In this document: in pieces, positions 1 to 50,261 of the stretch
Numbering within the stretch: the first letter of the stretch is position 1
Layout of the letters: every line of letters begins with the position of its first letter
DNA from: Spiroplasma poulsonii
GTDB lineage: Bacteria > Bacillota_I > Bacilli_A > Mycoplasmatales > Mycoplasmataceae
Assembly (NCBI RefSeq): GCF_009866525.1
Contig: NZ_CM020866.1
Coordinates: 1,888,351-1,938,611 of the forward strand
Length of the DNA: 50,261 bases
Direction of reading: 5' to 3'
Translations under genes and position numbers: made by a program
Notes under the pieces: generated by a model
What the model saw: the letters and a program-made list of their open reading frames with translations, nothing else
What the model was told of the DNA's origin: nothing
Database searches by the model: none

Positions 1-356
1 TATTTTTAATTTAATACAACAGGAATATCAATTAATGTTGATGATAGTGCTTATGCAACATTAGAAAGTTTAAATAGAGAAAATATAATTATACTTTTGG
101 TCAATACATGAATTTTAAACCAGCACAAAAGCAGAAGTTTAAAATAAAACATCGTGTAGAAGCATTTACAATGTTAATAAATACTAATCAATTAAAATGA
201 TTATGAGAAAAATGTCCTGTAAGTAAAACCCAATATGAATTAATTCAATGAGAAGATAAACCCGATGTAAGAGAAGAACGAATGTTAGATTTATATGATG
301 ATACATTTGATAGTGATTTTTTATGCTTTACACTTTGAATTAATACCAATGGTTAA
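1..356 (+). pseudogene. Phage terminase large subunit, C-terminal end, frameshifted
   Basis: The 3' end of a gene that begins off the window. The first ~90 bases read in frame 1 (TGISINVDDSAYATL...). The rest reads in frame 3 from about position 78 and includes W-E-D-K-P-D-V-R-E-E-R-M-L-D-L-Y-D-D-T-F, typical of the end of a terminase nuclease domain, just before portal as in most tailed phages. The two frames do not join, so a one-base indel lies around 75-95. This is either real decay or a sequencing error. The terminase call rests on the motif and gene order. Confidence 0.55.
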
Positions 357-410
357 ACATAATAGTTCATCCGATTATAAATTATGACAACAAAGGGAGT
401 GATTAACTTA

Positions 411-679
411 ATGAAAAAAGATATTTATGTAATACATGATGAACGTGTAATAAATGCAAAAAGACCTTATATGTCTGTTTGTGGACAAGTTAAAAAAGAC
501 TTTGTCAAGAATTAAAAAAAGATAATATAGCAATATGTAAATTAAATTTATATAACGAATATATTAAGAAATATCAAAAAATTAAAGTATGTGTACAAGT
601 TTTATCAAATGAACCAAATTTATTAACAGTAAATATTATTAATTATGCACTTATTTTTAAAATTAAAGGAGCAAAATAA
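411..679 (+). pseudogene. Small phage gene, frameshifted, unknown function
   Basis: Starts at ATG 411 behind an AGGGAG ribosome site and reads 34 residues (MKKDIYVIHDERVINAKRPY...) to a TAA at 513-515. A second frame continues from about 495 (QELKKDNIAICKLNLYNEYI...) to a TAA at 677-679, three bases before the portal gene. Together they would give a protein of about 88 residues. No family recognised. The frameshift lies in the A-rich stretch around 500-520. Confidence 0.5.
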
Positions 680-681
680 CA

Positions 682-2073
682 ATGAATAATACTTTCCCTA
701 GTTTACCAAACTTAAATGATATTAATAGTGTTTTTAAAATTTTATAATTATGATTGAACTATTAATTTAGCAAATATTATTGCTCGCCATCAAATGCGAC
801 TAGTAAATGGTAAAGATATTTTATTTAAGTCTCATCGTAAAGACATTTTAGAAAAATTAAATTGATGATATGAAACTTATAAAATAAAAGAAAAATTAGA
901 TAAAATGAATTAACAGCCAGTTTAATGGGTAAAACTATCTTTGGTTTATTAGAAACTAGTGATGGCAATATTGATTTATGAATTAACCCATTTAACTTTA
1001 CTTCAAGAGTAAGCAAAATAAATGAAATTGAACAAGGTGCTGATATTTGATTAAATTATCATCAATCAGATAGTGGTTTTATTTTAAATTTAATTTGTAC
1101 CAAAGATAAAATAATTATTAAAGGTTGACCAAAAAATAATGAAGTAGTTGTTGGGCAAAGTAAAACACAAATTAAAGATGATGTTAGACCTGTTTTAGTA
1201 CAAGAATTTAAAAACAAATTAGGTATTGTCCCTTTTTGAGAAATGATTAATGAACCTAATCCATTATTTTTATCAACTTCAACAACATTAAACCCATGGC
1301 CTACTATGGCAAATTGTTATAAATTACAATTTGATTTAGAAGATAGTTTTAATATTAAATCAAAAGAAAGATGAGCAAATCGTACTCATTGATATGGGGT
1401 ATTAGATGATGATTTAATGACTGCTTATAACAAAGGCAATAAAAAAGTATTACAAGATGCTTTTGATGATATTTTTATTCAATCAGGTCAATCAGCAGTA
1501 GATGGTCAATTATCACAATCTTTACAAGTAGTACAAGGTACACCAACCTTAGAAACATATACCGAAGACGAAAAATCAATTATTGAACAAGTATATTTAG
1601 CATGTCATTTTTCTAGTCCTTTTGGTGATAAATCAGATAATGACCAAAATAAAACACAATCTTTATTAACTAAAACCAAAGATTTAGAAAAACAAGCATA
1701 TTTACAAGCATATCGTAAACAATATTATACAAAAATATTTGACACTGTTTTAAAATATTATGATTTATGAGATGGTACTTGTGAAAGACCTTATGGTTTT
1801 GATTTTGTTAGTGCTAGTTTAGTAGACCAAATGCGACAAAATGAATTAATTACTACTAGATTAGATAATGGCACAATGGAACCAATAAGAGCAATTACTG
1901 AATATGATAATATTGATGAATTAGAAGCAACTAAATATTTTGAAAAAATAGAAGCATGACAAGATAAAATGCAAGCCAAAGAAATTGAACATAATAATAA
2001 ATTAATGGAATATGATGAAACTGGTAATAATCAAAATGCTTTACAAGGTAGAACAGAAATTAAGGAGAATTAA
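682..2073 (+). pseudogene. Phage portal protein, two frameshifts near the 5' end
   Basis: The encoded protein would be about 460 residues and form the dodecameric portal vertex through which DNA is packaged. It starts at ATG 682. The frame changes near 745 (TAA at 745-747) and again near 912 (TAA at 910-912). From there to TAA 2071-2073 it is open, reading several TGA as Trp. The C-terminal part (residues QSLLTKTKDLEKQAYLQAYR and following) has the charged helical look of portal stem and crown regions. The position after terminase and before capsid genes supports the call. Two indels in the first 230 bases suggest inactivation or poor base calls. Confidence 0.6.
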
Positions 2074-2076
2074 CAA

Positions 2077-5000
2077 ATGAGTGGAATTAACCCAGGGGTT
2101 ATCGAAGAATTAAGAAGACAAGCCCATGATACTTTAATAGATATTAGAGAAAATATACGAGATAACAGACATTGAATGGTATTTCCTTTTAATGTTTATA
2201 GTTCATATATTCCTGATACTGAAACAGGTTGAAAACCTAATAATGCTAAACCAAGTGATTATGGTAGTTATTCACGCATATTTGATAATATGGAAAGTAC
2301 TATTGCACAATGACAAGATAGTTTAAAAATAGTCCAAAAATATAAAGGTGAAGAAATTAATATCTTAACCGTTGATGATTTTAAAAATCAACCTATTAAT
2401 TCCACTATATGAGCCAATAATGAAACACCTTTTGCGATAAAATTAAAAGATGAAAATAATAATGTTTATTGAAAATTAATTGATGGTGAAAACATTTATG
2501 ATGTTAATAAAATGTTAGAATACTTAAAGCAATATAAATTAAGTTATTTTATGAATAATGATAATAAAGCAGATAACTTTTATACAAAAGAAGTTAGGGT
2601 TGGTAAATATTGAGATGCTTATATGATTGATGATAGAAGTTCAATTCAATTTGGTGAAGCCAAATTTGAGCAAGTATTTACACAGCAATCCACCGAAAGA
2701 CAATATACTTTATTAATTTTAGATGAAAATGCTGAGAAATTGAATATTAATGATTATTATAATTTTTATACTGTATTTAATGACCGTGGTTTAAATATTG
2801 GTGGGGGTAATATAAATACTGCACCCCAAGATAGACAATGATTATATCCATCAAATGTTATTAATTATTATTCACCTTATGATGGCAGTTTTTTATGACA
2901 AGAAATTACCTTTTCAAGTATTAATGACAAAATTAGTCATAGTGGTTTATCAGTAAGACAATTTATTCAAACAAGTGCCCCGGGCGAAGGTTATTGTTTT
3001 CCTAAAATAACTTATAATAAAAAACTAAATAAAGGTATTGTTGAATTAGATGAGGTTTTATTAAAAGACCCAGGGGTTAGAGCAATGGCAGTTAAATTTT
3101 ATGGTAATCCGATCTTTTTTGATATGCCCGTTATTGGCCGACCAATTATTAAAGGTCAATTTAATAAAAAAGTTATGAATTCAAGAGATTTATTAATGTA
3201 TAACATGTATCCTTGTCCACCCGACAAAGTTAATAATTATGCATCACCAGAAGTAAGCTGATATAACATTCAAGGTATTCAACCAACAATGATAACTGGT
3301 TATGAAGATTGAAAAAAAGATATGGAAAGTAGATATGATTTTTGAAAACAGAAAAATAGTGAGGGCATTGTTATAACCGACCCCACTACTACATCAGCAA
3401 CTAATTCTAGTGTTGGTAGAAATATTCATAAAGAAGATAAAAACTCTAAATTTTATTGATCTAAAGATTGAAAAATAACACCACCAAACAAAATAAAAGT
3501 AAATGGCGGTAATGTTGATAATATTATTAGTACTCAAGCATCATCATATTTTAGAAGAAAAGATGAATTTGGTAATACAGTAGGTCAAGTTCAAATTGAA
3601 TATAGCAAAATGGGTTCATGTAATGTTTGAGATATTTTAAATATGAATAATTTTATTAATCGCCAAGTTACCGTATTACCTTTAAACTATACTCAAAAAT
3701 TATTATTTAATCCTTTTACGATACCGGGCGGTGTTGGTAAATTCTTAAACTTTATTTCCTTTGGTATTCCATGAGGATGAGTAATTAACAAAAATGAAAA
3801 ATCATGACCTAATTTTCAATGATTAAATGGCTTTATGAGTGCTAATATTTATAGTTTTTATAATGATGCATTTTGATCTGAAAATTCAAAAGGTAAGGGT
3901 TATTTACCCTTTGAAATATTTAGAGAACAAGGAAACGACAAAGTTGGTGCTATATTTGGTGCAAATGCTACTAGTTTTAGTTTTACTACTTTATTAACTG
4001 ATAAATTAAAAGGTCCTGTTTTAACTAAAGATGGTAAACCAACAAGTGAATTAATTTATTCAACTTATAATTTAAAACAATTAAATCAAAAAACTAACCA
4101 AGTTTATTTAATTAATGAAAAAACCAAAGCAATTGAAGCTCAAACACCAGTTAGTGATAGTGAATTAGATAATGATTTAGAATTTTTACAAACACCAGAT
4201 GGTACAAATTGTAGTTATATAATTGATATGTTTTCAATTCAAGCATTATATAAAGGTAATTTTGAAATTATCTTTTATGCGGATAATCCGTTTACTAATA
4301 ATGAAGAAGATTATTTACTATTATCAGTATGAAGCTTTCGTGGAAAAACAAAAAGTACATTAAATAATTATTTACGCGATATGACAACTAATTATAAAAC
4401 TAGTTTTTTACTCCCACATGATTATGAAATACCAACATTTAATTATCCGCAGTGTGTATTACCACCAGTACCATATAACTATGAACCTTATACCAAAGAT
4501 ATTTGAGATGCTAAAACAGGACAAGCATTAAAAACTAAAATTACAGCACCACCACAATGTAAAAAAGCACAACATTATGGTACTACTGTTAATTTATTTT
4601 CTGATGAATTTAATGAAGGTTATTGTGAAATCGAAATTGATTTAAGACAAATTGACCCAACAATTCAAAGTATTAGTAAATTTAAAGATGCTTATAAAAC
4701 AATAGAAATAAGTAATCTTAATAATTTACAAGTTAGGTGTTTTAAACCTGAAATAGAGCGATTTATTAAGTATAGAAATATTAATCTTCTAGGCGGGGCT
4801 AATAGTTGCGATTTTAATAGTGGTTTATTGTCTAATATAACTTTAAAAAGGGAAGGTTTACCACAAAATGATAATATTAATTTTGATAATACTATAACTT
4901 TATATACTGATAATATAACTAATGAAGTTCAAACATTCTCTACTGCTTCTACTACTGGTTTACCAAGTGGAAATTATAAAAGCATTTATTATACAGAAAA

Positions 5001-5280
5001 AAGTGGAGCAGTTAATTTTTTACTTCAAATAACAAAATTATCTGATAATGATGATAATAAAATTAAAGAAACATATTTACAAGCATATTATACTAATGAT
5101 ATGAAATTAAAAATTAGATTATCAAAAGTATTATTTGCTCAGTTATTATTGTTGGCTCAAATTAACTTAAATTATGCAGGTAATAATAAAGATATAACAA
5201 TAGACCTTAATGCTTTGGGTGTATTAAATATCGTAAATAACAGTGATAATCCTATTAAAATCACAATTACACCAAGGTAA
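2077..5280 (+). CDS. Large phage structural protein, 1067 aa, unknown
   Basis: One uninterrupted frame of 1067 residues (TGA = Trp) starting four bases after the portal stop, behind AAGGAG. It is rich in Asn, Tyr, Trp and Gly, has no signal peptide, no clear membrane segment and no coiled coil, and ends in a beta-rich stretch (residues ~920-1067). It lies in the late operon between portal and the scaffold/capsid pair, so a virion role (tail knob, tail spike or head-tail joint) is likely. I do not recognise a family. The long intact frame beside three broken genes indicates selection or only recent damage upstream. Confidence 0.75.
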
Positions 5281-5307
5281 AAGAAAAAGAAATGTAAAAT
5301 CTCTTTT

Positions 5308-5829
5308 TTATTCTCCTTTAACTTTTACATTACCATCGTTATCAACAATTAAATCAGGTTCTTGTTTAGTTAAATTTCAACGATATACTGAATTAATATA
5401 CTTACTTTTACTACTTCAAGGGATTTTTATATTTTCTGAAAAAATATCTGTTGTTAAAACTGGAAAACTAGAATCGATATAAAAGTATAAAGATAATGTA
5501 GAATTATTTAATTTATCAATTTTTTTTTCATTTCCATCTTCTAATTTTGTATCATTATTAAACTTACTTAAATATCATTTTTGATTTTTATCACCACACC
5601 ATACTACATAATAATATTTATCATCAATCTCATTAAATGGCTTTTCTTGTGGTGCTATTCATTCTAAATTATCTTTAATTTCTTGGTTAGTAGTATTTAT
5701 TTTGTTTTCTTCTTTTTCTTTTTTTAATTTTTCTAACCATAATTGATCTTCAGTTTTACACCCAACTAAACTTGTTGTACTTGTTGCTACTAATGAGATT
5801 ACGCCAATTATACTTAATAATCTTTTCGT
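5308..5829 (-). CDS. Prophage cargo lipoprotein with ACG in place of its start codon
   Basis: Encodes 173 residues: a lipoprotein signal peptide (KRLLSIIGVISLVATSTTS) with lipobox LVGC, then a charged, Trp-rich exported domain ending VKVKGE. The codon where Met is expected reads ACG (5827-5829), nine bases after a good AGAGGA ribosome site (5839-5844). The only upstream in-frame ATG is at 5887-5889, inside the preceding gene, and would add 20 hydrophilic residues before the signal. The gene lies 19 bases after the ARP-like gene on the same strand, probably as its operon partner, and runs opposite to the phage late genes. It may be silent, start at ACG, or carry a base error. Confidence 0.6.
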
Positions 5830-5848
5830 TTGATTATTTCCTCTTTTA

Positions 5849-6853
5849 TTATCAATTAAGTGAGTATATTGAAACCGTATAATTAACATTTATATTTCCC
5901 GTATAAGTATTTGTATCAAAAGAATTGATAATTGCATTGTTATTACTAATATTTTCAACGTTAATTTTTGTGATATCTAAATTGCTATACATTTCTTTTA
6001 GTTTATTTTTAATTTGTTGTTTTGTTGGATTAGATAAATTTTCAGTTTTAAATTCACCTAAATTATTATTTGTAATAATTTTATTTAAATTAACATTAGA
6101 TATAAAAGTAACGACTACTTTACCACTTAAAATATCTTTTCTTTTAAAATTTATTTTTGCATTTGCTGTTGTTATATCACTAACTTCAAAATCATTTATA
6201 CTATTTTCTAAATTTTTATTTAATTCTTTTAATTTATTTTTAATTTCTTGTTCTGTTGGTTTATTAACACCATTAATTCTAATTAATCCTAATTCAGTGT
6301 TTTTAAAAACTGATTTTACTGGGTTACTATAATTAACATTTATTTCACCAGTATAAATACTTGTATCATTTGTTTTAACTTTGGCACTATTTAAACTAAT
6401 ATTTGTAATATTAATTTTTGAAATATCTAATTTAGGATTAAAAAGTTTTAAGGATTCTTGAACAATTTGGTTTGGTGTTCATCCACCAATTGAAAAATCT
6501 ATTTCTCCCAAATTAGTATTTGTAATAACTTTGTTTATTGGTACAGATTTATTAACTGTAAAATTAATTGTTTTTTTACCACTAAAACCATCTATAGCGA
6601 TTACGGCACTATTTTCAGTAATTTCTGTAACATTAATTTTATTAATATTTAATTTGGGATTTAATTCCACTACTTTTTCTTTGATTTGTTGTTCTGTTGG
6701 TTTATCAGCTCCATTAGTTTTAAAAATATGATTTTGTGTTTCTCTTTTACCTCTTATAGTTTGTTCTTTTTGATAAGGACTAGCGGCAATTGTTGTTGGT
6801 ACAGCACTTCCACTAATTGTTAATAAGCTTAATAAACTTAGTAATTTTTTCAT
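5849..6853 (-). CDS. Secreted/surface protein with four ~80-aa repeats (ARP-like)
   Basis: 334 residues. The start MKKLLSLLSLLTISG at 6853 follows AAGGAG by ten bases; the longer ATG at 6877 has no ribosome site. The signal peptide ends at about IAAS without a lipobox Cys, so the protein should be secreted or N-terminally released. Four repeats follow, each with a core like KPTEQEIKNKLKELNPKL ... INVxxIT ... Y-T-G-xI-x-V-N-Y. The signal peptide resembles those I remember from spiroplasma adhesion-related proteins. No C-terminal anchor is visible. It is antisense to the phage late genes, fitting a lysogenic-conversion cargo gene. Its promoter contains a TA repeat. Confidence 0.7.
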
Positions 6854-6888
6854 ACTTGTATTTCTCCTTCTTATCAATTTCTATTGAC

Positions 6889-6921
6889 ATTATATATATA
6901 TATATATATATATACAAGCAA
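6889..6921 (-). promoter_or_regulatory. Promoter of the ARP-like gene with (TA)n in the spacer
   Basis: On the minus strand TTGCTT (6916-6921) and TATAAT (6889-6894) frame a spacer of 21 bases made almost wholly of TA repeats. The optimum is about 17, so loss of two TA units would make a strong promoter. Assignment of the -35 box is inference. Confidence 0.5.
6891..6914. repeat. (TA)12 dinucleotide microsatellite
   Basis: Twelve uninterrupted TA units about 40 bases upstream of the ARP-like start codon. Such tracts change length by slipped-strand mispairing. Confidence 0.9.
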
Positions 6922-7032
6922 AATTATGAATTATTTTAAAAATTTTATCTTGAAAAATAGTTCTTATTACACGTTTTAAGGTTTAAATTAGCAACAAAAT
7001 ACATTAAGTTTAGTATTTGTTTATAAAAAGTA

Positions 7033-7060
7033 TTGTATTTATAAACTATGGGTGTATAAT
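7033..7060 (+). promoter_or_regulatory. Promoter for scaffold-capsid genes
   Basis: TTGTAT (7033-7038), 16-base spacer, TATAAT (7055-7060), about 88 bases upstream of the scaffold ATG. It would restart late transcription after the antisense cargo genes. The leader has a short perfect hairpin, CTTGTT-AATCG-AACAAG (7107-7123). Confidence 0.6.
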
Positions 7061-7147
7061 TAAATTATGAGTTTAATCTTTTTCCATAAAAAAGAGTTTA
7101 TGCTGACTTGTTAATCGAACAAGGATAAAAAAAGAGGAGTTTATAAA

Positions 7148-7609
7148 ATGGCGCTTACAAAAGAACAATTAATAGAACAAGGTTTAAGTGAAGAAATTGC
7201 AGAAAATATCTTAAATCAGTTTAATAATGAAGCCAAACAAATTAGAGAAAGTGTGCAAAAACGCGAAGATGTTATATCAAAAGAAGACTTTATTAAATTA
7301 TCTAATGAATTAGATGAATTAAAAGCATTTAAAGATATTCCATCAACTAAAATTGAAGATATTAAAACTAATTTAGATAAAGTTAGTGGTAATTCTTTAA
7401 GTGAAAGAATGCAAACTTTAAAAGAATTAAAACCTGATTTGTTTGTTGAAGAACAACAATCAATTTCACCAACTAATTTTATTAAAGATATGATTGAAAA
7501 TTCAGTTGAAAATAAAAATGATGAAATTGAAATTATTAAAGAAAAAGGAGCATATACTCCTGATGAAATTAAAAAATTAACTGATTATACACTTAAAAAC
7601 CTTAGATAA
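7148..7609 (+). CDS. Probable phage capsid scaffold protein
   Basis: 153 residues, highly charged and almost entirely helical (Glu, Lys, Asp, Asn rich), behind AGAGGAG. It has no membrane segment or enzyme motif. The small size, helical composition and place directly before the capsid gene match scaffolding proteins that guide procapsid assembly and then leave. The C-terminal basic tail (TLKNLR) fits the capsid-binding end seen in other scaffolds. Identification is by position and character rather than sequence family. Confidence 0.6.
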   Translation: MALTKEQLIEQGLSEEIAENILNQFNNEAKQIRESVQKREDVISKEDFIKLSNELDELKAFKDIPSTKIEDIKTNLDKVSGNSLSERMQTLKELKPDLFVEEQQSISPTNFIKDMIENSVENKNDEIEIIKEKGAYTPDEIKKLTDYTLKNLR

Positions 7610-7624
7610 TAAGGGAGTGAAATT

Positions 7625-9025
7625 ATGGCAACAATTAATTTGCCACAAGTACCTTTTACATTGGAAGGTAATACAACAGACCAAAAAGCGTATGTTGATA
7701 TGGTTAATGCTTTATTGCGTGGACCTTTATATAATGAATATGCAAGTATTATGCAATATGCAACTGCAACTGCTGAACAAGTTGCTTGATTATCTAATGC
7801 GGGACAAGCATTATATAATTTAACTCATCGTGTGGTATGACAAAATGATTATTCATTACCAAATGGTGGAGCAACTCAAACAATGGGATTAACAAGAATT
7901 CCAGTTCCTATTGATAAGAGATTTAATTTAAAATTAATGAATGAGGCTTTTGACTTGGCATTAATAGAACAAAATATTAAAAACGGTGTTATTGCTGATG
8001 CTATTTCTAGTGTTGTACAGAATAAATTTGTTAATTTAGAATGTGAATTAATTCAGGCTATTTATGATTATTGTTTAGCAGATGGTCAATATGAAGTAAT
8101 TCCATTTCGTAGTTATACAGCAGAAAATGCTGATGATGCAAATAAGGCATTCTTTACATTAAATGAAACTTTGATTGAATTAACAAATCAAATTAGTAAT
8201 TTATATTTTGGATTGCCAACTGATAAAATGTTTATGGTTTTAGGACGAAGAGCCTATTTAGGATTAACACCTGCTTATTTAAAAGTAATTGGTTCACAAG
8301 CTCAATTAAAAGCAATGGTTAATGGTGAATTATATGAAAATACTGCAATGGGAATTCCAGTATCAAAAAGTTTTCATTTAGAAAAAACATATACAAAAGG
8401 ACAAGTTAACCGTGATAAAGGTTATAATTTTACTAATGTAAATGGTTTAATTATTAATAAACAAGTATGAGCTTATCCAATTAATATGGATACTATTCAA
8501 CAAGTTTTAGATAATGATACTGCTAACCCTAAATGAATTGGTAAAGTACAATATGCAACACCAACTATTTTATATCCTAAAACATGTAAAATTATTTTAG
8601 AAAGACAACCAACAGAAGCAGAAATTAAACAAGCATATGATAACGTAAACAAAACATTTAGAGTACCAGTGGATTATATTATTAATCAACCAAAAAATAA
8701 TCAAACTACACCACCAATACCAAATATTTCTAAAATAGATATTAGTAAAATTAATAAATTAGATGACACAATCGTTAATTTGCCAGACCCCAAAGATGTT
8801 AGTGCTGGATGATTAAAACCTAAATTGCAAGATGTTGTTTTAAAAGCGGTAAAAGCAGTAAATAGTTCTTTAACTGAAAGTGATTTTGATTATTCTATTA
8901 CACCAAAAGGTAGTGACTGACCAATAGATATTACAAATGATAAAATTGTTGAAGTTGTAATTGAAGGTAAAAATAATGCTGTAGGTAAAACAAAAATCAT
9001 TGAAGCATTAATTAAAAACTCTTAA
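7625..9025 (+). CDS. Major capsid protein with spiralin-like C-terminal domain
   Basis: 466 residues, starting 15 bases after the scaffold stop behind a GGGAGTG site. Residues 1 to ~365 look like an all-in-one capsid protein (TLEGNTTDQKAYVDMVNALL near the start; VLGRRAYLGLTP and GIPVSKSFHLEK near residues 200-255). A linker rich in Pro, Gln, Asn and Thr follows. Residues ~380-466 form a separate module: PDPKDVSAGWLKPKLQ, DVVLKAVKAV, ESDFDY, IVEVVIEGKNNAVGKTKI. From memory this parallels the repeated domain of spiralin, the main spiroplasma surface lipoprotein (ANVLKAVQGV, AADFQF, then VxVxI and VG-T). It would be displayed on the capsid exterior. The capsid role is inferred from order, size and the preceding scaffold. 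Confidence 0.75.
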
Positions 9026-9031
9026 TAAAAA

Positions 9032-9949
9032 ATGAATTTATTAATATTACGAATTTTAACATTATTAGCAGAGAATTTAGGTAATAAAACAGTAGTAAAT
9101 AAGTTTGTTAATTTAATTAATAAAGTTAATAAATTTGCTTCATATTATGCAAATCCTTTACAAAAGATTACAAGTAAGATTGAAGATATTTATAAATGAT
9201 TAGATCCATTTACTTATTTAGATTTAATTAAAAAAGGTCATAAAAAAGAAATACAACAAATATTAAGTCAATTAGAAAAAGATAATAATATTAAAAATAG
9301 AGAACAATTTAAAAATGAAAATTATCTAAATACTAATTGACAGCCTTTAAATAGTAGTTGACTTAATAGTGGTATGTTTAATATTACAAATAAATTAACA
9401 TTAACAGGTAATTTAACTATTTTAATATATACAAAAACAGCAAAACATCCGAAATTTTATGGTCCATATGTTTATCCTAGTGTTCCAGTTGAAATTTGAA
9501 AATTATTAAGTAATGCTGTATCTAATGCTGGAACATTGTTTTGGCGTTATTGATTAAGAAAATGATTACCTAGTCATTTAAGAAATTATATTAAAAAACG
9601 ATTGCCAAAAGCATTAAAAGAAAAATATTCCAAAGGAAATACTAAATTAACATTACCAACAGTTCAAAAATTACAACAAATTAAAAAGTTTATTAATAAT
9701 TTAAAAATTGGACATTTTAATTTTAATTTTGCTGGTGAAATTAATAATAAAAAATGGTATCGTGAACGCTGAAGTGATGTTAAAAATATTAAGAATTTAT
9801 ATAAAACACCAGTTAAAAATATGTTTTACAAAACTAATCAAACTATTAAAAAAATTAAGAAAACACAAAAAAATATTAATAGTTATAAGCCACGTAATTT
9901 AAAAAATAAATATCGTAATCAATTAAGGGGTGTTTTATATGGAAAATAA
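9032..9949 (+). CDS. Phage protein with KTSC-like domain
   Basis: 305 residues in the late operon; its stop overlaps the next start by 11 bases, implying translational coupling. The middle (about residues 128-175) has the order of a KTSC domain: a beta pair (LTLTGNLTILIYTKT), then YGPYVYPSVPVEIWKLL, SNAVSNAGTLFWRYWL. In KTSC proteins this is Y-x-Y-x-x-VP-x-x-V-x-x-x-L followed by A-x-S-x-G-x-x-F. The C-terminus is very basic, suggesting nucleic-acid contact. The role in the virion is unknown; a minor head protein or head-completion factor is possible. Confidence 0.55.
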
Positions 9950-10907
9950 TTTAAGTAATTTGTTATTTATAACAGTTGAAGATGTTAAAGCAAGTAAACT
10001 TTGACAACCTATTAATGATAGAAAACAATCTGCTTATAATGATAATTTAATTTATAATGCTATTTTAAAAACTAGTTTATGAATGGATAGATTATCAGGT
10101 GGAACAATTTCCGATAAAATAAATAAAAAAGATTTATTTCCCTGAGTAAAAAAAGATAATACTGGTTTAATTGAATATGATAAATGATTAAGTTATATTC
10201 AATCTGCTTGCTTATTAGCAGTTATAAATTGATATTTACCAAAAGGAGTTAATGATTTAACTGGTAGTGCTTCATTTTCACAAGGTGGTGTAGCATATTC
10301 ACAAACTAATGACCCAGAAGCAAATGAGAATATTACTCGTGATGTTAAAAATGCTTTAAAATTAGCAGGTGAAATAATTGATATTATATCTAGTAAAACA
10401 GTATCTAGACCTTATAATTATAGTTTAGATAATTATGCTCATCCATGAGAAGAAGAATATAAGCATATTAGTAAAAAAACTTTTTATCCAACATTATTAT
10501 TTTGATTAAAAGAACGATTACAAACAGATAATTCAATAAATATTACTTATCCTATTATTAATGATTTTAGTAAAATTGATTATAACGAATATATTAAGAT
10601 TAATATAAATGATTGAGAAGTTGTTGATACAAGTGATTTAGATAATACAAGGTATGATTATCAAATAAATAATTGAGATAAAGAAAATTATAAATATAAT
10701 ATTTGAATTAAAACAAGTAATCAAAATAATTATTATTTAGCAACATACAAAAATTTTATAGGAAAAATAACTATTGGGTCTGCCGAATTAGAAAGTCCTG
10801 TTTCTCATCGTGTAGAATTGGAAGATGACGGAATTATTTCTATATATACTGGTAAATTTGATGGAACAATTTCTTATTTACACATTGAAAGAAGAAAAGA
10901 TAGTTAG
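9939..10907 (+). CDS. Probable head-tail connector or adaptor protein
   Basis: 322 residues, starting inside the end of the preceding gene. The N-terminal half is helical (FITVEDVKASKLWQPINDRK, LWMDRLSGGTI, SYIQSACLLAVINWYLPKG), the pattern of small helical adaptors that bind under the portal. The C-terminal half is beta-rich and ends TISYLHIERRKDS, like a small jelly-roll or attachment domain. No enzyme motif and no signal. Late-operon position supports a structural role. The family is not recognised with certainty. Confidence 0.5.
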
Positions 10908-10922
10908 AAAGGATTTTAATTA

Positions 10923-11528
10923 ATGAAACAAGATAAAACAACTTGATTAAAGGGTGCATTACCTTGAAATTGGTTTAAAAAAGACCCTATTCCAACTTAT
11001 AATTGAACGCATAAAGATATTAGAGAATGAGAAAGAAAATATAAAATTCGTAGTTGAGTAGTTAGTTTTTATACCCTGATATTTTTAGTATTAAATTGTT
11101 GATTAGAATATGGAATGATTAATGCAATTAAAGATAATATTAATTGATATAATTATGGTCAATATTGAGGTAATGGCATTGCAATATTATTAACACCATT
11201 ATTTACACATGGAATTCAAGGTATATTTGTTGTTAGTAGTAAACCAAAAATAGATATGAAAATTGATATACCACGATTAAAAGTTTCTAAACTGGGATTA
11301 GTATTTACAATATTGCCTTTAATTACTTTAATAATTTCTTTAATTATTATTTGAATTGATAAATCAAAATGAAAAAAAGACCATTTAAGACATTGTTTAG
11401 ATTGTCGGATTAATCCGCGTGTTATCCAACCAAGAGTAGCAAAACAATGAAATAATTTAGATGGCATAACAGAAGAAAAATTAAAAAATATACAAAATGA
11501 AAATAACAAAGAATTAAATTTAAAATAG
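10923..11528 (+). CDS. Phage-encoded membrane protein, 201 aa
   Basis: Starts at ATG 10923 behind AAAGGAT. Basic, Trp-rich N-terminus (residues 1-40), a hydrophobic helix (about 41-62), a second segment (ILLTPLFTHGIQGIFVV, ~80-97), a third long one (LVFTILPLITLIISLIIIWI, ~117-136), and a basic cytoplasmic tail with CLDC (Cys-X2-Cys) and a terminal acidic region. In a wall-less host no endolysin is needed; such membrane proteins may serve exit, entry or superinfection exclusion. Function unknown. Confidence 0.65.
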
Positions 11529-11647
11529 ACTATATATAGGGGCGGTTGATATTTTTGGGTGGTTATATAGTTTAATTTATAAATTATTTTGTTCTGAAAG
11601 GATAGATGGCCACTGTTTGAGTAAGAATAAGAAAGGAATTAAAGAAA

Positions 11648-11935
11648 ATGAACGAAACATTAATGATTGCTTTACTTGTATTAGCAGGTGCTGGTGGAAT
11701 GGGTAGTCTTGGTATTCTAGGATTATCTGCTAAAAAAATTAAAAAATATAAAGCAGAAATTAGAGAATTAAGAACTGCTGTTATTGCTCACGAAAAGCAT
11801 TTAAGAGGACCTGATTATGCAACAGAATTAGCATTAAAAACAGGTCAAATTAAAAATGTTAAAAAACAAGTTAAAGTAAATGATAAAAAGCAAGCACAAA
11901 AAGATGCTATTAAAAAATTAACAAATAGTATTTAA
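11648..11935 (+). CDS. Small phage membrane protein, 95 aa, holin-like or minor coat-like
   Basis: One N-terminal membrane helix (LMIALLVLAGAGGMGSLGIL) followed by a long, strongly basic helix (KKIKKYKAEIRELRTAVIAH, later KNVKKQVKVNDKKQAQKDA). The ribosome site is AAAGGAATT. This shape suits a holin-like protein or a small virion/membrane anchor. It is the last gene of the rightward operon, followed by a terminator. A 119-base spacer (11529-11647) before it holds only weak short repeats. Confidence 0.6.
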   Translation: MNETLMIALLVLAGAGGMGSLGILGLSAKKIKKYKAEIRELRTAVIAHEKHLRGPDYATELALKTGQIKNVKKQVKVNDKKQAQKDAIKKLTNSI

Positions 11936-11936
11936 A

Positions 11937-11962
11937 AAAATAACCTTAATTGGTTATTTTTT
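11937..11962. terminator. Bidirectional terminator between late and early phage operons
   Basis: AAATAACC-TTAATT-GGTTATTTTT, right after the 95-aa gene and overlapping the end of the leftward operon. It is placed to stop both converging transcripts. Confidence 0.7.
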
Positions 11963-12163
11963 ATTTTCTAATATTAAGTATAAATTTTTAACTTTACAAA
12001 TAACTAAATTATTTTCTCCATAATTATTTTTATAATATTCTCAGTATTCAGTTGAATTAATATCTACATCTTGTTTATCAATCCCAATTATATATTCACC
12101 ACGAGGGTTTTTACAAGGGCGATTACCTTGTTCAGAGCGATAACATAAAATATAATTATTCAT
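11954..12163 (-). CDS. Small phage protein, 69 aa, unknown
   Basis: Last gene of the leftward early operon. It reads MNNYILCYRSEQGNRPCKNP... with Cys at 7 and 17 and one TGA Trp, ending LENKK at a TAA inside the terminator. The ATG lies inside the end of the upstream gene (overlap of 8 bases), so it is translationally coupled. No family recognised; the two Cys and basic character leave a small metal-binding protein possible. Confidence 0.55.
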
Positions 12164-12344
12164 ATTCTTTATTTCCTTTATCATGTGTTATATAAAAGTT
12201 AATAAGATATTCTATTTTTTGAGAATAAGTACTAAAATTTAATTCATTTCAAACTTTTTCTTCGTTTTTATTTAAGTAAATATTAACATTCCTAATTTTG
12301 CAAGAATAATATTTTCCAGTTTTTTGATTATATGAATGTTTCAT
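12156..12344 (-). CDS. Small phage protein, 62 aa, unknown
   Basis: Reads MKHSYNQKTGKYYSCKIRNV...KGNKEYE. I chose the ATG at 12344, which follows a GAGAG site; an in-frame ATG at 12359 has no ribosome site. The start is five bases after the stop of the RuvC-like gene. Mixed charge, no membrane segment. Its size suggests a ribbon-helix-helix regulator, but no motif proves it. Confidence 0.5.
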
Positions 12345-12348
12345 AATA

Positions 12349-12846
12349 TTAACTCTCATAATTAGCAATAATAATGGCATCTCGTAAATGATTACTTATT
12401 TTTTCATTCTTATATTTTCAACCTTTACCATATTCATAAGTTAAATTAGTATCTTTTTCATATTTTCATACAGAACTATCATTATATTTACTTAAATTTT
12501 CCATATTTTTAACAACTGATTTAGTATGGCGTGGTGATACTCAATTATAACTAACTCAAGTATTTTCAATCGCACCCAGTAATCTTAATAAATCATCTCT
12601 ATCTTTACTAGCATTAGCAGATGTATATAAACAATCTTCAATATTTAATCCTTTTGGAAAAAGTTCACCTTTATTTTTTACATAATAATCTGAATATAAA
12701 TATTCATCTATAAATTCATCAATAAATTTATAATGTTCTTTTCAATATTTACTAGTAAATTCATTTTGTTTAATTAATTTATTATCTTCATATATAACAA
12801 TAGCAGTAGTACCAGTTCCTGATGGGTCAATACCTATTTTTATCAT
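12349..12846 (-). CDS. RuvC-like Holliday junction resolvase
   Basis: 165 residues with an RNase H-like start MIKIGIDPSGTGTTAIVIYE (catalytic Asp7 in the first beta strand), a middle acidic region (FPKGLNIEDCLY) and the RuvC-type end SNHLRDAIIIANYE, whose H-x-x-D-A carries late catalytic residues. It would cut branched DNA made during phage recombination or before packaging. Its ATG overlaps the stop of the ERF gene by one base (TAATG), showing tight coupling. Confidence 0.8.
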
Positions 12847-13520
12847 TATCTTAAAAATCTTTCTTTAAATTGATAATAAAAATCTTCGCTTTGCTTTCTA
12901 ATTATAACTGGTGATAATTTTTCAACATTTAATTCTTCTTTTATTCAATTTTTACCTTTTGAAATAATATCTTGTTCTATTTTTGTATTTGTAATAAAAT
13001 CTTTAATATTATTAAAATGCTCTTCCCTCATTCAATTTGGATTTAAATTATTAATTTGTTGCTTATTAGTTTCTTTAATAACTTGATTACTATTTTCTTT
13101 ACTTATTTCAGTACTATCGGGGTCTAATTCATCAGTTGCTATACCAAATGTCTTACACAATCAATAACGAGCACCATAAGTTAAAGCACTACCAACTGCT
13201 TTTGCAATATCTGAATTTTGTGCTGATAAAATAATTCCTAATTCTAATTTTTCATCATTTTTATAAAGTGTTAATAAACCTTTTGAATAATAATTTACCA
13301 TTTTATCATTATTAATAAATGTTGGTTCACCAACTGCTTGAATTGTATAAGTTATATGATGCTCTTTTAATTGTGGTTTTAAAGTTTGATATAAATCACT
13401 TTCAGTAAAATAATTATATTTATTAAAATCATTCCTTGCATTTTTACCAACAAAAATATTTATATTAGATTGAATTTCACCAATACTTGCTATTAATGTT
13501 TTTTTAGTTTCTTGTTGCAT
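12846..13520 (-). CDS. ERF-family single-strand annealing recombinase
   Basis: 224 residues. The N-terminal ~130 residues match the ERF pattern: KNARNDFNKYNYFTESDLYQ, TLKPQLKEHHITYT, and the hallmark VGSALTYGARYWLCKTFGI followed by acidic TDELDPD. ERF proteins form rings and anneal complementary single strands. The C-terminal ~90 residues are charged linker and a basic tail. It sits beside SSB, a nuclease and a resolvase, a complete phage annealing module. The start ATG at 13520 overlaps the upstream gene and has GAGAGGAA upstream. Confidence 0.85.
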
Positions 13521-14163
13521 TTTCTCATTCCTCTCTTTCTTGTCATATTAAAATGGCATCTTTAATTTTTTCTAAATCTTGTTTAGTAATATTAACTTTT
13601 TCTTTAATTACTATTTTTAATTTTGGATTTATAATTATCATTAATATTTTTTTACTATCTATACAAAAATCTTTTTCTAATAAATAATAAAGTTTTAATT
13701 GTCAAATATAGCGTTTAATATCAGTTTCTTCATTAGAACTAGTAATTTTTCAATCACATATTATATATTCATTATCAATAGTTATTCCAATAAAATCAGT
13801 TGTACCACACATTAAAGGGTTATAAAGTGTTTTTTCAGTTTCATAATGTTTAAATTTAATATCTTTAAAAGTTTCTTGATATAATTTTGTAAAATTATTA
13901 AAAATATCTTTGTGTGATTTTATATCACAATTAATAAACTCAATTAATTCATCATCAAAATTATTTTTTATTCAACAATCAATCATATTATGTAAACATA
14001 TTCCACGAGTTTGTGCTAATTTTAAAATATTCTCATCAATTTGCGAATAATCTTTTGGCACTAAAATATTAACAATTTGACTAACACTAGGGATTAAAAT
14101 ACTATATTTATGTAATTCATTATTATAAATATATAATGGTTTAATCTCACATGATGGCATCAT
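13504..14163 (-). CDS. PD-(D/E)XK nuclease, RecB/Cas4-like
   Basis: 219 residues. The core motifs are visible: GTTDFIGITIDNEYIICDWKI gives the first Asp and the D-W-K of motif D-(x)n-(D/E)-x-K, and QLKLYYL gives the Q-x-x-x-Y helix typical of RecB-like nucleases. It probably makes the single-stranded ends used by the neighbouring ERF protein. The end overlaps the ERF start by 17 bases and the start lies within the end of ssb. I prefer ATG 14163, with GGGTGA just upstream, over GTG 14169. Confidence 0.75.
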
Positions 14164-14563
14164 TATCACCCATTAAATCTTTAATATCTTCTGAACTATA
14201 ATTTATTTGTTCTTCTGCAATTATTTCTGGTGTTTTTTTAGATAATAATATATCTCTTTTTAAATCATTATTTGTATGTAAAAATTCATAATTAGAAACT
14301 TGTACTATTCATTCAGTTTTATTATCTTTATTTTTAAAAGATTGTAAAACACCAGTAACTGCTATTTGACTACCTTTTTGACAATATTTTTGTAAAACAG
14401 TTGCTTGTTTATTTCAAACTTGACAAGATATAAAATCAGTTTCTTTTTGAGTAGAATAAGGTCTTATTACTGCTAATTGAAATATGGTATATTCTTTACC
14501 ATTTTGTGTTTTTTTAATTTCAATATCTTTAGTTGTTCTACCAATTCCAATAAATTTATTCAT
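14141..14563 (-). CDS. ssb: Phage single-stranded DNA-binding protein
   Basis: 140 residues with one OB fold: MNKFIGIGRTTKDIE (strand 1), TIFQLAVIRPY, ETDFISCQVWNKQA, QKGSQIAVTGVLQS, WIVQVSNYEFL. The tail is acidic and ends DNDAIMWD, differing from the usual DDDLPF tip, so partner binding may be phage-specific. It would coat single strands during phage replication and recombination. The end overlaps the downstream nuclease start, and AGAGGAAA precedes the ATG. Confidence 0.85.
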
Positions 14564-14565
14564 TA

Positions 14566-14703
14566 TTAAATTTCCTCTAATTCCATTTCTTCAATTAAAT
14601 TATCAATATATTCATAAGCACTATCTTCTGAATGACATTCTTCTAATGCTAAATTAAATAAATCATCTTCAGTATAAACATAACCATTTTCATCTTTTCA
14701 CAT
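14566..14703 (-). CDS. Small acidic phage protein, 45 aa
   Basis: Reads MWKDENGYVYTEDDLFNLAL...EEMELEEI with an extreme acidic composition (many Glu and Asp). It ends two bases before ssb. A GTG at 14712 is an alternative start. The upstream gene ends at 14705, so the two genes are packed. Function unknown; acidic small early proteins of phages sometimes mimic DNA or inhibit host proteins, which is only a speculation here. Confidence 0.5.
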
Positions 14704-14704
14704 A

Positions 14705-14878
14705 TTATTCACATCCTTGTCATTTAATATTGTTATCTTCTAAATCAATAATTGTTGTTTCTCATCCTTGTTTATTTTCAACATTACCAGTAATTTTTGC
14801 TTCTTCTAATGTATAAAATAATAAAGTTTTAAAATCACCATATTTACTTTTCATTACTAATAAATATCTTTTATTCAT
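14705..14878 (-). CDS. First gene of phage early operon, 57 aa, unknown
   Basis: Reads MNKRYLLVMKSKYGDFKTLL...WETTIIDLEDNNIKWQGCE, behind a perfect AGGAGG at the right spacing. A compact alpha/beta protein, no known family. It is the first gene after the hairpin-rich leader and is followed with no gap by the 45-aa gene and ssb. The strong ribosome site suggests high early expression. Confidence 0.6.
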
Positions 14879-14899
14879 AATTTAATTCCTCCTATTTTT

Positions 14900-14947
14900 A
14901 ACTCGCTGGCACTCACTCCAAAGTGAAAGTGCCAAAGCGAGAGTTAG
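14900..14947 (-). promoter_or_regulatory. Long hairpin in the leader of the early operon
   Basis: AACTCGCTGGCACTCACT pairs, with small bulges, with AGTGAAAGTGCC and AAAGCGAGAGTT around a CCAA loop. It lies between the likely promoter (TATATA near 14950) and the first early gene. It could be an attenuator, an operator or a processing site. Confidence 0.55.
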
Positions 14948-14980
14948 TTATATAATTAAGTATTTATCTATTTATTTACT

Positions 14981-15014
14981 ACGCCATCCGCTTCACTACG
15001 GGTGAGCGGTGGCG
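14981..15014. repeat. GC-rich hairpin
   Basis: CGCCA-T-CCGCT-T-CAC, loop TACGG, GTG-AGCGG-TGGCG: a 13-pair stem with two single-base bulges, unusually G/C-rich for this genome. Confidence 0.75.
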
Positions 15015-15408
15015 GTATGTTGTTAGTTAAATAATCGACAGTTGTTTTTTTCTTTTGGAGCCAGAGAGTTTTCTCTCTCTTCATCCGCACCATTTCAGGT
15101 CAAAACGTTCAGTTTTTAAAATAAATCTACTTGCACCTTGAAGAGCCTAATGCTGACTTTGTGGTTTTTAAACCGCTGTCACTTCTAAGAAGTAATATCT
15201 ATCGCAAATTTATTTATAAAGTCATTATCTCTATGGTTTATTGTCGTTTGATATTAACCTTGGACTTATCACGACTATCGCTTGTTAAAGCGTCTATTAT
15301 TTCCGGACTAATTACCGCTGGGCTAGACCGCCTCCTGTGGAATAAAAACACTTAGTTATTTAAAATAACCGTTCCACACTGCATTAAGTTGTAATTTTAA
15401 TAAAATAA

Positions 15409-15587
15409 TTAACTGAAACAGAGAAAGGACAACACCTTAAATTAGGAGAAAAAACAGAAGACATTTTGTAAAGATTTCTAAGATATTTAATAAATGTGTA
15501 ACATAACTTAAAGAAGGTATCAAAAAGTTGTGATAAAAGTTTCTATTTTAAGAACTTAAGATGTTGCCCTTTCTCTGAATCAATTAA
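15409..15587. repeat. 179-bp element bounded by 32-bp inverted repeats
   Basis: Left arm 15409-15440 and right arm 15556-15587 are inverted copies with about five mismatches (core CAGAGAAAGG(A/G)CAACA(C/T)CTTAA). The 115 bases between have no ORF. It could be a MITE-like insertion or encode one very long RNA hairpin. It does not share ends with the IS5 or IS3 elements here. Confidence 0.7.
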
Positions 15588-15610
15588 TAATTTTGGTTTT
15601 ACAAATAAAA

Positions 15611-15632
15611 AAACCATTTTAGTAAATGGTTT
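15611..15632. terminator. Hairpin AAACCATTT-TAGT-AAATGGTTT
   Basis: Nine-pair stem with a tetraloop next to T-rich DNA, at the prophage-host border. It could end transcripts from either side. Confidence 0.5.
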
Positions 15633-15744
15633 AATTTATTATTCTTATTCAATTTCTATGTATTTTTTAAAACCCTTCTTTTTCCCATGCGACCATTATA
15701 ATGGATTTTTTATATTTTTAAATATATTTATTATTATATTAAAA

Positions 15745-15764
15745 AAAAGACACTAATGTCTTTT
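15745..15764. terminator. Hairpin AAAAGACA-CTAA-TGTCTTTT
   Basis: Perfect eight-pair stem with A and T flanks. It is one of a series of stem-loops between the prophage and ldhD. Confidence 0.6.
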
Positions 15765-15799
15765 ATCAAATAATTTGTAGTTAACTCTTGTAAAACAAA

Positions 15800-15832
15800 C
15801 AAATAATTTGCTGAGATTAAGCAAATTATTTG
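15800..15832 (-). terminator. Terminator of ldhD
   Basis: Perfect 13-base inverted repeat (CAAATAATTTGCT) with a 7-base loop, followed on the minus strand by a T-rich run, 44 bases beyond the ldhD stop. A partial third copy of the arm lies near 15767. Confidence 0.75.
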
Positions 15833-15875
15833 AATCAATATTTTGTTTTCCTACTGTTTGTAAATTTATCTTAAA

Positions 15876-16880
15876 TTAGATTTTATTTTTTGTTTCACCA
15901 GTTGTTAAAATTTCTTTTAAATTTTCATATGTTGTTTCAATCATATTTTTAACCGCTTCATCGGTATATGAACCGACGTGTGGAGTAATAATTACCCGTG
16001 GATATAATGTTAATAGTTTATTAGTAATGTCATCTGGCATTTTTTCACCCTTAAAATCTTTAAAGAAAACATCACCTTCATTTTCTAAAACATCTAAGCC
16101 AACCCCTTTTAAATGGTTTGACTTTACTGCTTCATAAACAGCTTCACTATCCATTAATTGTCCTCGTGCGACATTAATTAAAACGGACCCTGGTTTCATT
16201 TTTGCTAAAAATTCTTTATTAACTAAATGATGATTTTCCTCTTTAATATATGGACAATGCAATGAAATTAAATCTGATTCTTTAATTAATGTGTCTAAAT
16301 CAGTATAAGTTAAAATTTCTTTTGCTGCATCACTTTCATAGATATCTTGTCCTAGAACTTTTGCTCCCATCCCATGTCATGCTTTTGCTGTCTCAAATCC
16401 AATGCGTCCTGTTCCAATAATTCCAATTGTTGAATTACGAATTTCTTTTGCAAACATAAAATCATCAACCTTAAAATTAGTATTTTTTTCATTATTCGCC
16501 ATATAAAATAAATTTCGTAACAAAGCATTTCCCATTGCAACCGCTAGTTCACTCACAGCATTTGGTGAGTAACCCGGAACATAAGCCATCTTAAATCCTA
16601 ATTCATGCGCTTTTGCTAAATCAATGTGATTATACCCAACTGTTCTTGTCAATAAATATTTAACACCATATTCTTTCATCTTTAATAAGTTTTCCTCATA
16701 ACAATCACAATTAGCTCGCACCATGACAGCATTATGGCCTTTCGCTGTTGCAATATTATCTTTTGTTAAATATTCTTCGATTAAAGTTAACTCATAACCA
16801 TATTTTTCATTTAACTGTTCAAAAAATGGACGTTCAGTTTTACGAACCCCATAACAAACCATTTTAATTTTTGTACTCAT
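15876..16880 (-). CDS. ldhD: D-lactate dehydrogenase (D-2-hydroxyacid dehydrogenase family)
   Basis: 334 residues, one TGA Trp (FETAKAWHGMG). NAD-dependent reduction of pyruvate to D-lactate in the cytoplasm is the expected role. The Rossmann motif is GIIGTGRIG; the catalytic triad is visible as Arg in NVARGQL, Glu in LDVLENEG and His in TPHVGSYTD. TRTVGYNHIDL matches the family substrate loop. It follows an AEC permease on the same strand, 38 bases apart, so the pair may make and export or exchange an organic acid. The ATG has AGGAGAAAATATTA upstream. Other D-2-hydroxyacids as substrate cannot be excluded. Confidence 0.88.
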
Positions 16881-16918
16881 TAATATTTTCTCCTAATTTG
16901 TATTAATTGTTATTTTTC

Positions 16919-18133
16919 CTAATATGTAAATAATGAAGTTGCTCCAATTGCTGTTGTAATAATTACTCACAATGGTAACGAAATAATTGAAAATAACGTT
17001 GAAACTAATGTTAAGTTACTTGTTAACATTGGTTGTTTATTATAGCCAATTGAATATGCAACAATTACCGAAGCTGGTGGTGCTGCTAACATAATAACAA
17101 TTACCGCTAATCCGATTGAATCTAATTTTCATGCGCCAGTTTGTTTTCCAATTACGGCAAAAATAACTGCCAACACTAACCCAACCACTGGTGCTAAAAT
17201 AACTTTCATCATCATTCCATACCATACTTTTTTATCTTGCATTGCTTCGCGAATTTTTCCTTTCGCCAATGTCATCCCAATTGCTAATCAAGCTAATGGT
17301 GTACAGACTCCTTCTAATGTTTTTGTTATTTTAAATAATGGTGGAAAAGAATTATCTAATCGTAATGGTGAAAAGAATTTACCACTACCAATCGCATTTT
17401 GATCAGGAACAACTGCAATTCCTGGAATTAACTGTGTTACTCAAAAGATAAATCCAATAATTGTTGCAATTAAAATTGGATTAACAAAAATTTGTTTTAA
17501 GTTTGCTTTAACCGTTGCCATTTTTTTAGCTCGCATTTCAGCTTTTACTTGGGCATAACCAGCTGGATCCATTTTGACATCAACAACTGTTTCAACTGTT
17601 GTTTGCCCAACTGGTGCTAACTGACCTGCCACTGGTTTACTCATTACAATAAACCCTAATGAATATAAGAATACTCGATAAGGAATATTAAAGATATTAG
17701 CTGGTAAAGCTGCTTTCCCTGCTCCGAATAAAGCAGTCACAACTGGAATTCCGAAGAAAGTAGTTGAGGCAAAAACAGTACACATTGCTAAAGTATCTCG
17801 AACATCTTGATCATATTTAATGTAAAAATATTTTGCAACAATTCCTAAAATAATATAAAATAAAAATCCCACTAATAAAATGGCTGCTTGTGTTTTAACT
17901 TGTTCAACAGTTGTATCAGCCATAAACCCATCAAATGCTAAACATGGTAAACCAACTACCATTACAATTTTAATTAAAACTGTTTCTCAGTCTTTTTTAA
18001 AGGTTCCCCGTTTTGTTAAAAATCAACCCAAAAAAATCACAAACATCGTCGCAATAATTGCACTTCAAAAGCCCCATGCTTTTAAAGTATCAACAACCGC
18101 TTGCCCAACATCCGCTTGTAAATATAAATGCAT
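16919..18133 (-). CDS. AEC-family (auxin efflux carrier type) organic acid permease
   Basis: 404 residues with about ten membrane segments in two blocks: residues ~25-160 (ATMFVIFLGWFLTKRG, GLPCLAFDGF, AILLVGFLFYIILGIVAKYF) and ~235-404, separated by a charged cytoplasmic loop (~185-230). The core FASTTFFGIPVVTALFG and LAAPPASVIVAYSIGYN fit the AEC fold. Bacterial members move malate or other dicarboxylates; next to ldhD, malate or lactate is a sensible guess. The ATG follows GAGGAGA. The native leader is cut 35 bases upstream by IS5 copy A, so transcription may now depend on the IS. Confidence 0.85.
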
Positions 18134-18167
18134 TAACTTACGTCTCCTCTCATTTTTTCTAATAATA

Positions 18168-19232
18168 GACTTCTTGCATTACTTGTTAAAAAATTGCAAA
18201 TATTTGTAAAAAAGATACTAATAGAAAAATATAATTTTAATTAATTATGTTTTTTATTTAAAAATTTAATATTTTTCCACAACGAAAAATTAATTTATTA
18301 TTTAAATTATTTAATTTTAAATAAATATTTTATGTTAAATATAATAATTGTAAATTATAAATTGAGGCAATTAAATTAAATCTTAAACCAAATCTTTTTC
18401 TTCGATTACGATATTTTTCTGTAATAATTTTAAATTTTTTAAGAATAGCAAAAATATTTTCAATAATAATTCTCATTTTTGAAACCAGTATATTATATTG
18501 CTTTTGTTCTTTGTTTAAAGGGTTTTTCTTTGTTTTCTTTGTAGGTATTAGAACATTATTGTGATTTTTTTGTATTCCTTGATAACCACTATCAACTATT
18601 AATTTGGTATTTTTTAAAATTGGGATTTTTGATTCTTTAAATAAAGCATAATCATGTTTTTTTCCGAGCGAAAAACTTGTTGCAATAATTTTTTTGGTTT
18701 CTTGTTCGATAATTACTTGTGTTTTGATCGTGTGTTTTTTCTTTTTACCAGAATAAGATTGTTTTTGTCTTTTTTTGGGCGTTGGATTGGAGTTTCGGTA
18801 GCATCAATAATAATAGTTTTATCATTAAAATAATCATTTATTAGTGCTTTTTTACCAGCAAGTTGTTGAAAATCAGAGTTTTTAATTAAAATATCTTCAA
18901 TTCACTTAATATTACGATAACAATTAGCCTCACTAATATCAAAACTTTTACCAAGATGAAAATAAGTCTGATATTCTCGTCAATATAATAAAGTCATCAA
19001 TAATCTATTTTCTAATGATAATTTATTAGTTTTACCACCTTTTTTAAATTTTTCTATTTCAGCAACTTTTAAAATATCTAACATTTTATTAAAAGTGGAT
19101 TTTTTTATTCCTGTTAATCTTAACCATTCTCTATCATTAAGAGTATTAAATTTATTATTGTTCATATTTTTATGTCCTCATAAATTATATTTTATAATAA
19201 TATTTTAATAAAAAAGGGTATCGCAAGAAGTC
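18168..19232 (-). mobile_element. IS5-family element, copy A (intact)
   Basis: 1065 bp with inverted ends GACTTCTTGC...GCAAGAAGTC and flanking TA on both sides (18166-18167, 19233-19234), fitting a TA target duplication. Both transposase frames are intact. It lies between the AEC permease and its apparent promoter. Confidence 0.92.
18330..19165 (-). CDS. IS5-family transposase, two frames joined by -1 frameshift (copy A)
   Basis: orfA runs from ATG 19165 to TAA 18713-18715 (150 aa) and includes the first catalytic Asp (IIIDATETPIQ). orfB, in the -1 frame, ends at 18330 and carries FSPGKKHDYALFKES, the second Asp in LIVDSGYQG and the Glu in RIIIENIFAILKKF. The frames overlap at CCC followed by seven A (18770-18776 on the plus strand as T7), a classic slippery site; slipping back one base yields a 278-aa DDE transposase. 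The N-terminus is a helix-turn-helix (MNNNKFNTLNDREWLRLTGI). Nearly identical in every copy. Confidence 0.88.
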
Positions 19233-19255
19233 TAATGTACTTTTGTACTACTAAT

Positions 19256-19287
19256 ATTATACAATAATAAGTGGTAAATTTTGACAA
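19256..19287 (-). promoter_or_regulatory. Orphaned promoter of the AEC-ldhD operon
   Basis: On the minus strand TTGTCA (19282-19287) and TATAAT (19256-19261), spacer 20 bases, pointing toward the AEC gene but separated from it by IS5 copy A. The spacer is longer than ideal. Confidence 0.45.
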
Positions 19288-19288
19288 A

Positions 19289-19318
19289 TTAAGAAACTAA
19301 TTCTCGTTAGTTTCTTAA
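19289..19318. terminator. Terminator after rplA
   Basis: TTAAGAAACTAA-TTCTCG-TTAGTTTCTTAA, a perfect 12-base stem directly after the rplA stop. Confidence 0.8.
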
Positions 19319-19321
19319 ATC

Positions 19322-20008
19322 TTATAATTCAATTAAGACTTTAATTCCTGGCCCCATTGTTGTTGTAACAGCAATATTCTTAATATATGCTCCTTTAACA
19401 GCAGCTGGTTTTGCTTTCCGAATTGTCTCATAAATTACATCATAATTAGCTTTTAAATCTTCTGCTTTGAATGATGCTTTTCCAATAATTGAATGAATGT
19501 TTCCATTTTTATCAACACGATATTCAACTTTTCCTTTTTTAACATCATCAATCGCTTTTGTAACATCTGGTGTAACAGTTCCTGTTTTAGGGTTTGGCAT
19601 TAGACCTTTTGGTCCTAATAATTTCCCAATTTTCCCTAATTCAGCCATAATATCTGGTGTCGCAATAATTACATCATAATCAAATCAATTTTCTTTTTGA
19701 ATTTTTTCAATTAAATCTTTTCCCCCAACAAAATTTGCCCCAGCTGCTTTTGCATCAGCTTCCTTACTATTTGTTAAGACTAAAATTCGTTGTGTTTTTC
19801 CAGTTCCTTTTGGTAAAACAACTGCTCCCCTAATTTGTTGGTCAGCATGACGAGGATCAACATTTAAATTAAAAGCAACTTCAACTGTTGAATCAAATTT
19901 TGTTGTTGCTGTTTTCTTTGCCAATTCAATTGCTTCAGTAATTGGATAAACTTTGTTTTTTTCTACTAATTCAACAGCTTGATTATATTTTTTTCCAAAT
20001 TTTGCCAT
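19322..20008 (-). CDS. rplA: 50S ribosomal protein L1
   Basis: 228 residues, normal length, one TGA Trp ([12 protein letters not shown]). Family signatures: [13 protein letters not shown] at the start, [31 protein letters not shown] and a C-terminal [15 protein letters not shown]1 forms the mobile stalk of the 50S subunit and represses its own mRNA by binding a leader structure that mimics its rRNA site. It follows rplK by two bases, the usual L11-L1 operon, with its own AGGAG site. Confidence 0.97.
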
Positions 20009-20010
20009 TG

Positions 20011-20445
20011 TTAGTTTTTCTCCTTCTTACTTGGCATACCGTCAACAACAATTCCCATATTACGAGCAGTTCCTTCAATAATATGCATTGCTGCTTCAAC
20101 ATCGTTTGCATTTAAGTCAACCAACTTATATTCAGCGATTTTACGAACTTCGTCTGCTGAAATAGTTGCAACTATTTCATCCTTTGCTTTTGCCGATCCT
20201 TTTTGGATTTTAGCAGCTTTCTTTAATAAGATCGCTGCCGGAGTAGTTTTTAATTCAAATTTAAATGATTTATCATCAAATGCTGTAATCACGACTGGTA
20301 CAACATCACCCATACGGTCTTTTGTTGCATCGTTGAACTGAGTACAAAACTGTGGCATGTTAATTCCTAATGAAGCTAACTCTGGCCCCGGTTTTGCTTG
20401 CCCAGCCTGAAATTCTAATTTTGCAATTCTAGTAATCCTTGCCAC
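20011..20445 (-). CDS. rplK: 50S ribosomal protein L11
   Basis: 144 residues from GTG 20445, which follows AGGAGGAAATTGCTC; the in-frame ATG 72 bases upstream is inside the leader and adds non-homologous residues. Signatures: [64 protein letters not shown]11 binds the GTPase centre of 23S rRNA. The C-terminus carries a short basic extension ([10 protein letters not shown]). First gene of the rplK-rplA operon. Confidence 0.97.
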
Positions 20446-20473
20446 GAGCAATTTCCTCCTTTTGAATTCTCGC

Positions 20474-20508
20474 TGTGGTCCAAACGTAATATTAACATTA
20501 CTACCACA
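20474..20508 (-). promoter_or_regulatory. Predicted L1-binding leader structure of rplK-rplA
   Basis: On the minus strand TGTGGTA, then GTAAT-GTTAAT-ATTAC, then GTTTGG, then ACCACA: two short stems separated by a one-sided internal loop, the architecture of L1 autoregulation sites. It ends about 30 bases before the GTG start. Confidence 0.6.
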
Positions 20509-20517
20509 TTTAAGCAT

Positions 20518-20577
20518 ATTCTACTAAGTAGAATAAATGCCTAGTTAATTATAACAATAAGTTAAGAAAAAGCAACT
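20518..20577 (-). promoter_or_regulatory. rplK-rplA promoter and leader hairpin
   Basis: On the minus strand TTGCTT, 16-base spacer, TATAAT near 20547-20574. A palindrome ATTCTAC-TAA-GTAGAAT (20518-20534) follows in the 5' leader. Confidence 0.6.
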
Positions 20578-20651
20578 TTATTTTAATTTACTTTTTAACC
20601 ATTAATTAAAAAATGAAATAACCAATAAAGTTCTTTCATTTTAATATCATG

Positions 20652-22265
20652 TTATCTTGTTTTTGGATAAACATAATCTGATGGTTTAAAAGCAATTCCA
20701 TAGATATTTACAGGTCATGGCGTATAATAAATATTATTAGTTGTTGCATTAACTCCAAAATTAAAACGCAAACTATAATTTCTATTTGCATAAATACTTA
20801 ATGACCGATCGCTTCCGATTACAGGCACCAAATCAACAACTTCTGTTGTCACTCAAAATTTATCAATATCTGGTAAAATTTGATTTTGTGGATCAGTTTT
20901 AAATTTATTTAACAGCATTTTTCAAATTTTACGGTGTGACAAACCATCAGTTTTAACTTGTTTTTCTAGACCATTTCAATAATCAACATCTAAAAACAAA
21001 GCACCTTCTTTTCAAACCTTAATATCTCAAGTAATTTTATAATATTTATAAAAGGCACTAATAATTCGACCAAAATTTTTAATTTTTTCAATCATTCCAT
21101 CACGCGTAATCCCAACACTTAAATAAAATGGTTTACCCTCATTTAAAATAACACCCGACAATGGGATTCCAGCTACTAAAATTTTTGCCAAGTTAATTCT
21201 AAACTGACCCAACTGTAATTTTGCATCAGATGTACTTGTTAAAATACTTAATTTTTTGCCATAATATTCTAAAAAGTTTTCTGGTGTTAATTTATCAGGA
21301 GCATAACCAGTATTAACCCACGTATATGTTTCATCATCAGGAATAACGGGGGTAACACCATTTGTATCTGGATTAATACTTGAATTTAATAAAACCAAAA
21401 TTTGTTCATCCTTAGCATAAGTAATACTATTTCGAATTTCACCAAGTTCATTGTCAGCATTTAATGCTGCATCTAATTCTTTTTGGACAATTACATCTAA
21501 CATGCTGTGATCAAAGGCATAATTTAAATCAAAATTTTCATAAATACTCCGAAAAGCTGGATTTTCATCCACAATAATATTTTCTGCCATTGAATTAAAA
21601 AATTTTACAATTGCTTTTGAGACGGTTCCTGTCACAGCCGTCAAAATTTCTTCCATTTTTACTTTATCATTTGTAACTGTATATTGTATTAAAAATGGAA
21701 CACGTGTTTCTAATGTTTTAAATTGGATTTTAACTTCTAATTTAAAATTCAACCGAACTCCTTGCAAATTGTTAACATCAACATTTGCTAATGATCTTAA
21801 CTGTTCAGTGTCAATGTGGTTTAACATAAACTGATAACCTTTTACATCAGCACTTAACGGTAATGTATTAAGATAATAATTTGAATATTGGTCAGCAATT
21901 TCACGATTAACATTATCAAAAATAGTCAGAAAACCATTTATTAATGCGTTTAACCCTGAACCAACATTTTCATCATTTAAATTCAATTATCGCTGTGATT
22001 GTTTCTTACTGACCATTGTAAATAATTTTTCAAGACCATTAGTTGGATAATCGTTAATATCAACTAATGCTTTTTCCATCGCATATTTTTGAAACGCAGC
22101 GCTAACTTTTTTGGTAATTTCATTTAAAATTTTTAAATCACCTTGATAATCAATACCATTATTTTCTTCTTTATCAGTATTTGGTTTTGCAACACAACTA
22201 ATAATCAAACCCGGACTAACAACACTAAAATTAAAAACCCCTAGCATTACTAATAATTTTTTCAT
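20652..22265 (-). pseudogene. Large lipoprotein, copy 1, broken by a nonsense codon
   Basis: Starts MKKLLVMLGVFNFSVVSPGL with lipobox IISC (ATG 22265 after TAGGAAA) and would encode 537 residues of exported lipoprotein. Codon 93 is TAA where the second copy has CAA (SQR-stop-LNLND), so translation ends after 92 residues; the rest remains open to 20652. The exported part alternates helical and beta segments (YQGDLKILNEITKKVSAAFQ; NFGRIISAFYKYYKITW). No known family beyond spiroplasma lipoprotein. The 3' end is complete here, unlike copy 2. Confidence 0.8.
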
Positions 22266-22404
22266 TTTTTGTTTTTTCCTACCATGAGTTTTTTCATCGG
22301 ATATGAAGTGATTATACAAAAAAAGACAAGGAGTATAATTATTCAAATCAAGTTATTATCAACCATTAATATAATTAGAACCTTGATAATCATCTTAAAT
22401 AAAA

Positions 22405-22436
22405 AAAATGACATTATTGATAGTTAATGTCATTTT
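22405..22436. terminator. Terminator AAAATGACATTA / TAATGTCATTTT
   Basis: Twelve-pair stem between the small membrane gene and the large lipoprotein. The same hairpin follows the membrane gene in the second block (about 29404-29436). Confidence 0.75.
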
Positions 22437-22454
22437 TCATAAATATTTAATTTT

Positions 22455-22806
22455 TTACTCATGGACAAAAATCCATCCTAATGCTCCAACTCCAATGAAA
22501 AGATTAGGAATGGCCCCTAAATAAGTTCAGGGTGATTGGTAATCTGCGTTAACAAAGAATCCAATTAAGAAAATGACTGCTAAACCAGTGATCGCTAAAG
22601 CTCATAATAATGATCAGAATCCCGGCTTAACTGATAAGGGAATTAAAATATATAAAACCCCTAAAATCAGTAAGACTGGTCAACTTGTATCTCAGCCATA
22701 AATCAAAGTTTTTGCTGGAACACCTGCCGCAAACAAAATTCCAATTATAATAAATTCAAGCAGCGCCAATAAACATTAAAATTTTTGGTTATGTCAAATT
22801 TTTCAT
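22455..22806 (-). pseudogene. Small membrane protein, copy 1, decayed
   Basis: Compared with the intact copy at 29455-29814 it has a TAA at codon 6 (TGATC changed to TAACC), a one-base insertion near 22754 and a nine-base deletion near 22520. The start ATG and ribosome site (AAGGAG) are kept. Three independent lesions show it has not been maintained. Confidence 0.85.
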
Positions 22807-22848
22807 ATTTTTTCTCCTTTCGATAATTATAGTAATTATACCGGAAAA

Positions 22849-23105
22849 TTATGAAATTATTTTGGCATTTTTATAACCTTCAGTATTAAAAGAATTAAAA
22901 TTTTTTGATTTTAAGAATATCAAAACATCGGAAGCACGAAAGTTATTATTAATTGCAGGAATTAGTTGTGGTGAAATATATTGGGCATTATTATCACCTT
23001 TAATTGTAAAGTAAAAACCTCAGTGGGGTAGAAGATATTTTACTTTGTTAAAACTATTATTTATTCAATCTTCTTGATAATTTAAATCAATTCGAAATAC
23101 ATTGT
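22849..23105 (-). pseudogene. 3' fragment of a second lipoprotein, copy 1
   Basis: Reads ...FRIDLNYQEDWINNSFNKVKYLL...YKNAKIIS, identical in layout to the end of the gene at 29857-30760. Everything upstream is replaced by the IS3 element, so there is no start or signal peptide. Confidence 0.8.
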
Positions 23106-23182
23106 TGGATGGGTTAAGATAAATTGGACAACAATAATGTGGAGTAAGGATTATAATTAAATTAATAAATGGAGGTGTAATT

Positions 23183-23458
23183 ATGGCAAAGAATCATTAT
23201 ACCGATGAATTTAAACAACAAATTGTTAGTCTTTATAAAACAGGTAAAACAGCAAAACAATTGTCCAGTGACTATCAGGTCGGTAAATCAAAAGTTTGAA
23301 AATGAATTCATGAATTCAATAATTCTGGTTCATTTAAAGCAAAAGATAATCGAAGCCCAGAAGAAAATGAACTAATTTATCTAAGAAAAGAAATTAAACA
23401 ATTACGAATGGAAAATGATATTTTAAAGCAAGCCACACTGATAATAGGCAAAAAATAG
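23183..23458 (+). CDS. IS3-family transposase OrfA (copy 1)
   Basis: 91 residues behind GGAGGTG. Helix-turn-helix [20 protein letters not shown] ... [20 protein letters not shown], then a leucine-zipper helix [20 protein letters not shown]. It binds the IS ends and forms multimers. It ends GKK-TAG; the six A at 23450-23455 allow a -1 shift into orfB. Confidence 0.9.
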
Positions 23459-24291
23459 TAATTATTAAAAACAACAAAGAAAAATATGCAATTACTAATT
23501 TATGCAAAACACTAAAAGTTCCTAGATCAACGTTTTATTATCAATTGAAATCAAATAATCCTAAATCAAACCATACTATTGATAATGCTGTTATCAGTAT
23601 TTTCTTAAAAAGTCGTAAAAATTATGGCACAAGAAAAATTAAAGTTATGTTAGCACAACAAAATATTTTATTATCACGAATAAAAATTAGTAAAATAATG
23701 CAAAGATATAACTTAATTTCCAATTATACAAAACTTAAATATAAACATCAAAGTAACAAAAACGCTACATACAAATATCATAATTTGTTAAATCAAGAAT
23801 TTAATAATTATAAACTACATGAAGTTGTTGTCAGTGATTTAACACAAGTTGCTATCAATAGCAAATGATATTATGTGTGCTTTCTAATTGATTTATTTAA
23901 TCGTGAAGTTATTGATTATGATGTTAGTTCTCATAAAGATGCCAAATTAGTTGAAAATACTTTTAAAAAGCTTAGTTTTTCTTTAGATAATATTAAAATA
24001 TTTCATACTGATCAAGGCAGCGAATTTAATAACAATATCATTTACAATCTTTTAGCTAAAAACAATGTTGCAAAATCTTATAGTAAACTAGGCTGTCCTT
24101 ATGATAATGCTGTTTCTGAATCAACCTATAAAATTTTAAAAACAGAATTAATTAAAAACAGAAAATTTAAAAATATTGAACAATTTAAATTAGAATTATT
24201 TGACTATGTTAATTGATACAATAATGTACGAATTCACAGCAAATTAAATTATTTAACACCAATTGAATATAAAAATCTTTACTCTACATAA
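23455..24291 (+). CDS. IS3-family transposase OrfB, integrase core (copy 1)
   Basis: Read by -1 frameshifting at AAAAAA of orfA, since no good start lies at its beginning. An HTH_21-like region ([18 protein letters not shown], written here from [15 protein letters not shown]) is followed by the rve core: first Asp in [10 protein letters not shown], second Asp in [12 protein letters not shown], Glu in PYDNAVSES. It ends [19 protein letters not shown], typical of IS3 elements. Two TGA Trp codons. It appears intact, so this copy could be active. Confidence 0.9.
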
Positions 24292-24320
24292 AATTTGTCC
24301 AAAAAACCCTTGCCATTCCA

Positions 24321-24603
24321 AATCAGCTAGTTGATTAACTAAAACTAAGATTAAACCAATTAAACAAAAAACACAACATAAAAAAAGAATTAAATATTTA
24401 TTTTTTCGAAAAGCAGCCCGAATTGTTAATTTTTGTTTGGTTGTAAAGTCATCATTATGTGAATTTTGACGAGCTTTCCGTGACTGTCGTCACCATCAAC
24501 CACCACTTGCAATTGATAACAATGTAAACAATACAACCAAAACAATTAAGACTGATACTGGAATATTACTTGCTTGCGCATTTAAATAAAACATTAAAAT
24601 CAT
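24321..24603 (-). pseudogene. Membrane protein gene cut at its 3' end by IS3
   Basis: Reads MILMFYLNAQASNIPVSVLI..., with a first helix VSVLIVLVVLFTLLSIASGG, a basic loop WWWRQSRKARQNS and a second helix YLILFLCCVFCLIGLILVLV, ending in IS3 sequence after NQLAD. Two membrane segments remain of an unknown protein. It lies just downstream of ptsI on the same strand. The start is 24603 or 24594; neither has a strong ribosome site. Confidence 0.6.
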
Positions 24604-24649
24604 CTATTTAATAAAAAAATAATACTAATAGTGTTATTTTATCAAAAAT

Positions 24650-26383
24650 TTAAACATTTAAAGCACTTTTTGTTGTTTTTTGTACTAAAGCTAATACTTC
24701 TTCAGCGGTTTGACAAGTTAGAGCTTTTGCCACTAATTGTTCCATCGCTGGAACTTCTAATTTGCTAATAACTTGACGGGCATTTAAAATACTTGTTGCT
24801 GACATTGAAAAGTAATCTAACTTCATTCCCATTAAAAGGGGAATTGCTTGTTCTTCTCCCGCCATCTCACCACACATTCCAACTCATTTGCCTTCTTTAT
24901 GAGCTCCATCAATAATTGTTTTGATTAAACGTAAAATTGATGGATTATATGGTTGATATAAATAAGCAACAAATTGACTCATCCGATCAGCTGCCATTGT
25001 GTATTGAATTAAATCGTTTGTTCCGATTGAAAAGAAATCAGCATGTTTTGCAAACTGGTCCGCCAACATAGCTGCTGATGGAATTTCCATCATCATTCCA
25101 ATTTCAATATTATCCGCAACTTGATGTCCGGCTTTAATTAGATTTGCTTTTTCTTCTAATGTAATTTCTTTTGCTGCTTTAAATTCATCAATTGTAGCAA
25201 TCATTGGGAACATAATACCAAGTTTCCCGTGGACACTCGCGCGTAATAAAGCTCGTAATTGTGTTCGAAACACATCCGTTTTATCTAAACATAATCGAAT
25301 CGCACGATAACCTAAAAATGGATTCATTTCTTCTGGGAATTTAAAATATGATAGTTTTTTATCTCCTACAATATCCAACGTACGAATAATTACTGGTCGG
25401 TTTTGCATTCCTTATAACACGCCTTTATATGCTTTATATTGTTCATCTTCCGTTGGAAAATGATCATTATCCATATATAAGAACTCACTTCTAAAGAGTC
25501 CAATTCCTTGGCCACCATTATCTAACACCCCTTGAACATCTTTTGGGGCCCCAATGTTACCTTCTAAAACAAATTTTTGGTATCCATCTTTTGATACGGT
25601 GGGTTTATCTTTAAATGCTAATAATTCTTGTTGCAATTGGAAAAACTTTGTTCGTTCTGCGGTTCAAGTTTTAATCTCGTCAGCTGATGGGGCTAAAATA
25701 ACCTCCCCAGTTGTTCCATTAATCATCATCGCTTCATTATGTTTTGCCTGTTTTGTAACATCTTTTAGACCTAACATTGCCGGAATTTCTAAACTACGAG
25801 CCATAATAGCAGCATGGCTAGTTCTTCCCCCCATATCACAACTAAATCCTTTTGCAAATTTAGGGTCCAATTGCGCTGTTTGTGATGGTGTTAAATCTTC
25901 TGCGACAATAATAACTTCTTCATTAATTGTTGCTAAATCTAACACCGGCACATTTAAAATATATTTAATTAACCGATCAGTTACATCTTTGATATCCGCT
26001 GCTCTTTCCTTAAAGTATGGATCCTCCATTCCAGCAAATATTGTAATAAATTTCTGTGCAACAGTATGAATTGCATACGCCGCATTGTTTTTATCATTAT
26101 TAATCATTTTTTTTGCTTCATCAATCATCGCTGGATCCTGTAAAATCTGACTATGGGCTTCGAAGATCGCCGCTTTCTCAGCTCCCAATTTTTCTAAGGC
26201 AATTTCTTGTAATTTTTCAATATCAGCATTTGCCTTCTTCATTGCTGTTTCTAAACTCTTAATTTCACTAGCTGAATCAGAAACCGTATTATTTGAAATC
26301 TCATATTTTGGTTCTTCTAATTTAAAAACTTTTGCAATTGCAATTCCATTACTCGCACCTATTCCGTGCAGTTTTTTTGACAT
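24650..26383 (-). pseudogene. ptsI: PTS enzyme I (ptsI) with in-frame TAA at codon 324
   Basis: The full frame would give 577 residues, normal for enzyme I, which takes phosphate from PEP to HPr. The phosphohistidine loop GGRTSHAAIMARSLEIPAM places the active His near residue 190, and the PEP-binding barrel is complete ([37 protein letters not shown]). At 25412-25414 the sequence reads GVL-TAA-GMQNRP, where the family has an acidic residue before G-M, so GAA to TAA is the simplest change. All PTS sugar uptake would depend on this gene, so a sequence error, suppression, a second copy elsewhere or true loss must be separated. The start follows GAGGAAT. Confidence 0.85.
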
Positions 26384-26660
26384 AATAAAAATTCCTCACT
26401 TCTCTTTCTACTAAAACTATTTTTATTATATACTGAAAATTGGAAAATTACTGTAATTTAAGCATAGTTTTCATACTCAAATTATTATTTTTATTACAAT
26501 TTGCAAAGTTCATCAAAAATTATTTAAAAATTAAAATGATACCCCAACTCACGAATCTTATAAACTAAATTATTAGATGTGTGGCACTCCCACATTTCCT
26601 GTTTTCTATTCTTTTGTAAATATATTCAGCAAGAGTTATAATGATATGGATTATTTAATA
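26384..26660. other. ptsI promoter region and gene remnant
   Basis: Minus-strand TATAAT-like box (TATATAATAAAAATAG near 26417-26432) would serve ptsI. The rest contains a short open frame (26524-26660, minus) ending ...IRELGYHFNF that is cut by IS5 copy B and has no start, so it is probably the 3' remnant of a lost gene. Confidence 0.4.
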
Positions 26661-27729
26661 GACTTCTTGCATTACTTACTTGTTAAAAAATTGCAAATAT
26701 TTGTAAAAAAGATACTAATAGAAAAATATAATTTTAATTAATTATGTTTTTTATTTAAAAATTTAATATTTTTCCACAACGAAAAATTAATTTATTATTT
26801 AAATTATTTAATTTTAAATAAATATTTTATGTTAAATATAATAATTGTAAATTATAAATTGAGGCAATTAAATTAAATCTTAAACCAAATCTTTTTCTTC
26901 GATTACGATATTTTTCTGTAATAATTTTAAATTTTTTAAGAATAGCAAAAATATTTTCAATAATAATTCTCATTTTTGAAACTAGTCTATTATATTGCTT
27001 TTGTTCTTTGTTTAAAGGGTTTTTCTTTGTTTTCTTTGTAGGTATTAGAACATTATTGTGATTTTTTTGTATTCCTTGATAACCACTATCAACTATTAAT
27101 TTGGTATTTTTTAAAATTGGGATTTTTGATTCTTTAAATAAAGCATAATCATGTTTTTTTCCGGGCGAAAAACTTGTTGCAATAATTTTTTTGGTTTCTT
27201 GTTCGATAATTACTTGTGTTTTGATCGTGTGTTTTTTCTTTTTACCAGAATAAGATTGTTTTTGTCTTTTTTTGGGCATTGGATTGGAGTTTCGGTAGCA
27301 TCAATAATAATAGTTTTATCATTAAAATAATCATTTATTAGTGCTTTTTTACCAGCAAGTTGTTGAAAATCAGAGTTTTTAATTAAAATATCTTCAATTC
27401 ACTTAATATTACGATAACAATTAGCCTCACTAATATCAAAACTTTTACCAAGATGAAAATAAGTCTGATATTCTCGTCAATATAATAAAGTAATCAATAA
27501 TCTATTTTCTAATGATAATTTATTAGTTTTACCACCTTTTTTAAATTTTTCTATTTCAGCAACTTTTAAAATATCTAACATTTTATTAAAAGTGGATTTT
27601 TTTATTCCTATTAATCTTAACCATTCTCTATCATTAAGAGTATTAAATTTATTATTGTTCATATTTTTATGTCCTCATAAATTATATTTTATAATAATAT
27701 TTTAATAAAAAAGGGTATCGCAAGAAGTC
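26661..27729 (-). mobile_element. IS5-family element, copy B
   Basis: 1069 bp: same ends as copy A with a four-base tandem addition (ATTACTTACTTG) near its left end. TA lies at both junctions. It separates the ptsI upstream region from the second lipoprotein block, whose large lipoprotein it truncates. Confidence 0.92.
26827..27662 (-). CDS. IS5-family transposase (copy B)
   Basis: orfA from ATG 27662 to TAA at 27210; orfB ends at 26827, joined by the same A7 slippery run. A G-to-A change just before the run turns CGCCC into TGCCC and creates an ATG (27277-27279) opening the orfB frame as MPKKRQKQ. Catalytic Asp, Asp and Glu are all present. Confidence 0.87.
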
Positions 27730-29265
27730 TATTATTGGTTGTTGCATTAACCCCAAAATTAAAGCGCAAACTATACTTTCTATTTGCATAAACGCTTAAT
27801 GACCGATCCTTCCCAATAACAGAAACCAAATCAACGATTTCTGTTGTTACTCAAAACTTATCAATATCTGGTAAATTTTGATTTTGTGGATCAGTTTTAA
27901 ATTTATTTAACAGCGTTCTTCAAATTTTACGATGTGATAAACGTTCATTTTTGACGTGTTTTTCTAAACCATTTCAATAATCAACATCTAAAAACAAGGC
28001 ACCTTCTTTTCAAACTTTAATATCCCAAGTAATTTTGTAATATTGATAAAAAGTACTAATAATTCGACCAAAATTTTTAATTTTTTCAATCATTCCATCA
28101 CGCGTAATCCCGACACTTAAATAAAAGGGGTTACCCTCATTTAAAATAACACCCGACAATGGGATCCCAGCAACTAAAATTTTTGCCAAGTTAATTCTAA
28201 ACTGCCCTAATTGCAATTTTGAGCTAGATGTTCTTGTTAAAATATTCAATTTTTCGCCATAATATTCTAAAAAGTTTTCTGGTGTTAATTTATCAGGAGC
28301 ATAACCAGTATTAACCCACGTATATGTTTCATCATCAGGAATAACGGGGGTAACACCATTTGTATCTGGATTAATACTTGAATTTAATAAAACCAAAATT
28401 TGTTCATCCTTAGCATAAGTAATACTATTTCGAATTTCACCAAGTTCATTGTCAGCACATATAATGCTGCATCTAATTCTTTTTGGACAATTACATCTAA
28501 CATGCTGTGATCAAAGGCATAATTTAAATCAAAATTTTCATAAATACTCCGAAAAGCTGGATTTTCATCCACAATAATATTTTCTGCCATTGAATTAAAA
28601 AATTTTACAATTGCTTTTGAAACGGTTCCTGTCACAGCCGTCAAAATTTCTTCCATTTTTACTTTATCATTTGTAACTGTATATTGTACTAAAAATGGAA
28701 CACGTGTTTCTAATGTTTTAAATTGGATTTTAACTTCTAATTTAAAATCCAACCGAACTCCTTGCAAATTGTTAACATCAACATTTGCTAATGATCTTAA
28801 CTGTTCAGTGTCAATGTGGTTTAACATAAACTGATAACCTTTTACATCAGCACTTAACGGTAATGTATTAATATAATAATTTGAATATTGGTCAGCAATT
28901 TCACGATTAACATTATCAAAAATAGTCAGAAAACCATTTATTAATGCGTTTAACCCTGAACCAACATTTTCATCATTTAAATTCAATTGTCGCTGTGATT
29001 GTTTCTTACTGACCATTGTAAATAATTTTTCAAGACCATTAGTTGGATAATCGTTAATATCAACTAATGCTTTTTCCATCGCATATTTTTGAAACGCAGC
29101 GCTAACTTTTTTGGTAATTTCATTTAAAATTTTTAAATCACCTTGATAATCAATACCATTATTTTCTTCTTGATCAGTATTTGGTTTTGCAACACAACTA
29201 ATAATCAAACCCGGACTAACAACACTAAAATTAAAAACCCCTAGCATTACTAATAATTTTTTTAT
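27730..29265 (-). pseudogene. Large lipoprotein, copy 2, broken in three ways
   Basis: Homologous to copy 1 but the start codon is ATA (29263-29265) after GGGAGGAAAAAACAAAAA, a two-base insertion near 28456-28462 shifts the frame after ELDAAL, and the last ~26 codons are replaced by IS5 copy B. Codon 93 is the sense codon CAA that is TAA in copy 1. An in-frame ATG at 29346 could add 27 residues before the signal. No intact version of this lipoprotein remains in the window. Confidence 0.85.
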
Positions 29266-29454
29266 TTTTTGTTTTTTCCTCCCATGAGTTTTTTCATCGG
29301 ATATGAAGTGATTATACAAAAAAAGACAAGGAATATAATTATTCAAATCAAGTTATTATCAACCATTAATATAATTAGAACCTTGATAACCATCTTAAAT
29401 AAAAAAAATGACATTATTGATAGTTAATGTCATTTTTAATAAATATTTAATTTT

Positions 29455-29814
29455 TTACTCATAGACAAAAATCCATCCTAATGCTCCAACTCCAATGAAA
29501 AGATTAGGAATGACCCCTAAATAACCTAAATAAGTTCAGGGTGATTGGTAATCTGCGTTAACAAAGAATCCAATTAAGAAAATGACTGCTAAACCAGTGA
29601 TCGCTAAAGCTCATAATAATGATCAGAATCCCGGCTTAACTGATAAGGAAATTAAAATATATAAAACCCCTAAAATCAGTAAGACTGGTCAACTTGTATC
29701 TCAGCCATAAATCAAAGTTTTTGCTGGAACACCTGCCGCAAACAAAATTCCAATTATAATAATTCAAGTAGCGCCAATAAACATTAAAATTTTTGATCAT
29801 GTCAAATTTTTCAT
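29455..29814 (-). CDS. Small integral membrane protein, 119 aa (intact copy)
   Basis: Reads MKNLTWSKILMFIGATWIII... with four hydrophobic segments: FIGATWIIIIGILFAAGV, WPVLLILGVLYILISLSV, WALAITGLAVIFLIGFFV and YLGVIPNLFIGVGALGWIFV. Six TGA Trp codons. It starts at 29814 behind AAAGGAGA. Four short helices with a Lys/Trp N-terminus do not match a family I recognise; the YDxxWP-type layout suggests a small DUF membrane protein. A lipoprotein gene lies just upstream on the same strand. Confidence 0.75.
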
Positions 29815-29856
29815 ATTTTTTCTCCTTTCGATAATTATAGTAATTATACCGGAAAA

Positions 29857-30760
29857 TTATGAAATTATTTTGGCATTTTTATAACCTTCAGTATTAAAAG
29901 AATTAAAATTTTTTGATTTTAAGAATATCAAAACATCGGAAGCACGAAAGTTATTATTAATTGCAGGAATTAGTTGTGGTGAAATATATTGGGCATTATT
30001 ATCACCTTTAATTGTAAAGTAAAAACCTCAGTGAGTTAGAAGATATTTTACTTTGTTAAAACTATTATTTATTCAATCTTCTTGATAATTTAAATCAATT
30101 CGAAATACATTGTGGGCACCTGTTTTTGACACTTTAAATTTCCTTCTGAATATCTGTTTGCAATAAGTTTCCTCAACTATTAGAATCTCATCATACAAAT
30201 TTTGTTCCATTTACTTCTTGAACTGGATGCGAATCAGCAATTGTTCCGCGTTCATCAAACTCTTTTTGAAAGCTATCATTTAGTTGTTTCATATTTTTAC
30301 TATTTTTAATGTCTTGTCATTTATCTTGTGCCATCATAGTATATCCACCAACAGCTGTATTTTGCGTTAAAAAGGGATTAGAAATATACATACCATTGTC
30401 GGCTTTTCTAAATGTTATTGGCTCATAAATCTGAGTTACGAGTTGCATATTAGCAGTATCAAAAAATGATAACTTTTTCATAACTTCATCAATATTAGTA
30501 ATATTCTTAAAATGAACATAAGCATGGCTTTCTTGGTTAAGGTCTAACCAATTGTTTTGTTCGAAACTACTTCTTGCCGATGATAAATAATAATTATCAT
30601 AACCAACGGTAAACTCTTTTGATTCCTCTGTTTTCATATGATAAATCCAATCTGGATCATTATATGAAATAAACTCATCAGTATTTTTACAAGCAATAAT
30701 TGTCGCTGTTGGTAACAAAATAAATGAACTACTTAATATCACTATTAATAATTTTTTCAT
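29857..30760 (-). pseudogene. Second lipoprotein, frameshifted
   Basis: Starts MKKLLIVILSSSFILLPTAT with lipobox IIAC (ATG 30760). The exported part reads KNTDEFISYNDPDWIYHMKT ... VNGTKFVWWDSNSWGNLLQT and stops in frame near 30140. From about there the -/+1 frame continues as FKVSKTGAHNVFRIDLNYQE ... YKNAKIIS to 29857. Total length 904 bases is not a multiple of three, so one indel lies near 30135-30160. The full product would be ~300 residues. Function unknown. Confidence 0.7.
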
Positions 30761-30862
30761 CTTCTTTTTTATTCTTTCTAGCAAATTAACAATGGACAAT
30801 TTAATTCTAGTTACAATAAACAAAAAAGCATTCCCAAAATGCTTTTTATATAACAATCATTA

Positions 30863-30942
30863 GACTTCTTGCGATACCCTTTTTTATTAAAATATTATTA
30901 TAAAATATAATTTATGAGGACATAAAAATATGAACAATAATA
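30863..30942 (+). mobile_element. 80-bp end fragment of an IS5 copy, inverted
   Basis: Carries the start-codon end of the element (GACTTCTTGCGATACCC ... ATGAACAATAATA) reading rightward. It is cut three codons into orfA by the left end of the next IS copy. Confidence 0.85.
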
Positions 30943-31932
30943 GACTTCTTGCATTACTTGTTAAAAAATTGCAAATATTTGTAAAAAAGATACTAATAGA
31001 AAAATATAATTTTAATTAATTATGTTTTTTATTTAAAAATTTAATATTTTTCCACAACGAAAAATTAATTTATTATTTAAATTATTTAATTTTAAATAAA
31101 TATTTTATGTTAAATATAATAATTGTAAATTATAAATTGAGGCAATTAAATTAAATCTTAAACCAAATCTTTTTCTTCGATTACGATATTTTTCTGTAAT
31201 AATTTTAAATTTTTTAAGAATAGCAAAAATATTTTCAATAATAATTCTCATTTTTGAAACTGGTCTATTATATTGCTTTTGTTCTTTGTTTAAAGGGTTT
31301 TTCTTTGTTTTCTTTGTAGGTATTAGAACATTATTGTGATTTTTTTGTATTCCTTGATAACCACTATCAACTATTAATTTGGTATTTTTTAAAATTGGGA
31401 TTTTTGATTCTTTAAATAAAGCATAATCATATTTTTTTCCGAGCGAAAAACTTGTTGCAATAATTTTTTTGGTTTCTTGTTCGATAATTACTTGTGTTTT
31501 GATCGTGTGTTTTTTCTTTTTACCAGAATAAGATTGTTTTTGTCTTTTTTTGGGCGTTGGATTGGAGTTTCGGTAGCATCAATAATAATAGTTTTATCAT
31601 TAAAATAATCATTTATTAGTGCTTTTTTACCAGCAAGTTGTTGAAAATCAGAGTTTTTAATTAAAATATCTTCAATTCACTTAATATTACGATAACAATT
31701 AGCCTCACTAATATCAAAACTTTTACCAAGATGAAAATAAGTCTGATATTCTCGTCAATATAATAAAGTCATCAATAATCTATTTTCTAATGATAATTTA
31801 TTAGTTTTACCACCTTTTTTAAATTTTTCTATTTCAGCAACTTTTAAAATATCTAACATTTTATTAAAAGTGGATTTTTTTATTCCTGTTAATCTTAACC
31901 ATTCTCTATCATTAAGAGTATTAAATTTATTA
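30943..31932 (-). mobile_element. IS5-family element, copy C (truncated)
   Basis: Left end intact, but the sequence stops eight bases short of the orfA start codon, where copy D begins. The transposase frames (orfB stop 31105, orfA stop 31488) are otherwise open but have no ATG, so it is likely non-functional on its own. Confidence 0.88.
31105..31932 (-). pseudogene. IS5 transposase without start (copy C)
   Basis: Open from N-K-F-N-T-L-N-D through both frames with the A7 slippery run and all catalytic residues, but the first codons were removed at the junction with copy D. Confidence 0.8.
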
Positions 31933-32997
31933 GACTTATTGCATTACTTGTTAAAAAATTGCAAATATTTGTAAAAAAGATACTAATAGAAAAATATAAT
32001 TTTAATTAATTATGTTTTTTATTTAAAAATTTAATATTTTTCCACAACGAAAAATTAATTTATTATTTAAATTATTTAATTTTAAATAAATATTTTATGT
32101 TAAATATAATAATTGTAAATTATAAATTGAGGCAATTAAATTAAATCTTAAACCAAATCTTTTTCTTCGATTACGATATTTTTCTGTAATAATTTTAAAT
32201 TTTTTAAGAATAGCAAAAATATTTTCAATAATAATTCTCATTTTTGAAACTAGTCTATTATATTGCTTTTGTTCTTTGTTTAAAGGGTTTTTCTTTGTTT
32301 TCTTTGTAGGTATTAGAACATTATTGTGATTTTTTTGTATTCCTTGATAACAACTATCAACTATTAATTTGGTATTTTTTAAAATTGGGATTTTTGATTC
32401 TTTAAATAAAGCATAATCATGTTTTTTTCCGAGCGAAAAACTTGTTGCAATAATTTTTTTGGTTTCTTGTTCGATAATTACTTGTGTTTTGATCGTGTGT
32501 TTTTTCTTTTTACCAGAATAAGATTGTTTTTGTCTTTTTTTGGGCGTTGGATTGGAGTTTCGGTAGCATCAATAATAATAGTTTTATCATTAAAATAATC
32601 ATTTATTAGTGCTTTTTTACCAGCAAGTTGTTGAAAATCAGAGTTTTTAATTAAAATATCTTCAATTCACTTAATATTACGATAACAATTAGCCTCACTA
32701 ATATCAAAACTTTTACCAAGATGAAAATAAGTCTGATATTCTCGTCAATATAATAAAGTCATCAATAATCTATTTTCTAATGATAATTTATTAGTTTTAC
32801 CACCTTTTTTAAATTTTTCTATTTCAGCAACTTTTAAAATATCTAACATTTTATTAAAAGTGGATTTTTTTATTCCTGTTAATCTTAACCATTCTCTATC
32901 ATTAAGAGTATTAAATTTATTATTGTTCATATTTTTATGTCCTCATAAATTATATTTTATAATAATATTTTAATAAAAAAGGGTATCGCAAGAAGTC
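31933..32997 (-). mobile_element. IS5-family element, copy D
   Basis: 1065 bp, full length, tandem with copy C in the same direction. Its left end has one change (GACTTATTGC instead of GACTTCTTGC), which may weaken transposase binding. The right flank (TA-ATGAATT...) is the truncated membrane gene. Confidence 0.92.
32095..32930 (-). CDS. IS5-family transposase (copy D)
   Basis: orfA from ATG 32930 to TAA 32478, orfB to 32095, with the A7 slippery run between. Product predicted at 278 residues; intact catalytic residues. One base difference from copy A turns a Gly-Tyr context codon near 32350 (AACAACTATC for AACCACTATC), replacing the residue before Q-G-I-Q. Confidence 0.85.
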
Positions 32998-33000
32998 TAA

Positions 33001-33366
33001 TGAATTAAAAATAGTTTACATGCTAGTTTAACTTCAATTCAAAATATTGGAATTATATTAGCTGTTTTTTCTTTGATTTTTATAGCAATAATTCTTATAG
33101 GAATAATATTAATTAATTCAACAAAATTAGGACTACAAAGATTGGGTTATTTTTTTGGATTTAGTAGTGGTTTACTATTATTATTTATTTCTTTTATGCC
33201 ATTAATCTTTATAAAAAGTGCTAATATTAGTGACGAATTAATGATTTTTGTTTTAATAATGTTATTTATTTTTTTTGGATTTAGTAGTAGTTTATTATTA
33301 ATTGGGTCAATATTTGGTATTATATCAACAAAAAACAAGATCAATAATTTTGAAACTAACGGGTAA
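33001..33366 (+). pseudogene. Membrane protein, 5' end removed by IS5 copy D
   Basis: Open frame of about 121 codons beginning at the IS border (WIKNSLHASLTSIQNIG...). It has three hydrophobic segments (LAVFSLIFIAIILIGIILI, FFGFSSGLLLLFISFMPLIF, MIFVLIMLFIFFGFSSSLLL) and a duplicated FFGFSS motif, ending NNFETNG. The native start is lost. A TTG at 33073 could start a shorter product but has no ribosome site. Function unknown. Confidence 0.55.
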
Positions 33367-33461
33367 TTGCGTTTGTTTGTGCAGCACAGTTAGCTAATGT
33401 TCTGGCTTTTATTATTATTTCTGTTGGGTTATGATGCTATTCGCAAATTAATTGGACGATA

Positions 33462-33489
33462 AAAATAGTTGGGTTTAACTAACTATTTT
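33462..33489. terminator. Terminator AAAATAGTT / AACTATTTT
   Basis: Nine-pair stem with a ten-base loop and T-rich tail, closing the remnant region (33367-33460, fragments only) before the HxlR gene. Confidence 0.65.
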
Positions 33490-33510
33490 TATTTAGTTCA
33501 AAAATGGGCA

Positions 33511-33539
33511 TTGCAAATTGTCTTATTAAGTTTTATAAT
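33511..33539 (+). promoter_or_regulatory. Promoter of the HxlR-like regulator
   Basis: TTGCAA (33511-33516), exact 17-base spacer, TATAAT (33534-33539). A dyad AATATA-CTATAA-TATATT overlaps the start of transcription and could be the regulator's own operator. Confidence 0.7.
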
Positions 33540-33571
33540 ATACTATAATATATTGTAAAGAGTGGTGAATT

Positions 33572-33952
33572 ATGATGAAACAATGTGCGATTAATGATGA
33601 AATTTGCTGTGGAAATGACTGTCGTTGTGAGAGTAGCTGTTGTGATCACAATGTGGCAACGATTAAAAGTTTTGTTAAAATTATTTCACAAAAATGGTTT
33701 TTAAAAATAATTAATGTTTTAAATGAACAAGAATGTGGTTTTAATGAATTACATCACCATTTAAAAGAATGCACTAGAAAAGTGTTAACAGAAACCCTTA
33801 ATAATTTAATTAAAAGAAATATTGTTGAGAAAAAGGTCTATCTTAAAAATAATGTGACATATTCTTCATATCGGTTAACAGATATTGGTTTTGAATTAGT
33901 ACGAATGCTTTACCAAATTAAACGATTTAGTTGTGCTTATTTAGTTGATTAA
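33572..33952 (+). CDS. HxlR-family winged-helix regulator with Cys-rich N-terminus
   Basis: 126 residues. Residues ~30-115 follow the HxlR fold: IISQKWFLKIINVLNEQECG, FNELHHHLKECTRKVLTETL, NNLIKRNIVEKKVYLKNNVT, YSSYRLTDIGFELVRML. Residues 1-27 hold seven Cys (5, 12, 13, 17, 19, 23, 24) plus His26, with CC and CxC pairs, replacing the usual single conserved Cys. This suggests metal binding or redox/electrophile sensing. It stands 78 bases upstream of a giant FtsX-type permease on the same strand, a likely target. Start ATG 33572; the next codon is also ATG. Confidence 0.85.
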   Translation: MMKQCAINDEICCGNDCRCESSCCDHNVATIKSFVKIISQKWFLKIINVLNEQECGFNELHHHLKECTRKVLTETLNNLIKRNIVEKKVYLKNNVTYSSYRLTDIGFELVRMLYQIKRFSCAYLVD

Positions 33953-34030
33953 AGATTTGGAATATTTTTTAAAAATATTTTATTTTTCTTATATAATAAA
34001 TTTAATATATATTTGAAATGGGTGGAACAT

Positions 34031-37000
34031 ATGTTAAATCTTGCAAAAGAGGCTACGCGGGGATTTACAAAAAAAATAACGCAATTTATTGGGTTGATTT
34101 TGTTTATCATTGGAGCAGTATTAACCTTTACAGCACTTTTTTCGACTGTTTTTCAAGTTAAAAATGGATTAAATGATGTTAAAAGAAATAGTATCTCGTA
34201 TCATTATGAAATTGGGATGGATAGTTTGAATATTGATAATAATGTTTATAAGAGAAATCCGGATTGAAAAATTAATGGAAATAATCGTGCTTTTTTAGCA
34301 CAATTTTATTATGACACTAAAATTGATACTAATCGGTTAACTTTTAATAATATTAAGGCAGATGTTTTAGGTTTAAATTGTGATTTAACAAATAATCAAA
34401 TTTGTACATGATCAAAAGAACCATCATATTTAAATAAACAAACAGGGACAGCATCTTTTACTGCGTTAGTTAAGAATTTTAATGGTAATCTTCCTTCGGC
34501 ATTTTTAAGTTATATTATTCATCATCCCGATAAAAGCCAGTTAAAAGCTTTAATTGATAATGATAATGTTACTTTAGATCTTAGTTATGATGTTAGTTAT
34601 CAGTTTGTTGTTAATAATTTAGCTAAAGACACCCAATATTTTAATGCTGTTGCTGTTAATAAAGATAAAAATTTATTATTTAATGGTGATGGGTGACGAG
34701 GAAATGATATTTTTTATACTCCATTTAATCGTGTTTATGATGTAACAATTGGTGGGGCCGTTACTGAGATAGCAAAAAACAATATTATTTTAAGTAAGCA
34801 ATATGCAGACTATAATTCGTTAAATGTTGGTGGAAATTTTAATTTAGGAAATAATTCAAATTTACAATTTAAGATTGCAGGTTATGGTGCTAAGTATAGT
34901 AATATTTATCCTAGTTTAGCAAGCTTATCAACAGTTGCTAGTGGTAGTAAAATAATTGATTTAAGGAATGGTTCATTATTATTTATGAATGACATAAATT
35001 ATAATACGATTAAACAAAACTTTTCTAATGGTGAAGAAAAGTTTACTTGCTTTATTAATGTTAATGGCGACTTAACTGATCCTCAAAAAGTTGCATTGTT
35101 GCGCAAGGTTTTAGGTAATTATTTTGTTGCTCCAGATAATGCGATTGTTGTTTTTGAATCATCATTACCAGGCCAAGTGGTAATGTTAACAAATACTGGT
35201 TTTATTATTAATACCTCAATTGCGGTTGCCTGTTCAATTATTATTTTAATTATTATTGCCTTTTTTATTAAAAAGGATATTACTTATCAAAAACGCCAAA
35301 TTGGGGTTTTAAAGTCCTTAGGATATCGACGTTGGGAATTATCTTTTGTTTTTATTTTTAATATTGTCTTTACAACGCTAATTGGTTGTTTATTAGGGTG
35401 GGTTATGAGTTTACCATTACAAATGTATTTTACTTCTTCAAACTTATATTCAGTTGGTCTACCATTGTCACTCTTTTATTTTAATCCAGTTATTTTTATT
35501 ACCGCAACAATTATTATTCCCCTTATCTTTGTTGCGATGGCGTTTTTAATTTCATTTGTTCTTTTAAGCAGAACAGCTTTAGATTTAATTTATGATTTAA
35601 AAGGGTCAAATTTAAATTTCCGTGCTAAAAGAGTAAGAAAAGGAAGAAAATATGTCCACTTTGGATTATCCTTTAATATTCATTTATCATTTACCTTTGC
35701 TTTAAAATCATTCGGAAAATGAGTAATGGTATTAGTTGTTTTAGCTTTTTCATCCTTCTTATTAATTTTCCAATTAGATGCTGGTGTTATGGCCCAAGGC
35801 ATTGTTGGTGATTCTTTCCGATATTTTAAAGATGATATAAAATCGTATTTAATTGCATCTTCTGATCAACAAGATATTGCCCAAGAAGCAAACAATAGTA
35901 AACCTTATAATTGAATTACAACCAATGAACGTGATCAATATTATTATCGAGCACAAGTCTTAGAGGGTGATAAAACTTTTAATTTTCCAGATCCATTAAT
36001 GTGTTTCTTAAAATTATCAAGTCCTAATTCCGCTAGGGCACAACAAAGTTGTGGTGATTTACTAAATATTATTGGTGATCCAAGTGGGCCAAATCTTGTT
36101 GAAAGTAAGATTAAATATGATGCTAAGACTAACAAATATCCTTATTTAAATTCTGAAACAGTTAAGGCAATTGTTAACTATAAAGTTAAAGATAATAAAA
36201 CTGGGGAATGAATTAATGGATGAGATCGGTTAATTGAAATAATAAATATTATAAAACCAAGTTTAATTAGTCAAGGTCTATCCGAAGCAGATATTCAAAC
36301 TATTATTACTGGAATTAATATGATTAATAGTTTGGGTTCATCAACTAATGGTCAGTACCCTGATATTTACTTAGGACCATATATGGTGTATGATTTAGCT
36401 TATGATTTCCCGTATGTCTTTCTAACGGCCGGTTGAAGTCCAGATGATGTAAAAAATGCTAAAAATCCTGTTTCACAATTAAATGTTGTTGGTTTATCAA
36501 GTGATGAAACACAACGAAATCAATTGTTGAACTATCGCTCTCAAAATACGCCAGTTGATGTTGCCCAAAAAGAAGTTTTTGGTTATAAAATTAGTGACAA
36601 CCCAGTAAATTATGATTTAAATATGACAATTAATGAACCAATCCCAGTTATTTTAGCAAAACGAGTTTATCAATCAATGGATATTAATCCGGGAGATATT
36701 TTTAAATTAAATGTCCGAATCACAAATGCGATTGGCTATGTTCCGGTTGCTTTTAAAGTGGTTAGTTCAGATGATGCCGATATTAGTTCGGGGAATATTT
36801 ATATGAATCAAGATTCGTTAGTTACTGTTATGAACCAATGAGTTAATGTGACAAGGAAGGGAATCGTGTTCCCACTTGGTTCATATTATAATGTTGTTGC
36901 TTCTCGTGCCAGTCCGAGCGGAATGGCTTTACAACCTTATCGTATTATGTCCTCGTTTTCATTAACAGATAATTATGATTTTACAATGTTTGATAATAAT

Positions 37001-37519
37001 AAAAAGATTGATTTTACTAATGCACTGGATTTAAGAACAAATTTAAAATTATTAAATGGGTTGCATAAGATTTGACCGTTTGATACATTACGAGAAAATT
37101 ATTCGCAAGGAATGCGAACCGTCCGTGATGTTCTTAATGTATTAGAGGGACTAACGATTGTTATTGTTGCTTTAATTCTAGCTGTTTTAATTTCAATGGT
37201 GCTTGATGAAAACCGACGAACAATATTGACCTTAAAAGTGCTTGGATATCCAACATGAAAAATTATTTCAATTGTGCTAGGATTTTATTTATTAGCTATC
37301 ATTATTGGTTATATCTTAAGTTACGTGATTGCACAGTTATTATGGAGTTTAATTGCTAATGTTGTCTTTAAAAGCACCGGAATATTGTTAATACCTTCCT
37401 TTTCTGCTTATGTTGTTTCAATTGCAACAGCAGCAATTGGAATAATTCTATTATTAGTTATTACGGTTGGAATTTGAAAAATTAAGAAAAATAAACTAAC
37501 AAATATTACATCAGAGTAA
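34031..37519 (+). CDS. Giant FtsX/MacB-type ABC permease, 1162 aa
   Basis: A single open frame using many TGA Trp codons. Layout: membrane helix (~13-36), exported domain (~37-390), FtsX core with four helices (~390-525; KRQIGVLKSLGYRRWELSF is the typical coupling loop), helix near 565, second exported domain (~590-1035), second FtsX core (~1040-1150; DENRRTILTLKVLGYPTWK). Such permeases move lipids, lipoproteins or peptides with a separate ATPase; none is adjacent here. I chose ATG 34031 with GGTGGA five bases upstream; TTG 34013 is less likely. A TATAAT box lies near 33992. Probably controlled by the HxlR neighbour. Confidence 0.85.
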
Positions 37520-37523
37520 AACT

Positions 37524-37557
37524 AAATGTTATCCAATTTAAAAAATGGATAACATTT
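37524..37557 (+). terminator. Terminator of the ABC permease
   Basis: AAATGTTATCCA / TGGATAACATTT, 12 perfect pairs followed by T6, five bases after the stop. Confidence 0.88.
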
Positions 37558-37676
37558 TTTATTAAAAAGTTATTAAATTTTAGATTATGTCTTATTTTTT
37601 GCTAAACTAATTATATAGTTATTGTTATAAAGTAGTTTCTGATTAAAATGCTATTAAAAAAGTGGGCAGGGGTAAA

Positions 37677-38769
37677 ATGAGAAAAATAGTTGTATGGATA
37701 GTAGTTATAAATTCTGTTTTTTTTCATAATTTTATACACTCAAATAATATTCTTCAAAATGTTCCATTTTCTTTTAATAATAAACAGTATGTTTGAACGA
37801 GAATTGAAGGGCTTGATAATATTTTTCGAAATGCAAATTACCTTTGGGAAGGAAAAAACTTATTTTGGTTCTTCACGGGGTCTTTATGCTTTAACGACCG
37901 ATGATATTAAGGCAACTAAAATTAAAGGTATTGATGATAAAGTCCTTTTTTTAACAATTGATCAAGATAATAACATTTATTTTGCAACAGAAGATAATGA
38001 TATTTTTATTTATAAGAATGATACTTCAATTGTTAAAATTGAAGGGGTTGAGGCTGGGGCTGATGTCACTGCGCTTGCTTTAGATAGTATGAATAACTTA
38101 TATTTGGGAACGCTTGCTGGAATTTATTATTTACCAGCAGGGGAAACTGTTGTTGAAAAAGTTAGTTGAGGAGATTATGTTATTTTTGCATTAATAATTG
38201 ATGATCAAGATGATGTTTATTTTACAACTAATAAACGAGATTTTTTTTCTTACCAACGAAATAAAGAAGACCCACTAGTGTTGATTCAAAATTTAAATGA
38301 ATTAATTTATACAATGGCAATTGACCAAACCAATAATATTTATTTAGGGAATTACATTTATCAAACCAAAACAAATGAGTTAAATCAAATTAATTTACGG
38401 GATCGAAGTATATATTCAATTGCTGTTGATGCTAATGATAATATTTATTATTGCAGTTTTTTAGATGGTGTTTATTTTTTAAAAAAGGGAGCAGACCAAG
38501 TTATTAAAACTAATTTATTTGGTCGAGAAGTTCAAACCATTGCTGTTGATGCTAATGCCAATATTTTTGTTAATAACAATGAGGGTTCTTTTATATTTCA
38601 AATTTATAATCCACCAATTATCCCTGACCCAGTTGTTAAGCCAAAAGACATGGTTGTTGCAAAAGTTTTGGGTTATGTGTTTTTAGGTACTTCTGGTGCT
38701 GTTGGGATATCTTGTTTAGGGACTTATTTATGAAATAAATATCGTTATAAAAAGAGTCGCCGAAGATAA
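37677..38769 (+). pseudogene. Surface beta-propeller protein, frameshifted near residue 55
   Basis: Starts MRKIVVWIVVINSVFF (ATG 37677 after AGGGG), a signal or anchor helix. The first ~55 codons are in one frame and the rest (to TAA 38767) in another; the switch lies near 37835-37860 in a G/A-rich run. The body has at least six blades with the motif xIDxxNNIYxxT (TIDQDNNIYFAT, ALDSMNNLYLGT, AIDQTNNIYLGN, AVDANDNIYYCS, AVDANANIFVNN). A Pro-rich linker leads to a C-terminal helix VLGYVFLGTSGAVGISCLGT and a basic stop KYRYKKSRRR. The product would be a membrane-anchored exterior propeller, perhaps for adhesion. Ligand unknown. Confidence 0.7.
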
Positions 38770-38793
38770 AAAATTATTTAATAAGTATTAATT

Positions 38794-38821
38794 TTGAAAT
38801 AATTTTTATTTATAGTATAAT
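38794..38821 (+). promoter_or_regulatory. Orphan promoter before the IS3/IS5 compound
   Basis: TTGAAA (38794-38799), 16-base spacer, TATAAT (38816-38821), directed rightward. The gene it served is gone; IS3 begins 66 bases downstream. Confidence 0.6.
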
Positions 38822-38916
38822 AATATAAGCGTAAATGCCCATATCTTGAGGAAACTATTGAAAACATAATATAAATTTATCAATTATTGGAATGGCAAGG
38901 ATTTTTTGGACAAATT

Positions 38917-39753
38917 TTATGTAGAGTAAAGATTTTTATATTCAATTGATGTTAAATAATTTAATTTGCTGTGAATTCGTACATTATTGTATCAATTAAC
39001 ATAGTCAAATAATTCTAATTTAAATTGTTCAATATTTTTAAATTTTCTGTTTTTAATTAATTCTGTTTTTAAAATTTTATAGATTGATTCAGAAACAGCA
39101 TTATCATAAGGACAGCCTGGTTTACTATAAGATTTTGCAACATTGTTTTTAGCTAAAAGATTGTAAATGATATTGTTATTAAATTCGCTGCCTTGATCAG
39201 TGTGAAATATTTTAATATTATCTAAAGAAAAACTAAGCTTTTTAAAAGTATTTTCAACTAATTTGGCATCTTTATGAGAACTAACATCATAACCAATAAC
39301 TTCACGATTAAATAAATCAATTAGAAAGCACACATAATATCATTTGCTATTGATAGCAACTTGTGTTAAATCACTGACAACAACTTCATTTAGTTTATAA
39401 TTATTAAATTCTTGATTTAACAAATTATGATATTTGTATGTAGCGTTTTTGTTACTTTGATATTTATATTTAAGTTTTGTATAATTGGAAATTAAGTTAT
39501 ATCTTTGCATTATTTTACTAATTTTTATTCGTGATAATAAAATATTTTGTTGTGCTAACATAACTTTAATTTTTCTTGTGCCATAATTTTTACGACTTTT
39601 TAAGAAAATACTGATAACAGCATTATCAATAGTATGGTTTGATTTAGGATTATTTGATTTCAATTGATAATAAAACGTTGATCTAGGAACTTTTAGTGTT
39701 TTGCATAAATTAGTAATTGCATATTTTTCTTTGTTGTTTTTAATAATTACTAT
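38917..39753 (-). CDS. IS3-family transposase OrfB (copy 2)
   Basis: Complete integrase core with [18 protein letters not shown] and PYDNAVSES; differs from copy 1 by a few residues (IGYD for IDYD, SKPGC for SKLGC). Without an orfA start it cannot be made by frameshifting from its own mRNA. Confidence 0.85.
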
Positions 39754-40013
39754 TTTTTGCCTATTATCAGTGTGGCTTGCTTTAAAATATCATTTTCCAT
39801 TCGTAATTGTTTAATTTCTTTTCTTAGATGAATTAGTTCATTTTCTTCTGGGCTTCGATTATCTTTTGCTTTAAATGAACCAGAATTATTGAATTCATGA
39901 ATTCATTTTCAAACTGTTGATTTACCGACCTGATAGTAACTGGACAATTGTTTTGCTGTTTTACCTGTTTTATAAAGACTAACAATTTGTTGTTTAAATT
40001 CATCGGTATAATA
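39750..40013 (-). pseudogene. IS3 OrfA without its first codons (copy 2)
   Basis: Reads from about Y-T-D-E-F-K-Q-Q to GKK-TAG. The ATG and ribosome site were removed at the IS5 copy E border. Confidence 0.85.
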
Positions 40014-41069
40014 GACTTCTTGCATTACTTGTTAAAAAATTGCAAATATTTGTAAAAAAGATACTAATAGAAAAATATAATTTTAATTAATTATGTTTTT
40101 TATTTAAAAATTTAATATTTTTCCACAACGAAAAATTAATTTATTATTTAATTTTAAATAAATATTTTATGTTAAATATAATAATTGTAAATTATAAATT
40201 GAGGCAATTAAATTAAATCTTAAACCAAATCTTTTTCTTCGATTACGATATTTTTCTGTAATAATTTTAAATTTTTTAAGAATAGCAAAAATATTTTCAA
40301 TAATAATTCTCATTTTTGAAACTAGTCTATTATATTGCTTTTGTTCTTTGTTTAAAGGGTTTTTCTTTGTTTTCTTTGTAGGTATTAGAACATTATTGTG
40401 ATTTTTTTGTATTCCTTGATAACCACTATCAACTATTAATTTGGTATTTTTTAAAATTGGGATTTTTGATTCTTTAAATAAAGCATAATCATGTTTTTTT
40501 CCGAGCGAAAAACTTGTTGCAATAATTTTTTTGGTTTCTTGTTCGATAATTACTTGTGTTTTGATCGTGTGTTTTTTCTTTTTACCAGAATAAGATTGTT
40601 TTTGTCTTTTTTTGGGCGTTGGATTGGAGTTTCGGTAGCATCAATAATAATAGTTTTATCATTAAAATAATCATTTATTAGTGCTTTTTTACCAGCAAGT
40701 TGTTGAAAATCAGAGTTTTTAATTAAAATATCTTCAATTCACTTAATATTACGATAACAATTAGCCTCACTAATATCAAAACTTTTACCAAGATGAAAAT
40801 AAGTCTGATATTCTCGTCAATATAATAAAGTCATCAATAATCTATTTTCTAATGATAATTTATTAGTTTTACCACCTTTTTTAAATTTTTCTATTTCAGC
40901 AACTTTTAAAATATCTAACATTTTATTAAAAGTGGATTTTTTTATTCCTGTTAATCTTAACCATTCTCTATCATTAAGAGTATTAAATTTATTATTGTTC
41001 ATATTTTTATGTCCTCATAAATTATATTTTATAATAATATTTTAATAAAAAAGGGTATCGCAAGAAGTC
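40014..41069 (-). mobile_element. IS5-family element, copy E
   Basis: 1056 bp: same ends and TA at both borders, with a nine-base deletion in the noncoding tail after orfB. It is inserted in the 5' part of IS3 copy 2; the far flank is an unrelated gene fragment. Confidence 0.92.
40167..41002 (-). CDS. IS5-family transposase (copy E)
   Basis: orfA from ATG 41002 to TAA 40550, orfB to 40167, A7 slippery run present, catalytic Asp-Asp-Glu intact. Predicted 278-aa frameshift product. Confidence 0.87.
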
Positions 41070-41070
41070 T

Positions 41071-41271
41071 ATTGAAACATTAAACAAAACATATACTACT
41101 TTTTATAAAGAAACTGTTCAAGTTAAATATCTAAAATTAATTCCATATTTTTTACCAATTGAAGAAGCAAAACAACGAATTAAAAATTTAGTTAATACTT
41201 TAATTCGCATTTTAACAATTATGTCCCCTACTTTTGTTGTTCCCTTAAACATTAATACTAATCGTTACTAA
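41071..41271 (+). pseudogene. 3' fragment of a gene lost to the IS compound
   Basis: Open from the IS border: IETLNKTYTTFYKETVQVKY ... VVPLNINTNRY to TAA 41269-41271, about 66 codons, soluble, with no start. It is codirectional with the orphan promoter at 38.8 kb and may be the end of the same lost gene. Confidence 0.5.
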
Positions 41272-41290
41272 AACTAACGATCACAATATT

Positions 41291-41325
41291 TTTGAAAGAA
41301 AAGTTTAAAAATATGTTATAATTAT
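41291..41325 (+). promoter_or_regulatory. Candidate promoter of mreB4-mreB5
   Basis: TTGAAA (about 41291) and TGTTATAAT (TATAAT near 41316-41321) with a somewhat long spacer of about 19 bases. It is the only good -10 between the IS remnant and mreB4. Confidence 0.45.
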
Positions 41326-41441
41326 TTTGTATTGTATTCTTTATTTACAATCAAATACAGAATTGCAATTCATTTTTACTGATTAATCAAATATATTAAT
41401 CTAACGAAATAAATTAAGAAGAAACAGGAGGACAAAATTAC

Positions 41442-42488
41442 ATGGCTTTATTTAATAATAGCACAAAGAAACCAGCTTTCGTTTCTATGGACTTAGGAAC
41501 TGCTAATACATTGGTGTATGTTTCGGGTTCAGGAATCATTTATAACGAGCCTTCAATTGTTGCTTACAGAATTAAAGAAAACAGAATTATTGCTGTAGGT
41601 GCAGAAGCTTACAAAATGATTGGAAAAGGAAACAAGTCAGTTCGTATTGTTAGACCAATGGTTGATGGAGTTATTACCGATATTCGTGCAACAGAAGCAC
41701 AATTAAGATATATTTTTACAAAACTACGTATTACAAAACAATTAAAACATTCAATTATGTTATTGGCTTGTCCATCAGTTATTACTGAATTAGAAAAAGC
41801 TGCCTTGAAAAAAATTGCAATGAACTTAGGAGCATCTAAAGTTTTCGTTGAAGAAGAAGTTAAAATGGCTGCTTTAGGTGGAGGTGTTGATATTTACAAA
41901 CCTGCTGGAAACTTAGTTGTTGACATGGGTGGAGGAACAACAGATATTGCTGTTATGGCCTCAGGAGACATCGTATTATCTAAATCAGTTAAAGTTGCTG
42001 GAAACTATTTAAACGATGAAGTACAAAAATTCATCCGTTCACAATATGGTCTAGAAATTGGATCAAAAACAGCTGAACAAATTAAAATTGAAATCGGATC
42101 ATTATCGAAATATCCTGATGAAAGAAGAATGAAAGTTTACGGACGTGATGTAGTTTCAGGATTACCAAGAGAAATCGAAGTAACACCAGAAGAAATCCGA
42201 GAAGTATTAAAAGTACCTGTGTCAAGAATTATTGACCTAACAGTACAAGTGTTAGAAGAAACACCGCCTGAATTAGCAGGAGACATTTTCCGTAATGGAA
42301 TTACAATCTGTGGGGGTGGAGCCTTAATTAAAGGAATTGATCGTTACTTTACAGATACATTACAGTTACCATCAAAAATCGGTGAACAACCATTATTAGC
42401 CGTTATTAATGGAACTAAAAAATTCGAATCAGACATCTTTGATATCTTAAGATTAGAATCAATGCATGTAAAAGAATTAAATTACTAA
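41442..42488 (+). CDS. mreB4: Actin-like cytoskeletal protein MreB (probably MreB4)
   Basis: 348 residues, start after AGGAGGAC. Nucleotide-binding motifs: FVSMDLGTANTLVYV (phosphate 1), VVDMGGGTTDIAVMASG (phosphate 2), EEEVKMAALGGG (catalytic Glu), ITICGGGALIKGIDRY (adenosine). Wall-less spiroplasmas carry about five MreB paralogs that, with fibril protein, form the inner ribbon giving helical shape and kinking motility. The assignment to paralog 4 rests on its pairing with the next gene and on memory. Ends VKELNY without a basic tail. 70 bases separate it from mreB5, probably one operon. Confidence 0.93.
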   Translation: MALFNNSTKKPAFVSMDLGTANTLVYVSGSGIIYNEPSIVAYRIKENRIIAVGAEAYKMIGKGNKSVRIVRPMVDGVITDIRATEAQLRYIFTKLRITKQLKHSIMLLACPSVITELEKAALKKIAMNLGASKVFVEEEVKMAALGGGVDIYKPAGNLVVDMGGGTTDIAVMASGDIVLSKSVKVAGNYLNDEVQKFIRSQYGLEIGSKTAEQIKIEIGSLSKYPDERRMKVYGRDVVSGLPREIEVTPEEIREVLKVPVSRIIDLTVQVLEETPPELAGDIFRNGITICGGGALIKGIDRYFTDTLQLPSKIGEQPLLAVINGTKKFESDIFDILRLESMHVKELNY

Positions 42489-42558
42489 AATAGGCTATTA
42501 ATAAGTTATTATTAATATAACTATGAATAGTTATTAAATTGTTAAGGAGGACAAAAAC

Positions 42559-43617
42559 GTGAGACCAGAAACTAGACCATTTATTTCTCTTGACTTAGGA
42601 ACTGCTAATGTTTTAGCGTATGTTTCAGGACAAGGTGTAGTCTACAATGAACCATCATTAATGGCTTATAACAATAAAACTAATAGTTTAATTGCCTTAG
42701 GAAAAGCTGCCTATGATATGGTTGGAAAAACACACGGGGATATTAGAATGGTAACACCATTAGTAGATGGAGTTATCGCAGATATGGAAGCTGCACAAGA
42801 TTTATTAAAACACATCTTTTCAAGAATGAAAATGATGAACATTTGAAAAAATGCTATTGTATTATTAGCATGTCCAAGTGGAGTTACAGAACTTGAAAGA
42901 GAAGCTTTAAAAAATGTTGCTAAAGAAATGGGTGCTGAATTAGTTATTATCGAAGAGGAAGCTAAAATGGCCGCTTTAGGAGCAGGAATTAATATTGAAT
43001 TACCTCAAGGACACTTAATCATTGATATTGGTGGGGGAACAACTGACTTAGCTATTATTTCATCAGGTGATATCGTAGTTTCAAGATCAATTAAAGTTGC
43101 TGGAAGCCACTTTGACGATGATATTCGTAAATACATTCGTTCAGAATACAACATTGCTATTGGGCAAAAAACAGCTGAAGATGTTAAAAAATTCATTGGT
43201 TCATTAGTTAAATACCATAACGAAAGATCAATGCAAATCTATGGACGTGATATTGTTTCAGGATTACCAAAAGAAGCAAAAATTAGTTCAGAAGAAATCA
43301 GAAATGTCTTATTAAATGCATTTTCTAAAATTACAGACTTAGTAATTGAACTATTAGAAAATACACCACCTGAATTAGCAGGAGACATTATGAGAAATGG
43401 AATTACAGTTTGTGGTGGAGGAGCATTAATTAGAAATATTGATAAATACTTCTTTGATATCTTCCAATTACCAACAAAAACTGCTTCAGATCCATTAAAT
43501 TGTGTTATTGAAGGAACAAAAATCTTCGAAAAAACAATTAAGAAAAATATCGAAAATGGTTTGTATAATTTCCAAGAAAAAGGATTATTATCATCATTAG
43601 GTAAAAAAAGAAAATAA
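42559..43617 (+). CDS. mreB5: Actin-like cytoskeletal protein MreB5
   Basis: 352 residues from a GTG start behind AAGGAGGAC; a TGA Trp at codon 97 (MNIWKNA) splits it under the standard code. Motifs FISLDLGTANVLAYV, LIIDIGGGTTDLAIISSG, ITVCGGGALIRNIDKY. The catalytic Glu is residue 134 (IIEEEAKMAALGAG), matching the position I remember for S. citri MreB5. That protein is required for the helical shape and binds membranes partly by a basic C-terminal tail; here the tail ends SSLGKKRK. The terminator follows at once. Confidence 0.95.
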
Positions 43618-43667
43618 ATTGAAACAAAAAAATATTAGAGCAATCTAATATTTTTTTGTTTCAATTT
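43616..43667. terminator. Bidirectional terminator between mreB5 and tatD
   Basis: Perfect 24-base inverted repeat around GCAA, with A7/T7 inside both arms. It serves both convergent transcripts. Confidence 0.92.
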
Positions 43668-43680
43668 TGTTATTTAAAAA

Positions 43681-44451
43681 TTATTCAAGATTAAATAATT
43701 TACGGACATTCTTATTCGTAATACGAATCATTTCTTCAACTGGCATACTTTTTAATTCTGCTAGTTTTTTAACTGTATACATAATGAATTTAGGATAATT
43801 TTTTTGCCCACGGTATGGATCAGGAGTTAAATATGGCGCATCTGTTTCAACCAAAATTTTATTTAATGGTACCATTTTAGCAACTTCACGTAACCGGTCG
43901 GCATTTTTAAAAGTAATATTTCCTGCAAATGAAAGATAAAATCCTAAATCTAAAAATTTTTCTGCCATTTCAATTGTTCCATTATAACAATGCATCAAAC
44001 CATTTTTAATTTTTTGTGTTTTTAATATTTCATAACAATCTTCATAAGCATCACGACAGTGAATTGCTACAGGAAGGTTGTGCTCCTTTGCTAATTCAAG
44101 TTGTTTGATAAATCAATGTTTTTGCAAGTCTGGTGAAACATTCTTATGGTAATAGTCCAATCCAATTTCACCAACAGCAATTACTTTATCGCTATTTAAT
44201 AACTGATCTAATTTTGTTAAATCTGTCGCACCATATTCAGCAACACCTGTTGGATGAATTCCAATTGTTGCAAAAACATTATCATATTGCATTGCATGGC
44301 GAACTGCTGCTTTACTCGTTTTTAAATCATATCCAACATTATTAAGCCAGTAAACACCACTGATTTTGGCATCAGCAATTATTGCTGAAGTCTCTTCGTT
44401 TTCATATTCATGTGACATTAAATGACAGTGTGTATCAAAGATTCCTTGCAT
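43681..44451 (-). CDS. tatD: TatD-family metal-dependent DNase
   Basis: 256 residues, normal length. Metal ligands: His pair in FDTHCHLM, Glu in VGEIGLDYYHK, His in AIHCRDAY, His in MHCYNG, Asp in VETDAPYLTPDPYRG. It is a TIM-barrel 3'-5' exonuclease for DNA quality control or turnover. Start ATG 44451, behind AGGAGGAAAAT, nine bases after the mnmE stop, so likely cotranscribed with mnmE. Confidence 0.95.
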
Positions 44452-44460
44452 ATTTTCCTC

Positions 44461-45804
44461 CTATTTTCCTAGGCAATATCTACTAAAAATTGTTGTCAAT
44501 AAATCATCTTCATAATTTTCGCCTAGAATCTCACCTAATATTTCCCAAGCCTCATGTAAGTCAACATTAATAATATCAACCGGAAATCCACTCGTAGTAT
44601 TATTATATGCATTTTTTATTGAATTTGCTACCTTCTCTAACAAAGAAATTTGTTTTATATTTGACAAAACTAACTGATCATCCTTAATAAGATGCTCAGT
44701 GTTATATAATATTAAAATCTTATCAATTAATGCTTTAATATCCCGGTTTAAAGCAGAAATACCAACTAAATGCTTATCTACGTTGGGTTTATTAACATTA
44801 GGTAAATCAATTTTATTTAAAACTAATAAATACTCTTTGTTTTTAATTAATGCTTTGACGTCAGCATCTAATTCAACTAAATCCAAAACATTATCGGCAA
44901 CAACTAAGACTAAATCAGCATTTTCAACTTGTTGTCGTGCTTTTTCAATTCCAATTTGTTCAATTTTATCAACTGTTTCACGTAATCCAGCAGTATCAAT
45001 AATGTTTAATGTTAGCGGTCCTAAGTTAATTTTTCCTTCTACAATATCTCTTGTTGTTCCTGGTATCTCAGAAACAATCGCTTTATCTTCATTCATTAAA
45101 GAATTTAGTAATGAGGATTTTCCCACATTTGATTTTCCAAGAATTAACACATTAATTCCCTGATTAATAATTTTCCCAACTTTACTAATTTTAACTAAAT
45201 CATTGATTTTTTGTTCTAAAACAAATAACCGTTGATTTAATTCTTGTGTTGTTAAGTCACCAACTCCATCATACTCTGGATAATCAATATTTACTTCAAT
45301 GTTGGCAATAATATCTAATAATTCATCACGATAAGCACTAATTAAGTGTGTATTTTTATTCTGTAAATTATTTAAAGCTATTTTAGCACTCGTATCATTT
45401 GTCGCGTTAACCAAATCGTTAATTGCATCGGTTTGGACTAAATTAAGCTTCCCATTTAAAAAAGCTCGTTGGGAAAACTCCCCGCGGTTAGCTAATCGTG
45501 CCCCATTCTTTAACAATAACTTAATAATTTTATTAGTAACCAAAACACCCCCATGACAATTAATTTCAATAATATCTTCACCAGTAAATGAATTTGGCTT
45601 TTCAAAACAAACTAAAATAACTTGATCAATTGTTTCTTTACCATCGATTAAGTAACCATAGTAAACCTGGTTTCCACTAGGAACTACTGCTTTTAAAAAG
45701 ATTTTATTAATAATTTTATAACTATCAGGCCCTGACATGCGAATAATTGAAATTGCTTGTTTTACCATCGCCGTTGCTGGGGCAACTATTGTATCTTCAA
45801 ACAT
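44461..45804 (-). CDS. mnmE: tRNA modification GTPase MnmE
   Basis: 447 residues. N-terminal tetrahydrofolate-binding domain (MFEDTIVAPATAMVKQAISI, FTGEDIIEINCHGG), helical domain, and an inserted G domain at ~220-370: GKSNVGKSSLLNSL (G1), GTTRD (G2), DTAGLRET (G3), LNKIDL (G4), SALN (G5). It ends with the catalytic Cys motif SRYCLGK. With MnmG it makes the cmnm5 group at wobble uridine 34. Place in the rpmH-rnpA-yidC-khpB-mnmE series is conserved across Firmicutes and Mollicutes. Confidence 0.97.
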   Translation of the reverse strand: MFEDTIVAPATAMVKQAISIIRMSGPDSYKIINKIFLKAVVPSGNQVYYGYLIDGKETIDQVILVCFEKPNSFTGEDIIEINCHGGVLVTNKIIKLLLKNGARLANRGEFSQRAFLNGKLNLVQTDAINDLVNATNDTSAKIALNNLQNKNTHLISAYRDELLDIIANIEVNIDYPEYDGVGDLTTQELNQRLFVLEQKINDLVKISKVGKIINQGINVLILGKSNVGKSSLLNSLMNEDKAIVSEIPGTTRDIVEGKINLGPLTLNIIDTAGLRETVDKIEQIGIEKARQQVENADLVLVVADNVLDLVELDADVKALIKNKEYLLVLNKIDLPNVNKPNVDKHLVGISALNRDIKALIDKILILYNTEHLIKDDQLVLSNIKQISLLEKVANSIKNAYNNTTSGFPVDIINVDLHEAWEILGEILGENYEDDLLTTIFSRYCLGK

Positions 45805-45865
45805 TTTTTTAAAACTCCTCTTTGCTGTGCTAAATTATATCAAACTTTATAACAGAACCTAACCA

Positions 45866-46452
45866 TTATTTCTTATTGCTATATTTAATAACAATTTGAC
45901 GGGCATTTTCTGGCCCAATTGATTTTGAAATTAAATTTTGCAACTTTAAAATAGTTTTATGAACTAACTTTTGTTGGTTTTTGTTCATAACAGGTAAAAT
46001 ATAATCTTTTTTGATAATTAAACTTTATTAATTATCTTGCGAAGACTTTCAAGTAGAATTGATTCATTGTAGTTAAAAGCAATCGTAATTTTAAAATTAT
46101 TTTGAAATTTTCGACTAATATATGTATGTAATAGATTTTCTAAGATAAAAATAAACTCAAAGACATTAATATTAAGGGTTAAATCTTTGACATCTAACAT
46201 AATTAGAATTTGTTTATTATGATATGAAAAAGACATCTCATAATCTTTTGATAATAAGATATCTTCAATGATAATTTTTAAACGCTCTTCACAAAAAGTA
46301 ATAATATCATCAATCTCAAAAAGAGTTACATGTAATCGTTCAAAAAAAATGTTTTTTGTAAATAATTCTGTTTTATAAAAATATGTTTTCGATGAACTAT
46401 TTAAAAATTTTTTGAATTTTTTTTGTGATTTAAATTCTTTAACAAAAAGCAT
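45866..46452 (-). pseudogene. khpB: KhpB (Jag) RNA-binding protein, frameshifted between KH and R3H domains
   Basis: ATG 46452 shares one base with the yidC stop (TAATG). The first frame (144 aa) covers a Jag-N-like start (MLFVKEFKSQKKFKKFLNSS) and a KH-like domain (FIFILENLLHTYISRKFQNN), ending RKIINKV-TAA at 46018. The next frame continues as IIKKDYILPVMNKNQQKLVH ... SIGPENARQIVIKYSNKK to 45866, an R3H domain end. The whole is 587 bases, not a multiple of three. Either an indel near 46015-46025 broke the gene or the read is wrong there. A separate short R3H protein from ATG 45989 is also possible. Confidence 0.7.
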
Positions 46453-47729
46453 TATTCTTTATTTTTCTTCTTACTATGTAAAGAGAATTTTGATTTTTTT
46501 GGTTTTGTTTTTATTGGGTTATAAGAAACTTTATTATCTTCACTTGTTTTTGTTGGTTTTGTTTTTGTTACTTCAACAACTTCTGCATTACCAATTGTTG
46601 TTAATTTTGGTTTACGAATAAATAAATTCTTAATTTTTTGTCATACTGATTCACTATTTTTATTTTTTTTGCCACGTTTTTTAATTCGTAAGAAATGAAA
46701 CCCTAAAGTCTGTAAAATTTGAATTACCGCAGAGAAAATCCAATAAATAGCAACCCCTGACGCAATCGAAATTGTAACTACAAAGAAAACAATAATCATT
46801 ACCCCTTGCATGATAAACTGACGCTTACGGGCCTTTTTCTGTTCTTTTGTAATAACTTTTGTTTTACGAAGGTTTAAAATCGTTGGTAAGATCATTGACA
46901 CAACTTGAATTGGTAAATAAACAAATAATAACGCTAAATAGACATAATTTTCACTCGTAATCATATCTCAGGGCTTTTCAATTAAAGAAATTTGCCCAAT
47001 TGTTGCCATTTTTAACTCGCGAGTTGCTCGCACAACGGTATACATCGCAATTAAAAATGGAATCGATAAGAATGACGAACCAATTGTGGATAAGGGGGAA
47101 ACTCCTTCCTTCCGATATAATTGCATCATTTCCATTTGTTGTTTTTGTTTAGCAGCAGAATCCTTTGAACCTTTATATTTTGCTTGGATTTCTGCTTGTT
47201 TAATTTGCATTAACTGCATTTTATCTTGATTACGCTGGGCTTTTCAACTAAACATTAAAGTAATTAACCGAACAATTAACGAAGTTAAGAAAAGTGTTCC
47301 AATGATTCCAGCTCCATTATCTAAACCACCAAATCCATAAATTAAATTAACTAAAATTCAGGCAATTGGAAAAACAAAACAACCATAAAACGGTGACGTT
47401 GTTTTTACAAAAGCATCAGCCCATGTTCTAATAGCTAAATAAGGATATTCAAATAATTGTCCATTTTCAAAATGAAAAAAGTGTTCTTTTCCGACATTAG
47501 TTTTTCCTAAAATAATTTCAAAAAAAACTCCTGGTTTATATACTCTTTGGCCAGAAACATCTAAAATTTGGGCTGTTCCAAACTTAGGAACCATCATTTG
47601 TCCACAGCCTCATAACATTGATATAATTAAAAAAAGATACAAAATTAATTTTGTTCATTTTAAGGCAATTGAATATCAAGGTTTTCGTGTTCTTTTCCCA
47701 TCTGAGAAAATATAATCACGATAGTTCAC
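46452..47729 (-). CDS. yidC: Membrane protein insertase YidC
   Basis: 425 residues from GTG 47729 (AAGGAGGCGTAATA upstream). N-terminal helix WTKLILYLFLIISMLWGCGQ, a short exported loop, then the core with five helices: GAGIIGTLFLTSLIVRLITL (Arg in the groove), FLSIPFLIAMYTVVRA, YVYLALLFVYLPIQVVSMIL, MQGVMIIVFFVVTISIASGV. The loop KQAEIQAKYKGSKDSAAKQKQQMEMMQLYRKEGVSPL is the usual cytoplasmic hairpin. A long basic C-terminal tail binds ribosomes. The N-terminal LWGCGQ looks like a lipobox. It inserts membrane proteins with or without Sec. Confidence 0.95.
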
Positions 47730-47744
47730 TATTACGCCTCCTTT

Positions 47745-48062
47745 TTACATCTTGATTTGGTTTAATAAAACTTTTTTATTAACTAAGTAACTACTACTAA
47801 AATATGGTTTTCTAACAATAATAATTTGATCATAACCTTCTGTAGTTGAAAAATCAAATGATAGCATAGTTCTAATTTGTCTTTTTGCTTTATTTCTAAC
47901 AACAGCATTTCCTAATTTTTTACCAACGGATATTCCAAAACGATGATAATTAAGATCATTTTTTTTAAAATAAATAAAATAAGTGTTAGTTTTAATAAAA
48001 GAACGATTATTTATTATTTTTTGAAATTCATAATTCTTTTTAACAATAATTTTTTTTTTCAC
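47745..48062 (-). CDS. rnpA: Ribonuclease P protein component
   Basis: 105 residues from GTG 48062 (VKKKIIVKKNYEFQKIINNR). A TTG four codons upstream is an alternative; neither has a good ribosome site. Hallmarks: FGISVGKKLGNAVVRNKAKRQIR, the basic RNR-type helix that binds RNase P RNA. It lies 42 bases downstream of rpmH and 15 bases before yidC. Confidence 0.93.
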   Translation of the reverse strand: MKKKIIVKKNYEFQKIINNRSFIKTNTYFIYFKKNDLNYHRFGISVGKKLGNAVVRNKAKRQIRTMLSFDFSTTEGYDQIIIVRKPYFSSSYLVNKKVLLNQIKM

Positions 48063-48104
48063 ATTTTTACACAAATAGAAAAATAAAGTATCTTACCAAC
48101 TAAA

Positions 48105-48239
48105 TTAAGCTGATAATAATTTTCTTCCTTTCGCTCTTCTTCTACTTAAAACTTTACGGCCTGAAGCTGATTGCATTCTTGCTCGAAAGCCATGTGTCCG
48201 TTTATGTTTAATTTTGCTTGGTTGTCATGTTCTTTTCAT
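48105..48239 (-). CDS. rpmH: 50S ribosomal protein L34
   Basis: 44 residues: [20 protein letters not shown] ... [18 protein letters not shown], with Trp5 encoded by TGA. Too short and TGA-containing to be noticed under the standard code. AAGGAGGTGCTAGCA precedes the ATG. First gene of the rpmH-rnpA-yidC-khpB-mnmE-tatD series. Confidence 0.97.
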
Positions 48240-48348
48240 TGCTAGCACCTCCTTATGATACAAATTATTAAGATATCATATAAATAATATATGAATTAAA
48301 AAGAAATATCAATTAAAATAATATTTTTTTAAAAATATTAGATATTTT

Positions 48349-48377
48349 AAAACCTGATTTAAAAAAATCAGGTTTTA
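48349..48377 (-). terminator. Terminator of guaB
   Basis: AAAACCTGATTT / AAATCAGGTTTT with an A5 loop, 11 bases past the guaB stop. Confidence 0.88.
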
Positions 48378-48387
48378 AAAATTAATC

Positions 48388-49833
48388 TTATTTTGTGTAA
48401 TTTGGTGGTTCTTTTGTAATTGCAATGTCATGGGGATGTGACTCTTTTAAACCATTATTTGAGATTTCAACAAATTGTGCTGTTTTTTGTAATGTTGCAA
48501 TATTTTTGGCACCACAGTAACCAAACCCACTTCGTAACCCACCAATAAATTGGAAAAGAATATCACTTAATTTTCCTTTTAATAAAACACGACCTTCAAC
48601 CCCTTCGGGCACTAATTTACGGTTCTTATCTTGAAAATAACGATCAGCACTACCCTTTTTCATTGCTGTTAAAGAACCCATTCCCATATATGTTTTATAT
48701 TTTTTACCTTCAACAATCATTTCTTCACCAGGTGCCTCCAGAGTTGCCGCAAAAACTGACCCCATCATAACCGCAGCACCGCCAGCTGCTAAAGCTTTAA
48801 CAACATCACCAGAGTATTTAATACCACCATCAGCAATAATGGGAACCCCTTTTGGGGCACAAACTTCATAAACATCATTAATAGCTGTAATTTGGGGAAC
48901 TCCAACACCAGCAACAATTCTAGTTGTACAAATGCTTCCTGGCCCTACTCCTACTTTAATTGCATCAGCACCAGCAGCTATTAAATCTAGTGCTCCCGCT
49001 CCTGTCACAACATTTCCAGCAATAAGTTCCAGGGTTGGAAAAGCCTTTTTGATTTTGCTGACCATCGTAATAATTCCTTGACTATGCCCATGAGCAGAAT
49101 CAACAACAATCACATCAACAGCAGCAGCAACCAGTTTTTCAACTCGTAACAAAGTGTTTTCATCAATTCCAACAGCAGCGCCCACTCGTAACCGTCCTTG
49201 ATCATCTTTACAAGCATTAGGATACTCATCACGATTATTAATATCTTTAATTGTGATTAATCCTTTTAAAATATTTTTAGCATTAACAATCGGTAATTTT
49301 TCGATTCGATTATTTAATAAGATTTCTTTTGCTTGCTCTAAATTAATTTTTTCATGAGTTGTAATTAAATTTTTTACTGTCATAAAATCAGCAACTGGTG
49401 CTGATAAATCATGGCAAGCTCGAATATCACGATTTGTAATAATCCCTAATAATTTATTTTCTTCATCAACAATTGGCAATCCTGAAATGCGATATTGTGC
49501 CATAATATTTTCAGCATCTTGAACAGTCATTGTTGGTTTTAAAGTAATTGGATTAATAATAAAACCTGATTCATTTCGTTTTACTTTTTCAACTTCTGCC
49601 GCTTGTTCATCAATTGATAAATTTTTATGAATAATTCCAATTCCACCTTCACGAGCAATTGCAATTGCCAATTTTGATTCAGTAACCGTATCCATTGCTG
49701 AAGATAAAAAGGGAATATTTAATTCAATATTTTTTGTTATTTTAGTTCTTAAATCAATTTGATAAGGTAAAATATCTGATTTTTGTGGAACTAATAATAA
49801 ATCATTAAAAGTATAAGATTTTTTAATTTGCAT
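48388..49833 (-). CDS. guaB: IMP dehydrogenase
   Basis: 481 residues from ATG 49833 (GGAGGAGAAAAAC upstream); the ATG 48 bases further up lies in the leader and is rejected. The barrel start is [16 protein letters not shown]; a CBS pair spans ~90-200 ([20 protein letters not shown]). Catalytic loop [18 protein letters not shown] contains the active Cys, and the mobile flap [20 protein letters not shown] is complete. It oxidises IMP to XMP, the committed step to GMP. A purine riboswitch lies in its leader. It sits between rpmH and oriC, an unusual place. Confidence 0.97.
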
Positions 49834-49910
49834 GTTTTTCTCCTCCAAAAGATTTAATACAAAATTGAATAAAAGAAACATGATCTTAACAAATTAAAAA
49901 TAAATTAAGA

Positions 49911-49974
49911 CCTATAGTTAATTAATTTAGGGTTAACTGTAGAGACACCAGACCATATTTCTAGTATATATAGG
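49911..49974 (-). promoter_or_regulatory. Purine riboswitch aptamer upstream of guaB
   Basis: A 64-base aptamer on the guaB strand. P1 pairs CCTATA (49969-49974) with TATAGG (49911-49916). P2 pairs ACTAGA (49960-49965) with TCTGGT (49947-49952) around the seven-base loop AATATGG (49953-49959). J2/3 is GTCTCTAC (49939-49946). P3 has loop ACCCTAAAT (49925-49933). J3/1 has ACTAT with C at 49917, the position called C74 in the B. subtilis xpt aptamer, which predicts guanine-type specificity. The expression platform (49834-49910) has TCTTAA/TTAAGA pairing but no strong terminator, so translational control is possible. Confidence 0.85.
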
Positions 49975-50261
49975 AAAATATATTATAGTATTAAATTATA
50001 TTGATTATAACAAAAAATTAGAAAGGAACCAACAAAATCTACATTTAAATTGTTTTCCACAAAGAAAAATTTTAAATCACAAAAATTGTTAATAATGTGG
50101 AAAAAGATATAATTATTCAATAAAAATAAGCGTTTTATAAAAAAATAAAAAAATATTATATGTGGAAAACCCTTAATATTTCTTAAATTAAATTATTTTT
50201 TGCGACTTTTCCACATCTTTTATTTATAATTAATAAGATAAAAACTAATGGAGATGAAATA
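49975..50261. other. Chromosomal origin region oriC (left part)
   Basis: Four identical DnaA boxes TTTTCCACA: 50053-50061 (+), 50096-50104 (-), 50161-50169 (-) and 50207-50215 (+). An almost pure A/T segment at 50105-50160 would be the unwinding element. There is no gene; dnaA is expected just past the right edge. The nearby rpmH-rnpA-yidC-khpB-mnmE series supports the origin. The guaB promoter (TATAAT-like near 49986) lies at its left side. Confidence 0.85.

Follow-up and report, generated by a model that had tools for sequence, protein, structure and literature searches.

The early control region of a Spiroplasma phage contains a conserved, pseudoknotted structured element which, judging from comparison of its natural copies, probably acts as RNA. 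Because more than 100 copies keep their base pairs, including those that cross one another, by means of paired mutations, the element probably represents a new family of structured phage RNAs, putatively helping to control the early genes. It lies within the window (the whole stretch of 50,261 nucleotides analysed, from Spiroplasma poulsonii), where a sequence-only reading had picked out positions 14900-15345 as a GC-rich, hairpin-dense and non-coding stretch upstream of a phage early operon. That description was confirmed by our analysis.

Reading frames in the window are long solely under genetic code 4, and the relatives of the region are Spiroplasma. The first 15.7 kb of the window, including the region itself, is a prophage of the tailed, transposase-bearing type that shares its gene order with Spiroplasma phage MaM-2019a clone NSRO-P1 and is 99.9% identical to it over that length, i.e. 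it belongs to the MaM-2019a group and is the same prophage as NSRO-P1. As cited in PMC12453411, Ramirez, Leavitt, Gill and Mateos (2023) obtained contigs of this kind, ~19 kb in length, by assembling the DNA of phage-like particles. At the region, the MaM-2019a records (OL689226, OL689227 and OL689230) carry hypothetical proteins alone as annotation, without an RNA feature. The early operon begins at 14878 and runs on the minus strand, the late genes are on the plus strand, and the GC-rich region is located ~350-800 bp inward of the right end of the prophage (Table 1). The stretch would thus serve a tailed, transposable prophage as the control region that separates its early operon from its right end. 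Among the annotated genes of these phages there is no recognisable repressor, and no recognised replication initiator, nickase or origin-binding gene. Two prophages of the MaM-2019a group stand head to tail here, occupying window positions 1-15700 and the 24 kb to the left (G000:C1:1868000-1904050). The prophage in the window is the second of the pair and is missing ~2.4 kb, a loss that takes the small terminase along with portions of both the large terminase and the transposase.

The GC content of 14900-15345 is 38.1%, whereas the window averages 26.6% (sd 4.7); segments of the same 446-nt length that are equally GC-rich make up 0.9% of the total and 0.07% of the phage part. At 15301-15340, 24 of the 40 bases are G or C, exactly as had been counted beforehand, a value reached by 0.04% of 40-mers. 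The predicted fold of 14900-15345 beats dinucleotide shuffles on both strands (z of -5.8 on the plus strand and -4.0 on the minus strand), while 33 comparison stretches gave a mean z of -0.7 (sd 1.2-1.5), although a single one had a minus-strand value of -5.76. The hairpins are real and lie at 14902-14941, 14982-15014, ~15064-15075, 15089-15100, 15163-15174, 15182-15192, 15279-15292 and 15337-15377. The core by itself had a mean z of ~-0.4, most copies being no stabler than shuffles, and an attempt to choose its strand from per-copy folding energy failed, as this mean was the same on both strands.

The region is non-coding. The plus-strand frame at 15131-15355, whose codons had already been called atypical, is open in 21 of 66 copies and interrupted by stops or shifts in the other 45, and between copies its length differs by amounts that break the frame; it is therefore not a gene. 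The minus-strand frame at 14968-15093 has stops or shifts in 47 of the 66. A protein-coding reading was rejected on these grounds, both frames being broken in most copies and the length differences not being multiples of three. Codon-level conservation of a protein was looked for and was absent, with no conserved frame in the 66 copies.

Copies were collected with BLAST and two covariance models, built on 15200-15296 and 15060-15153. At E values up to 0.01, the first model gave 107 matches, spread over 8 of the 14 congeneric genomes with 1-28 in each, and zero matches in 46 genomes from other genera of the family. The second model, run against 248 genomes of the order, gave a single weak match outside the genus (E 0.004), which was taken as chance, as was a lone motif match in Zixiibacteriota. 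Among viral contigs the core motif matched one contig, and searches made via SSB or terminase returned distant SSB carriers alone or nothing. In the genome from which the window is taken, the core stands before 17 of 18 RuvC-containing early operons, in each of these 17 cases at a distance of 2.5-3 kb from RuvC and on the opposite strand, and the arrangement of core and early genes was identical wherever context was inspected. The flanks of the region partly match S. citri plasmids (e.g. NZ_CP047430.1:5430-6595), and the core has no match there.

Table 1. Features of the prophage control region in window positions; for the core helices the strand given is the likelier one.
Feature	Positions	Strand	Details
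Early operon	11954-14878	-	57-aa, 48-aa, SSB, RecB-like nuclease, ERF, RuvC, two small genes (operon order)
GC-rich hairpin	14902-14941	-	directly upstream of the ribosome-binding site of the first early gene
GC-rich hairpin	14982-15014		between early leader and core; missing from some copies
Core	15060-15298	+ (likelier strand)	~240 nt with optional insert, ~190 nt without
Helix Pa	15077-15082/15140-15145	+	7 double compensatory events; 97.7% paired
Hairpin within Pa	15089-15091/15098-15100	+	possible extension 15086-15088/15105-15107
Long-range helix Pl	15119-15126/15208-15215	+	AT-rich, 8-12 bp depending on copy
Optional hairpin insert	15154-15198	+	many copies cleanly without it
Helix Pb	15219-15223/15263-15267	+	4 double events
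Helix Pc	15226-15229/15250-15253	+	2 double events; TATC/GATA, CATC/GATG
Helix Pk	15243-15247/15271-15275	+	3 double events; GTCGT/ACGAC, GTGGT/ACCAC
Hairpin Pd	15279-15283/15288-15292	+	15 double events; replaced in the other tail type
Exchangeable GC-rich tail	15293-15336		two alternative sequence types across copies
Terminal hairpin/pseudoknot	15337-15392		15337-15342/15372-15377; 15355-15359/15365-15369; 15350-15354/15385-15389
42-nt inverted repeat	15402-15594		83% complementary, 109 nt separating arms; conserved beyond core
Prophage right end	15696-15700		NSRO-P1 match ends; same junction copied at left end

Comparison of the copies revealed that the element is modular. Next to the early operon come two GC-rich hairpins, then the core, which may hold the optional insert, then the GC-rich tail that is exchanged among copies, and lastly the terminal hairpin. 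The extent given in the sequence-only reading has to be enlarged: the element continues beyond 15345 to ~15395 and is followed by the inverted repeat. This repeat adjoins the core in phages with differing transposases. A terminator-like hairpin is found 3' of the core on the plus strand in copies from genomes G001, G002 and G005, and in the close copies L077 and L079 a hairpin of this kind 3' of the core is oppositely oriented, as if a palindrome had been inverted. In two copies from G011 (L054 and L055) the core carries a ~1.2 kb insertion at the same site, between the matches to window positions 15222 and 15224.

Two helices make the core pseudoknotted. The long-range helix Pl crosses Pa, and Pk is a pseudoknot because its first arm lies in the Pc loop and its second arm past Pb. 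The arms of Pl vary together between copies (AAATAAATTT/AAATTTATTT, AATTAAATTT/AAATTTAATT and AATTAAATCTAC/GTAGATTTAATT), apart from mismatched arms in a few copies of recombinant look. Matched variants were likewise seen in Pa (CTCTTC/GAAGAG, TCCTTC/GAAGGA and ATCTTC/GAAGAT), in Pb (AAGTC/GACTT, AAGTG/CACTT, AAGTT/AACTT and GTGTC/GACAC) and, outside the core, in the hairpin at 14902-14941 (GGCACT/AGTGCC, GGAACT/AGTTCC and GGCGCT/AGCGCC). The optional insert pairs at 15154-15157/15178-15181, 15163-15166/15171-15174 and 15182-15185/15189-15192, and shows covariation from TGAC/GTCA to TGGC/GCCA.

A covariation analysis of homologs had been proposed as a check, with unconserved stems counting against the sequence-only reading; the stems do covary. 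When changes were placed on a tree of 68 copies, the core helices showed 32 double compensatory Watson-Crick changes, compared with 0-4 in controls where the register was slid, and 93% of helix cells were occupied by Watson-Crick pairs, compared with 14-35% in the slid registers; in this analysis the tree is approximate, the phages recombine and the alignments were fitted to the covariance models. When 36 copies were aligned with ordinary MAFFT, i.e. without fitting to the structure, there were changes on both sides at 15 pairs (92 cells), while shuffles gave 8.4 pairs (28.7 cells) and slid partners 3-6 pairs (7-19 cells). RNAalifold gave little signal on alignments that mixed module types, and covariation was read for each module instead. 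The comparison of natural copies thus shows that the helices, including the two pseudoknotted ones, are maintained by compensatory mutations; compensatory changes beyond the controls and the absence of a conserved frame are both features of structured non-coding RNAs in general.

The sequence-only reading had offered three options for the stretch, namely a replication origin, a packaging signal or a structured RNA. A structured element is borne out by the compensatory changes, the pseudoknots and the lack of a frame. A packaging signal, or a portion of a transposition end, would be in keeping with a position less than 800 bp from the end of the prophage, but we consider it extremely improbable: the terminase genes are distant, at the opposite end of the phage; the transposase, which is also at the opposite end, differs in type among the phages (UPF0236 or IS30), and the core is common to both types, whose ends should differ; and pseudoknots kept by covariation would be unexpected for a DNA site bound by protein.

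A G-U pair that is tolerated on one strand appears as A-C on the opposite strand. In the core, wobble events leaned towards the plus strand by 30 to 14 when two unclear helices were omitted, and by 38 to 32 when all helices were counted. This imbalance weakly favours a plus-strand core RNA that is divergent from the early genes, and disfavours a minus-strand core, although the near-even count over all helices would also be compatible with the other strand or with single-stranded DNA. Outside the core, wobble counts (plus to minus) were about even for the hairpin at 14902-14941 (15:13) and leaned minus for the hairpin at 14982-15014 (12:20) and for the terminal module at 15337-15392; the inverted repeat also leaned minus, with 100 A-C cells against 4 G-T, mostly fixed differences. 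No clear promoter was present upstream of the core across every copy.

These counts would fit, for example, a minus-strand hairpin in the early leader combined with a core RNA that is read divergently from it, on the plus strand. The hairpin at 14902-14941 would, when read on the minus strand, be a stem-loop in the 5' UTR, and it, perhaps with the hairpin at 14982-15014, would form part of the early mRNA leader. The structured RNA itself would comprise the ~190-240 nt core and accessory hairpins; transcription of the core would run on the plus strand, diverge from that of the early operon and stop at a terminator near 15395. It may then control the early operon, with its recombination and replication functions, or exclude related phages, whether in trans or by opposing the early leader as its counter-transcript; no target for it was found. 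We put the case for such a putative plus-strand pseudoknotted non-coding RNA, with one or other of these roles, at a little short of an even chance. Control of the early operon or of immunity is proposed because of the position, the exchange of modules and the lack of a recognised repressor.

Alternatively, the whole region, read on the minus strand, could be the leader of the early mRNA and act in cis on the polymerase or ribosome that makes it, for example by antitermination or attenuation. In phage HK022, put RNA works in this way; its sites, a pair of short hairpins carried by the early mRNA, resemble the present region in being structured RNA upstream of an early phage operon, but the present fold is larger. 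In favour of such a leader, the core is always upstream of the early genes on the minus strand; in many copies a minus-strand gene, h79, lies on its far side, the wobble of the outer modules leans minus, and sites resembling intrinsic terminators are nearby. However, the core leans the opposite way and no minus-strand promoter conserved among the copies was found, and we regard the leader as rather unlikely.

Because the wobble asymmetry is modest, folded single-stranded DNA also has to be weighed, either as an origin for replication or strand priming, in a phage that lacks an obvious replication initiator, or as a recombination substrate. The near equality of G-T and A-C events over all core helices is what DNA predicts, 14884-15620 folds strongly as DNA (z of -6.8), the early genes that have an annotation serve recombination and include no recognised initiator, and alternative modules at one site would also be compatible with types of origin. 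On the other hand, two functional pseudoknots would be unusual in DNA, the unambiguous core helices favour plus-strand wobble, and a nickase or origin-binding gene was not recognised. A role as DNA therefore appears quite unlikely to us.

At the place of the core, the phages of four genomes (G001, G002, G005 and G013) have an unrelated conserved non-coding element of ~300 nt, some copies of which share the flanking hairpins and the 3' hairpin of the core. An example is L270:3830-4130 (G001:C1:39629-39929), and there are ~24 further places in the same four genomes. This replacement element matched no known RNA family, and its single-sequence fold is not unusual. The presence of interchangeable modules at one control locus suggests alternative specificities. 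Short immunity RNAs that pair with a leader are found in temperate phages, i.e. the CI RNA of P4 and c4 of P1. The plus-strand core RNA would resemble these in lying beside the early operon of a temperate phage and possibly replacing a protein repressor, and its exchangeable modules would fit changes of specificity; it differs in being a large pseudoknotted fold with no pairing target found. The analogy is drawn from the position and the absence of a recognised repressor. Taken further, it would mean a temperate phage group in which a large pseudoknotted RNA, rather than a protein repressor, governs immunity to superinfection as well as the early operon, and in which two or more unrelated RNA 'alleles' are exchanged at the locus as immunity types, an idea that we think unlikely as it stands.

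The core belongs to no known RNA family in Rfam 15, where the region was unmatched by any entry, including ROOL, GOLLD, tmRNA, RNase P and the group I and II introns; scan filters were permissive (up to E 5), and the sole matches were chance ones far below threshold. Permissive scans of the region together with divergent copies gave chance or terminator matches. The Mycoplasma sRNA MCS4 (RF02713) reached at best 34.3 bits in relatives, mainly through its poly-U terminator hairpin, with 56 bits needed for a full-length match, and had no match above the cut-off in the genome of the window. No tRNA or tmRNA is present within the window, which has a purine riboswitch at 49895-49993 on the minus strand, upstream of a 497-aa gene. 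Literature searches, which did not extend to the original particle paper, where an earlier mention is possible, returned no report of the pseudoknotted RNA.

ROOL and GOLLD are non-coding RNAs of phages and prophages that contain multiple pseudoknots and have no known function (PMC12286853). Like them, the core is non-coding, phage-encoded, multiply pseudoknotted and recognised by covariation. By analogy it could be an ornate RNA acting in trans, with a lytic role beyond early control (as a scaffold, a container or a decoy for host proteins), and its size class, pseudoknots, phage location and modular variation do resemble those of ROOL and GOLLD (PMC12286853). Against this, the core is shorter, GOLLD in particular being longer, and matches neither family by sequence or covariance model; ROOL and GOLLD occur near tRNA islands, whereas the core is in an early control region, in a window lacking tRNA genes, and has been found so far in one genus. 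We consider such a role highly unlikely.

Few large structured phage RNAs have been described, and most are without a known function. The core is present in more than 100 natural copies with good covariation, keeps a constant position ahead of the early genes, has a counterpart that can take its place, and comes from phages whose particles have been isolated, which makes the role of large phage RNAs directly testable. It also bears on the coexistence of dozens of prophages in symbiotic and plant-associated Spiroplasma.

Follow-up and report, generated by a model that had tools for sequence, protein, structure and literature searches.

Metal-thiolate regulators such as yeast Ace1 and Mac1 and bacterial CopY carry short Cys-dense heads or tails, in which CxC pairs hold the metal. 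Among the winged-helix regulators, HypR, YodB and CatR have been described as sensing HOCl, quinones and diamide through a conserved N-terminal Cys (PMC6943732), and YodB as working through Cys6 and Cys101 (PMC8063818). In HxlR from Bacillus subtilis, modification of Cys11 is reported to break helix 1 and to move the DNA-binding helices (PMC7835342). Here we describe a regulator of this family from Spiroplasma poulsonii, encoded within a DNA stretch of 50,261 nucleotides (the window, whose features are listed in the table), which lacks the usual sensor Cys and carries instead seven Cys ahead of helix 1.

Features of the regulator-permease locus, in window coordinates
Feature	Position	Strand	Basis or remark
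Regulator promoter-like site, TTGCAA-17-TATAAT	33511..33539	+	hexamer search; close matches in G022 and G023
HxlR-type regulator gene	33572..33952	+	ORF calls and orthologs
Cys-head codons, residues 5-24, C-x6-CC-x3-CxC-x3-CC	33584..33643	+	7 Cys invariant in 5/5 orthologs
HxlR winged-helix domain, residues 37-123, including invariant C67 and C121	33680..33940	+	PF01638 and model body
Palindrome AATATTTT-N3-AAAATATT between regulator and permease	33961..33979	+	operator candidate or weak terminator
Permease promoter-like site, TTTAAA-18-TATAAT	33968..33997	+	hexamer search; overlaps palindrome
Giant FtsX-domain permease	34031..37519	+	PF02687, E 1.1e-21, 2 stretches

The regulator ORF codes for 126 amino acids, ends with a TAA stop and reads identically under translation tables 11 and 4; the initial annotation had found the gene (33572-33955) but carried it one codon beyond its true end at 33952. 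TGA is read as Trp in larger genes of this genome, the permease having 12 such codons. Membership of the HxlR family is firm, as Pfam PF01638 (HxlR) matches residues 37-123 with an E of 3.9e-12 and 46.3 bits against a cut-off of 20.8, and the modelled fold matches solved HxlR proteins, in agreement with the winged-helix identity first assigned. The structure model, built on a three-row alignment, has a mean pLDDT of 76.1, with most of the body above 90 and residues 1-26 below 50, so that it should inform on the body only, and it contains helices at residues 22-38, 41-52, 57-63, 69-81 and 104-123. Its best match in the PDB was YodB (5hs7; E 7.0e-07, TM 0.68 by query length), with 2fsw, HypR, QsrR and HxlR as the next solved folds among the top 20 matches. 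C67 lies in the model just ahead of helix 69-81 and C121 inside the last helix, positions that, by analogy with the family, would be close to the recognition helix and at the dimer face, respectively. The nearest NCBIfam models were RrpA (E 4.5e-05) and RrpB (E 2.5e-07), although the scores, 23.7 of 185 and 30.9 of 175 bits, are far under the cut-offs of both.

The first 26 residues contain C5, C12, C13, C17, C19, C23 and C24, followed by H26, so that the seven-Cys N-terminus proposed earlier is borne out, with an HxlR body behind it. By direct reading, the spacing CC-x3-C-x-C-x3-CC is mirror-symmetric. Cys accounts for 66 of the 8972 residues of 22 other window proteins, and chance was discarded as the origin of the cluster, the probability of at least seven Cys in 26 residues being 6.8e-10 on this background. 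The head had also been called metallothionein-like, a term that holds as a description only: no Pfam match covers it at E up to 1, and the head alone gave no match among solved-structure (PDB) sequences at E up to 10.

A full-length regulator is present in five of the 14 genomes of the genus, that of the window and four others, G022, G023, G016 and G019, whose proteins are 87, 85, 59 and 56% identical to the window protein. These orthologs form two identity groups (of three and two), so the independent trials of conservation are fewer than five; all of them share the seven head Cys, D25, C67 and C121, which answers in the affirmative whether the Cys are conserved in homologs. Between the window protein and its 59% identical G016 ortholog, all seven head Cys agree, compared with only six of the 24 other head residues (Fisher p 6.5e-4). 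The Cys are thus kept while the residues around them vary, as metal co-ordination would demand. The His that had been counted as part of the head did not fare as well, since residue 26 is H, H, H, E and E across the five orthologs, and H26 was rejected as a ligand common to all of them. The dN/dS values of the ten ortholog pairs, about 0.11-0.43, indicate that the gene is under purifying selection.

Several searches looked for the head in other bacteria. The DNA pattern for CCx3CxCx3CC occurs in 60 of 395 genomes of the class, many matches being repeats (GCT or GTT runs); frame reading covered three of the matches outside the genus, with frames of 17, 85 and 66 residues (the last under table 4; 53 under table 11), and none of the three is an HxlR protein. 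A profile of the five orthologs, run at E up to 1e-9 against 392 genomes of the phylum, recovered four orthologs (G019 was absent) and four other proteins, whose heads contain between 0 and 2 Cys and are thus not Cys-rich. HxlR matches were found in 21 of 119 genomes of the order. Reading of the protein starts covered four of the new matches (G541, G517, G526 and a partial one in G045), which have 1, 2, 2 and 1 Cys, respectively, and thus lack a Cys-rich head; those of G517 and G526 are partial matches, apparently to another kind of protein. A related-locus search of genome contigs returned only two HxlR genes, both from Hyphomonadaceae and 26% identical. Within the genomes searched here, the seven-Cys head thus appears to be confined to this genus. 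In the literature searches, no paper joined HxlR with Spiroplasma, or the HxlR family with cysteine-rich; HxlR with Mollicutes retrieved only a Porphyromonas paper, judged by its title, and the matches listed for Spiroplasma with metallothionein look to concern host or unrelated genes.

The proteins that have the cluster lack the thiol normally used as sensor. Counting 13 residues back from the helix-2 Trp, the five orthologs have Ala or Thr, and their nearest Cys lies five residues further upstream, so that the conserved Cys of the one-Cys MarR/DUF24 sensors (YodB, HypR, QsrR) is missing. In B. subtilis HxlR we take W24 to be this Trp, the residue that completes the register for Cys11. Together with the peptide 14-ELTLAVIGGK-23 given for that protein (PMC7835342), it puts Cys11 at the same place. 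In the taxonomic family, where 27 of 60 genomes have an HxlR match, the other 22 HxlR proteins all carry Cys there (as CP in 21 and CA in one), have no Cys-rich head and contain 1 to 3 Cys in the 40 residues preceding the helix-2 Trp, one protein of ambiguous start (L008) being counted with 3. This distribution implies that the cluster replaces the usual sensor thiol, and the conservation of the cluster suggests metal or reactive-chemical sensing by a route not described for the HxlR family.

The head could be a thiol sensor of redox state or electrophiles. Its Cys would then form disulfides or adducts as they do in YodB and HypR, pairing with one another, with C67 or with C121, and the additional thiols would allow graded responses or responses to several signals. 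The precedents given above and the invariance of C67 and C121 favour such a sensor, but the known members need only one or two thiols, the usual reactive position is gone, and seven strictly conserved Cys with two CC pairs exceed what a disulfide switch requires, so that we regard this explanation as rather unlikely. Seven conserved Cys would also suffice for one or two structural metal sites, of zinc for instance, shaping or joining the dimer while the signal comes from elsewhere, and the head is modelled, at low confidence, before helix 1. However, with the usual sensor Cys gone there is no other obvious candidate for the sensor, and the solved HxlR proteins are dimers not known to carry such a head, which makes a purely structural role quite improbable. 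Our tentative proposal, the most likely of the three although at somewhat below an even chance, is that a soft metal is bound by the head in a thiolate cluster and that helix 1 shifts as a result.

No metal gene adjoins the regulator, which counts against a metal-binding head. Upstream of it, a P-type ATPase gene adjoins directly in G022 and is separated by two or more genes in G016 and G019, the window and G023 having other genes there, mobile or unassigned; the G022 ATPase, the one tested, is nearest to calcium models (PMR1/SERCA), under their cut-offs. Heavy-metal P-type ATPases above the family cut-off occur in three of the five genomes with the regulator and in three of the nine without it, so a linkage between these ATPases and the regulator was rejected, and their distribution neither supports nor excludes a metal ligand.

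Downstream, the regulator is followed directly by the permease in all five genomes. The permease has 1168 residues and two FtsX stretches; its ATG at 34031 agrees with the ortholog starts, and its ORF also opens at a TTG at 34013. An ortholog is present in 12 of the 14 genomes of the genus; G014, G018, G025 and G026 have it intact although they lack the regulator, showing that the regulator is optional for the permease. In the regulator-less genomes G015 (L101), G017 (L098) and G020 (L102) the permease is broken. A tblastn search of the seven regulator-less permease regions gave no convincing remnant of the regulator, the best match (E 0.011) falling in a neighbouring gene.

The DNA around the two genes contains candidate sites of both transcription start and control. 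The promoter-like site of the regulator has counterparts in G022 (TTGTAA) and G023 (TTGCAA), with TATAAT in both, and is weak by itself, as the search gave 8 such sites against 7.1 in shuffled sequence. A dyad at 33534-33553, previously suggested as the operator, was rejected, since it starts at the -10 hexamer TATAAT and G022 and G023 lack its right half. The palindrome at 33961-33979 is a better operator candidate, although it may be a weak terminator. It is exact in the three close HxlR-bearing genomes (window, G022 and G023), although the whole stretch between regulator and permease is alike in these three and conservation of the arms proves little; it is absent from the regulator-permease gap of G016 and G019. 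Its right arm is altered in the four HxlR-less relatives aligned, two of which, G015 and G018, are near-identical there; three further genomes with the permease and no HxlR (G014, G017 and G026) were left out of the alignment, and the palindrome was not seen when their upstream stretches were read by eye. Exact copies number seven in the genome of the window, one in G022 (this site) and two in G023; in the window the exact palindrome is unique, and with one mismatch allowed two were found against 0.32 expected, a number reached by 4 of 100 shuffles. In the transcript it would fold into a hairpin (-4.3 to -4.7 kcal/mol) with a run of U behind it, which makes a weak terminator an equally good reading. 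The TATATAAT stretch of the permease promoter-like site is common to close genomes with and without HxlR.

The control of the adjacent permease, as first proposed, thus finds a mixed reception: adjacency in five of five genomes speaks for it, whereas the intact permeases of regulator-less genomes and the permease's own conserved promoter-like sequence speak against it. The regulator could act elsewhere or on itself only, next to a permease whose adjacency is inherited and non-functional, and the hairpin in the gap between the two genes, where a promoter-like site also lies, could end the regulator transcript. Nevertheless, the pair has stayed together despite rearrangement on the upstream side, and the palindrome within the permease promoter is altered in the aligned relatives that lack HxlR, so that we consider an unconnected target improbable and the permease a likely one.

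Taken together, the protein is best read as an HxlR repressor that acts on its own gene and on the permease and is switched through a metal-thiolate (or poly-thiol) head. The protein would be a dimeric winged-helix repressor, in which the seven-Cys head just ahead of helix 1 would serve as the sensor in place of a single thiol. The head may form a thiolate cluster around a soft metal such as Cu(I) or Zn(II); the filling or emptying of this cluster would move helix 1 at the dimer face, and DNA binding would change at putative operators in the regulator's own promoter and in that of the FtsX permease. It is possible, although less likely than not, that in the wall-less Spiroplasma-type bacteria a polynuclear metal-thiolate cluster has taken the place of the one reactive thiol of the family, and that an HxlR regulator has in this way become a soft-metal sensor.

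The rest of the window shows several other features. In a virus-like block (925-14563), genes for a single-strand binding protein (E 1.7e-25) and an Erf-like annealing protein (E 8.6e-26) accompany long ORFs; of ten proteins tested, seven are without a PHROGs match at E up to 0.01, and similar ORFs are present in G025. Two near-identical regions of a large lipoprotein-like gene (20652-22346 and 27689-29346, minus strand) are each broken into ORFs, and transposase-like ORFs are repeated around them (e.g. at 18713, 27210, 32478 and 40550). The gene at 24650-26383 (minus strand), presumably PTS enzyme I-like, is divided into two ORFs, an in-frame TAA interrupting it two codons ahead of the ATG of the second. 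At 41442-43617 (plus strand) lie two genes in tandem, presumably MreB-like.

If the head does hold a metal cluster, one of the commonest families of bacterial regulators would have a second mode of sensing, and the exchange would be visible within one clade, where seven Cys have been gained and the usual one lost. Few regulators are known from these bacteria, and this one would respond to a signal and be linked to a giant permease, a kind of protein of which they have many. Compared with Ace1, Mac1 and CopY, the head is likewise Cys-dense with a CxC pair, although fold and Cys spacing differ and no homology was found. RrpA and RrpB, redox regulators in NCBIfam, are the nearest models there, but the regulator is not a member of either. 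With the formaldehyde sensor HxlR of B. subtilis (Cys11-Lys13) it has the domain and the fold in common, whereas Cys11 and its Cys-Glu-Lys context are missing, the head is cluster-like and the neighbouring genes differ. Finally, YodB, HypR and QsrR, the thiol sensors of the MarR/DUF24 type, share its fold and sense at the N-terminus by helix 1, using one N-terminal Cys and a partner, where the Spiroplasma regulator has Ala or Thr at that position and a seven-Cys head before it.
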